From: Clusia tigrina
Taxonomy: Eukaryota > Arthropoda > Insecta > Diptera > Clusiidae
Direction: 5' to 3'
Assembly (NCBI GenBank): GCA_920105625.2
Contig: OV050030.1
Location: 70,779,611 to 70,843,610 of the forward strand
Length of the DNA stretch: 64,000 nt
Each line of letters begins with the position of its first letter. Position 1 is the stretch's first letter. The notes beneath the pieces are model-generated. The model saw only the letters and a list, made by a program, of their open reading frames with translations. It made no database searches and had not been told where the DNA came from. A program made the position numbers and the translations under genes. Shown one piece after another: positions 1 through 64,000 of this stretch.

Positions 1-481
1 TTTTTGGCAGATCTTATAGCTATTTCGGACACGCCACTTGTCCTCATCAAAGATCTTTCAATGTAAGGCAATTTTTCCCCAAGCATTTTTTATTATGTCT
101 CAGAAATCAACAGAACACCAATTAGGAACCCTCCCAAGAATCGAAACTGGACCTACAGCTGTTGTAATCTGTCCATCCAGACAACACGGCTAACTGCAGG
201 TGGTGAACTGACTGATCAAATTCTGTCCCTGTACTGTCTCATTCCACCACACTCTAATCAACTCTGTTTCATTATTACCCCTCTTTTGTTCCGTTAGGTC
301 TCTCTCTCTGTTTTTTGTTACATTTCAGTGGTATCAAAGCACATTGCTTTTGTTAATGGCTGGCTAATTAAGCCTGATCACACTAACCTTCTAGGATACA
401 TTCTATAAAGTTTACAATTTCTTGTGAAGATTCGTCAGTAGACATAGATGTCACCTTTTTTACCGTATTCATTCTGTAAAT
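1..481. repeat. Partial monomer at left edge (UUGAUGA ribozyme variant)
   Basis: This is the 3' three quarters of a monomer, starting just before the hammerhead complement. It has CATCAAAG, so C3 of the ribozyme core is changed to U, as in the copies at 13244, 18769 and 19407. Its tail (TTTCATT, then CAAAGCAC) matches the tails of the E monomers at 3034 and 8140, the copies that precede an A-type monomer. Confidence 0.9.
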
Positions 482-763
482 GTGAGTAAGTCGATAGTCT
501 TCCTTTCTGTGAATATGAAGATTATTTTTGTAACGAATTTATTGACAAGACAAGTTACAACAGTAGTTGCAATTGCGTATGTGTGGTTATGCCTCCGTAA
601 TAATTTTTCAGAAGAAGAAGAAGAATTATTGAAACATTTTTTTGGCTGTTCTTATAGCTATTTCGGACACGCCACTTGTCCTCATCAGAGATCTTTCAAT
701 ATAAGGCAATTTTCCCCCAAGCATTTTTTATTATGTCTCAGAAATCAACAGCACACCAATTAT

Positions 764-840
764 GAACCCTCTCAGGAATCGAACCTGGACCTACAGCTGT
801 TGTGATCTGTCCATCCAGACAACGCGGCTAACTGCAGGTG
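764..840 (-). promoter_or_regulatory. tRNA-related segment with Pol III B-box (17 copies, example)
   Basis: The minus strand has GGTTCGATTCC (785-775), a full match to the Pol III B-box GWTCRANNC, inside a perfect 5-bp T-arm-like hairpin when flanked by CCAGG and CCTGG. About 35 nt upstream is TAGCCGCGTTG (830-820), one base off the A-box TRGYNNARNNG. Acceptor and anticodon arms do not form well, so this resembles a tRNA-derived SINE head rather than a tRNA gene. Canonical B-box copies lie in monomers 482, 1120, 1757, 3672, 4310, 4947, 6862, 7501, 8778, 9416, 10052, 11967, 12606, 13663, 15579, 17493 and 22566; the T-arm hairpin is exact in some (for example 1120, 6862) and one pair short in CTCAGG copies such as this one. 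Elsewhere GAATCGAAAC breaks the box. The ribozyme lies downstream on the same strand. Confidence 0.55.
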
Positions 841-2559
841 GTGAACTGACTGATCAAATTCTGTCCCTGTACTGTCTCATTCCACCATACTCTAATCAAC
901 TCTGTTTCATTATTACCCCTCTTTTATTCCGTTAGGTCTCTCTCTCTGTTTTTTGTTACATTTCAGTGGTATCATAGTACATTGCTTTTGTTAATGGCTG
1001 GCTAATTAAGCCTGATCACACTAACCTGCTAGGATACATTCTATAAAGTTTACAATTTCTTGTGAAGATTCGTCAGTAGACATAGATGTCACCTTTTTTA
1101 CCGTATTCATTCTGTAAATGTTAGTAAGTCGATAGTCGTCAATTCTGTGAATATGAAGATTATTTTTGTAACGAATTTATTGACAAGACAAGTTACAACA
1201 GTAGTTGCAATTGCGTATGTGTGGTTATGCCACCGTAATAGTTTTTCAGAAGAAAAAGAATAATTATTGAAACATTTTTTTGGCTGTTCTTATAGCTATT
1301 TCGGACACGCCACTTGTCCTCATCAGAGATCTTTCAATATAAGGCAATTTTCCCCCAAGCATTTTTTATTATGTCTCAGAAATCAACAGCACAGCAATTA
1401 TGAACCCTGCCAGGAATCGAACCTGGACCTACAGCTGTTGTAATCTGTCCATCCAGACAACGCGGCTAACTGCAGGTGGTGAACTGACTGATCAAATTCT
1501 GTCCCTGTACTGTCTCATTCCACCACACTCTAATCAACTCTGTCTCATTATTACCCCTCTTTTATTCCGTTAGGTCTCTCTCTGTTTTTTGTTACATTTC
1601 AGTGGTATCATAGTACATTGCTTTTGTTAATGGCTGGCTAATTAAGCCTGATCACACTAACCTTCTAGGATACATTCTATAAAGTTTACAATTTCTTGTG
1701 AAGATTCGTCAGTAGACATAGATTTCACCTTTTTTTACCGTATTCATTCTGTAAATGTGAGTAAGTCGATAGTCGTCATTTCTGTGAATATGAAGATTAT
1801 TTTTGTAAAGAATTTATTGACAAGACTAGTTACAACAGTAGTTGCAATTGCATATGTGTGGTTATGCCACCGTAATAATTTTTCAGAAGAAGAAGAAGAA
1901 TTATTGAAACATTTTTTTGGCTGTTCTTATAGCTATTTCGGACACGCCACTTGTCCTCATCAGAGATCTTTCAATGTAAGGCAATTTTCCCCCAAGCATT
2001 TTTTATTATGTCTCAGAAATCAACAGCACACCAATTATGAACCCTCTCAGGAATCGAACCTGGACCTACAGCTGTTGTAATCTGTCCATCCAGACAACGC
2101 GGCTAACTGCAGGTGGTGAACTGACTGATCAAATTCTGTCCCTGTACTGTCTCATTCCACCACACTCTAATCAACTCTGTCTCATTATTACCCCTCTTTT
2201 ATTCCGTTAGGTCTCTCTCTCTGTTTTTTGTTACATTTCAGTGGTATCATAGTACATTGCTTTTGTTAATGGCTGGCTAATTAAGCCTGATCACACTAAC
2301 CTTCTAGGATACATTCTATAAAGTTTACAATTTCTTGTGAAGATTCGTCAGTAGACATAGATGTCACCTTTTTTACCGTATTCATTCTGTAAATGTGATC
2401 AAGTCGATAGTCGTCATTTCTGTGAATATAAAGATTATTTTTGTAACGAATTTATTGACAAGACAAGTTACAACAGTAGTTGCAATTGCGTATGTGTGGT
2501 TATGCCACCGTAATAATTTTTCAGAAGAAGAAGAAGAATTATTGAAACATTTTTTTGGC

Positions 2560-2607
2560 AGATCTTATAGCTATTTCGGACACGTCACTTGTCCTCATCA
2601 GAGATCT
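2560..2607 (-). ncRNA. Hammerhead ribozyme, complete motif (D monomer)
   Basis: Core CUGAUGA, stem II GGACA/UGUCC, GAAA, AUA-GC-UAU stem III and perfect 6-bp AGAUCU stem I. Identical to the motif at 32838. Confidence 0.86.
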
Positions 2608-3671
2608 TTCACTGTAAGGCAATTTTCCCCCAAGCATTTTTTATTATGTCTCAGAAATCAACAGAACACCAATTATGAACCCTCCCAAGAATCGAAACTG
2701 GACCTACAACTGTTGTAATCTGTCCATCCAGACAACACGGCTAACTGCAGGTGGTGAACTGACTGATCAAATTCTGTCCCTGTTCTGTCTCATTCCACCA
2801 CACTCTAATCAACTCTGTCTCATTATTAACCCTCTTTTGTTCCGTTAGGTCTCTCTCTCTGTTTTTTGTTACATTTCAGTGGTATCATAGTACATTGCTT
2901 TTGTTAATGGCTGGCTAATTAAGCCTGATCACACTAACCTTCTAGGATACATTCTATAAAGTTTACAATTTCTTGTGAAGATTCGTCAGTACACATAGAT
3001 GTCACCTTTTTTTACCGAATTCATTCTGTAAATGTGAGTAAGTCGATAGTCGTCATTTCTGTGAATATGAAGATTATTTTTGTAACGAATTTATTGACAA
3101 GACTAGTTACAACAGTAGTTGCAATTGCGTATGTGTGGTTATGCGACCGTAATAATTTTTCAGAAGAAGAAGAAGAATTATTGAACAATTTTTTTGGCTG
3201 TTCTTATAGCTATTTCGGACACGCCACTTGTCCTCATCAGAGATCTTTCAATGTAAGGCAATTTTCCCCCAAGCATTTTTTATTATGTCTCAGAAATCAA
3301 CAGCACACCAATTATGAACCCTCCCAGGAATCGAAACTGGACCTACAGCTGTTGTAATCTGTCCATCCAGACAACACGGCTAACTGCAGGTGGTGAACTG
3401 ACTGATCAAATTCTGTCCCTGTACTGTCTCATTCCACCACACTCTAATCAACTCTGTTTCATTATTACCCCTCTTTTGTTCCGTTAGGTCTCTCTCTCTG
3501 TTTTTTGTTACATTTCAGTGGTATCAAAGCACATTGCTTTTGTTAATGGCTGGCTAATTAAGCCTGATCACACTAACCTTCTAGGATACATTCTATAAAG
3601 TTTACAATTTCTTGTGAAGATTCGTCAGTAGACATAGATGTCACCTTTTTTACCGTATTCATTCTGTAAAT

Positions 3672-6600
3672 GTGAGTAAGTCGATAGTCTTCCTTTCTGT
3701 GAATATGAAGATTATTTTTGTAACGAATTTATTGACAAGACAAGTTACAACAGTAGTTGCAATTGCGTATGTGTGGTTATGCCTCCGTAATAATTTTTCA
3801 GAAGAAGAAGAAGAATTATTGAAACATTTTTTTGGCTGTTCTTATAGCTATTTCGGACACGCCACTTGTCCTCATCAGAGATCTTTCAATATAAGGCAAT
3901 TTTCCCCCAAGCATTTTTTATTATGTCTCAGAAATCAACAGCACACCAATTATGAACCCTCTCAGGAATCGAACCTGGACCTACAGCTGTTGTGATCTGT
4001 CCATCCAGACAACGCGGCTAACTGCAGGTGGTGAACTGACTGATCAAATTCTGTCCCTGTACTGTCTCATTCCACCATACTCTAATCAACTCTGTTTCAT
4101 TATTACCCCTCTTTTATTCCGTTAGGTCTCTCTCTCTGTTTTTTGTTACATTTCAGTGGTATCATAGTACATTGCTTTTGTTAATGGCTGGCTAATTAAG
4201 CCTGATCACACTAACCTGCTAGGATACATTCTATAAAGTTTACAATTTCTTGTGAAGATTCGTCAGTAGACATAGATGTCACCTTTTTTACCGTATTCAT
4301 TCTGTAAATGTTAGTAAGTCGATAGTCGTCAATTCTGTGAATATGAAAATTATTTTTGTAACGTATTTATTGACAGAACAAGTTACAACAGTAGCTGCAA
4401 TTACGTATGTGTGGTTATGCCACCGTAATAGTTTTTCAGAAGAAAAAGAATAATTATTGAAACATTTTTTTGGCTGTTCTTATAGCTATTTCGGACACGC
4501 CACTTGTCCTCATCAGAGATCTTTCAATATAAGGCAATTTTCCCCCAAGCATTTTTTATTATGTCTCAGAAATCAACAGCACAGCAATTATGAACCCTGC
4601 CAGGAATCGAACCTGGACCTACAGCTGTTGTAATCTGTCCATCCAGACAACGCGGCTAACTGCAGGTGGTGAACTGACTGATCAAATTCTGTCCCTGTAC
4701 TGTCTCATTCCACCACACTCTAATCAACTCTGTCTCATTATTACCCCTCTTTTATTCCGTTAGGTCTCTCTCTGTTTTTTGTTACATTTCAGTGGTATCA
4801 TAGTACATTGCTTTTGTTAATGGCTGGCTAATTAAGCCTGATCACACTAACCTTCTAGGATACATTCTATAAAGTTTACAATTTCTTGTGAAGATTCGTC
4901 AGTAGACATAGATTTCACCTTTTTTTACCGTATTCATTCTGTAAATGTGAGTAAGTCGATAGTCGTCATTTCTGTGAATATGAAGATTATTTTTGTAAAG
5001 AATTTATTGACAAGACTAGTTACAACAGTAGTTGCAATTGCATATGTGTGGTTATGCCACCGTAATAATTTTTCAGAAGAAGAAGAAGAATTATTGAAAC
5101 ATTTTTTTGGCTGTTCTTATAGCTATTTCGGACACGCCACTTGTCCTCATCAGAGATCTTTCAATGTAAGGCAATTTTCCCCCAAGCATTTTTTATTATG
5201 TCTCAGAAATCAACAGCACACCAATTATGAACCCTCTCAGGAATCGAACCTGGACCTACAGCTGTTGTAATCTGTCCATCCAGACAACGCGGCTAACTGC
5301 AGGTGGTGAACTGACTGATCAAATTCTGTCCCTGTACTGTCTCATTCCACCACACTCTAATCAACTCTGTCTCATTATTACCCCTCTTTTATTCCGTTAG
5401 GTCTCTCTCTCTGTTTTTTGTTACATTTCAGTGGTATCATAGTACATTGCTTTTGTTAATGGCTGGCTAATTAAGCCTGATCACACTAACCTTCTAGGAT
5501 ACATTCTATAAAGTTTACAATTTCTTGTGAAGATTCGTCAGTAGACATAGATGTCACCTTTTTTACCGTATTCATTCTGTAAATGTGATCAAGTCGATAG
5601 TCGTCATTTCTGTGAATATAAAGATTATTTTTGTAACGAATTTATTGACAAGACAAGTTACAACAGTAGTTGCAATTGCGTATGTGTGGTTATGCCACCG
5701 TAATAATTTTTCAGAAGAAGAAGAAGAATTATTGAAACATTTTTTTGGCAGATCTTATAGCTATTTCGGACACGTCACTTGTCCTCATCAGAGATCTTTC
5801 ACTGTAAGGCAATTTTCCCCCAAGCATTTTTTATTATGTCTCAGAAATCAACAGAACACCAATTATGAACCCTCCCAAGAATCGAAACTGGACCTACAAC
5901 TGTTGTAATCTGTCCATCCAGACAACACGGCTAACTGCAGGTGGTGAACTGACTGATCAAATTCTGTCCCTGTTCTGTCTCATTCCACCACACTCTAATC
6001 AACTCTGTCTCATTATTAACCCTCTTTTGTTCCGTTAGGTCTCTCTCTCTGTTTTTTGTTACATTTCAGTGGTATCATAGTACATTGCTTTTGTTAATGG
6101 CTGGCTAATTAAGCCTGATCACACTAACCTTCTAGGATACATTCTATAAAGTTTACAATTTCTTGTGAAGATTCGTCAGTACACATAGATGTCACCTTTT
6201 TTTACCGAATTCATTCTGTAAATGTGAGTAAGTCGATAGTCGTCATTTCTGTGAATATGAAGATTATTTTTGTAACGAATTTATTGACAAGACTAGTTAC
6301 AACAGTAGTTGCAATTGCGTATGTGTGGTTATGCGACCGTAATAATTTTTCAGAAGAAGAAGAAGAATTATTGAACAATTTTTTTGGCTGTTCTTATAGC
6401 TATTTCGGACACGCCACTTGTCCTCATCAGAGATCTTTCAATGTAAGGCAATTTTCCCCCAAGCATTTTTTATTATGTCTCAGAAATCAACAGCACACCA
6501 ATTATGAACCCTCCCAGGAATCGAAACTGGACCTACAGCTGTTGTAATCTGTCCATCCAGACAACACGGCTAACTGCAGGTGGTGAACTGACTGATCAAA

Positions 6601-8777
6601 TTCTGTCCCTGTACTGTCTCATTCCACCACACTCTAATCAACTCTGTCTCATTATTACCCCTCTTTTATTCCGTTAGGTCTCTCTCTCTGTTTTTTGTTA
6701 CATTTCAGTGGTATCATAGTACATTGCTTTTGTTAATGGCTGGCTAATTAAGCCTGATCACACTAACCTTCTAGGATACATTCTATAAAGTTTACAATTT
6801 CTTGTGAAGATTCGTCAGTAGACATAGATGTCACCTTTTTTACCGTATTCATTCTGTAAATGTGAGTAAGTCGATAGTCGTCATTTCTGTGAATATGAAG
6901 ATTATTTTTGTAACGAATTTATTGACAAGACAAGTTACAACAGTAGTTGCAATTGCGTATGTGTGGTTATGCCACCGTAATAGTTTTTCAGAAGAAGAAG
7001 AATAATTATTGAAACATTTTTTTGGCTGTTCTTATAGCTATTTCGGACACGCCACTTGTCCTCATCAGAGATCTTTCAATATAAGGCAATTTTCCCCCAA
7101 GCATTTTTTATTATGTCTCAGAAATCAACAGCACACCAATTATGAACCCTCCCAGGAATCGAACCTGGACCTACAGCTGTTGTAATCTGTCCATCCAGAC
7201 AACGCGGCTAACTGCATATGGTGAACTGACTGATCAAATTCTGTCCCTGTACTGTCTCATTCCACCACACTCTAATCAACTCTGTCTCATTATTACCCCT
7301 CTTTTATTCCGTTAGGTCTCTCTCTCTGTTTTTTGTTACATTTCAGTGGTATCATAGTACATTGCTTTTGTTAATAGCTGGCTAATTAAGCCTGATCACA
7401 CTAACCTTCTAGGATACATTCTATAAAGTTTACAATTTCTTGTGAAGATTCGTCAGTAGACATAGATTTCACCTTTTTTTACCGTATTCATTCTGTAAAT
7501 GTGAGTAAGTCGATAGTCGTCATTTCTGTGAATATGAAGATTATTTTTGTAACGAATTTATTGACAAGACTAGTTACAACAGTAGTTGCAATTGCATATG
7601 TGTGGTTATGCCACCGTAATAATTGTTCAGAAGAAGAAGAAGAATTATTGAAACATTTTTTTGGCTGTTCTTATAGCTATTTCGGACACGCCACTTGTCC
7701 TCATCAGAGATCTTTCAATGTAAGGCAATTTTCCCCCAAGCATTTTTTATTATGTCTCAGAAATCAACAGCACACCAATTATGAACCCTCTCAGGAATCG
7801 AACCTGGACCTACAGCTGTTGTAATCTGTCCATCCAGACAACGCGGCTAACTGCAGGTGGTGAACTGACTGATCAAATTCTGTCCCTGTTCTGTCTCATT
7901 CCACCACACTCTAATCAACTCTGTCTCATTATTAACCCTCTTTTGTTCCGTTAGGTCTCTCTCTCTGTTTTTTGTTACATTTCAGTGGTATCATAGTACA
8001 TTGCTTTTGTTAATGGCTGGCTAATTAAGCCTGATCACACTAACCTTCTAGGATACATTCTATAAAGTTTACAATTTCTTGTGAAGATTCGTCAGTACAC
8101 ATAGATGTCACCTTTTTTTACCGAATTCATTCTGTAAATGTGAGTAAGTCGATAGTCGTCATTTCTGTGAATATGAAGATTATTTTTGTAACGAATTTAT
8201 TGACAAGACTAGTTACAACAGTAGTTGCAATTGCGTATGTGTGGTTATGCGACCGTAATAATTTTTCAGAAGAAGAAGAAGAATTATTGAACAATTTTTT
8301 TGGCTGTTCTTATAGCTATTTCGGACACGCCACTTGTCCTCATCAGAGATCTTTCAATGTAAGGCAATTTTCCCCCAAGCATTTTTTATTATGTCTCAGA
8401 AATCAACAGCACACCAATTATGAACCCTCCCAGGAATCGAAACTGGACCTACAGCTGTTGTAATCTGTCCATCCAGACAACACGGCTAACTGCAGGTGGT
8501 GAACTGACTGATCAAATTCTGTCCCTGTACTGTCTCATTCCACCACACTCTAATCAACTCTGTTTCATTATTACCCCTCTTTTGTTCCGTTAGGTCTCTC
8601 TCTCTGTTTTTTGTTACATTTCAGTGGTATCAAAGCACATTGCTTTTGTTAATGGCTGGCTAATTAAGCCTGATCACACTAACCTTCTAGGATACATTCT
8701 ATAAAGTTTACAATTTCTTGTGAAGATTCGTCAGTAGACATAGATGTCACCTTTTTTACCGTATTCATTCTGTAAAT
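3672..8777. repeat. Zone 1 HOR unit, 8-mer A-B-C-D-E-F-G/D-E (5,106 bp)
   Basis: Monomers start at 3672, 4310, 4947, 5585, 6224, 6862, 7501 and 8140. The first five match the unit at 482. The added three are F (6862, open frame stopped by GAATAATT), a G/D chimera (7501) and a second E (8140). The tail of the E at 8140 matches the tail of the E at 3034, so the 5-mer and 8-mer differ by an exact three-monomer gain or loss between E copies. Confidence 0.9.
5750..5797 (-). ncRNA. Hammerhead ribozyme, complete motif (D monomer)
   Basis: Same complete motif as at 2560; this D copy lies in the 8-mer unit of zone 1. Confidence 0.86.
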
Positions 8778-11700
8778 GTGAGTAAGTCGATAGTCTTCCT
8801 TTCTGTGAATATGAAGATTATTTTTGTAACGAATTTATTGACAAGACAAGTTACAACAGTAGTTGCAATTGCGTATGTGTGGTTATGCCTCCGTAATAAT
8901 TTTTCAGAAGAAGAAGAAGAATTATTGAAACATTTTTTTGGCTGTTCTTATAGCTATTTCGGACACGCCACTTGTCCTCATCAGAGATCTTTCAATATAA
9001 GGCAATTTTCCCCCAAGCATTTTTTATTATGTCTCAGAAATCAACAGCACACCAATTATGAACCCTCTCAGGAATCGAACCTGGACCTACAGCTGTTGTG
9101 ATCTGTCCATCCAGACAACGCGGCTAACTGCAGGTGGTGAACTGACTGATCAAATTCTGTCCCTGTACTGTCTCATTCCACCATACTCTAATCAACTCTG
9201 TTTCATTATTACCCCTCTTTTATTCCGTTAGGTCTCTCTCTCTGTTTTTTGTTACATTTCAGTGGTATCATAGTACATTGCTTTTGTTAATGGCTGGCTA
9301 ATTAAGCCTGATCACACTAACCTTCTAGGATACATTCTATAAAGTTTACCATTTCTTGTGAAGATTCGTCAGTAGACATAGATGCCACCTTTTTTACCGT
9401 ATTCATTCTGTAAATGTTAGTAAGTCGATAGTCGTCATTTCTGTGAATATGAAGATTATTTTTGTAACGAATTTATTGACAAGACAAGTTACAACAGTAG
9501 TTGCAATTGCGTATGTGTGGTTATGCCACCGTAATAGTTTTTCAGAAGAAAAAGAATAATTATTGAAACATTTTTTTGGCTGTTCTTATAGCTATTTCGG
9601 ACACGCCACTTGTCCTCATCAGAGATCTTTCAATATAAGGCAATTTTCCCCCAAGCATTTTTTATTATGTCTCAGAAATCAACAGCACAGCAATTATGAA
9701 CCCTGCCAGGAATCGAACCTGGACCTACAGCTGTTGTAATCTGTCCATCCAGACAACGCGGCTAACTGCAGGTGGTGAACTGACTGATCAAATTCTGTCC
9801 CTGTACTGTCTCATTCCACCACACTCTAATCAACTCTGTCTCATTATTACCCCTCTTTTATTCCGTTAGGTCTCTCTCTGTTTTTTGTTACATTTCAGTG
9901 GTATCATAGTACATTGCTTTTGTTAATGGCTGGCTAATTAAGCCTGATCACACTAACCTTCTAGGATACATTCTATAAAGTTTACAATTTCTTGTGAAGA
10001 TTCGTCAGTAGACATAGATTTCACCTTTTTTACCGTATTCATTCTGTAAATGTGAGTAAGTCGATAGTCGTCATTTCTGTGAATATGAAGATTATTTTTG
10101 TAAAGAATTTATTGACAAGACTAGTTACAACAGTAGTTGCAATTGCATATGTGTGGTTATGCCACCGTAATAATTTTTCAGAAGAAGAAGAAGAATTATT
10201 GAAACATTTTTTTGGCTGTTCTTATAGCTATTTCGGACACGCCACTTGTCCTCATCAGAGATCTTTCAATGTAAGGCAATTTTCCCCCAAGCATTTTTTA
10301 TTATGTCTCAGAAATCAACAGCACACCAATTATGAACCCTCTCAGGAATCGAACCTGGACCTACAGCTGTTGTAATCTGTCCATCCAGACAACGCGGCTA
10401 ACTGCAGGTGGTGAACTGACTGATCAAATTCTGTCCCTGTACTGTCTCATTCCACCACACTCTAATCAACTCTGTCTCATTATTACCCCTCTTTTATTCC
10501 GTTAGGTCTCTCTCTCTGTTTTTTGTTACATTTCAGTGGTATCATAGTACATTGCTTTTGTTAATGGCTGGCTAATTAAGCCTGATCACACTAACCTTCT
10601 AGGATACATTCTATAAAGTTTACAATTTCTTGTGAAGATTCGTCAGTAGACATAGATGTCACCTTTTTTACCGTATTCATTCTGTAAATGTGATCAAGTC
10701 GATAGTCGTCATTTCTGTGAATATAAAGATTATTTTTGTAACGAATTTATTGACAAGACAAGTTACAACAGTAGTTGCAATTGCGTATGTGTGGTTATGC
10801 CACCGTAATAATTTTTCAGAAGAAGAAGAAGAATTATTGAAACATTTTTTTGGCAGATCTTATAGCTATTTCGGACACGTCACTTGTCCTCATCAGAGAT
10901 CTTTCACTGTAAGGCAATTTTCCCCCAAGCATTTTTTATTATGTCTCAGAAATCAACAGAACACCAATTATGAACCCTCCCAAGAATCGAAACTGGACCT
11001 ACAACTGTTGTAATCTGTCCATCCAGACAACACGGCTAACTGCAGGTGGTGAACTGACTGATCAAATTCTGTCCCTGTTCTGTCTCATTCCACCACACTC
11101 TAATCAACTCTGTCTCATTATTAACCCTCTTTTGTTCCGTTAGGTCTCTCTCTCTGTTTTTTGTTACATTTCAGTGGTATCATAGTACATTGCTTTTGTT
11201 AATGGCTGGCTAATTAAGCCTGATCACACTAACCTTCTAGGATACATTCTATAAAGTTTACAATTTCTTGTGAAGATTCGTCAGTACACATAGATGTCAC
11301 CTTTTTTTACCGAATTCATTCTGTAAATGTGAGTAAGTCGATAGTCGTCATTTCTGTGAATATGAAGATTATTTTTGTAACGAATTTATTGACAAGACTA
11401 GTTACAACAGTAGTTGCAATTGCGTATGTGTGGTTATGCGACCGTAATAATTTTTCAGAAGAAGAAGAAGAATTATTGAACAATTTTTTTGGCTGTTCTT
11501 ATAGCTATTTCGGACACGCCACTTGTCCTCATCAGAGATCTTTCAATGTAAGGCAATTTTCCCCCAAGCATTTTTTATTATGTCTCAGAAATCAACAGCA
11601 CACCAATTATGAACCCTCCCAGGAATCGAAACTGGACCTACAGCTGTTGTAATCTGTCCATCCAGACAACACGGCTAACTGCAGGTGGTGAACTGACTGA

Positions 11701-13243
11701 TCAAATTCTGTCCCTGTACTGTCTCATTCCACCACACTCTAATCAACTCTGTCTCATTATTACCCCTCTTTTATTCCGTTAGGTCTCTCTCTCTGTTTTT
11801 TGTTACATTTCAGTGGTATCATAGTACATTGCTTTTGTTAATGGCTGGCTAATTAAGCCTGATCACACTAACCTTCTAGGATACATTCTATAAAGTTTAC
11901 AATTTCTTGTGAAGATTCGTCAGTAGACATAGATGTCACCTTTTTTACCGTATTCATTCTGTAAATGTGAGTAAGTCGATAGTCGTCATTTCTGTGAATA
12001 TGAAGATTATTTTTGTAACGAATTTATTGACAAGACAAGTTACAACAGTAGTTGCAATTGCGTATGTGTGGTTATGCCACCGTAATAGTTTTTCAGAAGA
12101 AGAAGAATAATTATTGAAACATTTTTTTGGCTGTTCTTATAGCTATTTCGGACACGCCACTTGTCCTCATCAGAGATCTTTCAATATAAGGCAATTTTCC
12201 CCCAAGCATTTTTTATTATGTCTCAGAAATCAACAGCACACCAATTATGAACCCTCCCAGGAATCGAACCTGGACCTACAGCTGTTGTAATCTGTCCATC
12301 CAGACAACGCGGCTAACTGCATATGGTGAACTGACTGATCAAATTCTGTCCCTGTACTGTCTCATTCCACCACACTCTAATCAACTCTGTCTCATTATTA
12401 CCCCTCTTTTATTCCGTTAGGTCTCTCTCTCTGTTTTTTGTTACATTTCAGTGGTATCATAGTACATTGCTTTTGTTAATAGCTGGCTAATTAAGCCTGA
12501 TCACACTAACCTTCTAGGATACATTCTATAAAGTTTACAATTTCTTGTGAAGATTCGTCAGTAGACATAGATTTCACCTTTTTTTACCGTATTCATTCTG
12601 TAAATGTGAGTAAGTCGATAGTCGTCATTTCTGTGAATATGAAGATTATTTTTGTAACGAATTTATTGACAAGACTAGTTACAACAGTAGTTGCAATTGC
12701 ATATGTGTGGTTATGCCACCGTAATAATTTTTCAGAAGAAGAAGAAGAATTATTGAAACATTTTTTTGGCTGTTCTTATAGCTATTTCGGACACGCCACT
12801 TGTCCTCATCAGAGATCTTTCAATGTAAGGCAATTTTCCCCCAAGCATTTTTTATTATGTCTCAGAAATCAACAGCACACCAATTATGAACCCTCTCAGG
12901 AATCGAACCTGGACCTACAGCTGTTGTAATCTGTCCATCCAGACAACGCGGCTAACTGCAGGTGGTGAACTGACTGATCAAATTCTGTCCCTGTACTGTC
13001 TCATTCCACCACACTCTAATCAACTCTGTCTCATTATTACCCCTCTTATGTTCCGTTAGGTCTCTCTCTCTGTTTTTTGTTACATTTCAGTGGTATCATA
13101 GTACATTGCTTTTGTTAATGCCTGGCTAATTAAGCCTGATCACACTAACCTTCTAGGATACATTCTATAAAGTTTACAATTTCTTGTGAAGATTCGTCAG
13201 TAGACATAGATGTCACCTTTTTTACCGTATTCATTCTGTAAAT
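8778..13243. repeat. Zone 1 HOR unit, A-B-C-D-E-F-G (7 monomers)
   Basis: Monomers start at 8778, 9416, 10052, 10690, 11329, 11967 and 12606. The order follows the 8-mer at 3672 through F, but the G copy here (12606) keeps a G-type tail and the unit then runs into the truncated monomer at 13244. The B copy at 9416 has TCGTCATTTC rather than TCGTCAATTC, so the unit is not a perfect copy. Confidence 0.88.
10855..10902 (-). ncRNA. Hammerhead ribozyme, complete motif (D monomer)
   Basis: Core, stem II and 6-bp stem I intact; D copy of the third zone 1 unit. Confidence 0.86.
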
Positions 13244-13662
13244 GTGAGTAAGTCGATAGTCGTCAATTCTGTGAATATGAAGATTATTTTTGTAACGAAT
13301 TTATTGACAAGACAAGTTACAACAGAGGTTGCAATTGCGTATCTGTGGTTATGCCACCGTAATAATTTTTCAGAAGAAGAAGAAGAATTATTGAAACATT
13401 TTTTTGGCAGATCTTATAGCTATTTCGGACACGCCACTTGTCCTCATCAAAGATCTTTCAATGTAAGGCAATTTTTCCCCAAGCATTTTTTATTATGTCT
13501 CAGAAATCAACAGAACACCAATTAGGAAACTAGACTGGCTGGCTAATTAAGCCTGATCACACTAACCTTCTAGGATACATTCTATAAAGTTTACAATTTC
13601 TTGTGAAGATTCGTCAGTAGACATAGATTTCACCTTTTTTTTACCGTATTCATTCTGTAAAT
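13244..13662. repeat. Truncated 419-bp monomer with internal deletion
   Basis: The copy is normal up to CCAATTAGGAA (about 13530), then reads ACTAGAC and rejoins at TGGCTGGCTAATTAAG. About 226 bp are missing: the tRNA-related segment, the CT tract and the TTTCAG acceptor-like site. The short ACTAGAC stretch is absent from that place in other copies and looks like filler at an end-joining junction. The ribozyme core here is the UUGAUGA variant. It is the only copy with this deletion. Confidence 0.92.
13409..13456 (-). ncRNA. Hammerhead relic, core mutated to UUGAUGA (3 copies plus edge)
   Basis: CATCAAAG gives a C3 to U change in the ribozyme core while stem I and stem II remain. Also found at 18934, 19572 and in the left-edge partial copy. 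Expected inactive. It is a plausible intermediate to CATCCAAG, which has the same C3 change plus a second one. Confidence 0.8.
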
Positions 13663-14465
13663 GTGAGTAAGTCGATAGTCGTCATTTCTGTGAATATGAA
13701 GATTATTTTTGTAACGAATTTATTGACAAGACTAGTTACAACAGTAGTTGCAATTGCATATGTGTGGTTATGCCACCGTAATAATTTTTCAGAAGAAGAA
13801 GAAGAATTATTGAAACATTTTTTTGGCTGTTCTTATAGCTATTTCGGACACGCCATTTGTCCTCATCAGAGATCTTTCAATGTAAGGCAATTTTCCCCCA
13901 AGCATTTTTTATTATGTCTCAGAAATCAACAGCACACCAATTATGAACCCTCTCAGGAATCGAACCTGGACCTACAGCTGTTGTAATCTGTCCATCCAGA
14001 CAACGCGGCTAACTGCAGGTGGTGAACTGACTGATCAAATTCTGTCCCTGTACTGTCTCATTCCACCACACTCTAATCAACTCTGTCTCATTATTACCCC
14101 TCTTTTATTCCGTTAGGTCTCTCTCTCTGTTTTTTGTTACATTTCAGTGGTATCATAGTACATTGCTTTTGTTAATGGCTGGCTAATTAAGCCTGATCAC
14201 ACTAACCTTCTAGGATACATTCTATAAAGTTTACAATTTCTTGTGAAGATTCGTCAGTAGACATAGATGTCACCTTTTTTACCGTATTCATTCTGTAAAT
14301 GTGATCAAGTCGATAGTCGTCATTTCTGTGAATATAAAGATTATTTTTGTAACGAATTTATTGACAAGACAAGTTACAACAGTAGTTGCAATTGCGTATG
14401 TGTGGTTATGCCACCGTAATAATTTTTCAGAAGAAGAAGAAGAATTATTGAAACATTTTTTTGGC

Positions 14466-14513
14466 AGATCTTATAGCTATTTCGGACACGTCACTTGTCC
14501 TCATCAGAGATCT
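14466..14513 (-). ncRNA. Hammerhead ribozyme, complete motif (D monomer)
   Basis: Core, stem II and 6-bp stem I intact; zone 2. Confidence 0.86.
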
Positions 14514-17019
14514 TTCACTGTAAGGCAATTTTCCCCCAAGCATTTTTTATTATGTCTCAGAAATCAACAGAACACCAATTATGAACCCTCCCAAGAATCG
14601 AAACTGGACCTACAACTGTTGTAATCTGTCCATCCAGACAACACGGCTAACTGCAGGTGGTGAACTGACTGATCAAATTCTGTCCCTGTTCTGTCTCATT
14701 CCACCACACTCTAATCAACTCTGTCTCATTATTAACCCTCTTTTGTTCCGTTAGGTCTCTCTCTCTGTTTTTTGTTACATTTCAGTGGTATCATAGTACA
14801 TTGCTTTTGTTAATGGCTGGCTAATTAAGCCTGATCACACTAACCTTCTAGGATACATTCTATAAAGTTTACAATTTCTTGTGAAGATTCGTCAGTACAC
14901 ATAGATGTCACCTTTTTTTTACCGAATTCATTCTGTAAATGTGAGTAAGTCGATAGTCGTCATTTCTGTGAATATGAAGATTATTTTTGTAACGAATTTA
15001 TTGACAATTCTAGTTACAACAGTAGTTGCAATTGCGTATGTGTGGTTATGCGACCGTAATAATTTTTCAGAAGAAGAAGAAGAATTATTGAAACATTTTT
15101 TTGGCTGTTCTTATAGCTATTTCGGACACGCCACTTGTCCTCATCAGAGATCTTTCAATGTAAGGCAATTTTCCCCCAAGCATTTTTTATTATGTCTCAG
15201 AAATCAACAGCACACCAATTATGAACCCTCCCAGGAATCGAAACTGGACCTACAGCTGTTGTAATCTGTCCATCCAGACAACACGGCTAACTGCAGGTGG
15301 TGAACTGACTGATCACATTCTGTCCCTGTACTGTCTCATTCCACCACACTCTAATCAACTCTGTCTCATTATTACCCCTCTTTTATTCCGTTAGGTCTCT
15401 CTCTCTGTTTTTTGTTACATTTCAGTGGTATCATAGTACATTGCTTTTGTTAATGGCTGGCTAATTAAGCCTGATCACACTAACCTTCTAGGATACATTC
15501 TATAAAGTTTACCATTTCTTGTGAAGATTCGTCAGTAGACATAGATGTCACCTTTTTTACCGTATTCATTCTGTAAATGTGAGTAAGTCGATAGTCGTCA
15601 TTTCTGTGAATATGAAGATTATTTTTGTAACGAATTTATTGACAAGACAAGTTACAACAGTAGTTGCAATTGCGTATGTGTCGTTATGCCACCGTAATAG
15701 TTTTTCAGAAGAAGAAGAATAATTATTGAAACATTTTTTTGGCTGTTCTTATAGCTATTTCGGACACGCCACTTGTCCTCATCAGAGATCTTACAATATA
15801 AGGCAATTTTCCCCCAAGCATTTTTTATTATGTCTCAGAAATCAACAGCACACCAATTATGAACCCTCCCAGGAATCGAACCTGGACCTACAGCTGTTGT
15901 AATCTGTCCATCCAGACAACGCGGCTAACTGCATATGGTGAACTGACTGATCAAATTCTGTCCCTGTACTGTCTCATTCCACCACACTCTAATCAACTCT
16001 GTCTCATGATTACCCCTCTTTTATTCCGTTAGGTCTCTCTCTCTGTTTTTTGTTACATTTCAGTGGTATCATAGTACATTGCTTTTGTTAATGGCTGGCT
16101 AATTAAGCCTGATCACACTAACCTGCTAGGATACATTCTATAAAGTTTACAATTTCTTGTGAAGATTCGTCAGTACACATAGATGTCACCTTTTTTACCG
16201 AATTCATTCTGTAAATGTGAGTAAGTCGATAGTCGTCATTTCTGTGAATATGAAGATTATTTTTGTAACGAATTTATTGACAAGACAATTTACAACAGTA
16301 GTTGCAATTGCGTATGTGTGGTTATGCCACCGTAATAGTTTGTCAGAAGAAGAAGAAGAATTATTGAAACATTTTTTTGGCTGTTCTTATAGCTATTTCG
16401 GACACGCCACTTGTCCTCATCAGAGATCTTTCAATGTAAGGCAATTTTCCCCCAAGCATTTTTTATTATGTCTCAGAAATCAACAGAACACCAATTAGGA
16501 ACCCTCCCAAGAATCGAAACTGGACCTACAGCTGTTGTAATCTGTCCATCCAGACAACGCGGCTAACTGCAGGTGGTGAACTGACTGATCAAATTCTGTC
16601 CCTGTACTGTCTCATTCCACCACACTCTAATCAACTCTGTCTCATTATTACCCCTCTTTTATTCCGTTAGGTCTTTCTCTCTGTTTTTTGTTACATTTCA
16701 GTGGTATCATAGTACATTGCTTTTGTTAATGGCTGGCTAATTAAGCCTGATCACACTAACCTTCTAGGATACATTCTATAAAGTTTACAATTTCTTGTGA
16801 AGATTCGTCAGTAGACATAGATGTCACCTTTTTTACCGTATTCATTCTGTAAATGTGATCAAGTCGATAGTCGTCATTTCTGTGAATATAAAGATTATTT
16901 TTGTAACGAATTTATTGACAAGACAAGTTACAACAGTAGTTGCAATTGCGTATGTGTGGTTATGCCACCGTAATAATTTTTCAGAAGAAGAAGAAGAATT
17001 ATTGAAACATTTTTTTGGC

Positions 17020-17067
17020 AGATCTTATAGCTATTTCGGACACGTCACTTGTCCTCATCAGAGATCT
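17020..17067 (-). ncRNA. Hammerhead ribozyme, complete motif (D/E monomer)
   Basis: Core and stems intact. The monomer switches from D-like to E-like sequence just after the ribozyme, so the motif sits on the D side of a recombinant. Confidence 0.85.
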
Positions 17068-18295
17068 TTCACTGTAAGGCAATTTTCCCCCAAGCATTTT
17101 TTATTATGTCTCAGAAATCAACAGCACACCAATTATGAACCCTCCCAGGAATCGAAACTGGACCTACAGCTGTTGTAATCTGTCCATCCAGACAACACGG
17201 CTAACTGCAGGTGGTGAACTGACTGATCAAATTCTGTCCCTGTACTGTCTCATTCCACCACACTCTAATCAACTCTGTCTCATTATTACCCCTCTATTAT
17301 TCCGTTAGGTCTCTCTCTCTGTTTTTTGTTACATTTCAGTGGTATCATAGTACATTGCTTTTGTTAATGGCTGGATAATTAAGCCTGATCACACTAACCT
17401 TCTAGGATACATTCTATAAAGTTTACCATTTCTTGTGAAGATTCGTCAGTAGACATAGATGTCACCTTTTTTACCGTATTCATTCTGTAAATGTGAGTAA
17501 GTCGATAGTCGTCATTTCTGTGAATATGAAGATTATTTTTGTAACGAATTTATTGACAAGACAAGTTACAACAGTAGTTGCAATTGCGTATGTGTGGTTA
17601 TGCCACCGTAATAGTTTTTCAGAAGAAGAAGAATAATTATTGAAACATTTTTTTGGCTGTTCTTATAGCTATTTCGGACACGCCACTTGTCCTCATCAGA
17701 GATCTTTCAATATAAGGCAATTTTCCCCCAAGCATTTTTTATTATGTCTCAGAAATCAACAGCACACCAATTATGAACCCTCCCAGGAATCGAACCTGGA
17801 CCTACAGCTGTTGTAATCTGTCCATCCAGACAACGCGGCTAACTGCATATGGTGAACTGACTGATCAAATTCTGTCCCTGTACTGTCTCATTCCACCACA
17901 CTCTAATCAACTCTGTCTCATTATTACCCCTCTTTTATTCCGTTAGGTCTCTCTCTCTGTTTTTTGTTACATTTCAGTGGTATCATAGTACATTGCTTTT
18001 GTTAATGGCTGGCTAATTAAGCCTGATCACACTAACCTTCTAGGATACATTCTATAAAGTTTACCATTTCTTGTGAAGATTCGTGAGTAGACATAGATGT
18101 CACCTTTTTTACCGTATTCATTCTGTAAATGTGATCAAGTCGATAGTCGTCATTTCTGTGAATATAAAGATTATTTTTGTAACGAATTTATTGGCAAGAC
18201 AAGTTACAACAGTAGTTGCAATTGCGTATGTGTGGTTATGCCACCGTAATAATTTTTCAGAAGAAGAAGAAGAATTATTGAAACATTTTTTTGGC

Positions 18296-18343
18296 AGATC
18301 TTATAGCTATTTCGGACACGTCACTTGTCCTCATCAGAGATCT
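18296..18343 (-). ncRNA. Hammerhead ribozyme, complete motif (D monomer)
   Basis: Core, stem II and 6-bp stem I intact; zone 2. Confidence 0.86.
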
Positions 18344-21323
18344 TTCACTGTAAGGCAATTTTCCCCCAAGCATTTTTTATTATGTCTCAGAAATCAACAG
18401 AACACCAATTATGAACCCTCCCAAGAATCGAAACTGGACCTACAGCTGTTGTAATCTGTCCATCCAGACAACACGGCTAACTGCAGGTGGTGAACTGACT
18501 GATCAAATTCTGTCCCTGTTCTGTCTCATTCCACCACACTCTAATCAACTCTGTCTCATTATTAACCCTCTTTTGTTCCGTTAGGTCTCTCTCTCTGTTT
18601 TTTGTTACATTTCAGTGGTATCATAGTACATTGCTTTTGTTAATGGCTGGCTAATTAAGCCTGATCACACTAACCTGCTAGGATACATTCTATAAAGTTT
18701 ACAATTTCTTGTGAAGATTCGTCAGTACACATAGATGTCACCTTTTTTACCGAATTCATTCTGTAAATGTGAGTAAGTCGATAGTCGTAATTTCTGTGAA
18801 TATGAAGATTATTTTTGTAACGAATTTATTGACAAGACAAGTTACAACAGAGGTTGCAATTGCGTATGTGTGGTTATGCGACCGTAATAATTTTTCAGAA
18901 GAAGAAGAAGAATTATTGAAACATTTTTTTGGCAGATCTTATAGCTATTTCGGACACGCCACTTGTCCTCATCAAAGATCTTTCAATGTAAGGCAATTTT
19001 TCCCCAAGCATTTTTTATTATGTCTCAGAAATCAACAGAACACCAATTATGAACCCTCCCAAGAATCGAAACTGGACCTACAACTGTTGTAATCTGTCCA
19101 TCCAGACAACACGGCTAACTGCAGGTGGTGAACTGACTGATCAAATTATGTCCCTGTTCTGTCTCATTCCACCACACTCTAATCAACTCTGTCTCATTAT
19201 TAACCCTCTTTTGTTCCGTTAGGTCTCTCTCTCTGTTTTTTGTTACATTTCAGTGGTATCATAGTACATTGCTTTTGTTAATGGCTGGCTAATTAAGCCT
19301 GATCACACTAACCTTCTAGGATACATTCTATAAAGTTTACAATTTCTTGTGAAGATTCGTCAGTACACATAGATGTCACCTTTTTTACCGAATTCATTCT
19401 GTAAATGTGAGTAAGTCGATAGTCGTCATTTCTGTGAATATGAAGATTATTTTTGTAACGAATTTATTGACAAGACTAGTTACAACAGTAGTTGCAATTG
19501 CGTATGTGTGGTTATGCGACCGTAATAATTTTTCAGAAGAAGAAGAAGAATTATTGAAACATTTTTTTGGCAGATCTTATAGCTATTTCGGACACGCCAC
19601 TTGTCCTCATCAAAGATCTTTCAATGTAAGGCAATTTTTCCCCAAGCATTTTTTATTATGTCTCAGAAATCAACAGAACACCAATTATGAACCCTCCCAA
19701 GAATCGAAACTGGACCTACAACTGTTGTAATCTGTCCATCCAGACAACACGGCTAACTGCAGGTGGTGAACTGACTGATCAAATTCTGTCCCTGTTCTGT
19801 CTCATTCCACCACACTCTAATCAACTCTGTCTCATTATTAACCCTCTTTTGTTCCGTTAGGTCTCTCTCTCTGTTTTTTATTACATTTCAGTGGTATCAT
19901 AGTACATTGCTTTTGTTAATGGCTGGCTAATTAAGCCTGATCACACTAACCTTCTAGGATACATTCTATAAAGTTTACAATTTCTTGTGAAGATTCGTCA
20001 GTACACATAGATGTCACCTTTTTTTTACCGAATTCATTCTGTAAATGTGAGTAAGTCGATAGTCGTCATTTCTGTGAATATGAAGATTATTTTTGTAACG
20101 AATTTATTGACAAGACAAGTTACAACAGTAGTTGCAATTGCGTATGTGTGGTTATGCGACCGTAATAATTTTTCAGAAGAAGAAGAAGAATTATTGAAAC
20201 ATTTTTTTGGCTGTTCTTATAGCTATTTCGGACACGCCACTTGTCCTCATCAGAGATCTTTCAATGTAAGGCAATTTTCCCCCAAGCATTTTTTATTATG
20301 TCTCAGAAATCAACAGCACACCAATTATGAACCCTCCCAGGAATCGAAACTGGACCTACAGCTGTTGTAATCTGTCCATCCAGACAACACGGCTAACTGC
20401 AGGTGGTGAACTGACTGATCAAATTCTGTCCCTGTACTGTCTCATTCCACCACACTCTAATCAACTCTGTCTCATTATTACCCCTCTTTTATTCCGTTAG
20501 GTCTCTCTCTCTGTTTTTTGTTACATTTCAGTGGTATCATAGTACATTGCTTTTGTTAATAGCTGGCTAATTAAGCCTGATCACACTAACCTTCTAGGAT
20601 ACATTCTATAAAGTTTACAATTTCTTGTGAAGATTCGTCAGTAGACATAGATTTCACCTTTTTTTACCGTATTCATTCTGTAAATGTGAGTAAGTCGATA
20701 GTCGTCATTTCTGTGAATATGAAGATTATTTTTGTAACGAATTTATTGACAAGACTAGTTACAACAGTAGTTGCAATTGCATATGTGTGGTTATGCCACC
20801 GTAATAATTTTTCAGAAGAAGAAGAAGAATTATTGAAACATTTTTTTGGCTGTTCTTATAGCTATTTCGGACACGCCACTTGTCCTCATCAGAGATCTTT
20901 CAATGTAAGGCAATTTTCCCCCAAGCATTTTTTATTATGTCTCAGAAATCAACAGAACACCAATTATGAACCCTCCCAAGAATCGAAACTGGACCTACAG
21001 CTGTTGTAATCTGTCCATCCAGACAACACGGCTAACTGCAGGTGGTGAACTGACTGATCAAATTCTGTCCCTGTACTGTCTCATTCCACCACACTCTAAT
21101 CAACTCTGTCTCATTATTACCCCTCTTTTATTCCGTTAGGTCTCTCTCTCTGTTTTTTGTTACATTTCAGTGGTATCATAGTACATTGCTTTTGATAATG
21201 GCTGGCTAATTAAGCCTGATCACACTAACATTTTAGGATACATTCTATAAAGTTTCCAATTTCTTGTGAAGATTCGTCAGTAGACATAGATGTCACCTTT
21301 TTTACCGTATTCATTCTGTAAAT

Positions 21324-21926
21324 GTGAGTAAGTCGATAGTCGTCAATTGACAAGACAAGTTACAACAGAAGTTGCAATTGCGTATGTGTGGTTATGCCAC
21401 CGTAATAATTTTTCAGACGAAGAAGAAGAATTATTGAAACATTTTTTTGGCAGATCTTATAGCTATTTCGGACACGCCACTTGTCCTCATCCAAGATCTT
21501 TCAATGTAAGGCAATTTTTCCCCAAGCATTTTTTATTATGTCTCAGAAATCAACAGAACACCAATTAGGAACCCTCCCAAGAATCGAAACTGGACCTACA
21601 GCTGTTGTAATCTGTCCATCCAGACAACTAGGCTAACTGCAGGTGGTGAACTGACTGATCAAATTCTGTGCCTGTACTGTCACATTCCACCACACTCTAA
21701 TCAACTCTGTCTCATTATTACCCCTCTTTTATTCCGTTAGGTCGCTCTCTCTCTGTTTTTTGTTACATTTCAGTGGTATCATAGTACATTGCTTTTGTTA
21801 ATGGCTGGCTAATTAAGCCTGATCACACTAACCTTCTAGGATACATTCTATAAAGTTTACAATTTCTTGTGAAGATTCGTCAGTAGACATAGATGTCACC
21901 TTTTTTACCGTATTCATTCTGTAAAT
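21324..21926. repeat. T-type short monomer with 37-bp deletion (14 copies, first shown)
   Basis: In T monomers, GTCGTCAATT joins directly to GACAAGAC, dropping 37 bp of the front region between short ATT-containing matches. The junction is identical in all fourteen copies: 21324, 23842, 25723, 28879, 37782, 39658, 41535, 43412, 48485, 53561, 56720, 57957, 59197 and 61072, so one deletion spread by amplification. Copies are 599-603 bp. All also carry CAGAAGTT, GACGAAG, CATCCAAG (dead ribozyme core), CCAATTAGG and ACTAGGC or a close derivative. None occurs in the first 21.3 kb. Confidence 0.93.
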
Positions 21927-22091
21927 GTGAGTAAGTCGATAGTCGTCAATTCTGTGAATATGAAGATTATTTTTGTAACGAATTTATTGACAAGACAAGT
22001 TACAACAATAGTTGCAATTGCGTATGTGTGGTTATGCCACCGTAATAATTTTTCAGAAGAAGAAGAAGAATTATTGAAACATTTTTTTGTC

Positions 22092-22139
22092 AGATCTTAT
22101 AGCTATTTCGGACACGTCACTTGTCCTCATCAGAGATCT
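22092..22139 (-). ncRNA. Hammerhead ribozyme, complete motif (U monomer)
   Basis: Core and stems intact; flanked by TTTTTTTGTC instead of TTTTTTTGGC, just outside stem I. Confidence 0.85.
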
Positions 22140-23368
22140 TTCAGTGTAAGGCAATTTTCCCCCAAGCATTTTTTATTATGTCTCAGAAATCAACAGCACA
22201 CCAATTATGAACCCTCCCAGGAATCGAAACTGGACCTACAGCTGTTGTAATCTGTCCATCCAGACAACACGGCTAACTGCAGGTGGTGAACTGACTGATC
22301 AAATTCTGTCCCTGTACTGTCTCATTCCACCACACTCTAATCAACTCTGTCTCATTATTACCCCTCTTTTATTCCGTTAGGTCTCTCTCTCTGTTTTTTG
22401 TTACATTTCAGTGGTATCATAGTACATTGCTTTTGTTAATAGCTGGCTAATTAAGCCTGATCACACTAACCTTCTAGGATACATTCTATAAAGTTTACAA
22501 TTTCTTGTGAAGATTCGTCAGTAGACATAGATTTCACCTTTTTTTACCGTATTCATTCTGTAAATGTGAGTAAGTCGATAGTCGTCATTTCTGTGAATAT
22601 GAAGATTATTTTTGTAACGAATTTATTGACAAGACTAGTTACAACAGTAGTTGCAATTGCATATGTGTGGTTATGCCACCGTAATAATTTTTCAGAAGAA
22701 GAAGAAGAATTATTGAAACATTTTTTTGGCTGTTCTTATAGCTATTTCGGACACGCCACTTGTCCTCATCAGAGATCTTTCAATGTAAGGCAATTTTCCC
22801 CCAAGCATTTTTTATTATGTCTCAGAAATCAACAGCACACCAATTATGAATCCTCTCAGGAATCGAACCTGGACCTACAGCTGTTGTAATCTGTCCATCC
22901 TGACAACGCGGCTAACTGCAGGTGGTGAACTGACTGATCAAATTCTGTCCCTGTACTGTCTCATTCCACCACACTCTAATCAACTCTGTCTCATTATTAC
23001 CCCTCTTTTATTCCGTTAGGTCTCTCTCTCTGTTTTTTGTTACATTTCAGTGGTATCATAGTACATTGCTTTTGCTAATGGCTGGCTAATTAAGCCTGAT
23101 CACACTAACCTTCTAGGATACATTCAATAAAGTTTACAATTTCTTGTGAAGATTCGTCAGTAGACATAGATGTCACCTTTTTTACCGTATTCATTCTGTA
23201 AATGTGATCAAGTCGATAGTCGTCATTTCTGTGAATATAAAGATTATTTTTGTAACGAATTTATTGACAAGACAAGTTACAACAGTAGTTGCAATTGCGT
23301 ATGTGTGGTTATGCCACCGTAATAATTTTTCAGAAGAAGAAGAAGAATTATTGAAACATTTTTTTGGC

Positions 23369-23416
23369 AGATCTTATAGCTATTTCGGACACGTCACTTG
23401 TCCTCATCAGAGATCT
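23369..23416 (-). ncRNA. Hammerhead ribozyme, complete motif (D monomer)
   Basis: Core, stem II and 6-bp stem I intact; D copy of the 4-mer unit. Confidence 0.86.
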
Positions 23417-24609
23417 TTCACTGTAAGGCAATTTTCCCCCAAGCATTTTTTATTATGTCTCAGAAATCAACAGAACACCAATTATGAACCCTCCCAAGAA
23501 TCGAAACTGGACCTACAGCTGTTGTAATCTGTCCATCCAGACAACACGGCTAACTGCAGGTGGTGAACTGACTGATCAAATTCTGTCCCTGTACTGTCTC
23601 ATTCCACCACACTCTAATCAACTCTGTCTCATTATTACCCCTCTTTTATTCCGTTAGGTCTCTCTCTCTGTTTTTTGTTACATTTCAGTGGTATCATAGT
23701 ACATTGCTTTTGATAATGGCTGGCTAATTAAGCCTGATCACACTAACATTTTAGGATACATTCTATAAAGTTTCCAATTTCTTGTGAAGATTCGTCAGTA
23801 GACATAGATGTCACCTTTTTTACCGTATTCATTCTGTAAATGTGAGTAAGTCGATAGTCGTCAATTGACAAGACAAGTTACAACAGAAGTTGCAATTGCG
23901 TATGTGTGGTTATGCCACCGTAATAATTTTTCAGACGAAGAAGAAGAATTATTGAAACATTTTTTTGGCAGATCTTATAGCTATTTCGGACACGCCACTT
24001 GTCCTCATCCAAGATCTTTCAATGTAAGGCAATTTTTCCCCAAGCATTTTTTATTATGTCTCAGAAATCAACAGAACACCAATTAGGAACCCTCCCAAGA
24101 ATCGAAACTGGACCTACAGCTGTTGTAATCTGTCCATCCAGACAACTAGGCTAACTGCAGGTGGTGAACTGACTGATCAAATTCTGTGCCTGTACTGTCA
24201 CATTCCACCACACTCTAATCAACTCTGTCTCATTATTACCCCTCTTTTATTCCGTTAGGTCGCTCTCTCTCTGTTTTTTGTTACATTTCAGTGGTATCAT
24301 AGTACATTGCTTTTGTTAATGGCTGGCTAATTAAGCCTGATCACACTAACCTTCTAGGATACATTCTATAAAGTTTACAATTTCTTGTGAAGATTCGTCA
24401 GTAGACATAGATGTCACCTTTTTTACCGTATTCATTCTGTAAATGTGAGTAAGTCGATAGTCGTCAATTCTGTGAATATGAAGATTATTTTTGTAACGAA
24501 TTTATTGACAAGACAAGTTACAACAATAGTTGCAATTGCGTATGTGTTGTTATGCCACCGTAATAATTTTTCAGAAGAAGAAGAAGAATTATTGAAACAT
24601 TTTTTTGTC

Positions 24610-24657
24610 AGATCTTATAGCTATTTCGGACACGTCACTTGTCCTCATCAGAGATCT
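24610..24657 (-). ncRNA. Hammerhead ribozyme, complete motif (U monomer)
   Basis: Same as the motif at 22092, one 2,518-bp unit later. Confidence 0.85.
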
Positions 24658-26489
24658 TTCAGTGTAAGGCAATTTTCCCCCAAGCATTTTTTATTATGTC
24701 TCAGAAATCAACAGCACACCAATTATGAACCCTCCCAGGAATCGAAACTGGACCTACAGCTGTTGTAATCTGTCCATCCAGACAACACGGCTAACTGCAG
24801 GTGGTGAACTGACTGATCAAATTCTGTCCCTGTACTGTCTCATTCCACCACACTCTAATCAACTCTGTCTCATTATTACCCCTCTTTTATTCCGTTAGGT
24901 CTCTCTCTCTCTGTTTTGTGTTACATTTCAGTGGTATCATAGTACATTGCTTTTGTTAATGGCTGGCTAATTAAGCCTGATCACACTAACCTTCTAGGAT
25001 ATATTCTATAAAGTTTACAATTTCTTGTGAAGATTCGTCAGTAGACATAGATGTCACCTTTTTTACCGTATTCATTCTGTAAATGTGAGTAAGTCGATAG
25101 TCGTCATTTCTGTGAATATGAAGATTATTTTTGTAACGAATTTATTGACAAGACAAGTTACAACAGTAGTTGCAATTGCGTATGTGTGGTTATGCCACTG
25201 TAATAATTTTTCAGAAGAAGAAGAAGAATTATTGAAACATTTTTTTGGCAGATCTTATAGCTATTTCGGACACGCCACTTGTCCTCATCCAAGATCTTTC
25301 AATGTAAGGCAATTTTTCCCCAAGCATTTTTTATTATGTCTCAGAAATCAACAGAACACCAATTAGGAACCCTCCCAAGAATCGAAACTGGACCTACAGC
25401 TGTTGTAATCTGTCCATCCAGACAACTAGGCTAACTGCAGGTGGTGAACTGACTGATCAAATTCTGTGCCTGTACTGTCACATTCCACCACACTCTAATC
25501 AACTCTGTCTCATTATTACCCTTCTTTTGTTCTGTTAGGTCTCTCTCTCTGTTTTTTGTTACATTTCAGTGGTATCATAGTACATTGCTTTTGTTAATGG
25601 TTGGCTAATTAAGCCTGATCACACTAACCTTCTAGGATACATTCTATAAAGTTTACAATTTCTTGTGAAGATTCGTCAGTAGACATAGATGTCACCTTTT
25701 TTACCGTATTCATTCTGTAAATGTGAGTAAGTCGATAGTCGTCAATTGACAAGACAAGTTACAACAGAAGTTGCAATTGCGTATGTGTGGTTATGCCACC
25801 GTAATAATTTTTCAGACGAAGAAGAAGAATTATTGAAACATTTTTTTGGCAGATCTTATAGCTATTTCGGACACGCCACTTGTCCTCATCCAAGATCTTT
25901 CAATGTAAGGCAATTTTTCCCCAAGCATTTTTTATTATGTCTCAGAAATCAACAGAACACCAATTAGGAACCCTCCCAAGAATCGAAACTGGACCTACAG
26001 CTGTTGTAATCTGTCCATCCAGACAACTAGGCTAACTGCAGGTGGTGAACTGACTGATCAAATTCTGTGCCTGTACTGTCACATTCCACCACACTCTAAT
26101 CAACTCTGTCTCATTATTACCCCCTTTTGTTCCGTTAGGTCTCTCTCTCTCTGTTTTTTGTTACATTTCAGTGGTATCATAGCACATTGCTTTTGTTAAT
26201 GGCTGGCTAATTAAGCCTGATCACACTAACCTTCTAGGATACATTCTATAAAGTTTACAATTTCTTGTGAAGATTCGTCAGTAGACATAGATGTCACCTT
26301 TTTTACCGTATTCATTCTGTAAATGTGAGTAAGTCGATAGTCGTCAATTCTGTGAATATGAAGATTATTTTTGTAACGAATTTATTGACAAGACAAGTTA
26401 CAACAGTAGTTGCAATTGCATATGTGTGGTTATGCCACCGTAATAATTTTTCAGAAGAAGAAGAAGAATTATTGAAACATTTTTTTGGC

Positions 26490-26537
26490 AGATCTTATAG
26501 CTATTTCGGACACGTCACTTGTCCTCATCAGAGATCT
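26490..26537 (-). ncRNA. Hammerhead ribozyme, complete motif (K monomer)
   Basis: Core and stems intact; the preceding T and following L copies are core-dead. Confidence 0.86.
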
Positions 26538-27766
26538 TTCACTGTAAGGCAATTTTCCCCCAAGCATTTTTTATTATGTCTCAGAAATCAACAGAACACC
26601 AATTATGAACCCTCCCAAGAATCGAAACTGGACCTACAGCTGTTGTAATCTGTCCATCCAGACAACTAGGCTAACTGCAGGTGGTGAACTGACTGATCAA
26701 ATTCTGTCCCTGTTCTGTCTCATTCCACCACACTCTAATCAACTCTGTCTCATTATTAACCTTCTTTTGTTCTGTTAGGTCTCTCTCTCTGTTTTTTGTT
26801 ACATTTCAGTGGTATCATAGTACATTGCTTTTGTTAATGGCTGGCTAATTAAGCCTGATCACACTAACCTTCTAGGATACATTCTATAAAGTTTACAATT
26901 TCTTGTGAAGATTCGTCAGTACACATAGATGTCACCTTTTTTTACCGAATTCATTCTGTAAATGTGAGTAAGTCGATAGTCGTCATTTCTGTGAATATGA
27001 AGATTATTTTTGTAACGAATTTATTGACAAGACTAGTTACAACAGTAGTTGCAATTGCGTATGTGTGGTTATGCGACCGTAATAATTTTTCAGAAGAGGA
27101 AGAAGAATTATTGAAACATTTTTTTGGCTGTTCTTATAGCTATTTCGGACACGCCACTTGTCCTCATCCAAGATCTTTCAATGTAAGGCAATTTTTCCCC
27201 AAGCATTTTTTATTATGTCTCAGAAATCAACAGAACACCAATTAGGAACCCTCCCAAGAATCGAAACTGGACCTACAGCTGTTGTAATCTGTCCATCCAG
27301 ACAACTAGGGTAACTGCAGGTGGTGAACTGACTGATCAAATTCTGTGCCTGTACTGTCACATTCCACCACACTCTAATCAACTCTGTCTCATTATTACCC
27401 TTCTTTTGTTCCGTTAGGTCTCTCTCTCTGTTTTTTGTTACATTTCAGTGGTATCATAGTACATTGCTTTTGTTAATGGTTGGCTAATTAAGCCTGATCA
27501 CACTAACCTTCTAGGATACATTCTATAAAGTTTACAATTTCTTGTGAAGATTCGTCAGTAGACATAGATGTCACATTTTTTACCGTATTCATTCTGTAAA
27601 TGTGAGTAAGTCGATAGTCGTCATTTCTGTGAATATGAAGATTATTTTTGTAACGAATTTATTGACAAGACAAGTTACAACAGTAGTTGCAATTGCGTAT
27701 GTGTGGTTATGCCACCGTAATAATTTTTCAGAAGAAGAAGAAGAATTATTGAAACATTTTTTTGGC

Positions 27767-27814
27767 AGATCTTATAGCTATTTCGGACACGTCACTTGTC
27801 CTCATCAGAGATCT
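27767..27814 (-). ncRNA. Hammerhead ribozyme, complete motif (M monomer)
   Basis: Core and stems intact; zone 4, first 5-mer. Confidence 0.86.
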
Positions 27815-29645
27815 TTCACTGTAAGGCAATTTTCCACCAAGCATTTTTTATTATGTCTCAGAAATCAACAGAACACCAATTATGAACCCTCCCAAGAATC
27901 GAAACTGGACCTACAGCTGTTGTAATCTGTCCATCCAGACAACTAGGCTAACTGCAGGTGGTGAACTGACTGATCAAATTCTGTCCCTGTACTGTCTCAT
28001 TCCACCACACTCTAATCAACTCTGTCTCATTATTACCCCCTTTTGTTCCGTTAGGTCTCTATCTCTCTGTTTTTTGTTACATTTCAGTGGTATCATAGCT
28101 CATTGCTTTTGTTAATGGCTGGCTAATTAAGCCTGATCACACTAACCTTCTAGGATACATTCTATAAAGTTTACAATTTCTTGTGAAGATTCGTCAGTAG
28201 ACATAGATGTCACCTTTTTTACCGTATTCATTCTGTAAATATGAGTAAGTCGATAGTCGTCATTTCTGTGAATATGAAGATTATTTTTGTAACGAATTTA
28301 TTGACAAGACAAGTTACAACAGTAGTTGCAATTGCGTATGTGTGGTTATGCCACTGTAATAATTTTTCAGAAGAAGAAGAAGAATTATTGAAACATTTTT
28401 TTGGCAGATTTTATAGCTATTTCGGACACGCCACTTGTCCTCATCCAAGATCTTTCAATGTAAGGCAATTTTTCCCCAAGCATTTTTTATTATGTCTCAG
28501 AAATCAACAGAACACCAATTAGGAACCCTCCCAAGAATCGAAACTGGACCTACAGCTGTTGTAATCTGTCCATCCAGACAACTAGGCTAACTGCAGGTGG
28601 TGAACTGACTGATCAAATTCTGTGCCTGTACTGTCACATTCCACCACACTCTAATCAACTCTGTCTCATTATTACCCTTCTTTTGTTCTGTTAGGTCTCT
28701 CTCTCTGTTTTTTGTTACATTTCAGTGGTATCATAGTACATTGCTTTTGTTAATGGTTGGCTAATTAAGCCTGATCACACTAACCTTCTAGGATACATTC
28801 TATAAAGTTTACAATTTCTTGTGAAGATTCGTCAGTAGACATAGATGTCACCTTTTTTACCGTATTCATTCTGTAAATGTGAGTAAGTCGATAGTCGTCA
28901 ATTGACAAGACAAGTTACAACAGAAGTTGCAATTGCGTATGTGTGGTTATGCCACCGTAATAATTTTTCAGACGAAGAAGAAGAATTATTGAAACATTTT
29001 TTTGGCAGATCTTATAGCTATTTCGGACACGCCACTTGTCCTCATCCAAGATCTTTCAATGTAAGGCAATTTTTCCCCAAGCATTTTTTATTATGTCTCA
29101 GAAATCAACAGAACACCAATTAGGAACCCTCCCAAGAATCGAAACTGGACCTACAGCTGTTGTAATCTGTCCATCCAGACAACTAGGCTAACTGCAGGTG
29201 GTGAACTGACTGATCAAATTCTGTGCCTGTACTGTCACATTCCACCACACTCTAATCAACTCTGTCTCATTATTACCCCCTTTTGTTCCGTTAGGTCTCT
29301 CTCTCTCTGTTTTTTGTTACATTTCAGTGGTATCATAGCACATTGCTTTTGTTAATGGCTGGCTAATTAAGCCTGATCACACTAACCTTCTAGGATACAT
29401 TCTATAAAGTTTACAATTTCTTGTGAAGATTCGTCAGTAGACATAGATGTCACCTTTTTTACCGTATTCATTCTGTAAATGTGAGTAAGTCGATAGTCGT
29501 CAATTCTGTGAATATGAAGATTATTTTTGTAACGAATTTATTGACAAGACAAGTTACAACAGTAGTTGCAATTGCATATGTGTGGTTATGCCACCGTAAT
29601 AATTTTTCAGAAGAAGAAGAAGAATTATTGAAACATTTTTTTGGC

Positions 29646-29693
29646 AGATCTTATAGCTATTTCGGACACGTCACTTGTCCTCATCAGAGATCT
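29646..29693 (-). ncRNA. Hammerhead ribozyme, complete motif (K monomer)
   Basis: Core and stems intact; zone 4, second 5-mer. Confidence 0.86.
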
Positions 29694-30922
29694 TTCACTG
29701 TAAGGCAATTTTCCCCCAAGCATTTTTTATTATGTCTCAGAAATCAACAGAACACCAATTATGAACCCTCCCAAGAATCGAAACTGGACCTACAGCTGTT
29801 GTAATCTGTCCATCCAGACAACTAGGCTAACTGCAGGTGGTGAACTGACTGATCAAATTCTGTCCCTGTTCTGTCTCATTCCACCACACTCTAATCAACT
29901 CTGTCTCATTATTAACCTTCTTTTGTTCTGTTAGGTCTCTCTCTCTGTTTTTTGTTACATTTCAGTGGTATCATAGTACATTGCTTTTGTTAATGGCTGG
30001 CTAATTAAGCCTGATCACACTAACCTTCTAGGATACATTCTATAAAGTTTACAATTTCTTGTGAAGATTCGTCAGTACACATAGATGTCACCTTTTTTTA
30101 CCGAATTCATTCTGTAAATGTGAGTAAGTCGATAGTCGTCATTTCTGTGAATATGAAGATTATTTTTGTAACGAATTTATTGACAAGACTAGTTACAACA
30201 GTAGTTGCAATTGCGTATGTGTGGTTATGCGACCGTAATAATTTTTCAGAAGAGGAAGAAGAATTATTGAAACATTTTTTTGGCTGTTCTTATAGCTATT
30301 TCGGACACGCCACTTGTCCTCATCCAAGATCTTTCAATGTAAGGCAATTTTTCCCCAAGCATTTTTTATTATGTCTCAGAAATCAACAGAACACCAATTA
30401 GGAACCCTCCCAAGAATCGAAACTGGACCTACAGCTGTTGTAATCTGTCCATCCAGACAACTAGGGTAACTGCAGGTGGTGAACTGACGGATCAAATTCT
30501 GTGCCTGTACTGTCACATTCCACCACACTCTAATCAACTCTGTCTCATTATTACCCTTCTTTTGTTCCGTTAGGTCTCTCTCTCTGTTTTTTGTTACATT
30601 TCAGTGGTATCATAGTACATTGCTTTTGTTAATGGTTGGCTAATTAAGCCTGATCACACTAACCTTCTAGGATACATTCTATAAAGTTTACAATTTCTTG
30701 TGAAGATTCGTCAGTAGACATAGATGTCACCTTTTTTACCGTATTCATTCTGTAAATGTGAGTAAGTCGATAGTCGTCATTTCTGTGAATATGAAGATTA
30801 TTTTTGTAACGAATTTATTGACAAGACAAGTTACAACAGTAGTTGCAATTGCGTATGTGTGGTTATGCCACCGTAATAATTTTTCAGAAGAAGAAGAAGA
30901 ATTATTGAAACATTTTTTTGGC

Positions 30923-30970
30923 AGATCTTATAGCTATTTCGGACACGTCACTTGTCCTCATCAGAGATCT
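30923..30970 (-). ncRNA. Hammerhead ribozyme, complete motif (M monomer)
   Basis: Core and stems intact; zone 4, second 5-mer. Confidence 0.86.
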
Positions 30971-32837
30971 TTCACTGTAAGGCAATTTTCCACCAAGCAT
31001 TTTTTATTATGTCTCAGAAATCAACAGAACACCAATTATGAACCCTCCCAAGAATCGAAACTGGACCTACAGCTGTTGTAATCTGTCCATCCAGACAACT
31101 AGGCTAACTGCAGGTGGTGAACTGACTGATCAAATTCTGTCCCTGTACTGTCTCATTCCACCACACTCTAATCAACTCTGTCTCATTATTACCCCCTTTT
31201 GTTCCGTTAGGTCTCTATCTCTCTGTTTTTTGTTACATTTCAGTGGTATCATAGCTCATTGCTTTTGTTAATGGCTGGCTAATTAAGCCTGATCACACTA
31301 ACCTTCTAGGATACATTCTATAAAGTTTACAATTTCTTGTGAAGATTCGTCAGTAGACATAGATGTCACCTTTTTTACCGTATTCATTCTGTAAATATGA
31401 GTAAGTCGATAGTCGTCAATTCTGTGAATATGAAGATTATTTTTGTCACGAATTTATTGACAAGACAAGTTACAACAGTAGTTGCAATTGCGTATGTGTG
31501 GTTATGCCACCGTAATAATTTTTCAGAAGAAGAAGAAGAATTATTGAAACATTTTTTTGGCTGTTCTTATAGCTATTTCGGACACGCCACTTGTCCTCAT
31601 CAGAGATCTTTCAATGTAAGGCAATTTTCCCCCAAGCATTTTTTATTATGTCTCAGAAATCAACAGCACACCAATTATGAACCCTCCCAGGAATCGAAAC
31701 TGGACCTACAGCTGTTGTAATCTGTCCATCCAGACAACACGGCTAACTGCAGGTGGTGAACTGACTGATCAAATTCTGTCCCTGTACTGTCTCATTCCAC
31801 CACACTCTAATCAACTCTGTCTCATTATTACCCCTCTTTTATTCCGTTAGGTCTCTCTCTCTGTTTTGTGTTACATTTCAGTGGTATCATAGTACATTGC
31901 TTTTGTTAATGGCTGGCTAATTAAGCCTGATCACACTAACCTTCTAGGATATATTCTATAAAGTTTACAATTTCTTGTGAAGATTCGTCAGTAGACATAG
32001 ATGTCACCTTTTTTACCGTATTCATTCTGTAAATGTGAGTAAGTCGATAGTCGTCATTTCTGTGAATATGAAGATTATTTTTGTAACGAATTTATTGACA
32101 AGACAAGTTACAACAGTAGTTGCAATTGCGTATGTGTGGTTATGCCACTGTAATAATTTTTCAGAAGAAGAAGAAGAATTATTGAAACATTTTTTTGGCA
32201 GATCTTATAGCTATTTCGGACACGCCACTTGTCCTCATCCAAGATCTTTCAATGTAAGGCAATTTTTCCCCAAGCATTTTTTATTATGTCTCAGAAATCA
32301 ACAGAACACCAATTAGGAACCCTCCCAAGAATCGAAACTGGACCTACAGCTGTTGTAATCTGTCCATCCAGACAACTAGGGTAACTGCAGGTGGTGAACT
32401 GACTGATCAAATTCTGTGCCTGTACTGTCACATTCCACCACACTCTAATCAACTCTGTCTCATTATTACCCTTCTTTTGTTCCGTTAGGTCTCTCTCTCT
32501 GTTTTTTGTTACATTTCAGTGGTATCATAGTACATTGCTTTTGTTAATGGTTGGCTAATTAAGCCTGATCACACTAACCTTCTAGGATACATTCTATAAA
32601 GTTTACAATTTCTTGTGAAGATTCGTCAGTAGACATAGATGTCACCTTTTTTACCGTATTCATTCTGTAAATGTGAGTAAGTCGATAGTCGTCATTTCTG
32701 TGAATATGAAGATTATTTTTGTAACGAATTTATTGACAAGACAAGTTACAACAGTAGTTGCAATTGCGTATGTGTGGTTATGCCACCGTAATAATTTTTC
32801 AGAAGAAGAAGAAGAATTATTGAAACATTTTTTTGGC

Positions 32838-32885
32838 AGATCTTATAGCTATTTCGGACACGTCACTTGTCCTCATCAGAGATCT
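32838..32885 (-). ncRNA. Hammerhead ribozyme, complete motif (type I), best example
   Basis: Reading the minus strand from 32885 down: stem I strand AGATCT (32885-32880); core CTGATGA (32879-32873); stem II GGACA (32872-32868), a seven-base loop, TGTCC (32860-32856); GAAA (32855-32852); stem III ATA, loop GC, TAT (32852-32845); cleavage nucleotide A at 32844; second stem I strand AGATCT (32843-32838). All invariant hammerhead core bases (CUGAUGA, GAAA, NUH triplet AUA) are present and stems I and II pair perfectly. Predicted cleavage is between 32844 and 32843 on the minus-strand RNA. Stem III is only 3 bp with a 2-nt loop, as in the newt Sat2 and retrozyme-like hammerheads that often act as dimers, so two neighbouring copies may cooperate. 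Known role of the family: self-cleavage of multimeric repeat transcripts. Activity here is inferred. Confidence 0.88.
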
Positions 32886-32954
32886 TTCACTGTAAGGCAA
32901 TTTTCCCCCAAGCATTTTTTATTATGTCTCAGAAATCAACAGCACACCAATTAT

Positions 32955-33028
32955 GAACCCTCCCAGGAATCGATCCTGGACCTACAGCTGTTGTAATCTG
33001 TCCATCCAGACAACTAGGCTAACTGCAG
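32955..33028 (-). promoter_or_regulatory. tRNA-related segment with both A- and B-box matches
   Basis: In monomer 32673 the minus strand reads TAGCCTAGTTG (33021-33011), an exact A-box match, then 35 nt later GATCGATTC (32975-32967), an exact B-box match, in a 5-bp hairpin CCAGG/CCTGG. It differs from other M copies at CAGGAATCGATCC. The complete hammerhead at 32838-32885 lies downstream on the same strand. It is the only monomer I found with both boxes and a full-strength ribozyme. Whether Pol III uses it is inference. Confidence 0.55.
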
Positions 33029-34753
33029 GTGGTGAACTGACTGATCAAATTCTGTCCCTGTACTGTCTCATTCCACCACACTCTAATCAACTCTGTCTCA
33101 TTATTACCCCCTTTTGTTCCGTTAGGTCTCTATCTCTCTGTTTTTTGTTACATTTCAGTGGTATCATAGCACATTGCTTTTGTTAATGGCTGGCTAATTA
33201 AGCCTGATCACACTAACCTTCTAGGATACATTCTATAAAGTTTACAATTTCTTGTGAAGATTCGTCAGTAGACATAGATGTCACCTTTTTTACCGTATTC
33301 ATTCTGTAAATATGAGTAAGTCGATAGTCGTCAATTCTGTGAATATGAAGATTATTTTTGTAACGAATTTATTGACAAGACAAGTTACAACAGTAGTTGC
33401 AATTGCGTATGTGTGGTTATGCCACCGTAATAATTTTTCAGAAGAAGAAGAAGAATTATTGAAACATTTTTTTGGCTGTTCTTATAGCTATTTCGGACAC
33501 GCCACTTGTCCTCATCAGAGATCTTTCAATGTAAGGCAATTTTCCCCCAAGCATTTTTTATTATGTCTCAGAAATCAACAGCACACCAATTATGAACCCT
33601 CCCAGGAATCGAAACTGGACCTACAGCTGTTGTAATCTGTCCATCCAGACAACACGGCTAACTGCAGGTGGTGAACTGACTGATCAAATTCTGTCCCTGT
33701 ACTGTCTCATTCCACCACACTCTAATCAACTCTGTCTCATTATTACCCCTCTTTTATTCCGTTAGGTCTCTCTCTCTGTTTTTTGTTACATTTCAGTGGT
33801 ATCATAGTACATTGCTTTTGTTAATGGCTGGCTAATTAAGCCTGATCACACTAACCTTCTAGGATATATTCTATAAAGTTTACAGTTTCTTGTGAAGATT
33901 CGTCAGTAGACATAGATGTCACCTTTTTTACCGTATTCATTCTGTAAATGTGAGTAAGTCGATAGTCGTCATTTCTGTGAATATGAAGATTATTTTTGTA
34001 ACGAATTTATTGACAAGACAAGTTACAACAGTAGTTGCAATTGCGTATGTGTGGTTATGCCACTGTAATAATTTTTCAGAAGAAGAAGAAGAATTATTGA
34101 AACATTTTTTTGGCAGATCTTATAGCTATTTCGGACACGCCACTTGTCCTCATCCAAGATCTTTCAATGTAAGGCAATTTTTCCCCAAGCATTTTTTATT
34201 ATGTCTCAGAAATCAACAGAACACCAATTAGGAACCCTCCCAAGAATCGAAACTGGACCTACAGCTGTTGTAATCTGTCCATCCAGACAACTAGGCTAAC
34301 TGCAGGTGGTGAACTGACTGATCAAATTCTGTGCCTGTACTGTCACATTCCACCACACTCTAATCAACTCTGTCTCATTATTACCCCCTTTTGTTCCGTT
34401 AGGTCTCTCTCTCTCTGTTTTTTGTTACATTTCAGTGGTATCATAGCACATTGCTTTTGTTAATGGCTGGCTAATTAAGCCTGATCACACTAACCTTCTA
34501 GGATACATTCTATAAAGTTTACAATTTCTTGTGAAGATTCGTCAGTAGACATAGATGTCACCTTTTTTACCGTATTCATTCTGTAAATGTGAGTAAGTCG
34601 ATAGTCGTCAATTCTGTGAATATGAAGATTATTTTTGTAACGAATTTATTGACAAGACAAGTTACAACAGTAGTTGCAATTGCATATGTGTGGTTATGCC
34701 ACCGTAATAATTTTTCAGAAGAAGAAGAAGAATTATTGAATCATTTTTTTGGC

Positions 34754-34801
34754 AGATCTTATAGCTATTTCGGACACGTCACTTGTCCTCATCAGAGATC
34801 T
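34754..34801 (-). ncRNA. Hammerhead ribozyme, complete motif (K monomer)
   Basis: Core and stems intact. The flank reads GAATCATTTTTTTGG instead of GAAACATTTTTTTGG, outside the motif. Confidence 0.86.
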
Positions 34802-36030
34802 TTCACTGTAAGGCAATTTTCCCCCAAGCATTTTTTATTATGTCTCAGAAATCAACAGAACACCAATTATGAACCCTCCCAAGAATCGAAACTGGACCTA
34901 CAGCTGTTGTAATCTGTCCATCCAGACAACTAGGCTAACTGCAGGTGGTGAACTGACTGATCAAATTCTGTCCCTGTTCTGTCTCATTCCACCACACTCT
35001 AATCAACTCTGTCTCATTATTAACCCTCTTTTGTTCCGTTAGGTCTCTCTCTCTGTTTTTTGTTACATTTCAGTGGTATCATAGTACATTGCTTTTGTTA
35101 ATGGCTGGCTAATTAAGCCTGATCACACTAACCTTCTAGGATACATTCTATAAAGTTTACAATTTCTTGTGAAGATTCGTCAGTACACATAGATGTCACC
35201 TTTTTTTACCGAATTCATTCTGTAAATGTGAGTAAGTCGATAGTCGTCATTTCTGTGAATATGAAGATTATTTTTGTAACGAATTTATTGACAAGACTAG
35301 TTACAACAGTAGTTGCAATTGCGTATGTGTGGTTATGCGACCGTAATAATTTTTCAGAAGAAGAAGAAGAATTATTGAAACATTTTTTTGGCTGTTCTTA
35401 TAGCTATTTCGGACACGCCACTTGTCCTCATCCAAGATCTTTCAATGTAAGGCAATTTTTCCCCAAGCATTTTTTATTATGTCTCAGAAATCAACAGAAC
35501 ACCAATTAGGAACCCTCCCAAGAATCGAAACTGGACCTACAGCTGTTGTAATCTGTCCATCCAGACAACTAGGGTAACTGCAGGTGGTGAACTGACTGAT
35601 CAAATTCTGTGCCTGTACTGTCACATTCCACCACACTCTAATCAACTCTGTCTCATTATTACCCTTCTTTTGTTCCGTTAGGTCTCTCTCTCTGTTTTTT
35701 GTTACATTTCAGTGGTATCATAGTACATTGCTTTTGTTAATGGTTGGCTAATTAAGCCTGATCACACTAACCTTCTAGGATACATTCTATAAAGTTTACA
35801 ATTTCTTGTGAAGATTCGTCAGTAGACATAGATGTCACCTTTTTTACCGTATTCATTCTGTAAATGTGAGTAAGTCGATAGTCGTCATTTCTGTGAATAT
35901 GAAGATTATTTTTGTAACGAATTTATTGACAAGACAAGTTACAACAGTAGTTGCAATTGCGTATGTGTGGTTATGCCACCGTAATAATTTTTCAGAAGAA
36001 GAAGAAGAATTATTGAAACATTTTTTTGGC

Positions 36031-36078
36031 AGATCTTATAGCTATTTCGGACACGTCACTTGTCCTCATCAGAGATCT
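36031..36078 (-). ncRNA. Hammerhead ribozyme, complete motif (M monomer)
   Basis: Core and stems intact; end of the zone 4 N-J/T-K-L-M unit. Confidence 0.86.
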
Positions 36079-36504
36079 TTCACTGTAAGGCAATTTTCCC
36101 CCAAGCATTTTTTATTATGTCTCAGAAATCAACAGAACACCAATTATGAACCCTCCCAAGAATCGAAACTGGACCTACAGCTGTTGTAATCTGTCCATCC
36201 AGACAACTAGGCTAACTGCAGGTGGTGAACTGACTGATCAAATTCTGTCCCTGTACTGTCTCATTCCACCACACTCTAATCAACTCTGTCTCATTATTAC
36301 CCCCTTTTGTTCCGTTAGGTCTCTATCTCTCTGTTTTTTGTTACATTTCAGTGGTATCATAGCACATTGCTTTTGTTAATGGCTGGCTAATTAAGCCTGA
36401 TCACACTAACCTTCTAGGATACATTCTATAAAGTTTACAATTTCTTGTGAAGATTCGTCAGTAGACATAGATGTCACCTTTTTTACCGTATTCATTCTGT
36501 AAAT

Positions 36505-37143
36505 ATGAGTAAGTCGATAGTCGTCAATTCTGTGAATATGAAGATTATTTTTGTCACGAATTTATTGACAAGACAAGTTACAACAGTAGTTGCAATTGCG
36601 TATGTGTGGTTATGCCACCGTAATAATTTTTCAGAAGAAGAAGAAGAATTATTGAAACATTTTTTTGGCAGATCTTATAGCTATTTCGGACACGTCACTT
36701 GTCCTCATCAGAGATCTTTCACTGTAAGGCAATTTTCCCCCAAGCATTTTTTATTATGTCTCAGAAATCAACAGAACACCAATTATGAACCCTCCCAAGA
36801 ATCGAAACTGGACCTACAGCTGTTGTAATCTGTCCATCCAGACAACTAGGCTAACTGCAGGTGGTGAACTGACTGATCAAATTCTGTCCCTGTTCTGTCT
36901 CATTCCACCACACTCTAATCAACTCTGTCTCATTATTAACCCTCTTTTGTTCCGTTAGGTCTCTCTCTCTGTTTTTTGTTACATTTCAGTGGTATCATAG
37001 TACATTGCTTTTGTTAATGGCTGGCTAATTAAGCCTGATCACACTAACCTTCTAGGATACATTCTATAAAGTTTACAATTTCTTGTGAAGATTCGTCAGT
37101 ACACATAGATGTCACCTTTTTTTACCGAATTCATTCTGTAAAT
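36505..37143. repeat. Zone 4/5 junction monomer (K-like)
   Basis: A single K-like copy with the ATGAGTAAG anchor and GTCACG of N, and the CACGTCAC, GTACACAT and ACCGAATT markers of K. It sits between zone 4 and the E-T-M trimers and looks like an N/K recombinant. Confidence 0.75.
36670..36717 (-). ncRNA. Hammerhead ribozyme, complete motif (K-like monomer)
   Basis: Core and stems intact. Two complete motifs occur in successive monomers here (36031 and 36670), so a transcript through both could yield an exact unit-length RNA. Confidence 0.86.
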
Positions 37144-38546
37144 GTGAGTAAGTCGATAGTCGTCATTTCTGTGAATATGAAGATTATTTTTGTAACGAAT
37201 TTATTGACAAGACTAGTTACAACAGTAGTTGCAATTGCGTATGTGTGGTTATGCGACCGTAATAATTTTTCAGAAGAAGAAGAAGAATTATTGAAACATT
37301 TTTTTGGCTGTTCTTATAGCTATTTCGGACACGCCACTTGTCCTCATCAGAGATCTTTCAATGTAAGGCAATTTTCCCCCAAGCATTTTTTATTATGTCT
37401 CAGAAATCAACAGCACACCAATTATGAACCCTCCCAGGAATCGAAACTGGACCTACAGCTGTTGTAATCTGTCCATCCAGACAACACGGCTAACTTCAGG
37501 TGGTGAACTGACTGATCAAATTCTGTCCCTGTACTGTCTCATTCCACCACACTCTAATCAACTCTGTCTCATTATTACCCCTCTTTTATTCCGTTAGGTC
37601 TCTCTCTCTGTTTTTTGTTACATTTCAGTGGTATCATAGTACATTGCTTTTGTTAATGGCTGGCTAATTAAGCCTGATCACACTAACCTTCTAGGATACA
37701 TTCTATAAAGTTTACAATTTCTTGTGAAGATTCGTCAGTAGACATAGATGTCACCTTTTTTACCGTATTCATTCTGTAAATGTGAGTAAGTCGATAGTCG
37801 TCAATTGACAAGACAAGTTACAACAGAAGTTGCAATTGCGTATGTGTGGTTATGACACCGTAATAATTTTTCAGACGAAGAAGAAGAATTATTGAAACAT
37901 TTTTTTTCAGATCTTATAGCTATTTCGGACACGCCACTTGTCCTCATCCAAGATCTTTCAATGTAAGGCAATTTTTCCCCAAGCATTTTTTATTATGTCT
38001 CAGAAATCAACAGAACACCAATTAGGAACCCTCCCAAGAATCGAAACTGGACCTACAGCTGTTGTAATCTGTCCATCCAGACAACTAGGCTAACTGCAGG
38101 TGGTGAACTGACTGATCAAATTCTGTGCCTGTACTGTCACATTCCACCACACTCTAATCAACTCTGTCTCATTATTACCCTTCTTTTGTTCTGTTAGGTC
38201 TCTCTCTCTGTTTTTTGTTACATTTCAGTGGTATCATAGTACATTGCTTTTGTTAATGGTTAGCTAATTAAGCCTGATCACACTAACCTTCTAGGATACA
38301 TTCTATAAAGTTTACAATTTCTTGTGAAGATTCGTCAGTAGACATAGATGTCACCTTTTTTACCGTATTCATTCTGTAAATGTGAGTAAGTCGATAGTCG
38401 TCATTTCTGTGAATATGAAGATTATTTTTGTAACGAATTTATTGACAAGACAAGTTACAACAGTAGTTGCAATTGCGTATGTGTGGTTATGCCACCGTAA
38501 TAATTTTTCAGAAGAAGAAGAAGAATTATTGAAACATTTTTTTGGC

Positions 38547-38594
38547 AGATCTTATAGCTATTTCGGACACGTCACTTGTAATCATCAGAGATCT
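38547..38594 (-). ncRNA. Hammerhead motif with broken stem II (M monomer)
   Basis: Core CUGAUGA, GAAA and the 6-bp stem I are intact, but CACTTGTAATCATC replaces CACTTGTCCTCATC. The first two stem II bases become UU opposite CC, removing both base pairs next to the core. Expected to be inactive or very weak. This is the only copy with the change. Confidence 0.8.
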
Positions 38595-39150
38595 TTCACT
38601 GTAAGGCAATTTTCCCCCAAGCATTTTTTATTATGTCTCAGAAATCAACAGAACACCAATTATGAACCCTCCCAAGAATCGAAACTGGACCTACAGCTGT
38701 TGTAATCTGTCCATCCAGACAACTAGGCTAACTGCAGGTGGTGAACTGACTGATCAAATTCTGTCCCTGTTCTGTCTCATTCCACCACACTCTAATCAAC
38801 TCTGTCTCATTATTAACCCTCTTTTGTTCCGTTAGGTCTCTCTCTCTGTTTTTTGTTACATTTCAGTGGTATCATAGTACATTGCTTTTGTTAATGGCTG
38901 GCTAATTAAGCCTGATCACACTAACCTTCTAGGATACATTCTATAAAGTTTACAATTTCTTGTGAAGATTCGTCAGTACACATAGATGTCACCTTTTTTA
39001 CCGAATTCATTCTGTAAATGTGAGTAAGTCGATAGTCGTCATTTCTGTGAATATGAAGATTATTTTTGTAACGAATTTATTGACAAGACTAGTTACAACA
39101 GTAGTTGCAATTGCGTATGTGTGGTTATGCGACCGTAATAATTTTTCAGA

Positions 39151-39168
39151 AGAAGAAGAAGAATTATT
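39151..39168 (+). repeat. GAA microsatellite tract (per monomer, example)
   Basis: A run of five GAA/AGA triplets, CAGAAGAAGAAGAAGAATT, recurs in each monomer. It is CAGACGAAG in T copies, GAAGAGGAAG in L copies 26964 and 30120, one triplet shorter in F copies (which moves a TAA into the open frame), and GAAAAAG in B copies. On the minus strand it is a TTC run just downstream of the ribozyme cleavage site. Confidence 0.8.
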
Positions 39169-39184
39169 GAAACATTTTTTTGGC

Positions 39185-39232
39185 TGTTCTTATAGCTATT
39201 TCGGACACGCCACTTGTCCTCATCAGAGATCT
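39185..39232 (-). ncRNA. Hammerhead motif, intact core but weak stem I (42 copies, example)
   Basis: Copies with GGCTGTTCTTATAG keep CUGAUGA, stem II, GAAA, stem III and the AUA triplet, but stem I is AGAACA opposite AGAUCU: three pairs next to the core, then mismatches with one C-G pair. Monomers: 482, 1120, 1757, 3034, 3672, 4310, 4947, 6224, 6862, 7501, 8140, 8778, 9416, 10052, 11329, 11967, 12606, 13663, 14941, 15579, 16217, 17493, 20047, 20686, 22566, 31397, 33312, 37144, 39020, 40897, 42774, 44653, 45292, 47847, 49728, 51007, 54803, 56082, 57319, 58559, 60434 and 63591; the motif is at start +165 to +212 in each. Activity is expected to be reduced unless distal stem I contacts or dimer pairing compensate. 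Confidence 0.75.
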
Positions 39233-39473
39233 TTCAATGTAAGGCAATTTTCCCCCAAGCATTTTTTATTATGTCTCAGAAATCAACAGCACACCAATTA
39301 TGAACCCTCCCAGGAATCGAAACTGGACCTACAGCTGTTGTAATCTGTCCATCCAGACAACACGGCTAACTGCAGGTGGTGAACTGACTGATCAAATTCT
39401 GTCCCTGTACTGTCTCATTCCACCACACTCTAATCAACTCTGTATCATTATTACCCCTCTTTTATTCCGTTAG

Positions 39474-39504
39474 GTCTCTCTCTCTGTTTTTTGTTACATT
39501 TCAG
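39474..39504 (+). other. CT/T tract ending in 3'-splice-site-like TTTCAG (per monomer)
   Basis: CTCTCTCTCTG, a run of six T, GTTACATTTCAG: a strong pyrimidine tract followed by CAG. The CT count varies by one or two repeats and the T run from six to nine, explaining most 1-4-bp length differences between monomers. It looks like an intron acceptor, but nothing shows that it is spliced. Confidence 0.4.
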
Positions 39505-39579
39505 TGGTATCATAGTACATTGCTTTTGTTAATGGCTGGCTAATTAAGCCTGATCACACTAACCTTCTAGGATACATTC

Positions 39580-39615
39580 TATAAAGTTTACAATTTCTTG
39601 TGAAGATTCGTCAGT
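39580..39615 (+). promoter_or_regulatory. TATAAAG plus TCAGT initiator-like pair (per monomer, example)
   Basis: TATAAAG (39580-39586) is followed by TCAGT (39611-39615), an arthropod-type initiator, with the A of TCAGT 33 nt from the first T of the box. The pair precedes the next anchor by about 45 bp and is kept in nearly every copy. A Pol II start here would make plus-strand RNA, antisense to the ribozyme. Spacing is slightly long and the match may be chance that was amplified. Confidence 0.25.
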
Positions 39616-39785
39616 AGACATAGATGTCACCTTTTTTACCGTATTCATTCTGTAAATGTGAGTAAGTCGATAGTCGTCAATTGACAAGACAAGTTACAAC
39701 AGAAGTTGCAATTGCGTATGTGTGGTTATGACACCGTAATAATTTTTCAGACGAAGAAGAAGAATTATTGAAACATTTTTTTGGC

Positions 39786-39833
39786 AGATCTTATAGCTAT
39801 TTCGGACACGCCACTTGTCCTCATCCAAGATCT
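39786..39833 (-). ncRNA. Hammerhead relic, core mutated to UGGAUGA (24 copies, example)
   Basis: CATCCAAG replaces CATCAGAG, with adjacent changes at 39826-39827, turning C3 and U4 of the core into U and G. Both bases are invariant in active hammerheads, so these copies should not cleave, although stem I (AGAUCU) and stem II still pair. Monomers: all fourteen T copies, J at 25085, 28241, 32035 and 33950, L-type at 26964, 30120, 35228, 45931 and 51646, and the E/T chimera at 62312. L copies also have the weak stem I. Confidence 0.85.
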
Positions 39834-40423
39834 TTCAATGTAAGGCAATTTTTCCCCAAGCATTTTTTATTATGTCTCAGAAATCAACAGAACACCAATT
39901 AGGAACCCTCCCAAGAATCGAAACTGGACCTACAGCTGTTGTAATCTGTCCATCCAGACAACTAGGCTAACTGCAGGTGGTGAACTGACTGATCAAATTC
40001 TGTGCCTGTACTGTCACATTCCACCACACTCTAATCAACTCTGTCTCATTATTACCCTTCTTTTGTTCTGTTAGGTCTCTCTCTCTGTTTTTTGTTACAT
40101 TTCAGTGGTATCATAGTACATTGCTTTTGTTAATGGTTGGCTAATTAAGCCTGATCACACTAACCTTCTAGGATACATTCTATAAAGTTTACAATTTCTT
40201 GTGAAGATTCGTCAGTAGACATAGATGTCACCTTTTTTACCGTATTCATTCTGTAAATGTGAGTAAGTCGATAGTCGTCATTTCTGTGAATATGAAGATT
40301 ATTTTTGTAACGAATTTATTGACAAGACAAGTTACAACAGTAGTTGCAATTGCGTATGTGTGGTTATGCCACCGTAATAATTTTTCAGAAGAAGAAGAAG
40401 AATTATTGAAACATTTTTTTGGC

Positions 40424-40471
40424 AGATCTTATAGCTATTTCGGACACGTCACTTGTCCTCATCAGAGATCT
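40424..40471 (-). ncRNA. Hammerhead ribozyme, complete motif (M monomer)
   Basis: Core and stems intact; E-T-M unit 2. Confidence 0.86.
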
Positions 40472-42300
40472 TTCACTGTAAGGCAATTTTCCCCCAAGCA
40501 TTTTTTATTATGTCTCAGAAATCAACAGAACACCAATTATGAACCCTCCCAAGAATCGAAACTGGACCTACAGCTGTTGTAATCTGTCCATCCAGACAAC
40601 TAGGCTAACTGTAGGTGGTGAACTGACTGATCAAATTCTGTCCCTGTTCTGTCTCATTCCACCACACTCTAATCAACTCTGTCTCATTATTAACCCTCTT
40701 TTGTTCCGTTAGGTCTCTCTCTCTGTTTTTTGTTACATTTCAGTGGTATCATAGTACATTGCTTTTGTTAATGGCTGGCTAATTAAGCCTGATCACACTA
40801 ACCTTCTAGGATACATTCTATAAAGTTTACAATTTCTTGTGAAGATTCGTCAGTACACATAGATGTCACCTTTTTTACCGAATTCATTCTGTAAATGTGA
40901 GTAAGTCGATAGTCGTCATTTCTGTGAATATGAAGATTATTTTTGTAACGAATTTATTGACAAGACTAGTTACAACAGTAGTTGCAATTGCGTATGTGTG
41001 GTTATGCGACCGTAATAATTTTTCAGAAGAAGAAGAAGAATTATTGAAACATTTTTTTGGCTGTTCTTATAGCTATTTCGGACACGCCACTTGTCCTCAT
41101 CAGAGATCTTTCAATGTAAGGCAATTTTCCCCCAAGCATTTTTTATTATGTCTCAGAAATCAACAGCACACCAATTATGAACCCTCCCAGGAATCGAAAC
41201 TGGACCTACAGCTGTTGTAATCTGTCCATCCAGACAACACGGCTAACTGCAGGTGGTGAACTGACTGATCAAATTCTGTCCCTGTACGGTCTCATTCCAC
41301 CACACTCTAATCAACTCTGTATCATTATTACCCCTCTTTTATTCCGTTAGGTCTCTCTCTCTGTTTTTTGTTACATTTCAGTGGTATCATAGTACATTGC
41401 TTTTGTTAATGGCTGGCTAATTAAGCCTGATCACACTAACCTTCTAGGATACATTCTATAAAGTTTACAATTTCTTGTGAAGATTCGTCAGTAGACATAG
41501 ATGTCACCTTTTTTACCGTATTCATTCTGTAAATGTGAGTAAGTCGATAGTCGTCAATTGACAAGACAAGTTACAACAGAAGTTGCAATTGCGTATGTGT
41601 GGTTATGACACCGTAATAATTTTTCAGACGAAGAAGAAGAATTATTGAAACATTTTTTTGGCAGATCTTATAGCTATTTCGGACACGCCACTTGTCCTCA
41701 TCCAAGATCTTTCAATGTAAGGCAATTTTTCCCCAAGCATTTTTTATTATGTCTCAGAAATCAACAGAACACCAATTAGGAACCCTCCCAAGAATCGAAA
41801 CTGGACCTACAGCTGTTGTAATCTGTCCATCCAGACAACTAGACTAACTGCAGGTGGTGAACTGACTGATCAAATTCTGTGCCTGTACTGTCACATTCCA
41901 CCACACTCTAATCAACTCTGTCTCATTATTACCTTTCTTTTGTTCTGTTAGGTCTCTCTCTCTGTTTTTTGTTACATTTCAGTGGTATCATAGTACATTG
42001 CTTTTGTTAATGGTTGGCTAATTAAGCCTGATCACACTAACCTTCTAGGATACATTCTATAAAGTTTACAATTTCTTGTGAAGATTCGTCAGTAGACATA
42101 GATGTCACCTTTTTTACCGTATTCATTCTGTAAATGTGAGTAAGTCGATAGTCGTCATTTCTGTGAATATGAAGATTATTTTTGTAACGAATTTATTGAC
42201 AAGACAAGTTACAACAGTAGTTGCAATTGCGTATGTGTGGTTATGCCACCGTAATAATTTTTCAGAAGAAGAAGAAGAATTATTGAAACATTTTTTTGGC

Positions 42301-42348
42301 AGATCTTATAGCTATTTCGGACACGTCACTTGTCCTCATCAGAGATCT
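42301..42348 (-). ncRNA. Hammerhead ribozyme, complete motif (M monomer)
   Basis: Core and stems intact; E-T-M unit 3. Confidence 0.86.
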
Positions 42349-44177
42349 TTCACTGTAAGGCAATTTTCCCCCAAGCATTTTTTATTATGTCTCAGAAATC
42401 AACAGAACACCAATTATGAACCCTCCCAAGAATCGAAACTGGACCTACAGCTGTTGTAATCTGTCCATCCAGACAACTAGGCTAACTGCAGGTGGTGAAC
42501 TGACTGATCAAATTCTGTCCCTGTTCTGTCTCATTCCACCACACTCTGATCAACTCTGTCTCATTATTAACCCTCTTTTGTTCCGTTACGTCTCTCTCTC
42601 TGTTTTTTGTTACATTTCAGTGGTATCATAGTACATTGCTTTTGTTAATGGCTGGCTAATTAAGCCTGATCACACTAACCTTCTAGGATACATTCTATAA
42701 AGTTTACAATTTCTTGTGAAGATTCGTCAGTACACATAGATGTCACCTTTTTTACCGAATTCATTCTGTAAATGTGAGTAAGTCGATAGTCGTCATTTCT
42801 GTGAATATGAAGATTATTTTTGTAACGAATTTATTGACAAGACTAGTTACAACAGTAGTTGCAACTGCGTATGTGTGGTTATGCGACCGTAATAATTTTT
42901 CAGAAGAAGAAGAAGAATTATTGAAACATTTTTTTGGCTGTTCTTATAGCTATTTCGGACACGCCACTTGTCCTCATCAGAGATCTTTCAATGTAAGGCA
43001 ATTTTCCCCCAAGCATTTTTTATTATGTCTCAGAAATCAACAGCACACCAATTATGAACCCTCCCAGGAATCGAAACTGGACCTACAGCTGTTGTAATCT
43101 GTCCATCCAGACAACACGGCTAACTGCAGGTGGTGAACTGACTGATCAAATTCTGTCCCTGTACTGTCTCATTCCACCACACTCTAATCAACTCTGTATC
43201 ATTATTACCCCTCTTTTATTCCGTTAGGTCTCTCTCTCTGTTTTTTGTTACATTTCAGTGGTATCATAGTACATTGCTTTTGTTAATGGCTGGCTAATTA
43301 AGCCTGATCACACTAACCTTCTAGGATACATTCTATAAAGTTTACAATTTCTTGTGAAGATTCGTCAGTAGACATAGATGTCACCTTTTTTACCGTATTC
43401 ATTCTGTAAATGTGAGTAAGTCGATAGTCGTCAATTGACAAGACAAGTTACAACAGAAGTTGCAATTGCGTATGTGTGGTTATGACACCGTAATAATTTT
43501 TCAGACGAAGAAGAAGAATTATTGAAACATTTTTTTGGCAGATCTTATAGCTATTTCGGACACGCCACTTGTCCTCATCCAAGATCTTTCAATGTAAGGC
43601 AATTTTTCCCCAAGCATTTTTTATTATGTCTCAGAAATCAACAGAACACCAATTAGGAACCCTCCCAAGAATCGAAACTGGACCTACAGCTGTTGTAATC
43701 TGTCCATCCAGACAACTAGGCTAACTGCAGGTGGTGAACTGACTGATCAAATTCTGTGCCTGTACTGTCACATTCCACCACACTCTAATCAACTCTGTCT
43801 CATTATTACCTTTCTTTTGTTCTGTTAGGTCTCTCTCTCTGTTTTTTGTTACATTTCAGTGGTATCATAGTACATTGCTTTTGTTAATGGTTGGCTAATT
43901 AAGCCTGATCACACTAACCTTCTAGGATACATTCTATAAAGTTTACAATTTCTTGTGAAGATTCGTCAGTAGACATAGATGTCACCTTTTTTACCGTATT
44001 CATTCTGTAAATGTGAGTAAGTCGATAGTCGTCATTTCTGTGAATATGAAGATTATTTTTGTAACGAATTTATTGACAAGACAAGTTACAACAGTAGTTG
44101 CAATTGCGTATGTGTGGTTATGCCACCGTAATAATTTTTCAGAAGAAGAAGAAGAATTATTGAAACATTTTTTTGGC

Positions 44178-44225
44178 AGATCTTATAGCTATTTCGGACA
44201 CGTCACTTGTCCTCATCAGAGATCT
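44178..44225 (-). ncRNA. Hammerhead ribozyme, complete motif (M monomer)
   Basis: Core and stems intact; E-T-M unit 4. Confidence 0.86.
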
Positions 44226-44652
44226 TTCACTGTAAGGCAATTTTCCCCCAAGCATTTTTTATTATGTCTCAGAAATCAACAGAACACCAATTATGAACCC
44301 TCCCAAGAATCGAAACTGGACCTACAGCTGTTGTAATCTGTCCATCCAGACAACTAGGCTAACTGCAGGTGGTGAACTGACTGATCAAATTCTGTCCCTG
44401 TTCTGTCTCATTCCACCACACTCTGATCAACTCTGTCTCATTATTAACCCTCTTTTGTTCCGTTACGTCTCTCTCTCTGTTTTTTGTTACATTTCAGTGG
44501 TATCATAGTACATTGCTTTTGTTAATGGCTGGCTAATTAAGCCTGATCACACTAACCTTCTAGGATACATTCTATAAAGTTTACAATTTCTTGTGAAGAT
44601 TCGTCAGTACACATAGATGTCACCTTTTTTTTACCGAATTCATTCTGTAAAT

Positions 44653-45291
44653 GTGAGTATGTCGATAGTCGTCATTTCTGTGAATATGAAGATTATTTTT
44701 GTAACGAATTTATTGACAAGACTAGTTACAACAGTAGTTGCAATTGCGTATGTGTGGTTATGCGACCGTAATAATTTTTCTGAAGAAGAAGAAGAATTAT
44801 TGAAACATTTTTTTGGCTGTTCTTATAGCTATTTCGAACACGCCACTTGTCCTCATCAGAGATCTTTCAATGTAAGGCAATTTTCCCCCAAGCATTTTTT
44901 ATTATGTCTCAGAAATCAACAGCACACCAATTATGAACCCTCCCAGGAATCGAAACTGGACCTACAGCTGTTGTAATCTGTCCATCCTGACAACACGGCT
45001 AACTGCAGGTGGTGAACTGACTGATCAAATTCTGTCCCTGTACTGTCTCATTCCACAACACTCGAATCAACTCTGTCTCATTATTACCCCTCTTTTATTC
45101 CGTTAGGTCTCTCTCTCTGTTTTTTGTTACATTTCAGTGGTATCATAGTACATTGCTTTTGTTAATGGCTGGCTAATTAAGCCTGATCACACTAACCTTC
45201 TAGGATACATTCTATAAAGTTTACAATTTTATGTGAAGATTCGTCAGTAGATATAGATGTCACCTTTTTTTACCGAATTCATTCTGTAAAT
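44653..45291. repeat. Zone 6 leading monomer (E-like, divergent)
   Basis: An E-like copy with private changes: GAGTATGTCG, TTTTTCTGAAG, TTTCGAACACG (which turns a ribozyme stem II C into U), CATCCTGAC and CCACAACACTCG. The upstream T run is eight long, giving an ATG-opened frame of 119 codons from 44617. Confidence 0.85.
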
Positions 45292-46733
45292 GTGAGTAAG
45301 TCGATAGTCGTCATTTCTGTGAATATGAAGATTATTTTTGTAACGAATTTATTGACAAGACTAGTTACAACAGTAGTTGCAATTGCGTATGTGTGGTTAT
45401 GCGACCGTAATAATTTTTCAGAAGAAGAAGAAGAATTATTGAAACATTTTTTGGGCTGTTCTTATAGCTATTTCGGACACGCCACTTGTCCTCATCAGAG
45501 ATCTTTCAATGTAAGGCAATTTTCCCCCAAGCATTTTTTATTATGTCTCAGAAATCAACAGCACACCAATTATGAACCCTCCCAGGAATCGAAACTGGAC
45601 CTACAGCTGTTGTAATCTGTCCATCCAGACAACACGGCTAACTGCAGGTGGTGAACTGACTGATCAAATTCTGTCCCTGTACTGTCTCATTCCACCACAC
45701 TCTAATCAACTCTGTCTCATTATTACCCCTCTTTTATTCCGTTAGGTCTCTCTCTCTGTTTTGTGTTACATTTCAGTGGTATCATAGTACATTGCTTTTG
45801 TTAATGGCTGGCTAATTAAGCCTGATCACACTAACCTTCTAGGATACATTCTATAAAGTTTACAATTTCTTGTGAAGATTCGTCAGTACACATAGATGTC
45901 ACCTTTTTTTACCGAATTCATTCTGTAAATGTGAGTAAGTCGATAGTCGTCATTTCTGTGAATATGAAGATTATTTTTGTAACGAATTTATTGACAAGAC
46001 TAGTTACAACAGTAGTTGCAATTGCGTATGTGTGGTTATGCGACCGCAATAATTTTTCAGAAGAAGAAGAAGAATTATTGAAACATTTTTTTGGCTGTTC
46101 TTATAACTATTTCGGACACGCCACTTGTCCTCATCCAAGATCTTTCAATGTAAGGCAATTTTTCCCCAAGCATTTTTTATTATGTCTGAGAAATCAACAG
46201 AACACCAATTAGGAACCCTCCCAAGAATCGAAATTGGACCTACAGCTGTTGTAATCTGTCCATTCAGACAACTAGGCTAACTGCAGGTGGTGAACTGACT
46301 GATCAAATTCTGTGCCTGTACTGTCACATTCCACCACACTCTAATCAACTCTGTCTCATTATTACCCTTCTTTTGTTCCGTTAGGTCTCTCTCTCTGTTT
46401 TTTGTTACATTTCAGTGGTATCATAGTACATTGCTTTTGTTAATGGTTGGCTAATTAAGCCTGATCACACTAACCTTCTAGGATACATTCTATAAAGTTT
46501 ACAATTTCTTGTGAAGATTCGTCAGTACACATAGATGTCACCTTTTTTACCGTATTCATTCTGTAAATGTGAGTAAGTCGATAGTCGTCATTTCTGTGAA
46601 TATGAAGATTATTTTTGTAACGAATTTATTGACAAGACAAGTTACAACAGTAGTTGCAATTGCGTATGTGTGGTTATGCCACCGTAATAATTTTTCAGAA
46701 GAAGAAGAAGAATTATTGAAACATTTTTTTGGC

Positions 46734-46781
46734 AGATCTTATAGCTATTTCGGACACGTCACTTGTCCTCATCAGAGATCT
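46734..46781 (-). ncRNA. Hammerhead ribozyme, complete motif (M monomer)
   Basis: Core and stems intact; zone 6. Followed by another complete motif one monomer on at 47373. Confidence 0.86.
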
Positions 46782-47372
46782 TTCACTGTAAGGCAATTTT
46801 CCCCCAAGCATTTTTTATTATGTCTCAGAAATCAACAGAACACCAATTATGAACCCTCCCAAGAATCGAAACTGGACCTACAGCTGTTGTAATCTGTCCA
46901 TCCAGACAACTAGGCTAACTGCAGGTGGTGAACTGACTGATCAAATTCTGTCCATGTACTGTCTCATTCCACCACACTCTAATCAACTCTGTCCCATTAT
47001 TACCCCCTTTTGTTCCGTTAGGTCTCTCTCTCTCTGTTTTTTGTTACATTTCAGTGGTATCATAGCACATTGCTTTTGTTAATGGCTGGCTAATTAAGCC
47101 TGATCACACTAACCTTCTAGGATACATTCTATAAAGTTTACAATTTCTTGTGAAGATTCGTCAGTAGACATAGATGTCACCTTTTTTACCGTATTCATTC
47201 TGTAAATGTGAGTAAGTCGATAGTCGTCAATTCTGTGAATATGAAGATTATTTTTGTCACGAATTTATTGACAATTCAAGTTACAACAGTAGTTGCAAAT
47301 GCGTTTGTGTGGTTATGCCACCGTAATAATTTTTCAGAAGAAGAAGAAGAATTGTAGAAACATTTTTTTGGC

Positions 47373-47420
47373 AGATCTTATAGCTATTTCGGACACGCCA
47401 CTTGTCCTCATCAGAGATCT
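47373..47420 (-). ncRNA. Hammerhead ribozyme, complete motif (N-like monomer)
   Basis: Core and 6-bp stem I intact, with the CACGCCAC loop II variant (loop AGUGGCG rather than AGUGACG). Only this copy and 53088 combine the AGAUCU stem I with that loop. Confidence 0.85.
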
Positions 47421-49250
47421 TTCAATGTAAGGCAATTTTCCCCCAAGCATTTTTTATTATGTCTCAGAAATCAACAGCACACCAATTATGAACCCTCCCA
47501 GGAATCGAAACTGGACCTACAGCTGTTGTAATCTGTCCATCCAGACAACACGGCTAACTGCAGGTGGTGAACTGACTGATCAAATTCTGTCCCTGTACTG
47601 TCTCATTCCACCACACTCTAATCAACTCTGTCTCATTATTACCCCTCTTTTATTCCGTTAGGTCTCTCTCTCTGTTTTTTGTTACATTTCAGTGGTAACA
47701 TAGTACATTGCTTTTGTTAATGGCTGGCTAATTAAGCCTGATCACACTAACCTTCTAGGATACATTCTATAAAGTTTACAATTTCTTGTGAAGATTCGTC
47801 AGTACACATAGATGTCACCTTTTTTTACCGAATTCATTCTGTAAATGTGAGTAAGTCGATAGTCGTCATTTCTGTGAATATGAAGATTATTTTTGTAACG
47901 AATTTATTGACAAGACTAGTTACAACAGTAGTTGCAATTGCGTATGTGTGGTTATGCGACCGTAATAATTTTTCAGAAGAAGAAGAAGAATTATTGAAAC
48001 ATTTTTTTGGCTGTTCTTATAGCTATTTCGGACACGCCACTTGTCCTCATCAGAGATCTTTCAATGTAAGGCAATTTTCCCCCAAGCATTTTTTATTATG
48101 TCTCGGCAATCAACAGCACACCAATTATGAACCCTCCCAAGAATCGAAACTGGACCTACAGCTGTTGTAATCTGTCCATCCAGACAACACGGCTAACTGC
48201 AGGTGGTGAACTGACTGATCAAATTCTGTCCCTGTACTGTCTCATTCCACCACACTCTAATCAACTCTGTCTCATTATTACCCCTCTTTTATTCCGTTAG
48301 GTCTCTCTCTCTGTTTTTTGTTACATTTCAGTGGTATCATAGTACATTGCTTTTGTTAATGGCTGGCTAATTAAGCCTGATCACACTAACCTTCTAGGAT
48401 ACATTCTATAAAGTTTACAATTTCTTGTGAAGATTCGTCAGTAGACATAGATGTCACCTTTTTTACCGTATTCATTCTGTAAATGTGAGTAAGTCGATAG
48501 TCGTCAATTGACAAGACAAGTTACAACAGAAGTTGCAATTGCGTATATGTGGTTATGCCACCGTAATAATTTTTCAGACGAAGAAGAAGAATTATTGAAA
48601 CATTTTTTTGGCAGATCTTATAGCTATTTCGGACACGCCACTTGTCCTCATCCAAGATCTTTCAATGTAAGGCAATTTTTCCCCAAGCATTTTTTATTAT
48701 GTCTCAGAAATCAACAGAACACCAATTAGGAACCCTCCCAAGAATCGAAACTGGACCTACAGCTGTTGTAATCTGTCCATCCAGACAACTAGGCTAACTG
48801 CAGGTGGTGAACTGACTGATCAAATTCTGTGCCTGTACTGTCACATTCCACCACACTCTAATCAACTCTGTCTCATTATTACCCTTCTTTTGTTCTGTTA
48901 GGTCTCTCTCTCTGTTTTTTGTTACATTTCAGTGGTATCATAGTACATTGCTTTTGTTAATGGTTGGCTAATTAAGCCTGATCACACTAACCTTCTAGGA
49001 TACATTCTATAAAGTTTACAATTTCTTGTGAAGATTCGTCAGTAGACATAGATGTCACCTTTTTTACCGTATTCATTCTGTAAATGTGAGTAAGTCGATA
49101 GTCGTCATTTCTGTGAATATGAAGATTATTTTTGTAACGAATTTATTGACAAGACAAGTTACAACAGTAGTTGCAATTGCGTATGTGTGGTTATGCCACC
49201 GTAATAATTTTTCAGAAGAAGAAGAAGAATTATTGAAACATTTTTTTGGC

Positions 49251-49298
49251 AGATCTTATAGCTATTTCGGACACGTCACTTGTCCTCATCAGAGATCT
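49251..49298 (-). ncRNA. Hammerhead ribozyme, complete motif (M monomer)
   Basis: Core and stems intact; zone 6. Confidence 0.86.
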
Positions 49299-50530
49299 TT
49301 CACTGTAAGGCAATTTTCCCCCAAGCATTTTTTATTATGTCTCAGAAATCAACAGAACACCAATTATGAACCCTCCCAAGAATCGAAAATGGACCTACAG
49401 CTGTTGTAATCTGTACATCCAGACAACTAGGCTAACTGCAGGTGGTGAACTGACTGATCAAATTCTGTCCCTGTTCTGTCTCATTCCACCACACTCTAAT
49501 CAACTCTGTCTCATTATTAGCCCTCTTTTGTTCCGTTAGGTCTCTCTCTCTGTTTTTTTTTGTTACATTTCAGTGGTATCATAATACATTGCTTTTGTTA
49601 ATGGCTGGCTAATTAAGCCTGATCACACTAACCTTCTAGGATACATTCTATAAAGTTTACAATTTCTTGTGAAGATTCGTCAGTACACATAGATGTCACC
49701 TTTTTTTACCGAATTCATTCTGTAAATGTGAGTAAGTCGATAGTCGTCATTTCTGTGAATATGAAGATTATTTTTGTAACGAATTTATTGACAAGACTAG
49801 TTACAACAGTAGTTGCAATTGCATATGTGTGGTTATGCGACCGTAATAATTTTTCAGAAGAAGAAGAAGAATTATTGAAACATTTTTTTGGCTGTTCTTA
49901 TAGCTATTTCGGACACGCCACTTGTCCTCATCAGAGATCTTTCAATGTAAGGCAATTTTCCCCCAAGCATTTTTTATTATGTCTCAGAAATCAACAGCAC
50001 ACCAATTATGAACCCTCCCAGGAATCGAAACTGGACCTACAGCTGTTGTAATCTGTCCATCCAGACAACACGGCTAACTGCAGGTGGTGAACTGACTGAT
50101 CAAATTCTGTCCCTGTACTGTCTCATTCCACCACACTCTAATCAACTCTGTCTCATTATTACCCCTCTTTTATTCCGTTAGGTCTCTCTCTCTGTTTTTT
50201 GTTACATTTCAGTGGTATCATAGTACATTGCTTTTGTTAATGGCTGGCTAATTAAGCCTGATCACACTAACCTTCTAGGATACATTCTATAAAGTTTACA
50301 ATTTCTTGTGAAGATTCGTCAGTAGACATAGATGTCACCTTTTTTACCGTATTCATTCTGTAAATGTGAGTAAGTCGATAGTCGTCATTTCTGTGAATAT
50401 GAAGATTATTTTTGTAACGAATTTATTGACAAGACAAGTTACAACAGTAGTTGCAATTGCGTATGTGTGGTTATGCCACCGTAATAATTTTTCAGAAGAA
50501 GAAGAAGAATTATTGAAACATTTTTTTGGC

Positions 50531-50578
50531 AGATCTTATAGCTATTTCGGACACGTCACTTGTCCTCATCAGAGATCT
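50531..50578 (-). ncRNA. Hammerhead ribozyme, complete motif (M monomer)
   Basis: Core and stems intact; duplicate of the M copy at 49086. Confidence 0.86.
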
Positions 50579-52448
50579 TTCACTGTAAGGCAATTTTCCC
50601 CCAAGCATTTTTTATTATGTCTCAGAAATCAACAGAACACCAATTATGAACCCTCCCAAGAATCGAAAATGGACCTACAGCTGTTGTAATCTGTACATCC
50701 AGACAACTAGGCTAACTGCAGGTGGTGAACTGACTGATCAAATTCTGTCCCTGTTCTGTCTCATTCCACCACACTCTAATCAACTCTGTCTCATTATTAG
50801 CCCTCTTTTGTTCCGTTAGGTCTCTCTCTCTGTTTTTTTTGTTACATTTCAGTGGTATCATAATACATTGCTTTTGTTAATGGCTGGCTAATTAAGCCTG
50901 ATCACACTAACCTTCTAGGATACATTCTATAAAGTTTACAATTTCTTGTGAAGATTCGTCAGTACACATAGATGTCACCTTTTTTTACCGAATTCATTCT
51001 GTAAATGTGAGTAAGTCGATAGTCGTCATTTCTGTGAATATGAAGATTATTTTTTTAACGAATTTATTGACAAGACTAGTTACAACAGTAGTTGCAATTG
51101 CGTATGTGTGGTTATGCGACCGTAATAATTTTTCAGAAGAAGAAGAAGAATTATTGAAACATTTTTTGGGCTGTTCTTATAGCTATTTCGGACACGCCAC
51201 TTGTCCTCATCAGAGATCTTTCAATGTAAGGCAATTTTCCCCCAAGCATTTTTTATTATGTCTCAGAAATCAACAGCACACCAATTATGAACCCTCCCAG
51301 GAATCGAAACTGGACCTACAGCTGTTGTAATCTGTCCATCCAGACAACACGGCTAACTGCAGGTGGTGAACTGACTGATCAAATTCTGTCCCTGTACTGT
51401 CTCATTCCACCACACTCTAATCAACTCTGTCTCATTATTACCCCTCTTTTATTCCGTTAGGTCTCTCTCTCTGTTTTGTGTTACATTTCAGTGGTATCAT
51501 AGTACATTGCTTTTGTTAATGGCTGGCTAATTAAGCCTGATCACACTAACCTTCTAGGATACATTCTATAAAGTTTACAATTTCTTGTGAAGATTCGTCA
51601 GTACACATAGATGTCACCTTTTTTTACCGAATTCATTCTGTAAATGTGAGTAAGTCGATAGTCGTCATTTCTGTGAATATGAAGATTATTTTTGTAACGA
51701 ATTTATTGACAAGACTAGTTACAACAGTAGTTGCAATTGCGTATGTGTGGTTATGCGACCGCAATAATTTTTCAGAAGAAGAAGAAGAATTATTGAAACA
51801 TTTTTTTGGCTGTTCTTATAGCTATTTCGGACACGCAACTTGTCCTCATCCAAGATCTTTCAATGTAAGGCAATTTTTCCCCAAGCATTTTTTATTATGT
51901 CTGAGAAATCAACAGAACACCAATTAGGAACCCTCCCAAGAATCGAAACTGGACCTACAGCTGTTGTAATCTGTCCATTCAGACAACTAGGCTAACTGCA
52001 GGTGGTGAACTGACTGATCAAATTCTGTGCCTGTACTGTCACATTCCTCCACACTCTAATCAACTCTGTCTCATTATTACCCTTCTTTTGTTCCGTTAGG
52101 TCTCTCTCTCTGTTTTTTGTTACATTTCAGTGGTATCATAGTACATTGCTTTTGTTAATGGTTGGCTAATTAAGCCTGATCACACTAACCTTCTAGGATA
52201 CATTCTATAAAGTTTACAATTTCTTGTGAAGATTCGTCAGTAGACATAGCTGTCACCTTTTTTACCGTATTCATTCTGTAAATGTGAGTAAGTCGATAGT
52301 CGTCATTTCTGTGAATATGAAGATTATTTTTGTAACGAATTTATTGACAAGACAAGTTACAACAGTAGTTGCAATTGCGTATGTGTGGTTATGCCACCGT
52401 AATAATTTTTCAGAAGAAGAAGAAGAATTATTGAAACATTTTTTTGGC

Positions 52449-52496
52449 AGATCTTATAGCTATTTCGGACACGTCACTTGTCCTCATCAGAGATCT
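52449..52496 (-). ncRNA. Hammerhead ribozyme, complete motif (M monomer)
   Basis: Core and stems intact; zone 6 8-mer. Confidence 0.86.
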
Positions 52497-53087
52497 TTCA
52501 CTGTAAGGCAATTTTCCCCCAAGCATTTTTTATTATGTCTCAGAAATCAACAGAACACCAATTATGAACCCTCCCAAGAATCGAAACTGGACCTACAGCT
52601 GTTGTAATCTGTCCATCCAGACAACTAGGCTAACTGCAGGTGGTGAACTGACTGATCAAATTCTGTCCCTGTACTGTCTCATTCCACCACACTCTAATCA
52701 ACTCTGTCTCATTATTACCCCCTTTTGTTCCGTTAGGTCTCTCTCTCTCTGTTTTTTGTTACATTTCAGTGGTATCATAGCACATTGCTTTTGTTAATGG
52801 CTGGCTAATTAAGCCTGATCACACTAACCTTCTAGGATACATTCTATAAAGTTTACAATTTCTTGTGAAGATTCGTCAGTAGACATAGATGTCACCTTTT
52901 TTACCGTATTCATTCTGTAAATGTGAGTAAGTCGATAGTCGTCAATTCTGTGAATATGAAGATTATTTTTGTCACGAATTTATTGACAAGACAAGTTACA
53001 ACAGTAGTTGCAATTGCGTATGTGTGGTTATGCCACCGTAATAATTTTTCAGAAGAAGAAGAAGAATTCTTGAAACATTTTTTTGGC

Positions 53088-53135
53088 AGATCTTATAGCT
53101 ATTTCGGACACGCCACTTGTCCTCATCAGAGATCT
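53088..53135 (-). ncRNA. Hammerhead ribozyme, complete motif (N/E chimera)
   Basis: Core and 6-bp stem I intact with loop II AGUGGCG, inherited from the N side of the chimeric monomer 52923. Confidence 0.85.
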
Positions 53136-54326
53136 TTCAATGTAAGGCAATTTTCCCCCAAGCATTTTTTATTATGTCTCAGCAATCAACAGCACACCAA
53201 TTATGAACCCTCCCAAGAATCGAAACTGGACCTACAGCTGTTGTAATCTGTCCATCCAGACAACACGGCTAACTGCAGGTGGTGAACTGACTGATCAAAT
53301 TCTGTCCCTGTACTGTCTCATTCCACCACACTCTAATCAACTCTGTCTCATTATTACCCCTCTTTTATTCCGTTAGGTCTCTCTCTCTGTTTTTTGTTAC
53401 ATTTCAGTGGTATCATAGTACATTGCTTTTGTTAATGGCTGGCTAATTAAGCCTGATCACACTAACCTTCTAGGATACATTCTATAAAGTTTACAATTTC
53501 TTGTGAAGATTCGTCAGTAGACATAGATGTCACCTTTTTTACCGTATTCATTCTGTAAATGTGAGTAAGTCGATAGTCGTCAATTGACAAGACAAGTTAC
53601 AACAGAAGTTGCAATTGCGTATATGTGGTTATGCCACCGTAATAATTTTTCAGACGAAGAAGAAGAATTATTGAAACATTTTTTTGGCAGATCTTATAGC
53701 TATTTCGGACACGCCACTTGTCCTCATCCAAGATCTTTCAATGTAAGGCAATTTTTCCCCAAGCATTTTTTATTATGTCTCAGAAATCAACAGAACACCA
53801 ATTAGGAACCCTCCCAAGAATCGAAACTGGACCTACAGCTGTTGTAATCTGTCCATCCAGACAACTAGGCTAACTGCAGGTGGTGAACTGACTGATCAAA
53901 TTCTGTGCCTGTACTGTCACATTCCACCACACTCTAATCAACTCTGTCTCATTATTACCCTTCTTTTGTTCTGTTAGGTCTCTCTCTCTGTTTTTTGTTA
54001 CATTTCAGTGGTATCATAGTACATTGCTTTTGTTAATGGTTGGCTAATTAAGCCTGATCACACTAACCTTCTAGGATACATTCTATAAAGTTTACAATTT
54101 CTTGTGAAGATTCGTCAGTAGACATAGATGTCACCTTTTTTACCGTATTCATTCTGTAAATGTGAGTAAGTCGATAGTCGTCATTTCTGTGAATATGAAG
54201 ATTATTTTTGTAACGAATTTATTGACAAGACAAGTTACAACAGTAGTTGCAATTGCGTATGTGTGGTTATGCCACCGTAATAATTTTTCAGAAGAAGAAG
54301 AAGAATTATTGAAACATTTTTTTGGC

Positions 54327-54374
54327 AGATCTTATAGCTATTTCGGACACGTCACTTGTCCTCATCAGAGATCT
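54327..54374 (-). ncRNA. Hammerhead ribozyme, complete motif (M monomer)
   Basis: Core and stems intact. Confidence 0.86.
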
Positions 54375-55605
54375 TTCACTGTAAGGCAATTTTCCCCCAA
54401 GCATTTTTTATTATGTCTCAGAAATCAACAGAACACCAATTATGAACCCTCCCAAGAATCGAAAATGGACCTACAGCTGTTGTAATCTGTACATCCAGAC
54501 AACTAGGCTAACTGCAGGTGGTGAACTGACTGATCAAATTCTGTCCCTGTTCTGTCTCATTCCACCACACTCTAATCAACTCTGTCTCATTATTAGCCCT
54601 CTTTTGTTCCGTTAGGTCTCTCTCTCTGTTTTTTTTGTTACATTTCAGTGGTATCATAATACATTGCTTTTGTTAATGGCTGGCTAATTAAGCCTGATCA
54701 CACTAACCTTCTAGGATACATTCTATAAAGTTTACAATTTCTTGTGAAGATTCGTCAGTACACATAGATGTCACCTTTTTTTACCGAATTCATTCTGTAA
54801 ATGTGAGTAAGTCGATAGTCGTCATTTCTGTGAATATGAAGATTATTTTTGTAACGAATTTATTGACAAGACTAGTTACAACAGTAGTTGCAATTGCGTA
54901 CGTGTGGTTATGCGACCGTAATAATTTTTCAGAAGAAGAAGAAGAATTATTGAAACATTTTTTTGGCTGTTCTTATAGCTATTTCGGACACGCCACTTGT
55001 CCTCATCAGAGATCTTTCAATGTAAGGCAATTTTCCCCCAAGCATTTTTTATTATGTCTCAGAAATCAACAGCACACCAATTATGAACCCTCCCAGGAAT
55101 CGAAACTGGACCTACAGCTGTTGTAATCTGTCCATCCAGACAACACGGCTAACTGCAGGTGGTGAACTGACTGATCAAATTCTGTCCCTGTACTGTCTCA
55201 TTCCACCACACTCTAATCAACTCTGTCTCATTATTACCCCTCTTTTATTCCGTTAGGTCTCTCTCTCTGTTTTTTGTTACATTTCAGTGGTATCATAGTA
55301 CATTGCTTTTGTTAATGGCTGGCTAATTAAGCCTGATCACACTAACCTTCTAGGATACATTCTATAAAGTTTACAATTTCTTGTGAAGATTCGTCAGTAG
55401 ACATAGATGTCACCTTTTTTACCGTATTCATTCTGTAAATGTGAGTAAGTCGATAGTCGTCATTTCTGTGAATATGAAGATTATTTTTGTAACGAATTTA
55501 TTGACAAGACAAGTTACAACAGTAGTTGCAATTGCGTATGTGTGGTTATGCCACCGTAATAATTTTTCAGAAGAAGAAGAAGAATTATTGAAACATTTTT
55601 TTGGC

Positions 55606-55653
55606 AGATCTTATAGCTATTTCGGACACGTCACTTGTCCTCATCAGAGATCT
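55606..55653 (-). ncRNA. Hammerhead ribozyme, complete motif (M monomer)
   Basis: Core and stems intact; duplicate of the M copy at 54162. Confidence 0.86.
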
Positions 55654-58600
55654 TTCACTGTAAGGCAATTTTCCCCCAAGCATTTTTTATTATGTCTCAG
55701 AAATCAACAGAACACCAATTATGAACCCTCCCAAGAATCGAAAATGGACCTACAGCTGTTGTAATCTGTACATCCAGACAACTAGGCTAACTGCAGGTGG
55801 TGAACTGACTGATCAAATTCTGTCCCTGTTCTGTCTCATTCCACCACACTCTAATCAACTCTGTCTCATTATTAGCCCTCTTTTGTTCCGTTAGGTCTCT
55901 CTCTCTGTTTTTTTTGTTACATTTCAGTGGTATCATAATACATTGCTTTTGTTAATGGCTGGCTAATTAAGCCTGATCACACTAACCTTCTAGGATACAT
56001 TCTATAAAGTTTACAATTTCTTGTGAAGATTCGTCAGTACACATAGATGTCACCTTTTTTTACCGAATTCATTCTGTAAATGTGAGTAAGTCGATAGTCG
56101 TCATTTCTGTGAATATGAAGATTATTTTTGTAACGAATTTATTGACAAGACTAGTTACAACAGTAGTTGCAATTGCGTATGTGTGGTTATGCGACCGTAA
56201 TAATTTTTCAGAAGAAGAAGAAGAATTATTGAAACATTTTTTTGGCTGTTCTTATAGCTATTTCGGACACGCCACTTGTCCTCATCAGAGATCTTTCAAT
56301 GTAAGGCAATTTTCCCCCAAGCATTTTTTATTATGTCTCAGAAATCAACAGCACACCAATTATGAACCCTCCCAGGAATCGAAACTGGACCTACAGCTGT
56401 TGTAATCTGTCCATCCAGACAACACGGCTAACTGCAGGTGGTGAACTGACTGATCAAATTCTGTCCCTGTACTGTCTCATTCCACCACACTCTAATCAAC
56501 TCTGTCTCATTATTACCCCTCTTTTATTCCGTTAGGTCTCTCTCTCTGTTTTTTGTTACATTTCAGTGGTATCATAGTACATTGCTTTTGTTAATGGCTG
56601 GCTAATTAAGCCTGATCACACTAACCTTCTAGGATACATTCTATAAAGTTTACAATTTCTTGTGAAGATTCGTCAGTAGACATAGATGTCACCTTTTTTA
56701 CCGTATTCATTCTGTAAATGTGAGTAAGTCGATAGTCGTCAATTGACAAGACAAGTTACAACAGAAGTTGCAATTGCGTATGTGTGGTTATGCCACCGTA
56801 ATAATTTTTCAGACGAAGAAGAAGAAGTATTGAAACATTTTTTTGGCAGATCTTATAGCTATTTCGGACACGCCACTTGTCCTCATCCAAGATCTTTCAA
56901 TGTAAGGCAATTTTTCCCCAAGCTTTTTTTATTATGTCTCAGAAATCAACAGAACACCAATTAGGAACCCTCCCAAGAATCGAAACTGGACCTACAGCTG
57001 TTGTAATCTGTCCATCCAGACAACTAGGCTAACTGCAGGTGGTGAACTGACTGATCAAATTCTGTGCCTGTACGGTCACATTCCACCACACTCTAATCAA
57101 CTCTGTCTCATTATTAACCCTCTTTTGTTCCGTTAGGTCTCTCTCTCTGTTTTTTGTTACATTTCAGTATCATAGTACATTGCTTTTGTTAATGGCTGGC
57201 TAATTAAGCCTGATCACACTAACCTTCTAGGATACATTCTATAAAGTTTACAATTTCTTGTGAAGATTCGTCAGTACACATAGATGTCACCTTTTTTTAC
57301 CGAATTCATTCTGTAAATGTGAGTAAGTCGATAGTCGTCATTTCTGTGAATATGAAGATTATTTTTGTAACGAATTTATTGACAAGACTAGTTACAACAG
57401 TAGTTGCAATTGCGTATGTGTGGTTATGCGACCGTAATAATTTTTCAGAAGAAGAAGAAGAATTATTGAAACATTTTTTTGGCTGTTCTTATAGCTATTT
57501 CGGACACGCGACTTGTCCTCATCAGAGATCTTTCAATGTAAGGCAATTTTCCCCCAAGCATTTTTTATTATGTCTCAGAAATCAACAGCACACCAATTAT
57601 GAACCCTCCCAGGAATCGAAACTGGACCTACAGCTGTTGTAATCTGTCCATCCAGACAACACGGCTAACTGCAGGTGGTGAACTGACTGATCAAATTCTG
57701 TCCCTGTACTGTCTCATTCCACCACACTCTAATCAACTCTGTCTCATTATTACCCCTCTTTTATTCCGTTAGGTCTCTCTCTCTGTTTTTTGTTACATTT
57801 CAGTGGTAACATAGTACATTGCTTTTGTTAATGGCTGGCTAATTAAGCCTGATCACACTAACCTTCTAGGATACATTCTATAAAGTTTACAATTTCTTGT
57901 GAAGATTCGTCAGTAGACATAGATGTCACCTTTTTTACCGTATTCATTCTGTAAATGTGAGTAAGTCGATAGTCGTCAATTGACAAGACAAGTTACAACA
58001 GAAGTTGCAATTGCGTATGTGTGGTTATGCCACCGTAATAATTTTTCAGACGAAGAAGAAGAATTATTGAAACATTTTTTTGGCAGATCTTATAGCTATT
58101 TCGGACACGCCACTTGTCCTCATCCAAGATCTTTCAATGTAAGGCAATTTTTCCCCAAGCATTTTTTATTATGTCTCAGAAATCAACAGAACACCAATTA
58201 GGAACCCTCCCAAGAATCGAAACTGGACCTACAGCTGTTGTAATCTGTCCATCCAGACAACTAGGCTAACTGCAGGTGGTGAACTGACTGATCAAATTCT
58301 GTGCCTGTACTGTCACATTCCACCACACTCTAATCAACTCTGTCTCATTATTACCCTTCTTTTGTTCTGTTAGGTCTCTCTCTCTGTTTTTTGTTACATA
58401 TCAGTGGTATCATAGTACATTGCTTTTGTTAATGGTTGGCTAATTAAGCCTGATCACACTAACCTTCTAGGATACATTCTATAAAGTTTACAATTTCTTG
58501 TGAAGATTCGTCAGTACACATAGATGTCACCTTTTTTTACCGAATTCATTCTGTAAATGTGAGTAAGTCGATAGTCGTCATTTCTGTGAATATGAAGATT

Positions 58601-59962
58601 ATTTTTGTAACGAATTTATTGACAAGACTAGTTACAACAGTAGTTGCAATTGCGTATGTGTGGTTATGCGACCGTAATAATTTTTCAGAAGAAGAAGAAG
58701 AATTATTGAAACATTTTTTTGGCTGTTCTTATAGCTATTTCGGACACGCCACTTGTCCTCATCAGAGATCTTTCAATGTAAGGCAATTTTCCCCCAAGCA
58801 TTTTTTATTATGTCTCAGAAATCAACAGCACACCAATTATGAACCCTCCCAGGAATCGAAACTGGACCTACAGCTGTTGTAATCTGTCCATCCAGACAAC
58901 ACGGCTAACTGCAGGTGGTGAACTGACTGATCAAATTCTGTCCCTGTACTGTCTCATTCCACCACACTCTAATCAACTCTGTCTCTTTATTACCCCTCTT
59001 TTATTCCGTTAGGTCTCTCTCTCTGTTTTTTGTTACATTTCAGTGGTATCATAGTACATTGCTTTTGTTAATGGCTGGCTAATTAAGCCTGATCACACTA
59101 ACCTTCTAGGATACATTCTATAAAGTTTACAATTTCTTGTGAAGATTCGTCAGTAGACATAGATGTCACCTTTTTTACCGTATTCATTCTGTAAATGTGA
59201 GTAAGTCGATAGTCGTCAATTGACAAGACAAGTTACAACAGAAGTTGCAATTGCGTATGTGTGATTATGCCACCGTAATAATTTTTCAGACGAAGAAGAA
59301 GAAGTATTGAAACATTTTTTTGGCAGATCTTATAGCTATTTCGGACACGCCACTTGTCCTCATCCAAGATCTTTCAATGTAAGGCAATTTTTCCCCAAGC
59401 TTTTTTTATTATGTCTCAGAAATCAACAGAACACCAATTAGGAACCCTCCCAAGAATCGAAACTGGACCTACAGCTGTTGTAATCTGTCCATCCAGACAA
59501 CTAGGCTAACTGCAGGTGGTGAACTGACTGATCAAATTCTGTGCCTGTACGGTCACATTCCACCACACTCTAATCAACTCTGTCTCATTATTACCCTTCT
59601 TTTGTTCCGTTAGGTCTCTCTCTCTGTTTTTTGTTACATTTCAGTGGTATCATAGTACATTGCTTTTGTTAATGGTTGGCTAATTAAGCCTGATCACACT
59701 AACCTTCTAGGATACATTCTATAAAGTTTACAATTTCTTGTGAAGATTCGTCAGTAGACATAGATGTCACCTTTTTTACCGTATTCATTCTGTAAATGTG
59801 AGTAAGTCGATAGTCGTCATTTCTGTGAATATGAAGATTATTTTTGTAACGAATTTATTGACAAGACAAGTTACAACAGTAGTTGCAATTGCGTATGTGT
59901 GGTTATGCCACCGTAATAATTTTTCAGAAGAAGAAGAAGAATTATTGAAACATTTTTTTGGC

Positions 59963-60010
59963 AGATCTTATAGCTATTTCGGACACGTCACTTGTCCTCA
60001 TCAGAGATCT
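59963..60010 (-). ncRNA. Hammerhead ribozyme, complete motif (M monomer)
   Basis: Core and stems intact; zone 7. Confidence 0.86.
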
Positions 60011-61837
60011 TTCACTGTAAGGCAATTTTCCCCCAAGCATTTTTTATTATGTCTCAGAAATCAACAGAACACCAATTATGAACCCTCCCAAGAATCGAAA
60101 CTGGACCTACAGCTGTTGTAATCTGTCCATCCAGACAACTAGGCTAACTGCAGGTGATGAACTGACTGATCAAATTCTGTCCCTGTTCTGTCTCATTCCA
60201 CCACACTCTAATCAACTCTGTCTCATTATTAACCCTCTTTTGTTCCGTTAGGTCTCTCTCTCTGTTTTTTGTTACATTTCAGTATCATAGTACATTGCTT
60301 TTGTTAATGGCTGGCTAATTAAGCCTGATCACACTAACCTTCTAGGATACATTCTATAAAGTTTACAATTTCTTGTGAAGATTCGTCAGTACACATAGAT
60401 GTCACCTTTTTTTACCGAATTCATTCTGTAAATGTGAGTAAGTCGATAGTCGTCATTTCTGTGAATATGAAGATTATTTTTGTAACGAATTTATTGACAA
60501 GACTAGTTACAACAGTAGTTGCAATTGCGTATGTGTGGTTATGCGACCGTAATAATTTTTCAGAAGAAGAAGAAGAATTATTGAAACATTTTTTTGGCTG
60601 TTCTTATAGCTATTTCGGACACGCGACTTGTCCTCATCAGAGATCTTTCAATGTAAGGCAATTTTCCCCCAAGCATTTTTTATTATGTCTCAGAAATCAA
60701 CAGCACACCAATTATGAACCCTCCCAGGAATCGAAACTGGACCTACAGCTGTTGTAATCTGTCCATCCAGACAACACGGCTAACTGCAGGTGGTGAACTG
60801 ACTGATCAAATTCTGTCCCTGTACTGTCTCATTCCACCACACTCTAATCAACTCTGTCTCATTATTACCCCTCTTTTATTCCGTTAGGTCTCTCTCTCTG
60901 TTTTTTGTTACATTTCAGTGGTAACATAGTACATTGCTTTTGTTAATGGCTGGCTAATTAAGCCTGATCACAATAACCTTCTAGGATACATTCTATAAAG
61001 TTTACAATTTCTTGTGAAGATTCGTCAGTAGACATAGATGTCACCTTTTTTACCGTATTCATTCTGTAAATGTGAGTAAGTCGATAGTCGTCAATTGACA
61101 AGACAAGTTACAACAGAAGTTGCAATTGCGTATGTGTGGTTATGCCACCGTAATAATTTTTCAGACGAAGAAGAAGAATTATTGAAACATTTTTTTGGCA
61201 GATCTTATAGCTATTTCGGACACGCCACTTGTCCTCATCCAAGATCTTTCAATGTAAGGCAATTTTTCCCCAAGCATTTTTTATTATGTCTCAGAAATCA
61301 ACAGAACACCAATTAGGAACCCTCCCAAGAATCGAAACTGGACCTACAGCTGTTGTAATCTGTCCATCCAGACAACTAGGCTAACTGCAGGTGGTGAACT
61401 GACTGATCAAATTCTGTGCCTGTACTGTCACATTCCACCACACTCTAATCAACTCTGTCTCATTATTACCCTTCTTTTGTTCTGTTAGGTCTCTCTCTCT
61501 GTTTTTTGTTACATTTCAGTGGTATCATAGTACATTGCTTTTGTTAATGGTTGGCTAATTAAGCCTGATCACACTAACCTTCTAGGATACATTCTATAAA
61601 GTTTACAATTTCTTGTGAAGATTCGTCAGTAGACATAGATGTCACCTTTTTTACCGTATTCATTCTGTAAATGTGAGTAAGTCGATAGTCGTCATTTCTG
61701 TGAATATGAAGATTATTTTTGTAACGAATTTATTGACAAGACAAGTTACAACAGTAGTTGCAATTGCGTATGTGTGGTTATGCCACCGTAATAATTTTTC
61801 AGAAGAAGAAGAAGAATTATTGAAACATTTTTTTGGC

Positions 61838-61885
61838 AGATCTTATAGCTATTTCGGACACGTCACTTGTCCTCATCAGAGATCT
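61838..61885 (-). ncRNA. Hammerhead ribozyme, complete motif (M monomer)
   Basis: Core and stems intact. In this monomer the tRNA-related segment has lost CAG of CTACAGCTGTTG (near 61985). Confidence 0.86.
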
Positions 61886-62311
61886 TTCACTGTAAGGCAA
61901 TTTTCCCCCAAGCATTTTTTATTATGTCTCAGAAATCAACAGAACACCAATTATGAACCCTCCCAAGAATCGAAACTGGACCTACCTGTTGTAATCTGTC
62001 CATCCAGACAACTAGGCTAACTGCAGGTGGTGAACTGACTGATCAAATTCTGTCCCTGTTCTGTCTCATTCCACCACACTCTAATCAACTCTGTCTCATT
62101 ATTAACCCTCTTTTGTTCCGTTACGTCTCTCTCTCTCTGTTTTTTGTTACATTTCAGTGGTATCATAGTACATTGCTTTTGTTAATGGCTGGCTAATTAA
62201 GCCTGATCACACTAACCTTCTAGGATACATTCTATAAAGTTTACAATTTCTTGTGAAGATTCGTCAGTACACATAGATGTCACCTTTTTTTACCGAATTC
62301 ATTCTGTAAAT

Positions 62312-64000
62312 GTGAGTAAGTCGATAGTTGTCATTTCTGTGAATATGAAGATTATTTTTGTAACGAATTTATTGACAAGACTAGTTACAACAGTAGTTGC
62401 GATTGCGTATGTGTGGTTATGCCACCGTAATAATTTTTCAGACGAAGAAGAAGAATTATTGAAACATTTTTTTGGCAGATCTTATAGCTATTTCGGACAC
62501 GCCACTTGTCCTCATCCAAGATCTTTCAATGTAAGGCAATTTTTCCCCAAGCATTTTTTATTATGTCTCAGAAATCAACAGAACACCAATTAGGAACCCT
62601 CCCAAGAATCGAAACTGGACCTACAGCTGTTGTAATCTGTCCATCCAGACAACTAGGCTAACTGCAGGTGGTGAACTGACTGATCAAATTCTGTGCCTGT
62701 ACTGTCATATTCCACCACACTCTAATCAACTCTGTCTCATTATTACCCTTCTTTTGTTCTGTTAGGTCTCTCTCTCTGTTTTTTGTTACATTTCAGTGGT
62801 ATCATAGTACATTGCTTTTGTTAATGGTTGGCTAATTAAGCCTGATCACACTAACCTTCTAGGATACATTCTATAAAGTTTACAATTTCTTGTGAAGATT
62901 CGTCAGTAGACATAGATGTCACCTTTTTTACCGTATTCATTCTGTAAATGTGAGTAAGTCGATAGTCGTCATTTCTGTGAATATGAAGATTATTTTTGTA
63001 ACGAATTTATTGACAAGACAATTTACAACAGTAGTTGCAATTGCGTATGTGTGGTTATGCCACCGTAATAATTTTTCAGAAGAAGAAGAAGAATTGTTGA
63101 AACATTTTTTGTGCAGATCTTATAGCTATTTCGGACACGTCACTTGTCCTCATCAGAGATCTTTCACTGTAAGGCAATTTTCCCCCAAGCATTTTTTATT
63201 ATGTCTCAGAAATCAACAGAACACCAATTATGAACCCTCCCAAGAATCGAAACTGGACCTACAGCTGTTGTAATCTGTACATCCAGACAACTAGGCTAAC
63301 TGCAGGTGGTGAACTGACTGATCAAATTCTGTCCCTGTTCTGTCTCATTCCACCACACTCTAATCAACTCTGTCTCATTATTAGCCCTCTTTTGTTCCGT
63401 TAGGTCTCTCTCTCTGTTTTTTTTGTTACATTTCAGTGGTATCATAATACATTGCTTTTGTTAATGGCTGGCTAATTAAGCCTGATCACACTAACCTTCT
63501 AGGATACATTCTATAAAGTTTACAATTTCTTGTGAAGATTCGTCAGTACACATAGATGTCACCTTTTTTTACCGAATTCATTCTGTAAATGTGAGTAAGT
63601 CGATAGTCGTCATTTCTGTGAATATGAAGATTATTTTTGTAACGAATTTATTGACAAGACTAGTTACAACAGTAGTTGCAATTGCGTATGTGTGGTTATG
63701 CGACCGTAATAATTTTTCAGAAGAAGAAGAAGAATTATTGAAACATTTTTTTGGCTGTTCTTATAGCTATTTCGGACACGCCACTTGTCCTCATCAGAGA
63801 TCTTTCAATGTAAGGCAATTTTCCCCCAAGCATTTTTTATTATGTCTCAGAAATCAACAGCACACCAATTATGAACCCTCCCAGGAATCGAAACTGGACC
63901 TACAGCTGTTGTAATCTGTCCATCCAGACAACACGGCTAACTGCAGGTGGTGAACTGACTGATCAAATTCTGTCCCTGTACTGTCTCATTCCACCACACT
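62312..64000. repeat. Zone 7 right end: E/T chimera, M, partial E
   Basis: The monomer at 62312 has an E front (GACTAG, CAGTAG, no 37-bp deletion) and a T rear (TGCCACC, GACGAAG, CATCCAAG). M follows at 62950 (CAATTTACAAC, TTTTTTGTGCAG) with the TGTACATCC, ATTAGCCC and CATAATAC markers of the zone 6 M copies. A partial E starts at 63591 and runs off the window after 410 bp. Confidence 0.9.
63115..63162 (-). ncRNA. Hammerhead ribozyme, complete motif (M monomer)
   Basis: Core and stems intact; the flank just outside stem I reads TTTTTTGTGC rather than TTTTTTTGGC. Confidence 0.85.

Follow-up and report, generated by a model that had tools for sequence, protein, structure and literature searches.

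The window, by which we mean the whole 64,000-nucleotide stretch analysed, belongs to the 429.8-Mb contig C1 (assembly size 1.21 Gb) and falls entirely within a tandem array that repeats a 638-nt unit in one orientation. The extent of the array was fixed by its edges, found in stretches L011 and L026, between which we read the window and 14 ten-kb stretches (L012–L025). Each of these 14 consists of 9.5–10 kb of the unit, 638 bp is the commonest spacing between window copies, and the pieces at the right edge are 90–97% identical to the unit consensus. The features of the copy under study, in window positions, are as follows.

1..64000, minus strand: part of an array of about 803 kb, from about C1:70.409 to 71.212 Mb, in which the 638-nt unit is repeated in tandem in one orientation
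32670..32705, minus strand: optional 36-nt "tail" between site 1 and site 2 (the latter ...CTTACTCACATT, at ~174 of the monomer)
32706..32717, minus strand: site 1, AATAATCTTCAT, monomer position 138–140 past the predicted cut; 10 of 20 dispersed copies end here
32838..32843, minus strand: stem I 3' strand, AGAUCU; 32843 is the first base 3' of the predicted cut
32844..32844, minus strand: H17 = A, predicted cleavage 3' of this base; altered in 1 of 319 copies
32845..32852, minus strand: stem III, AUAGCUAU, 3 bp plus a 2-nt loop when alone
32853..32855, minus strand: GAA core (G12 A13 A14), identical in 319 of 319 copies
32856..32872, minus strand: stem II, GGACA/UGUCC (5 bp) with 7-nt loop AGUGACG, from sequence and folding
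32873..32879, minus strand: CUGAUGA core (C3 to A9); C3 or U4 mutated in 27 of 101 window copies
32880..32885, minus strand: stem I 5' strand, AGAUCU, by direct reading
32967..32977, minus strand: B box, GGATCGATTCC here, belonging to a tRNA-like Pol III promoter
33010..33021, minus strand: A box, TAGCCTAGTTGT, its start 44 nt from that of the B box

Several variants of the unit occur in the array. A 600–601-nt monomer form lacking monomer positions 113–149 accounts for 14 window intervals, and the monomer types, as distinguished by core and stem I variants and by this shorter form, follow a partly regular three-unit order that resembles a loose higher-order repeat and spans about the first two thirds of the window in the minus-strand reading. 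A 419-bp short unit at window positions 13122–13947 was the sole tandem array in a TRF run with a period limit of 500. No minus-strand ORF of at least 50 codons overlaps the unit; a 107-codon open frame on the plus strand recurs in the units (32673–32996, 33312–33635) across the complement of the ribozyme and is probably there by chance. Left of the array, L011 encodes reverse transcriptase and integrase domains that we read as Ty3-type, and to its right lie Helitron-like N-terminal and PIF1 helicase domains, followed at ~90–96 kb by an RVT_1 frame and a fragment of a SET domain.

Read on the minus strand, positions 32838–32885 give AGATCT, CTGATGA, GGACA, a 7-nt loop, TGTCC, GAA, ATAGCTAT, A and AGATCT in this order. 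The earlier note had placed a hammerhead ribozyme on this strand and at these coordinates, and direct reading of the letters bears this out. The conserved core CUGANGA ... GAA ... U-H is present together with three helices and an open stem I, which is the layout of a type I hammerhead, with cleavage predicted between 32844 and 32843 of the minus strand. The stem III sequence AUAGCUAU is an 8-nt palindrome, and two copies of it could pair as an 8-bp helix. A coding reading of the ATG within CTGATGA, as in an element of the anole, was dropped; by eye, the consensus runs into a stop 19 codons on.

That the resemblance to a hammerhead should have arisen by chance is hardly credible. A descriptor asking for stems of at least 4/4/3 bp matched 31 minus-strand sites in the window and none on the plus strand, and it arose in only 7 of 721,097 dinucleotide-shuffled versions of one monomer, searched on one strand; moreover, tandem repeats and retroelements are the usual place of type I hammerheads in animals (PMC7229834, cited here, like PMC8969392, PMC8490949, PMC2837043, PMC3088659 and PMC3846280, for part of its text). 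Sliding the partner columns of the alignment leaves at most 43.3% of the cells paired instead of 97.5%, which also speaks against chance, although the tool warns that a structure read from the same sequences tends to give such a drop. What a chance origin has in its favour is the lack of covariation and the Rfam score. Among 17 distinct, near-identical rows there were 0 compensatory double changes, and the 97.5% of paired cells was equalled in 500 of 500 shuffles, so that pairing shows no excess over shuffles.

An Rfam scan of the window at the gathering cut-off gave no match, and neither the five matches in 1.4 kb scanned at E ≤ 10 nor the four in an edge stretch containing an intact copy included a hammerhead. 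The earlier note had named a covariance model as the check to be made, and there the motif falls short: on a 91-nt stretch Hammerhead_1 (RF00163) reached 12.5 bits against a cut-off of 34 (E=2), fourth by bits among six matches and ranked with other sub-threshold ones. We did not accept this score as a refutation, because stem III has only 3 bp and short or dimeric hammerhead forms have been described (PMC8490949, PMC3088659). A profile search of the whole genome with RF00163 had 0 matches, and its control was likewise positive in 0 of 14 genomes, so that the zero carries no information. Folding of monomer and dimer ruled out the hammerhead as the predicted minimum-energy RNA structure. The monomeric active fold, at −6.3 kcal/mol, lies 5.4 kcal/mol above the predicted minimum of −11.7 kcal/mol. 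The stem III duplex between two copies is worth −7.3 kcal/mol, and the dimeric hammerhead built through the palindromic stem III comes to −29.3 kcal/mol compared to an unconstrained minimum of −33.4 kcal/mol.

How many copies could still be active was assessed across the array. A recount agrees exactly with the earlier one, CTGATGA being found 74 times on the minus strand beside 101 copies of GAAATAGCTATA, the sequence on which our 101 window copies are anchored; the plus strand of the window contains neither (0 and 0). The accompanying view that a ribozyme sits in every full-length monomer is not confirmed as regards a working motif, since core and all stems are intact in only 31 of 102 window copies when all pairs are scored, and in 74 of 319 copies from the window and L011–L026, a set without the copies too near stretch ends. 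Among the anchored window copies, 32 of 101 combine the core with both AGATCT arms, although stem II is broken in one of them; in 42 the core is kept but the 3' side reads AGAACA, which reduces stem I from 6 to 3 contiguous pairs, and in 27 the core is mutated (23 TGGATGA, 4 TTGATGA). The 3' strand of stem I reads AGATCT in 54 of the 101 copies, AGAACA in 46 and AAATCT in one. C3 has mutated in 142 of the 319 array copies, U4 in 26. At the edges (L011 and L026), four of four sites retain the core and both AGATCT arms of stem I, though in one of them a pair of stem III is broken.

Purifying selection on the ribozyme was considered as evidence of function and rejected. In the alignment of window monomers (98 of 100 intervals, those outside 590–660 nt being dropped) entropy is higher in the ribozyme than in the rest of the unit, at 0.107 versus 0.069; rare variants are fewer in the ribozyme (8 of 4704 versus 167 of 57278 elsewhere), a deficit that is not significant (P 0.15). 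Copies chosen by their B box show no excess of conservation either, with 10 of 336 changed cells in the ribozyme versus 34 of 1758 in the flanks (P 0.22, seven copies; L054, which has no ribozyme, was dropped from the set, and L058 and L055 were left out for single flanks). The core is intact in all seven ribozyme-bearing copies among the eight chosen by B box. Judged from these comparisons, the ribozyme seems to be decaying in the array rather than visibly kept. Such decay would fit a plain satellite with a fossil hammerhead that never cleaves now, its dispersed copies being array fragments or segmental duplications. The 27 core-mutated copies, the 42 more with shortened stem I, the Rfam score under the cut-off, the absence of a conservation excess and an active fold that is not the predicted minimum all agree with this reading, and yet we consider it unlikely in view of the structure of the dispersed copies described below.

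Upstream of the hammerhead, by ~100 nt, the unit carries a tRNA-like promoter. The Pol III A and B boxes of tRNA-derived SINEs are both present and lie 32 nt apart, within the N30–35 given for such elements in PMC8969392; the A box TAGCCTAGTTG has two mismatches to TGGCNNAGTGG. At 638 nt, the unit is longer than the 80–500 nt stated there for tRNA-derived SINEs. The perfect B box GGTTCGATTCC occurs in three of three right-edge copies versus 17 of 101 window copies, so that copies at the right edge keep both core and perfect B box whereas those inside the array often do not. We take the intact state of both ribozyme and promoter to be the ancestral one, and the mutants to have arisen from it. 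An edge copy gave a weak match to a tRNA T-arm (13.8 bits, cut-off 29), and tRNA gene finding, by ARAGORN, returned no tRNA, its loosened settings yielding noise. Runs of at least four T number eight on the minus, ribozyme-bearing strand of the 64 kb versus 895 on the plus strand; the monomer consensus is free of T4 runs, as are 589 of 20,000 dinucleotide and 912 of 20,000 mononucleotide shuffles. As so few T4 runs stand on the ribozyme strand, Pol III could read through several units, which is only suggestive. Taken together, the A and B boxes and the few T4 runs lend indirect support to minus-strand transcription of the unit.

Beyond the array, the 638-nt unit is scattered through the genome on both strands. 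A 34-nt ribozyme pattern with up to three mismatches gave 827 forward and 4812 reverse genome matches, array copies included, compared to 0 and 0 for the reversed control, and its exact form including C3 and U4 gave 280 and 2129; a B-box pattern with up to two mismatches gave 526 and 3787 (control 0). In a search for relatives, exact matches to one pattern numbered 0 in viral and 0 in prokaryote contigs. The matches listed include 30 exact places on C1 before the array, 15 on each strand, isolated copies on either strand, pairs with spacings of 634 and 638 bp, and five copies grouped near C1:114.50 Mb. Among them are also small clusters (C1:114.50, 116.45 and 121.59 Mb), and a further one-orientation 638-bp array with perfect B boxes covers at least C1:133325087–133353877.

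Twenty dispersed loci (L031–L050) were read, all on contig C1 and together holding 21 of the 30 exact places among the matches listed before the array. Because they were picked by the ribozyme pattern, conservation of the pattern letters in them proves nothing; C3 and U4 were no part of that pattern, and 17 of 20 loci keep them intact (the exceptions being L041, L042 and L047), oftener than the array copies do, which argues against a mere fossil satellite. The direct copies are 82–96% identical to the unit, except for 100% in L033 over 69 nt only.

The ends of these copies carry most of our argument. Whereas the 5' starts of the direct copies fall at many different points, as expected of 5' truncation, the 3' ends of 16 of 20 loci fall at either of two sites that lie downstream of the ribozyme with 36 nt between them. 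Ten copies end at site 1 and six at or near site 2, five of the latter called by script at 169–176 and the sixth, L032, called at 198 but placed at ~174 by eye and counted under site 2; the remaining four end elsewhere. When look-alike loci are counted once (leaving out L039, L042 and L046, look-alikes of L038, L041 and L045, here and in the duplication counts), 13 of 17 end at the two sites. In 12 of 20 loci, or 11 of 17 with look-alikes counted once, the direct copy is joined head to head, at a distance of no more than 15 bases, to an inverted partial copy. In L031, L034 and L038/L039 the outer end of the inverted arm is site 2, within ~2 nt, and the direct copy ends at site 1; other inverted arms have their outer end elsewhere, and several inverted pieces are short (39–72 nt), that of L036 being 41 nt at 78% identity.

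The insertions are bounded by flanking duplications of 8–14 bp, which exceed the cross-pair control. Flanks sharing at least 8 identical bases were found in 7 of 13 loci versus 20 of 156 cross-pairs, and in 6 of 12 versus 19 of 132 without a TA-microsatellite locus (P 0.007); the test leaves out L033, L043, L044 and L048, which end elsewhere, and its windows extend 8 nt into the element, so that some string lengths contain element letters. In the 13 loci the AT content is 84% in the 3' flanks (30 nt past the insert) and 79% in the 5' flanks, compared to 62% in distant flanks. Recurrent 3' ends, inverted partners and flanking duplications are not expected from the random breakage of an array. 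The copies in L031, L041/L042, L043 and L044 cross the unit boundary with spans of 634–759 nt, from which we conclude that the template was a multimer or a circle, and as the sequence is continuous across the predicted cut in all 20 loci, the copied RNA was either uncut there or re-ligated.

An ordinary tRNA-derived, SINE-like element moved by a LINE could account for these data, carrying a hammerhead as Sm-alpha does and owing its two ends and inverted pieces to internal and twin priming. Sm-alpha has a Pol III promoter. The tRNA-like A and B boxes at normal spacing, the 5' truncation, the 8–14 bp duplications and the RVT_1 open frame ~90 kb from the array, taken as LINE-type, all suit such an origin, as does the failure to detect a Penelope enzyme in the genome. 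We nevertheless assign it a minor, if appreciable, chance, since no common poly-A or simple-repeat tail is visible at either 3' end in the 20 loci, the two ends lie 36 nt apart, twin priming does not predict the inverted pieces of L031, L034 and L038/L039 that start at site 2, and 638 nt is long for a SINE.

A closer parallel emerged when the aligned 3' ends of the dispersed copies were compared with published Penelope elements (PMC11167929, PMC3846280). In the anole element Poseidon, reverse transcription begins at two neighbouring internal positions, both downstream of the hammerhead; cutting and extension involve both strands of the target, AT-rich DNA being preferred, and the sequence between the two starts forms an optional tail of 30–40 bp that is called unique to Penelope elements (PMC11167929). 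The typical copy of Penelope in Adineta has an inverted pseudo-LTR, a 31-bp tail on one inverted arm and a 9-bp target duplication, and the pseudo-LTR sequences were enough to move a foreign gene in trans, as the cited part of PMC3846280 describes. The 638-nt unit likewise has its hammerhead upstream of two alternative 3' ends, an optional tail of 36 nt, an inverted terminal copy and short target-site duplications, and it shares partial tandems, AT-rich targets and 5' truncation. As in Adineta, the tail is confined to one inverted arm in L031, L034 and L038/L039, and the duplications of 8–14 bp compare with 9 and 10 bp there (PMC3846280, in part). It differs in its tRNA-like promoter, its short ribozyme stem III and the distance of the end sites from the cut, 138–174 nt versus the ~85–92 nt that follow from the anole numbers (PMC11167929).

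The unit also lacks the ORF of Penelope-like elements, with its telomerase-like reverse transcriptase and GIY-YIG endonuclease, and searches for this enzyme elsewhere in the assembly with GIY-YIG and reverse-transcriptase motif patterns detected none. GIY-YIG gave one match among 32 scored candidates; the Penelope reverse-transcriptase patterns had 1 and 0 exact matches in the genome and no excess at one mismatch (34 versus 58 in the reversed control). The enzyme may have been lost, be missing from the assembly or be too diverged for the searches used, or it may not have been of the Penelope type. In the absence of an ORF of at least 50 codons on the ribozyme strand and of a detected partner enzyme, we filed the unit as inserted like Penelope and not as a member of that group.

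Hammerhead satellites and retrozymes are already known (PMC7229834, PMC2837043, PMC3088659 and PMC8490949, each as far as cited here). The earlier note had compared the family with newt Sat2, Sm-alpha, pDo500 and retrozymes, and this is the right neighbourhood; what needs correction is the rank of the satellite, which seems to be an end state, the unit itself being a dispersed element with retroelement-like insertion structure. Like metazoan non-LTR retrozymes, described in PMC7229834 as tandem non-coding low-GC repeats with a type I hammerhead, the unit combines such a ribozyme with a GC content of ~37%, common to both, with target-site duplications of more than 4 bp and with dispersed single as well as tandem copies. 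It exceeds their size of ~150–450 bp (PMC7229834, in part) and differs in its tRNA-like promoter and Penelope-like insertion signature. The schistosome Sm-alpha and W-elements, likened here by description, are likewise SINE-like satellites with a type I hammerhead, Sm-alpha being 335 bp long (PMC8490949, in part). In the pDo500 satellite of Dolichopoda, too, each unit (463–505 bp) carries a single hammerhead, some of the copies are predicted to be active and a dimer is possible; its ribozyme is more conserved than the rest, which that of the 638-nt unit is not (PMC2837043, in part). The hammerheads of Aedes aegypti, again by description, are interspersed repeats with a palindromic stem III and loop III able to dimerise over a stem of 10 bp, compared to 8 bp here (PMC3088659, in part).

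Considering all of this, we think the unit is rather likely to be a non-autonomous, ribozyme-bearing retroelement of retrozyme or SINE-like character that was copied by Penelope-like machinery and later amplified into a satellite, its ribozyme cleavage being putative. Equipped with a promoter of the tRNA-like Pol III type and with a minimal hammerhead of type I, such an element would have its ribozyme strand transcribed by Pol III or by read-through. The RNA would then be cleaved, probably as a dimer via the palindromic stem III, and perhaps be ligated to circles. Transcripts of tandem copies, or circles derived from them, would be copied into AT-rich sites, with reverse transcription beginning on both target strands at either internal site ~138 or ~174 nt downstream of the cut; two-site reverse transcription is indicated by the end structure, and the responsible enzyme would presumably be of the Penelope type. 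Later amplification at the DNA level may have formed arrays, among them the present one with its ~0.8 Mb, in which the ribozyme would have become dispensable and would decay. The frequent core changes in the one-orientation array suggest that array growth is independent of the ribozyme.

Cervera and de la Pena have proposed that Penelope-like elements mobilise animal retrozymes, on the grounds that the two coexist and share both type I hammerheads and a tandem arrangement; the cited part of their paper holds no insertion-site proof (PMC7229834), and a dependence of retrozymes on Penelope elements is also suggested in PMC8969392, cited likewise in part. If our reading is true, the two ends 36 nt apart and the inverted arms, corresponding to the signature described for the anole (PMC11167929), would give direct structural evidence for this proposed, unproven mobilisation. 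No title or abstract opening in the literature searched described such a tail signature for hammerhead satellites or retrozymes, in a search that did not extend to supplements or to most papers behind subscription. The link between enzyme and element, if it holds, could be tested in vitro with the anole protein and RNA of the 638-nt unit. We put forward only tentatively, as something slightly less probable than its contrary, the fuller account that retrozyme copies bearing the Penelope-specific tail and inverted-copy scars turned into a near-megabase satellite after the enzyme had vanished from the genome. Within this one family, stages can be followed from the dispersed element to the decaying satellite, and growth of the array seems not to need the ribozyme.

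Three further observations were made on the way. In L044, two ribozyme copies lie head to head ~500 bp apart and could form a long hairpin. Three one-orientation ribozyme copies ~5.74 kb apart, at C1:66087821, 66093560 and 66099305, could belong to a longer composite element or a segmental duplication. Finally, COX1 has 67 matches in the genome, including contig 666, and several near-full-length ones in the large contigs C1–C3 probably represent many mitochondrial insertions.
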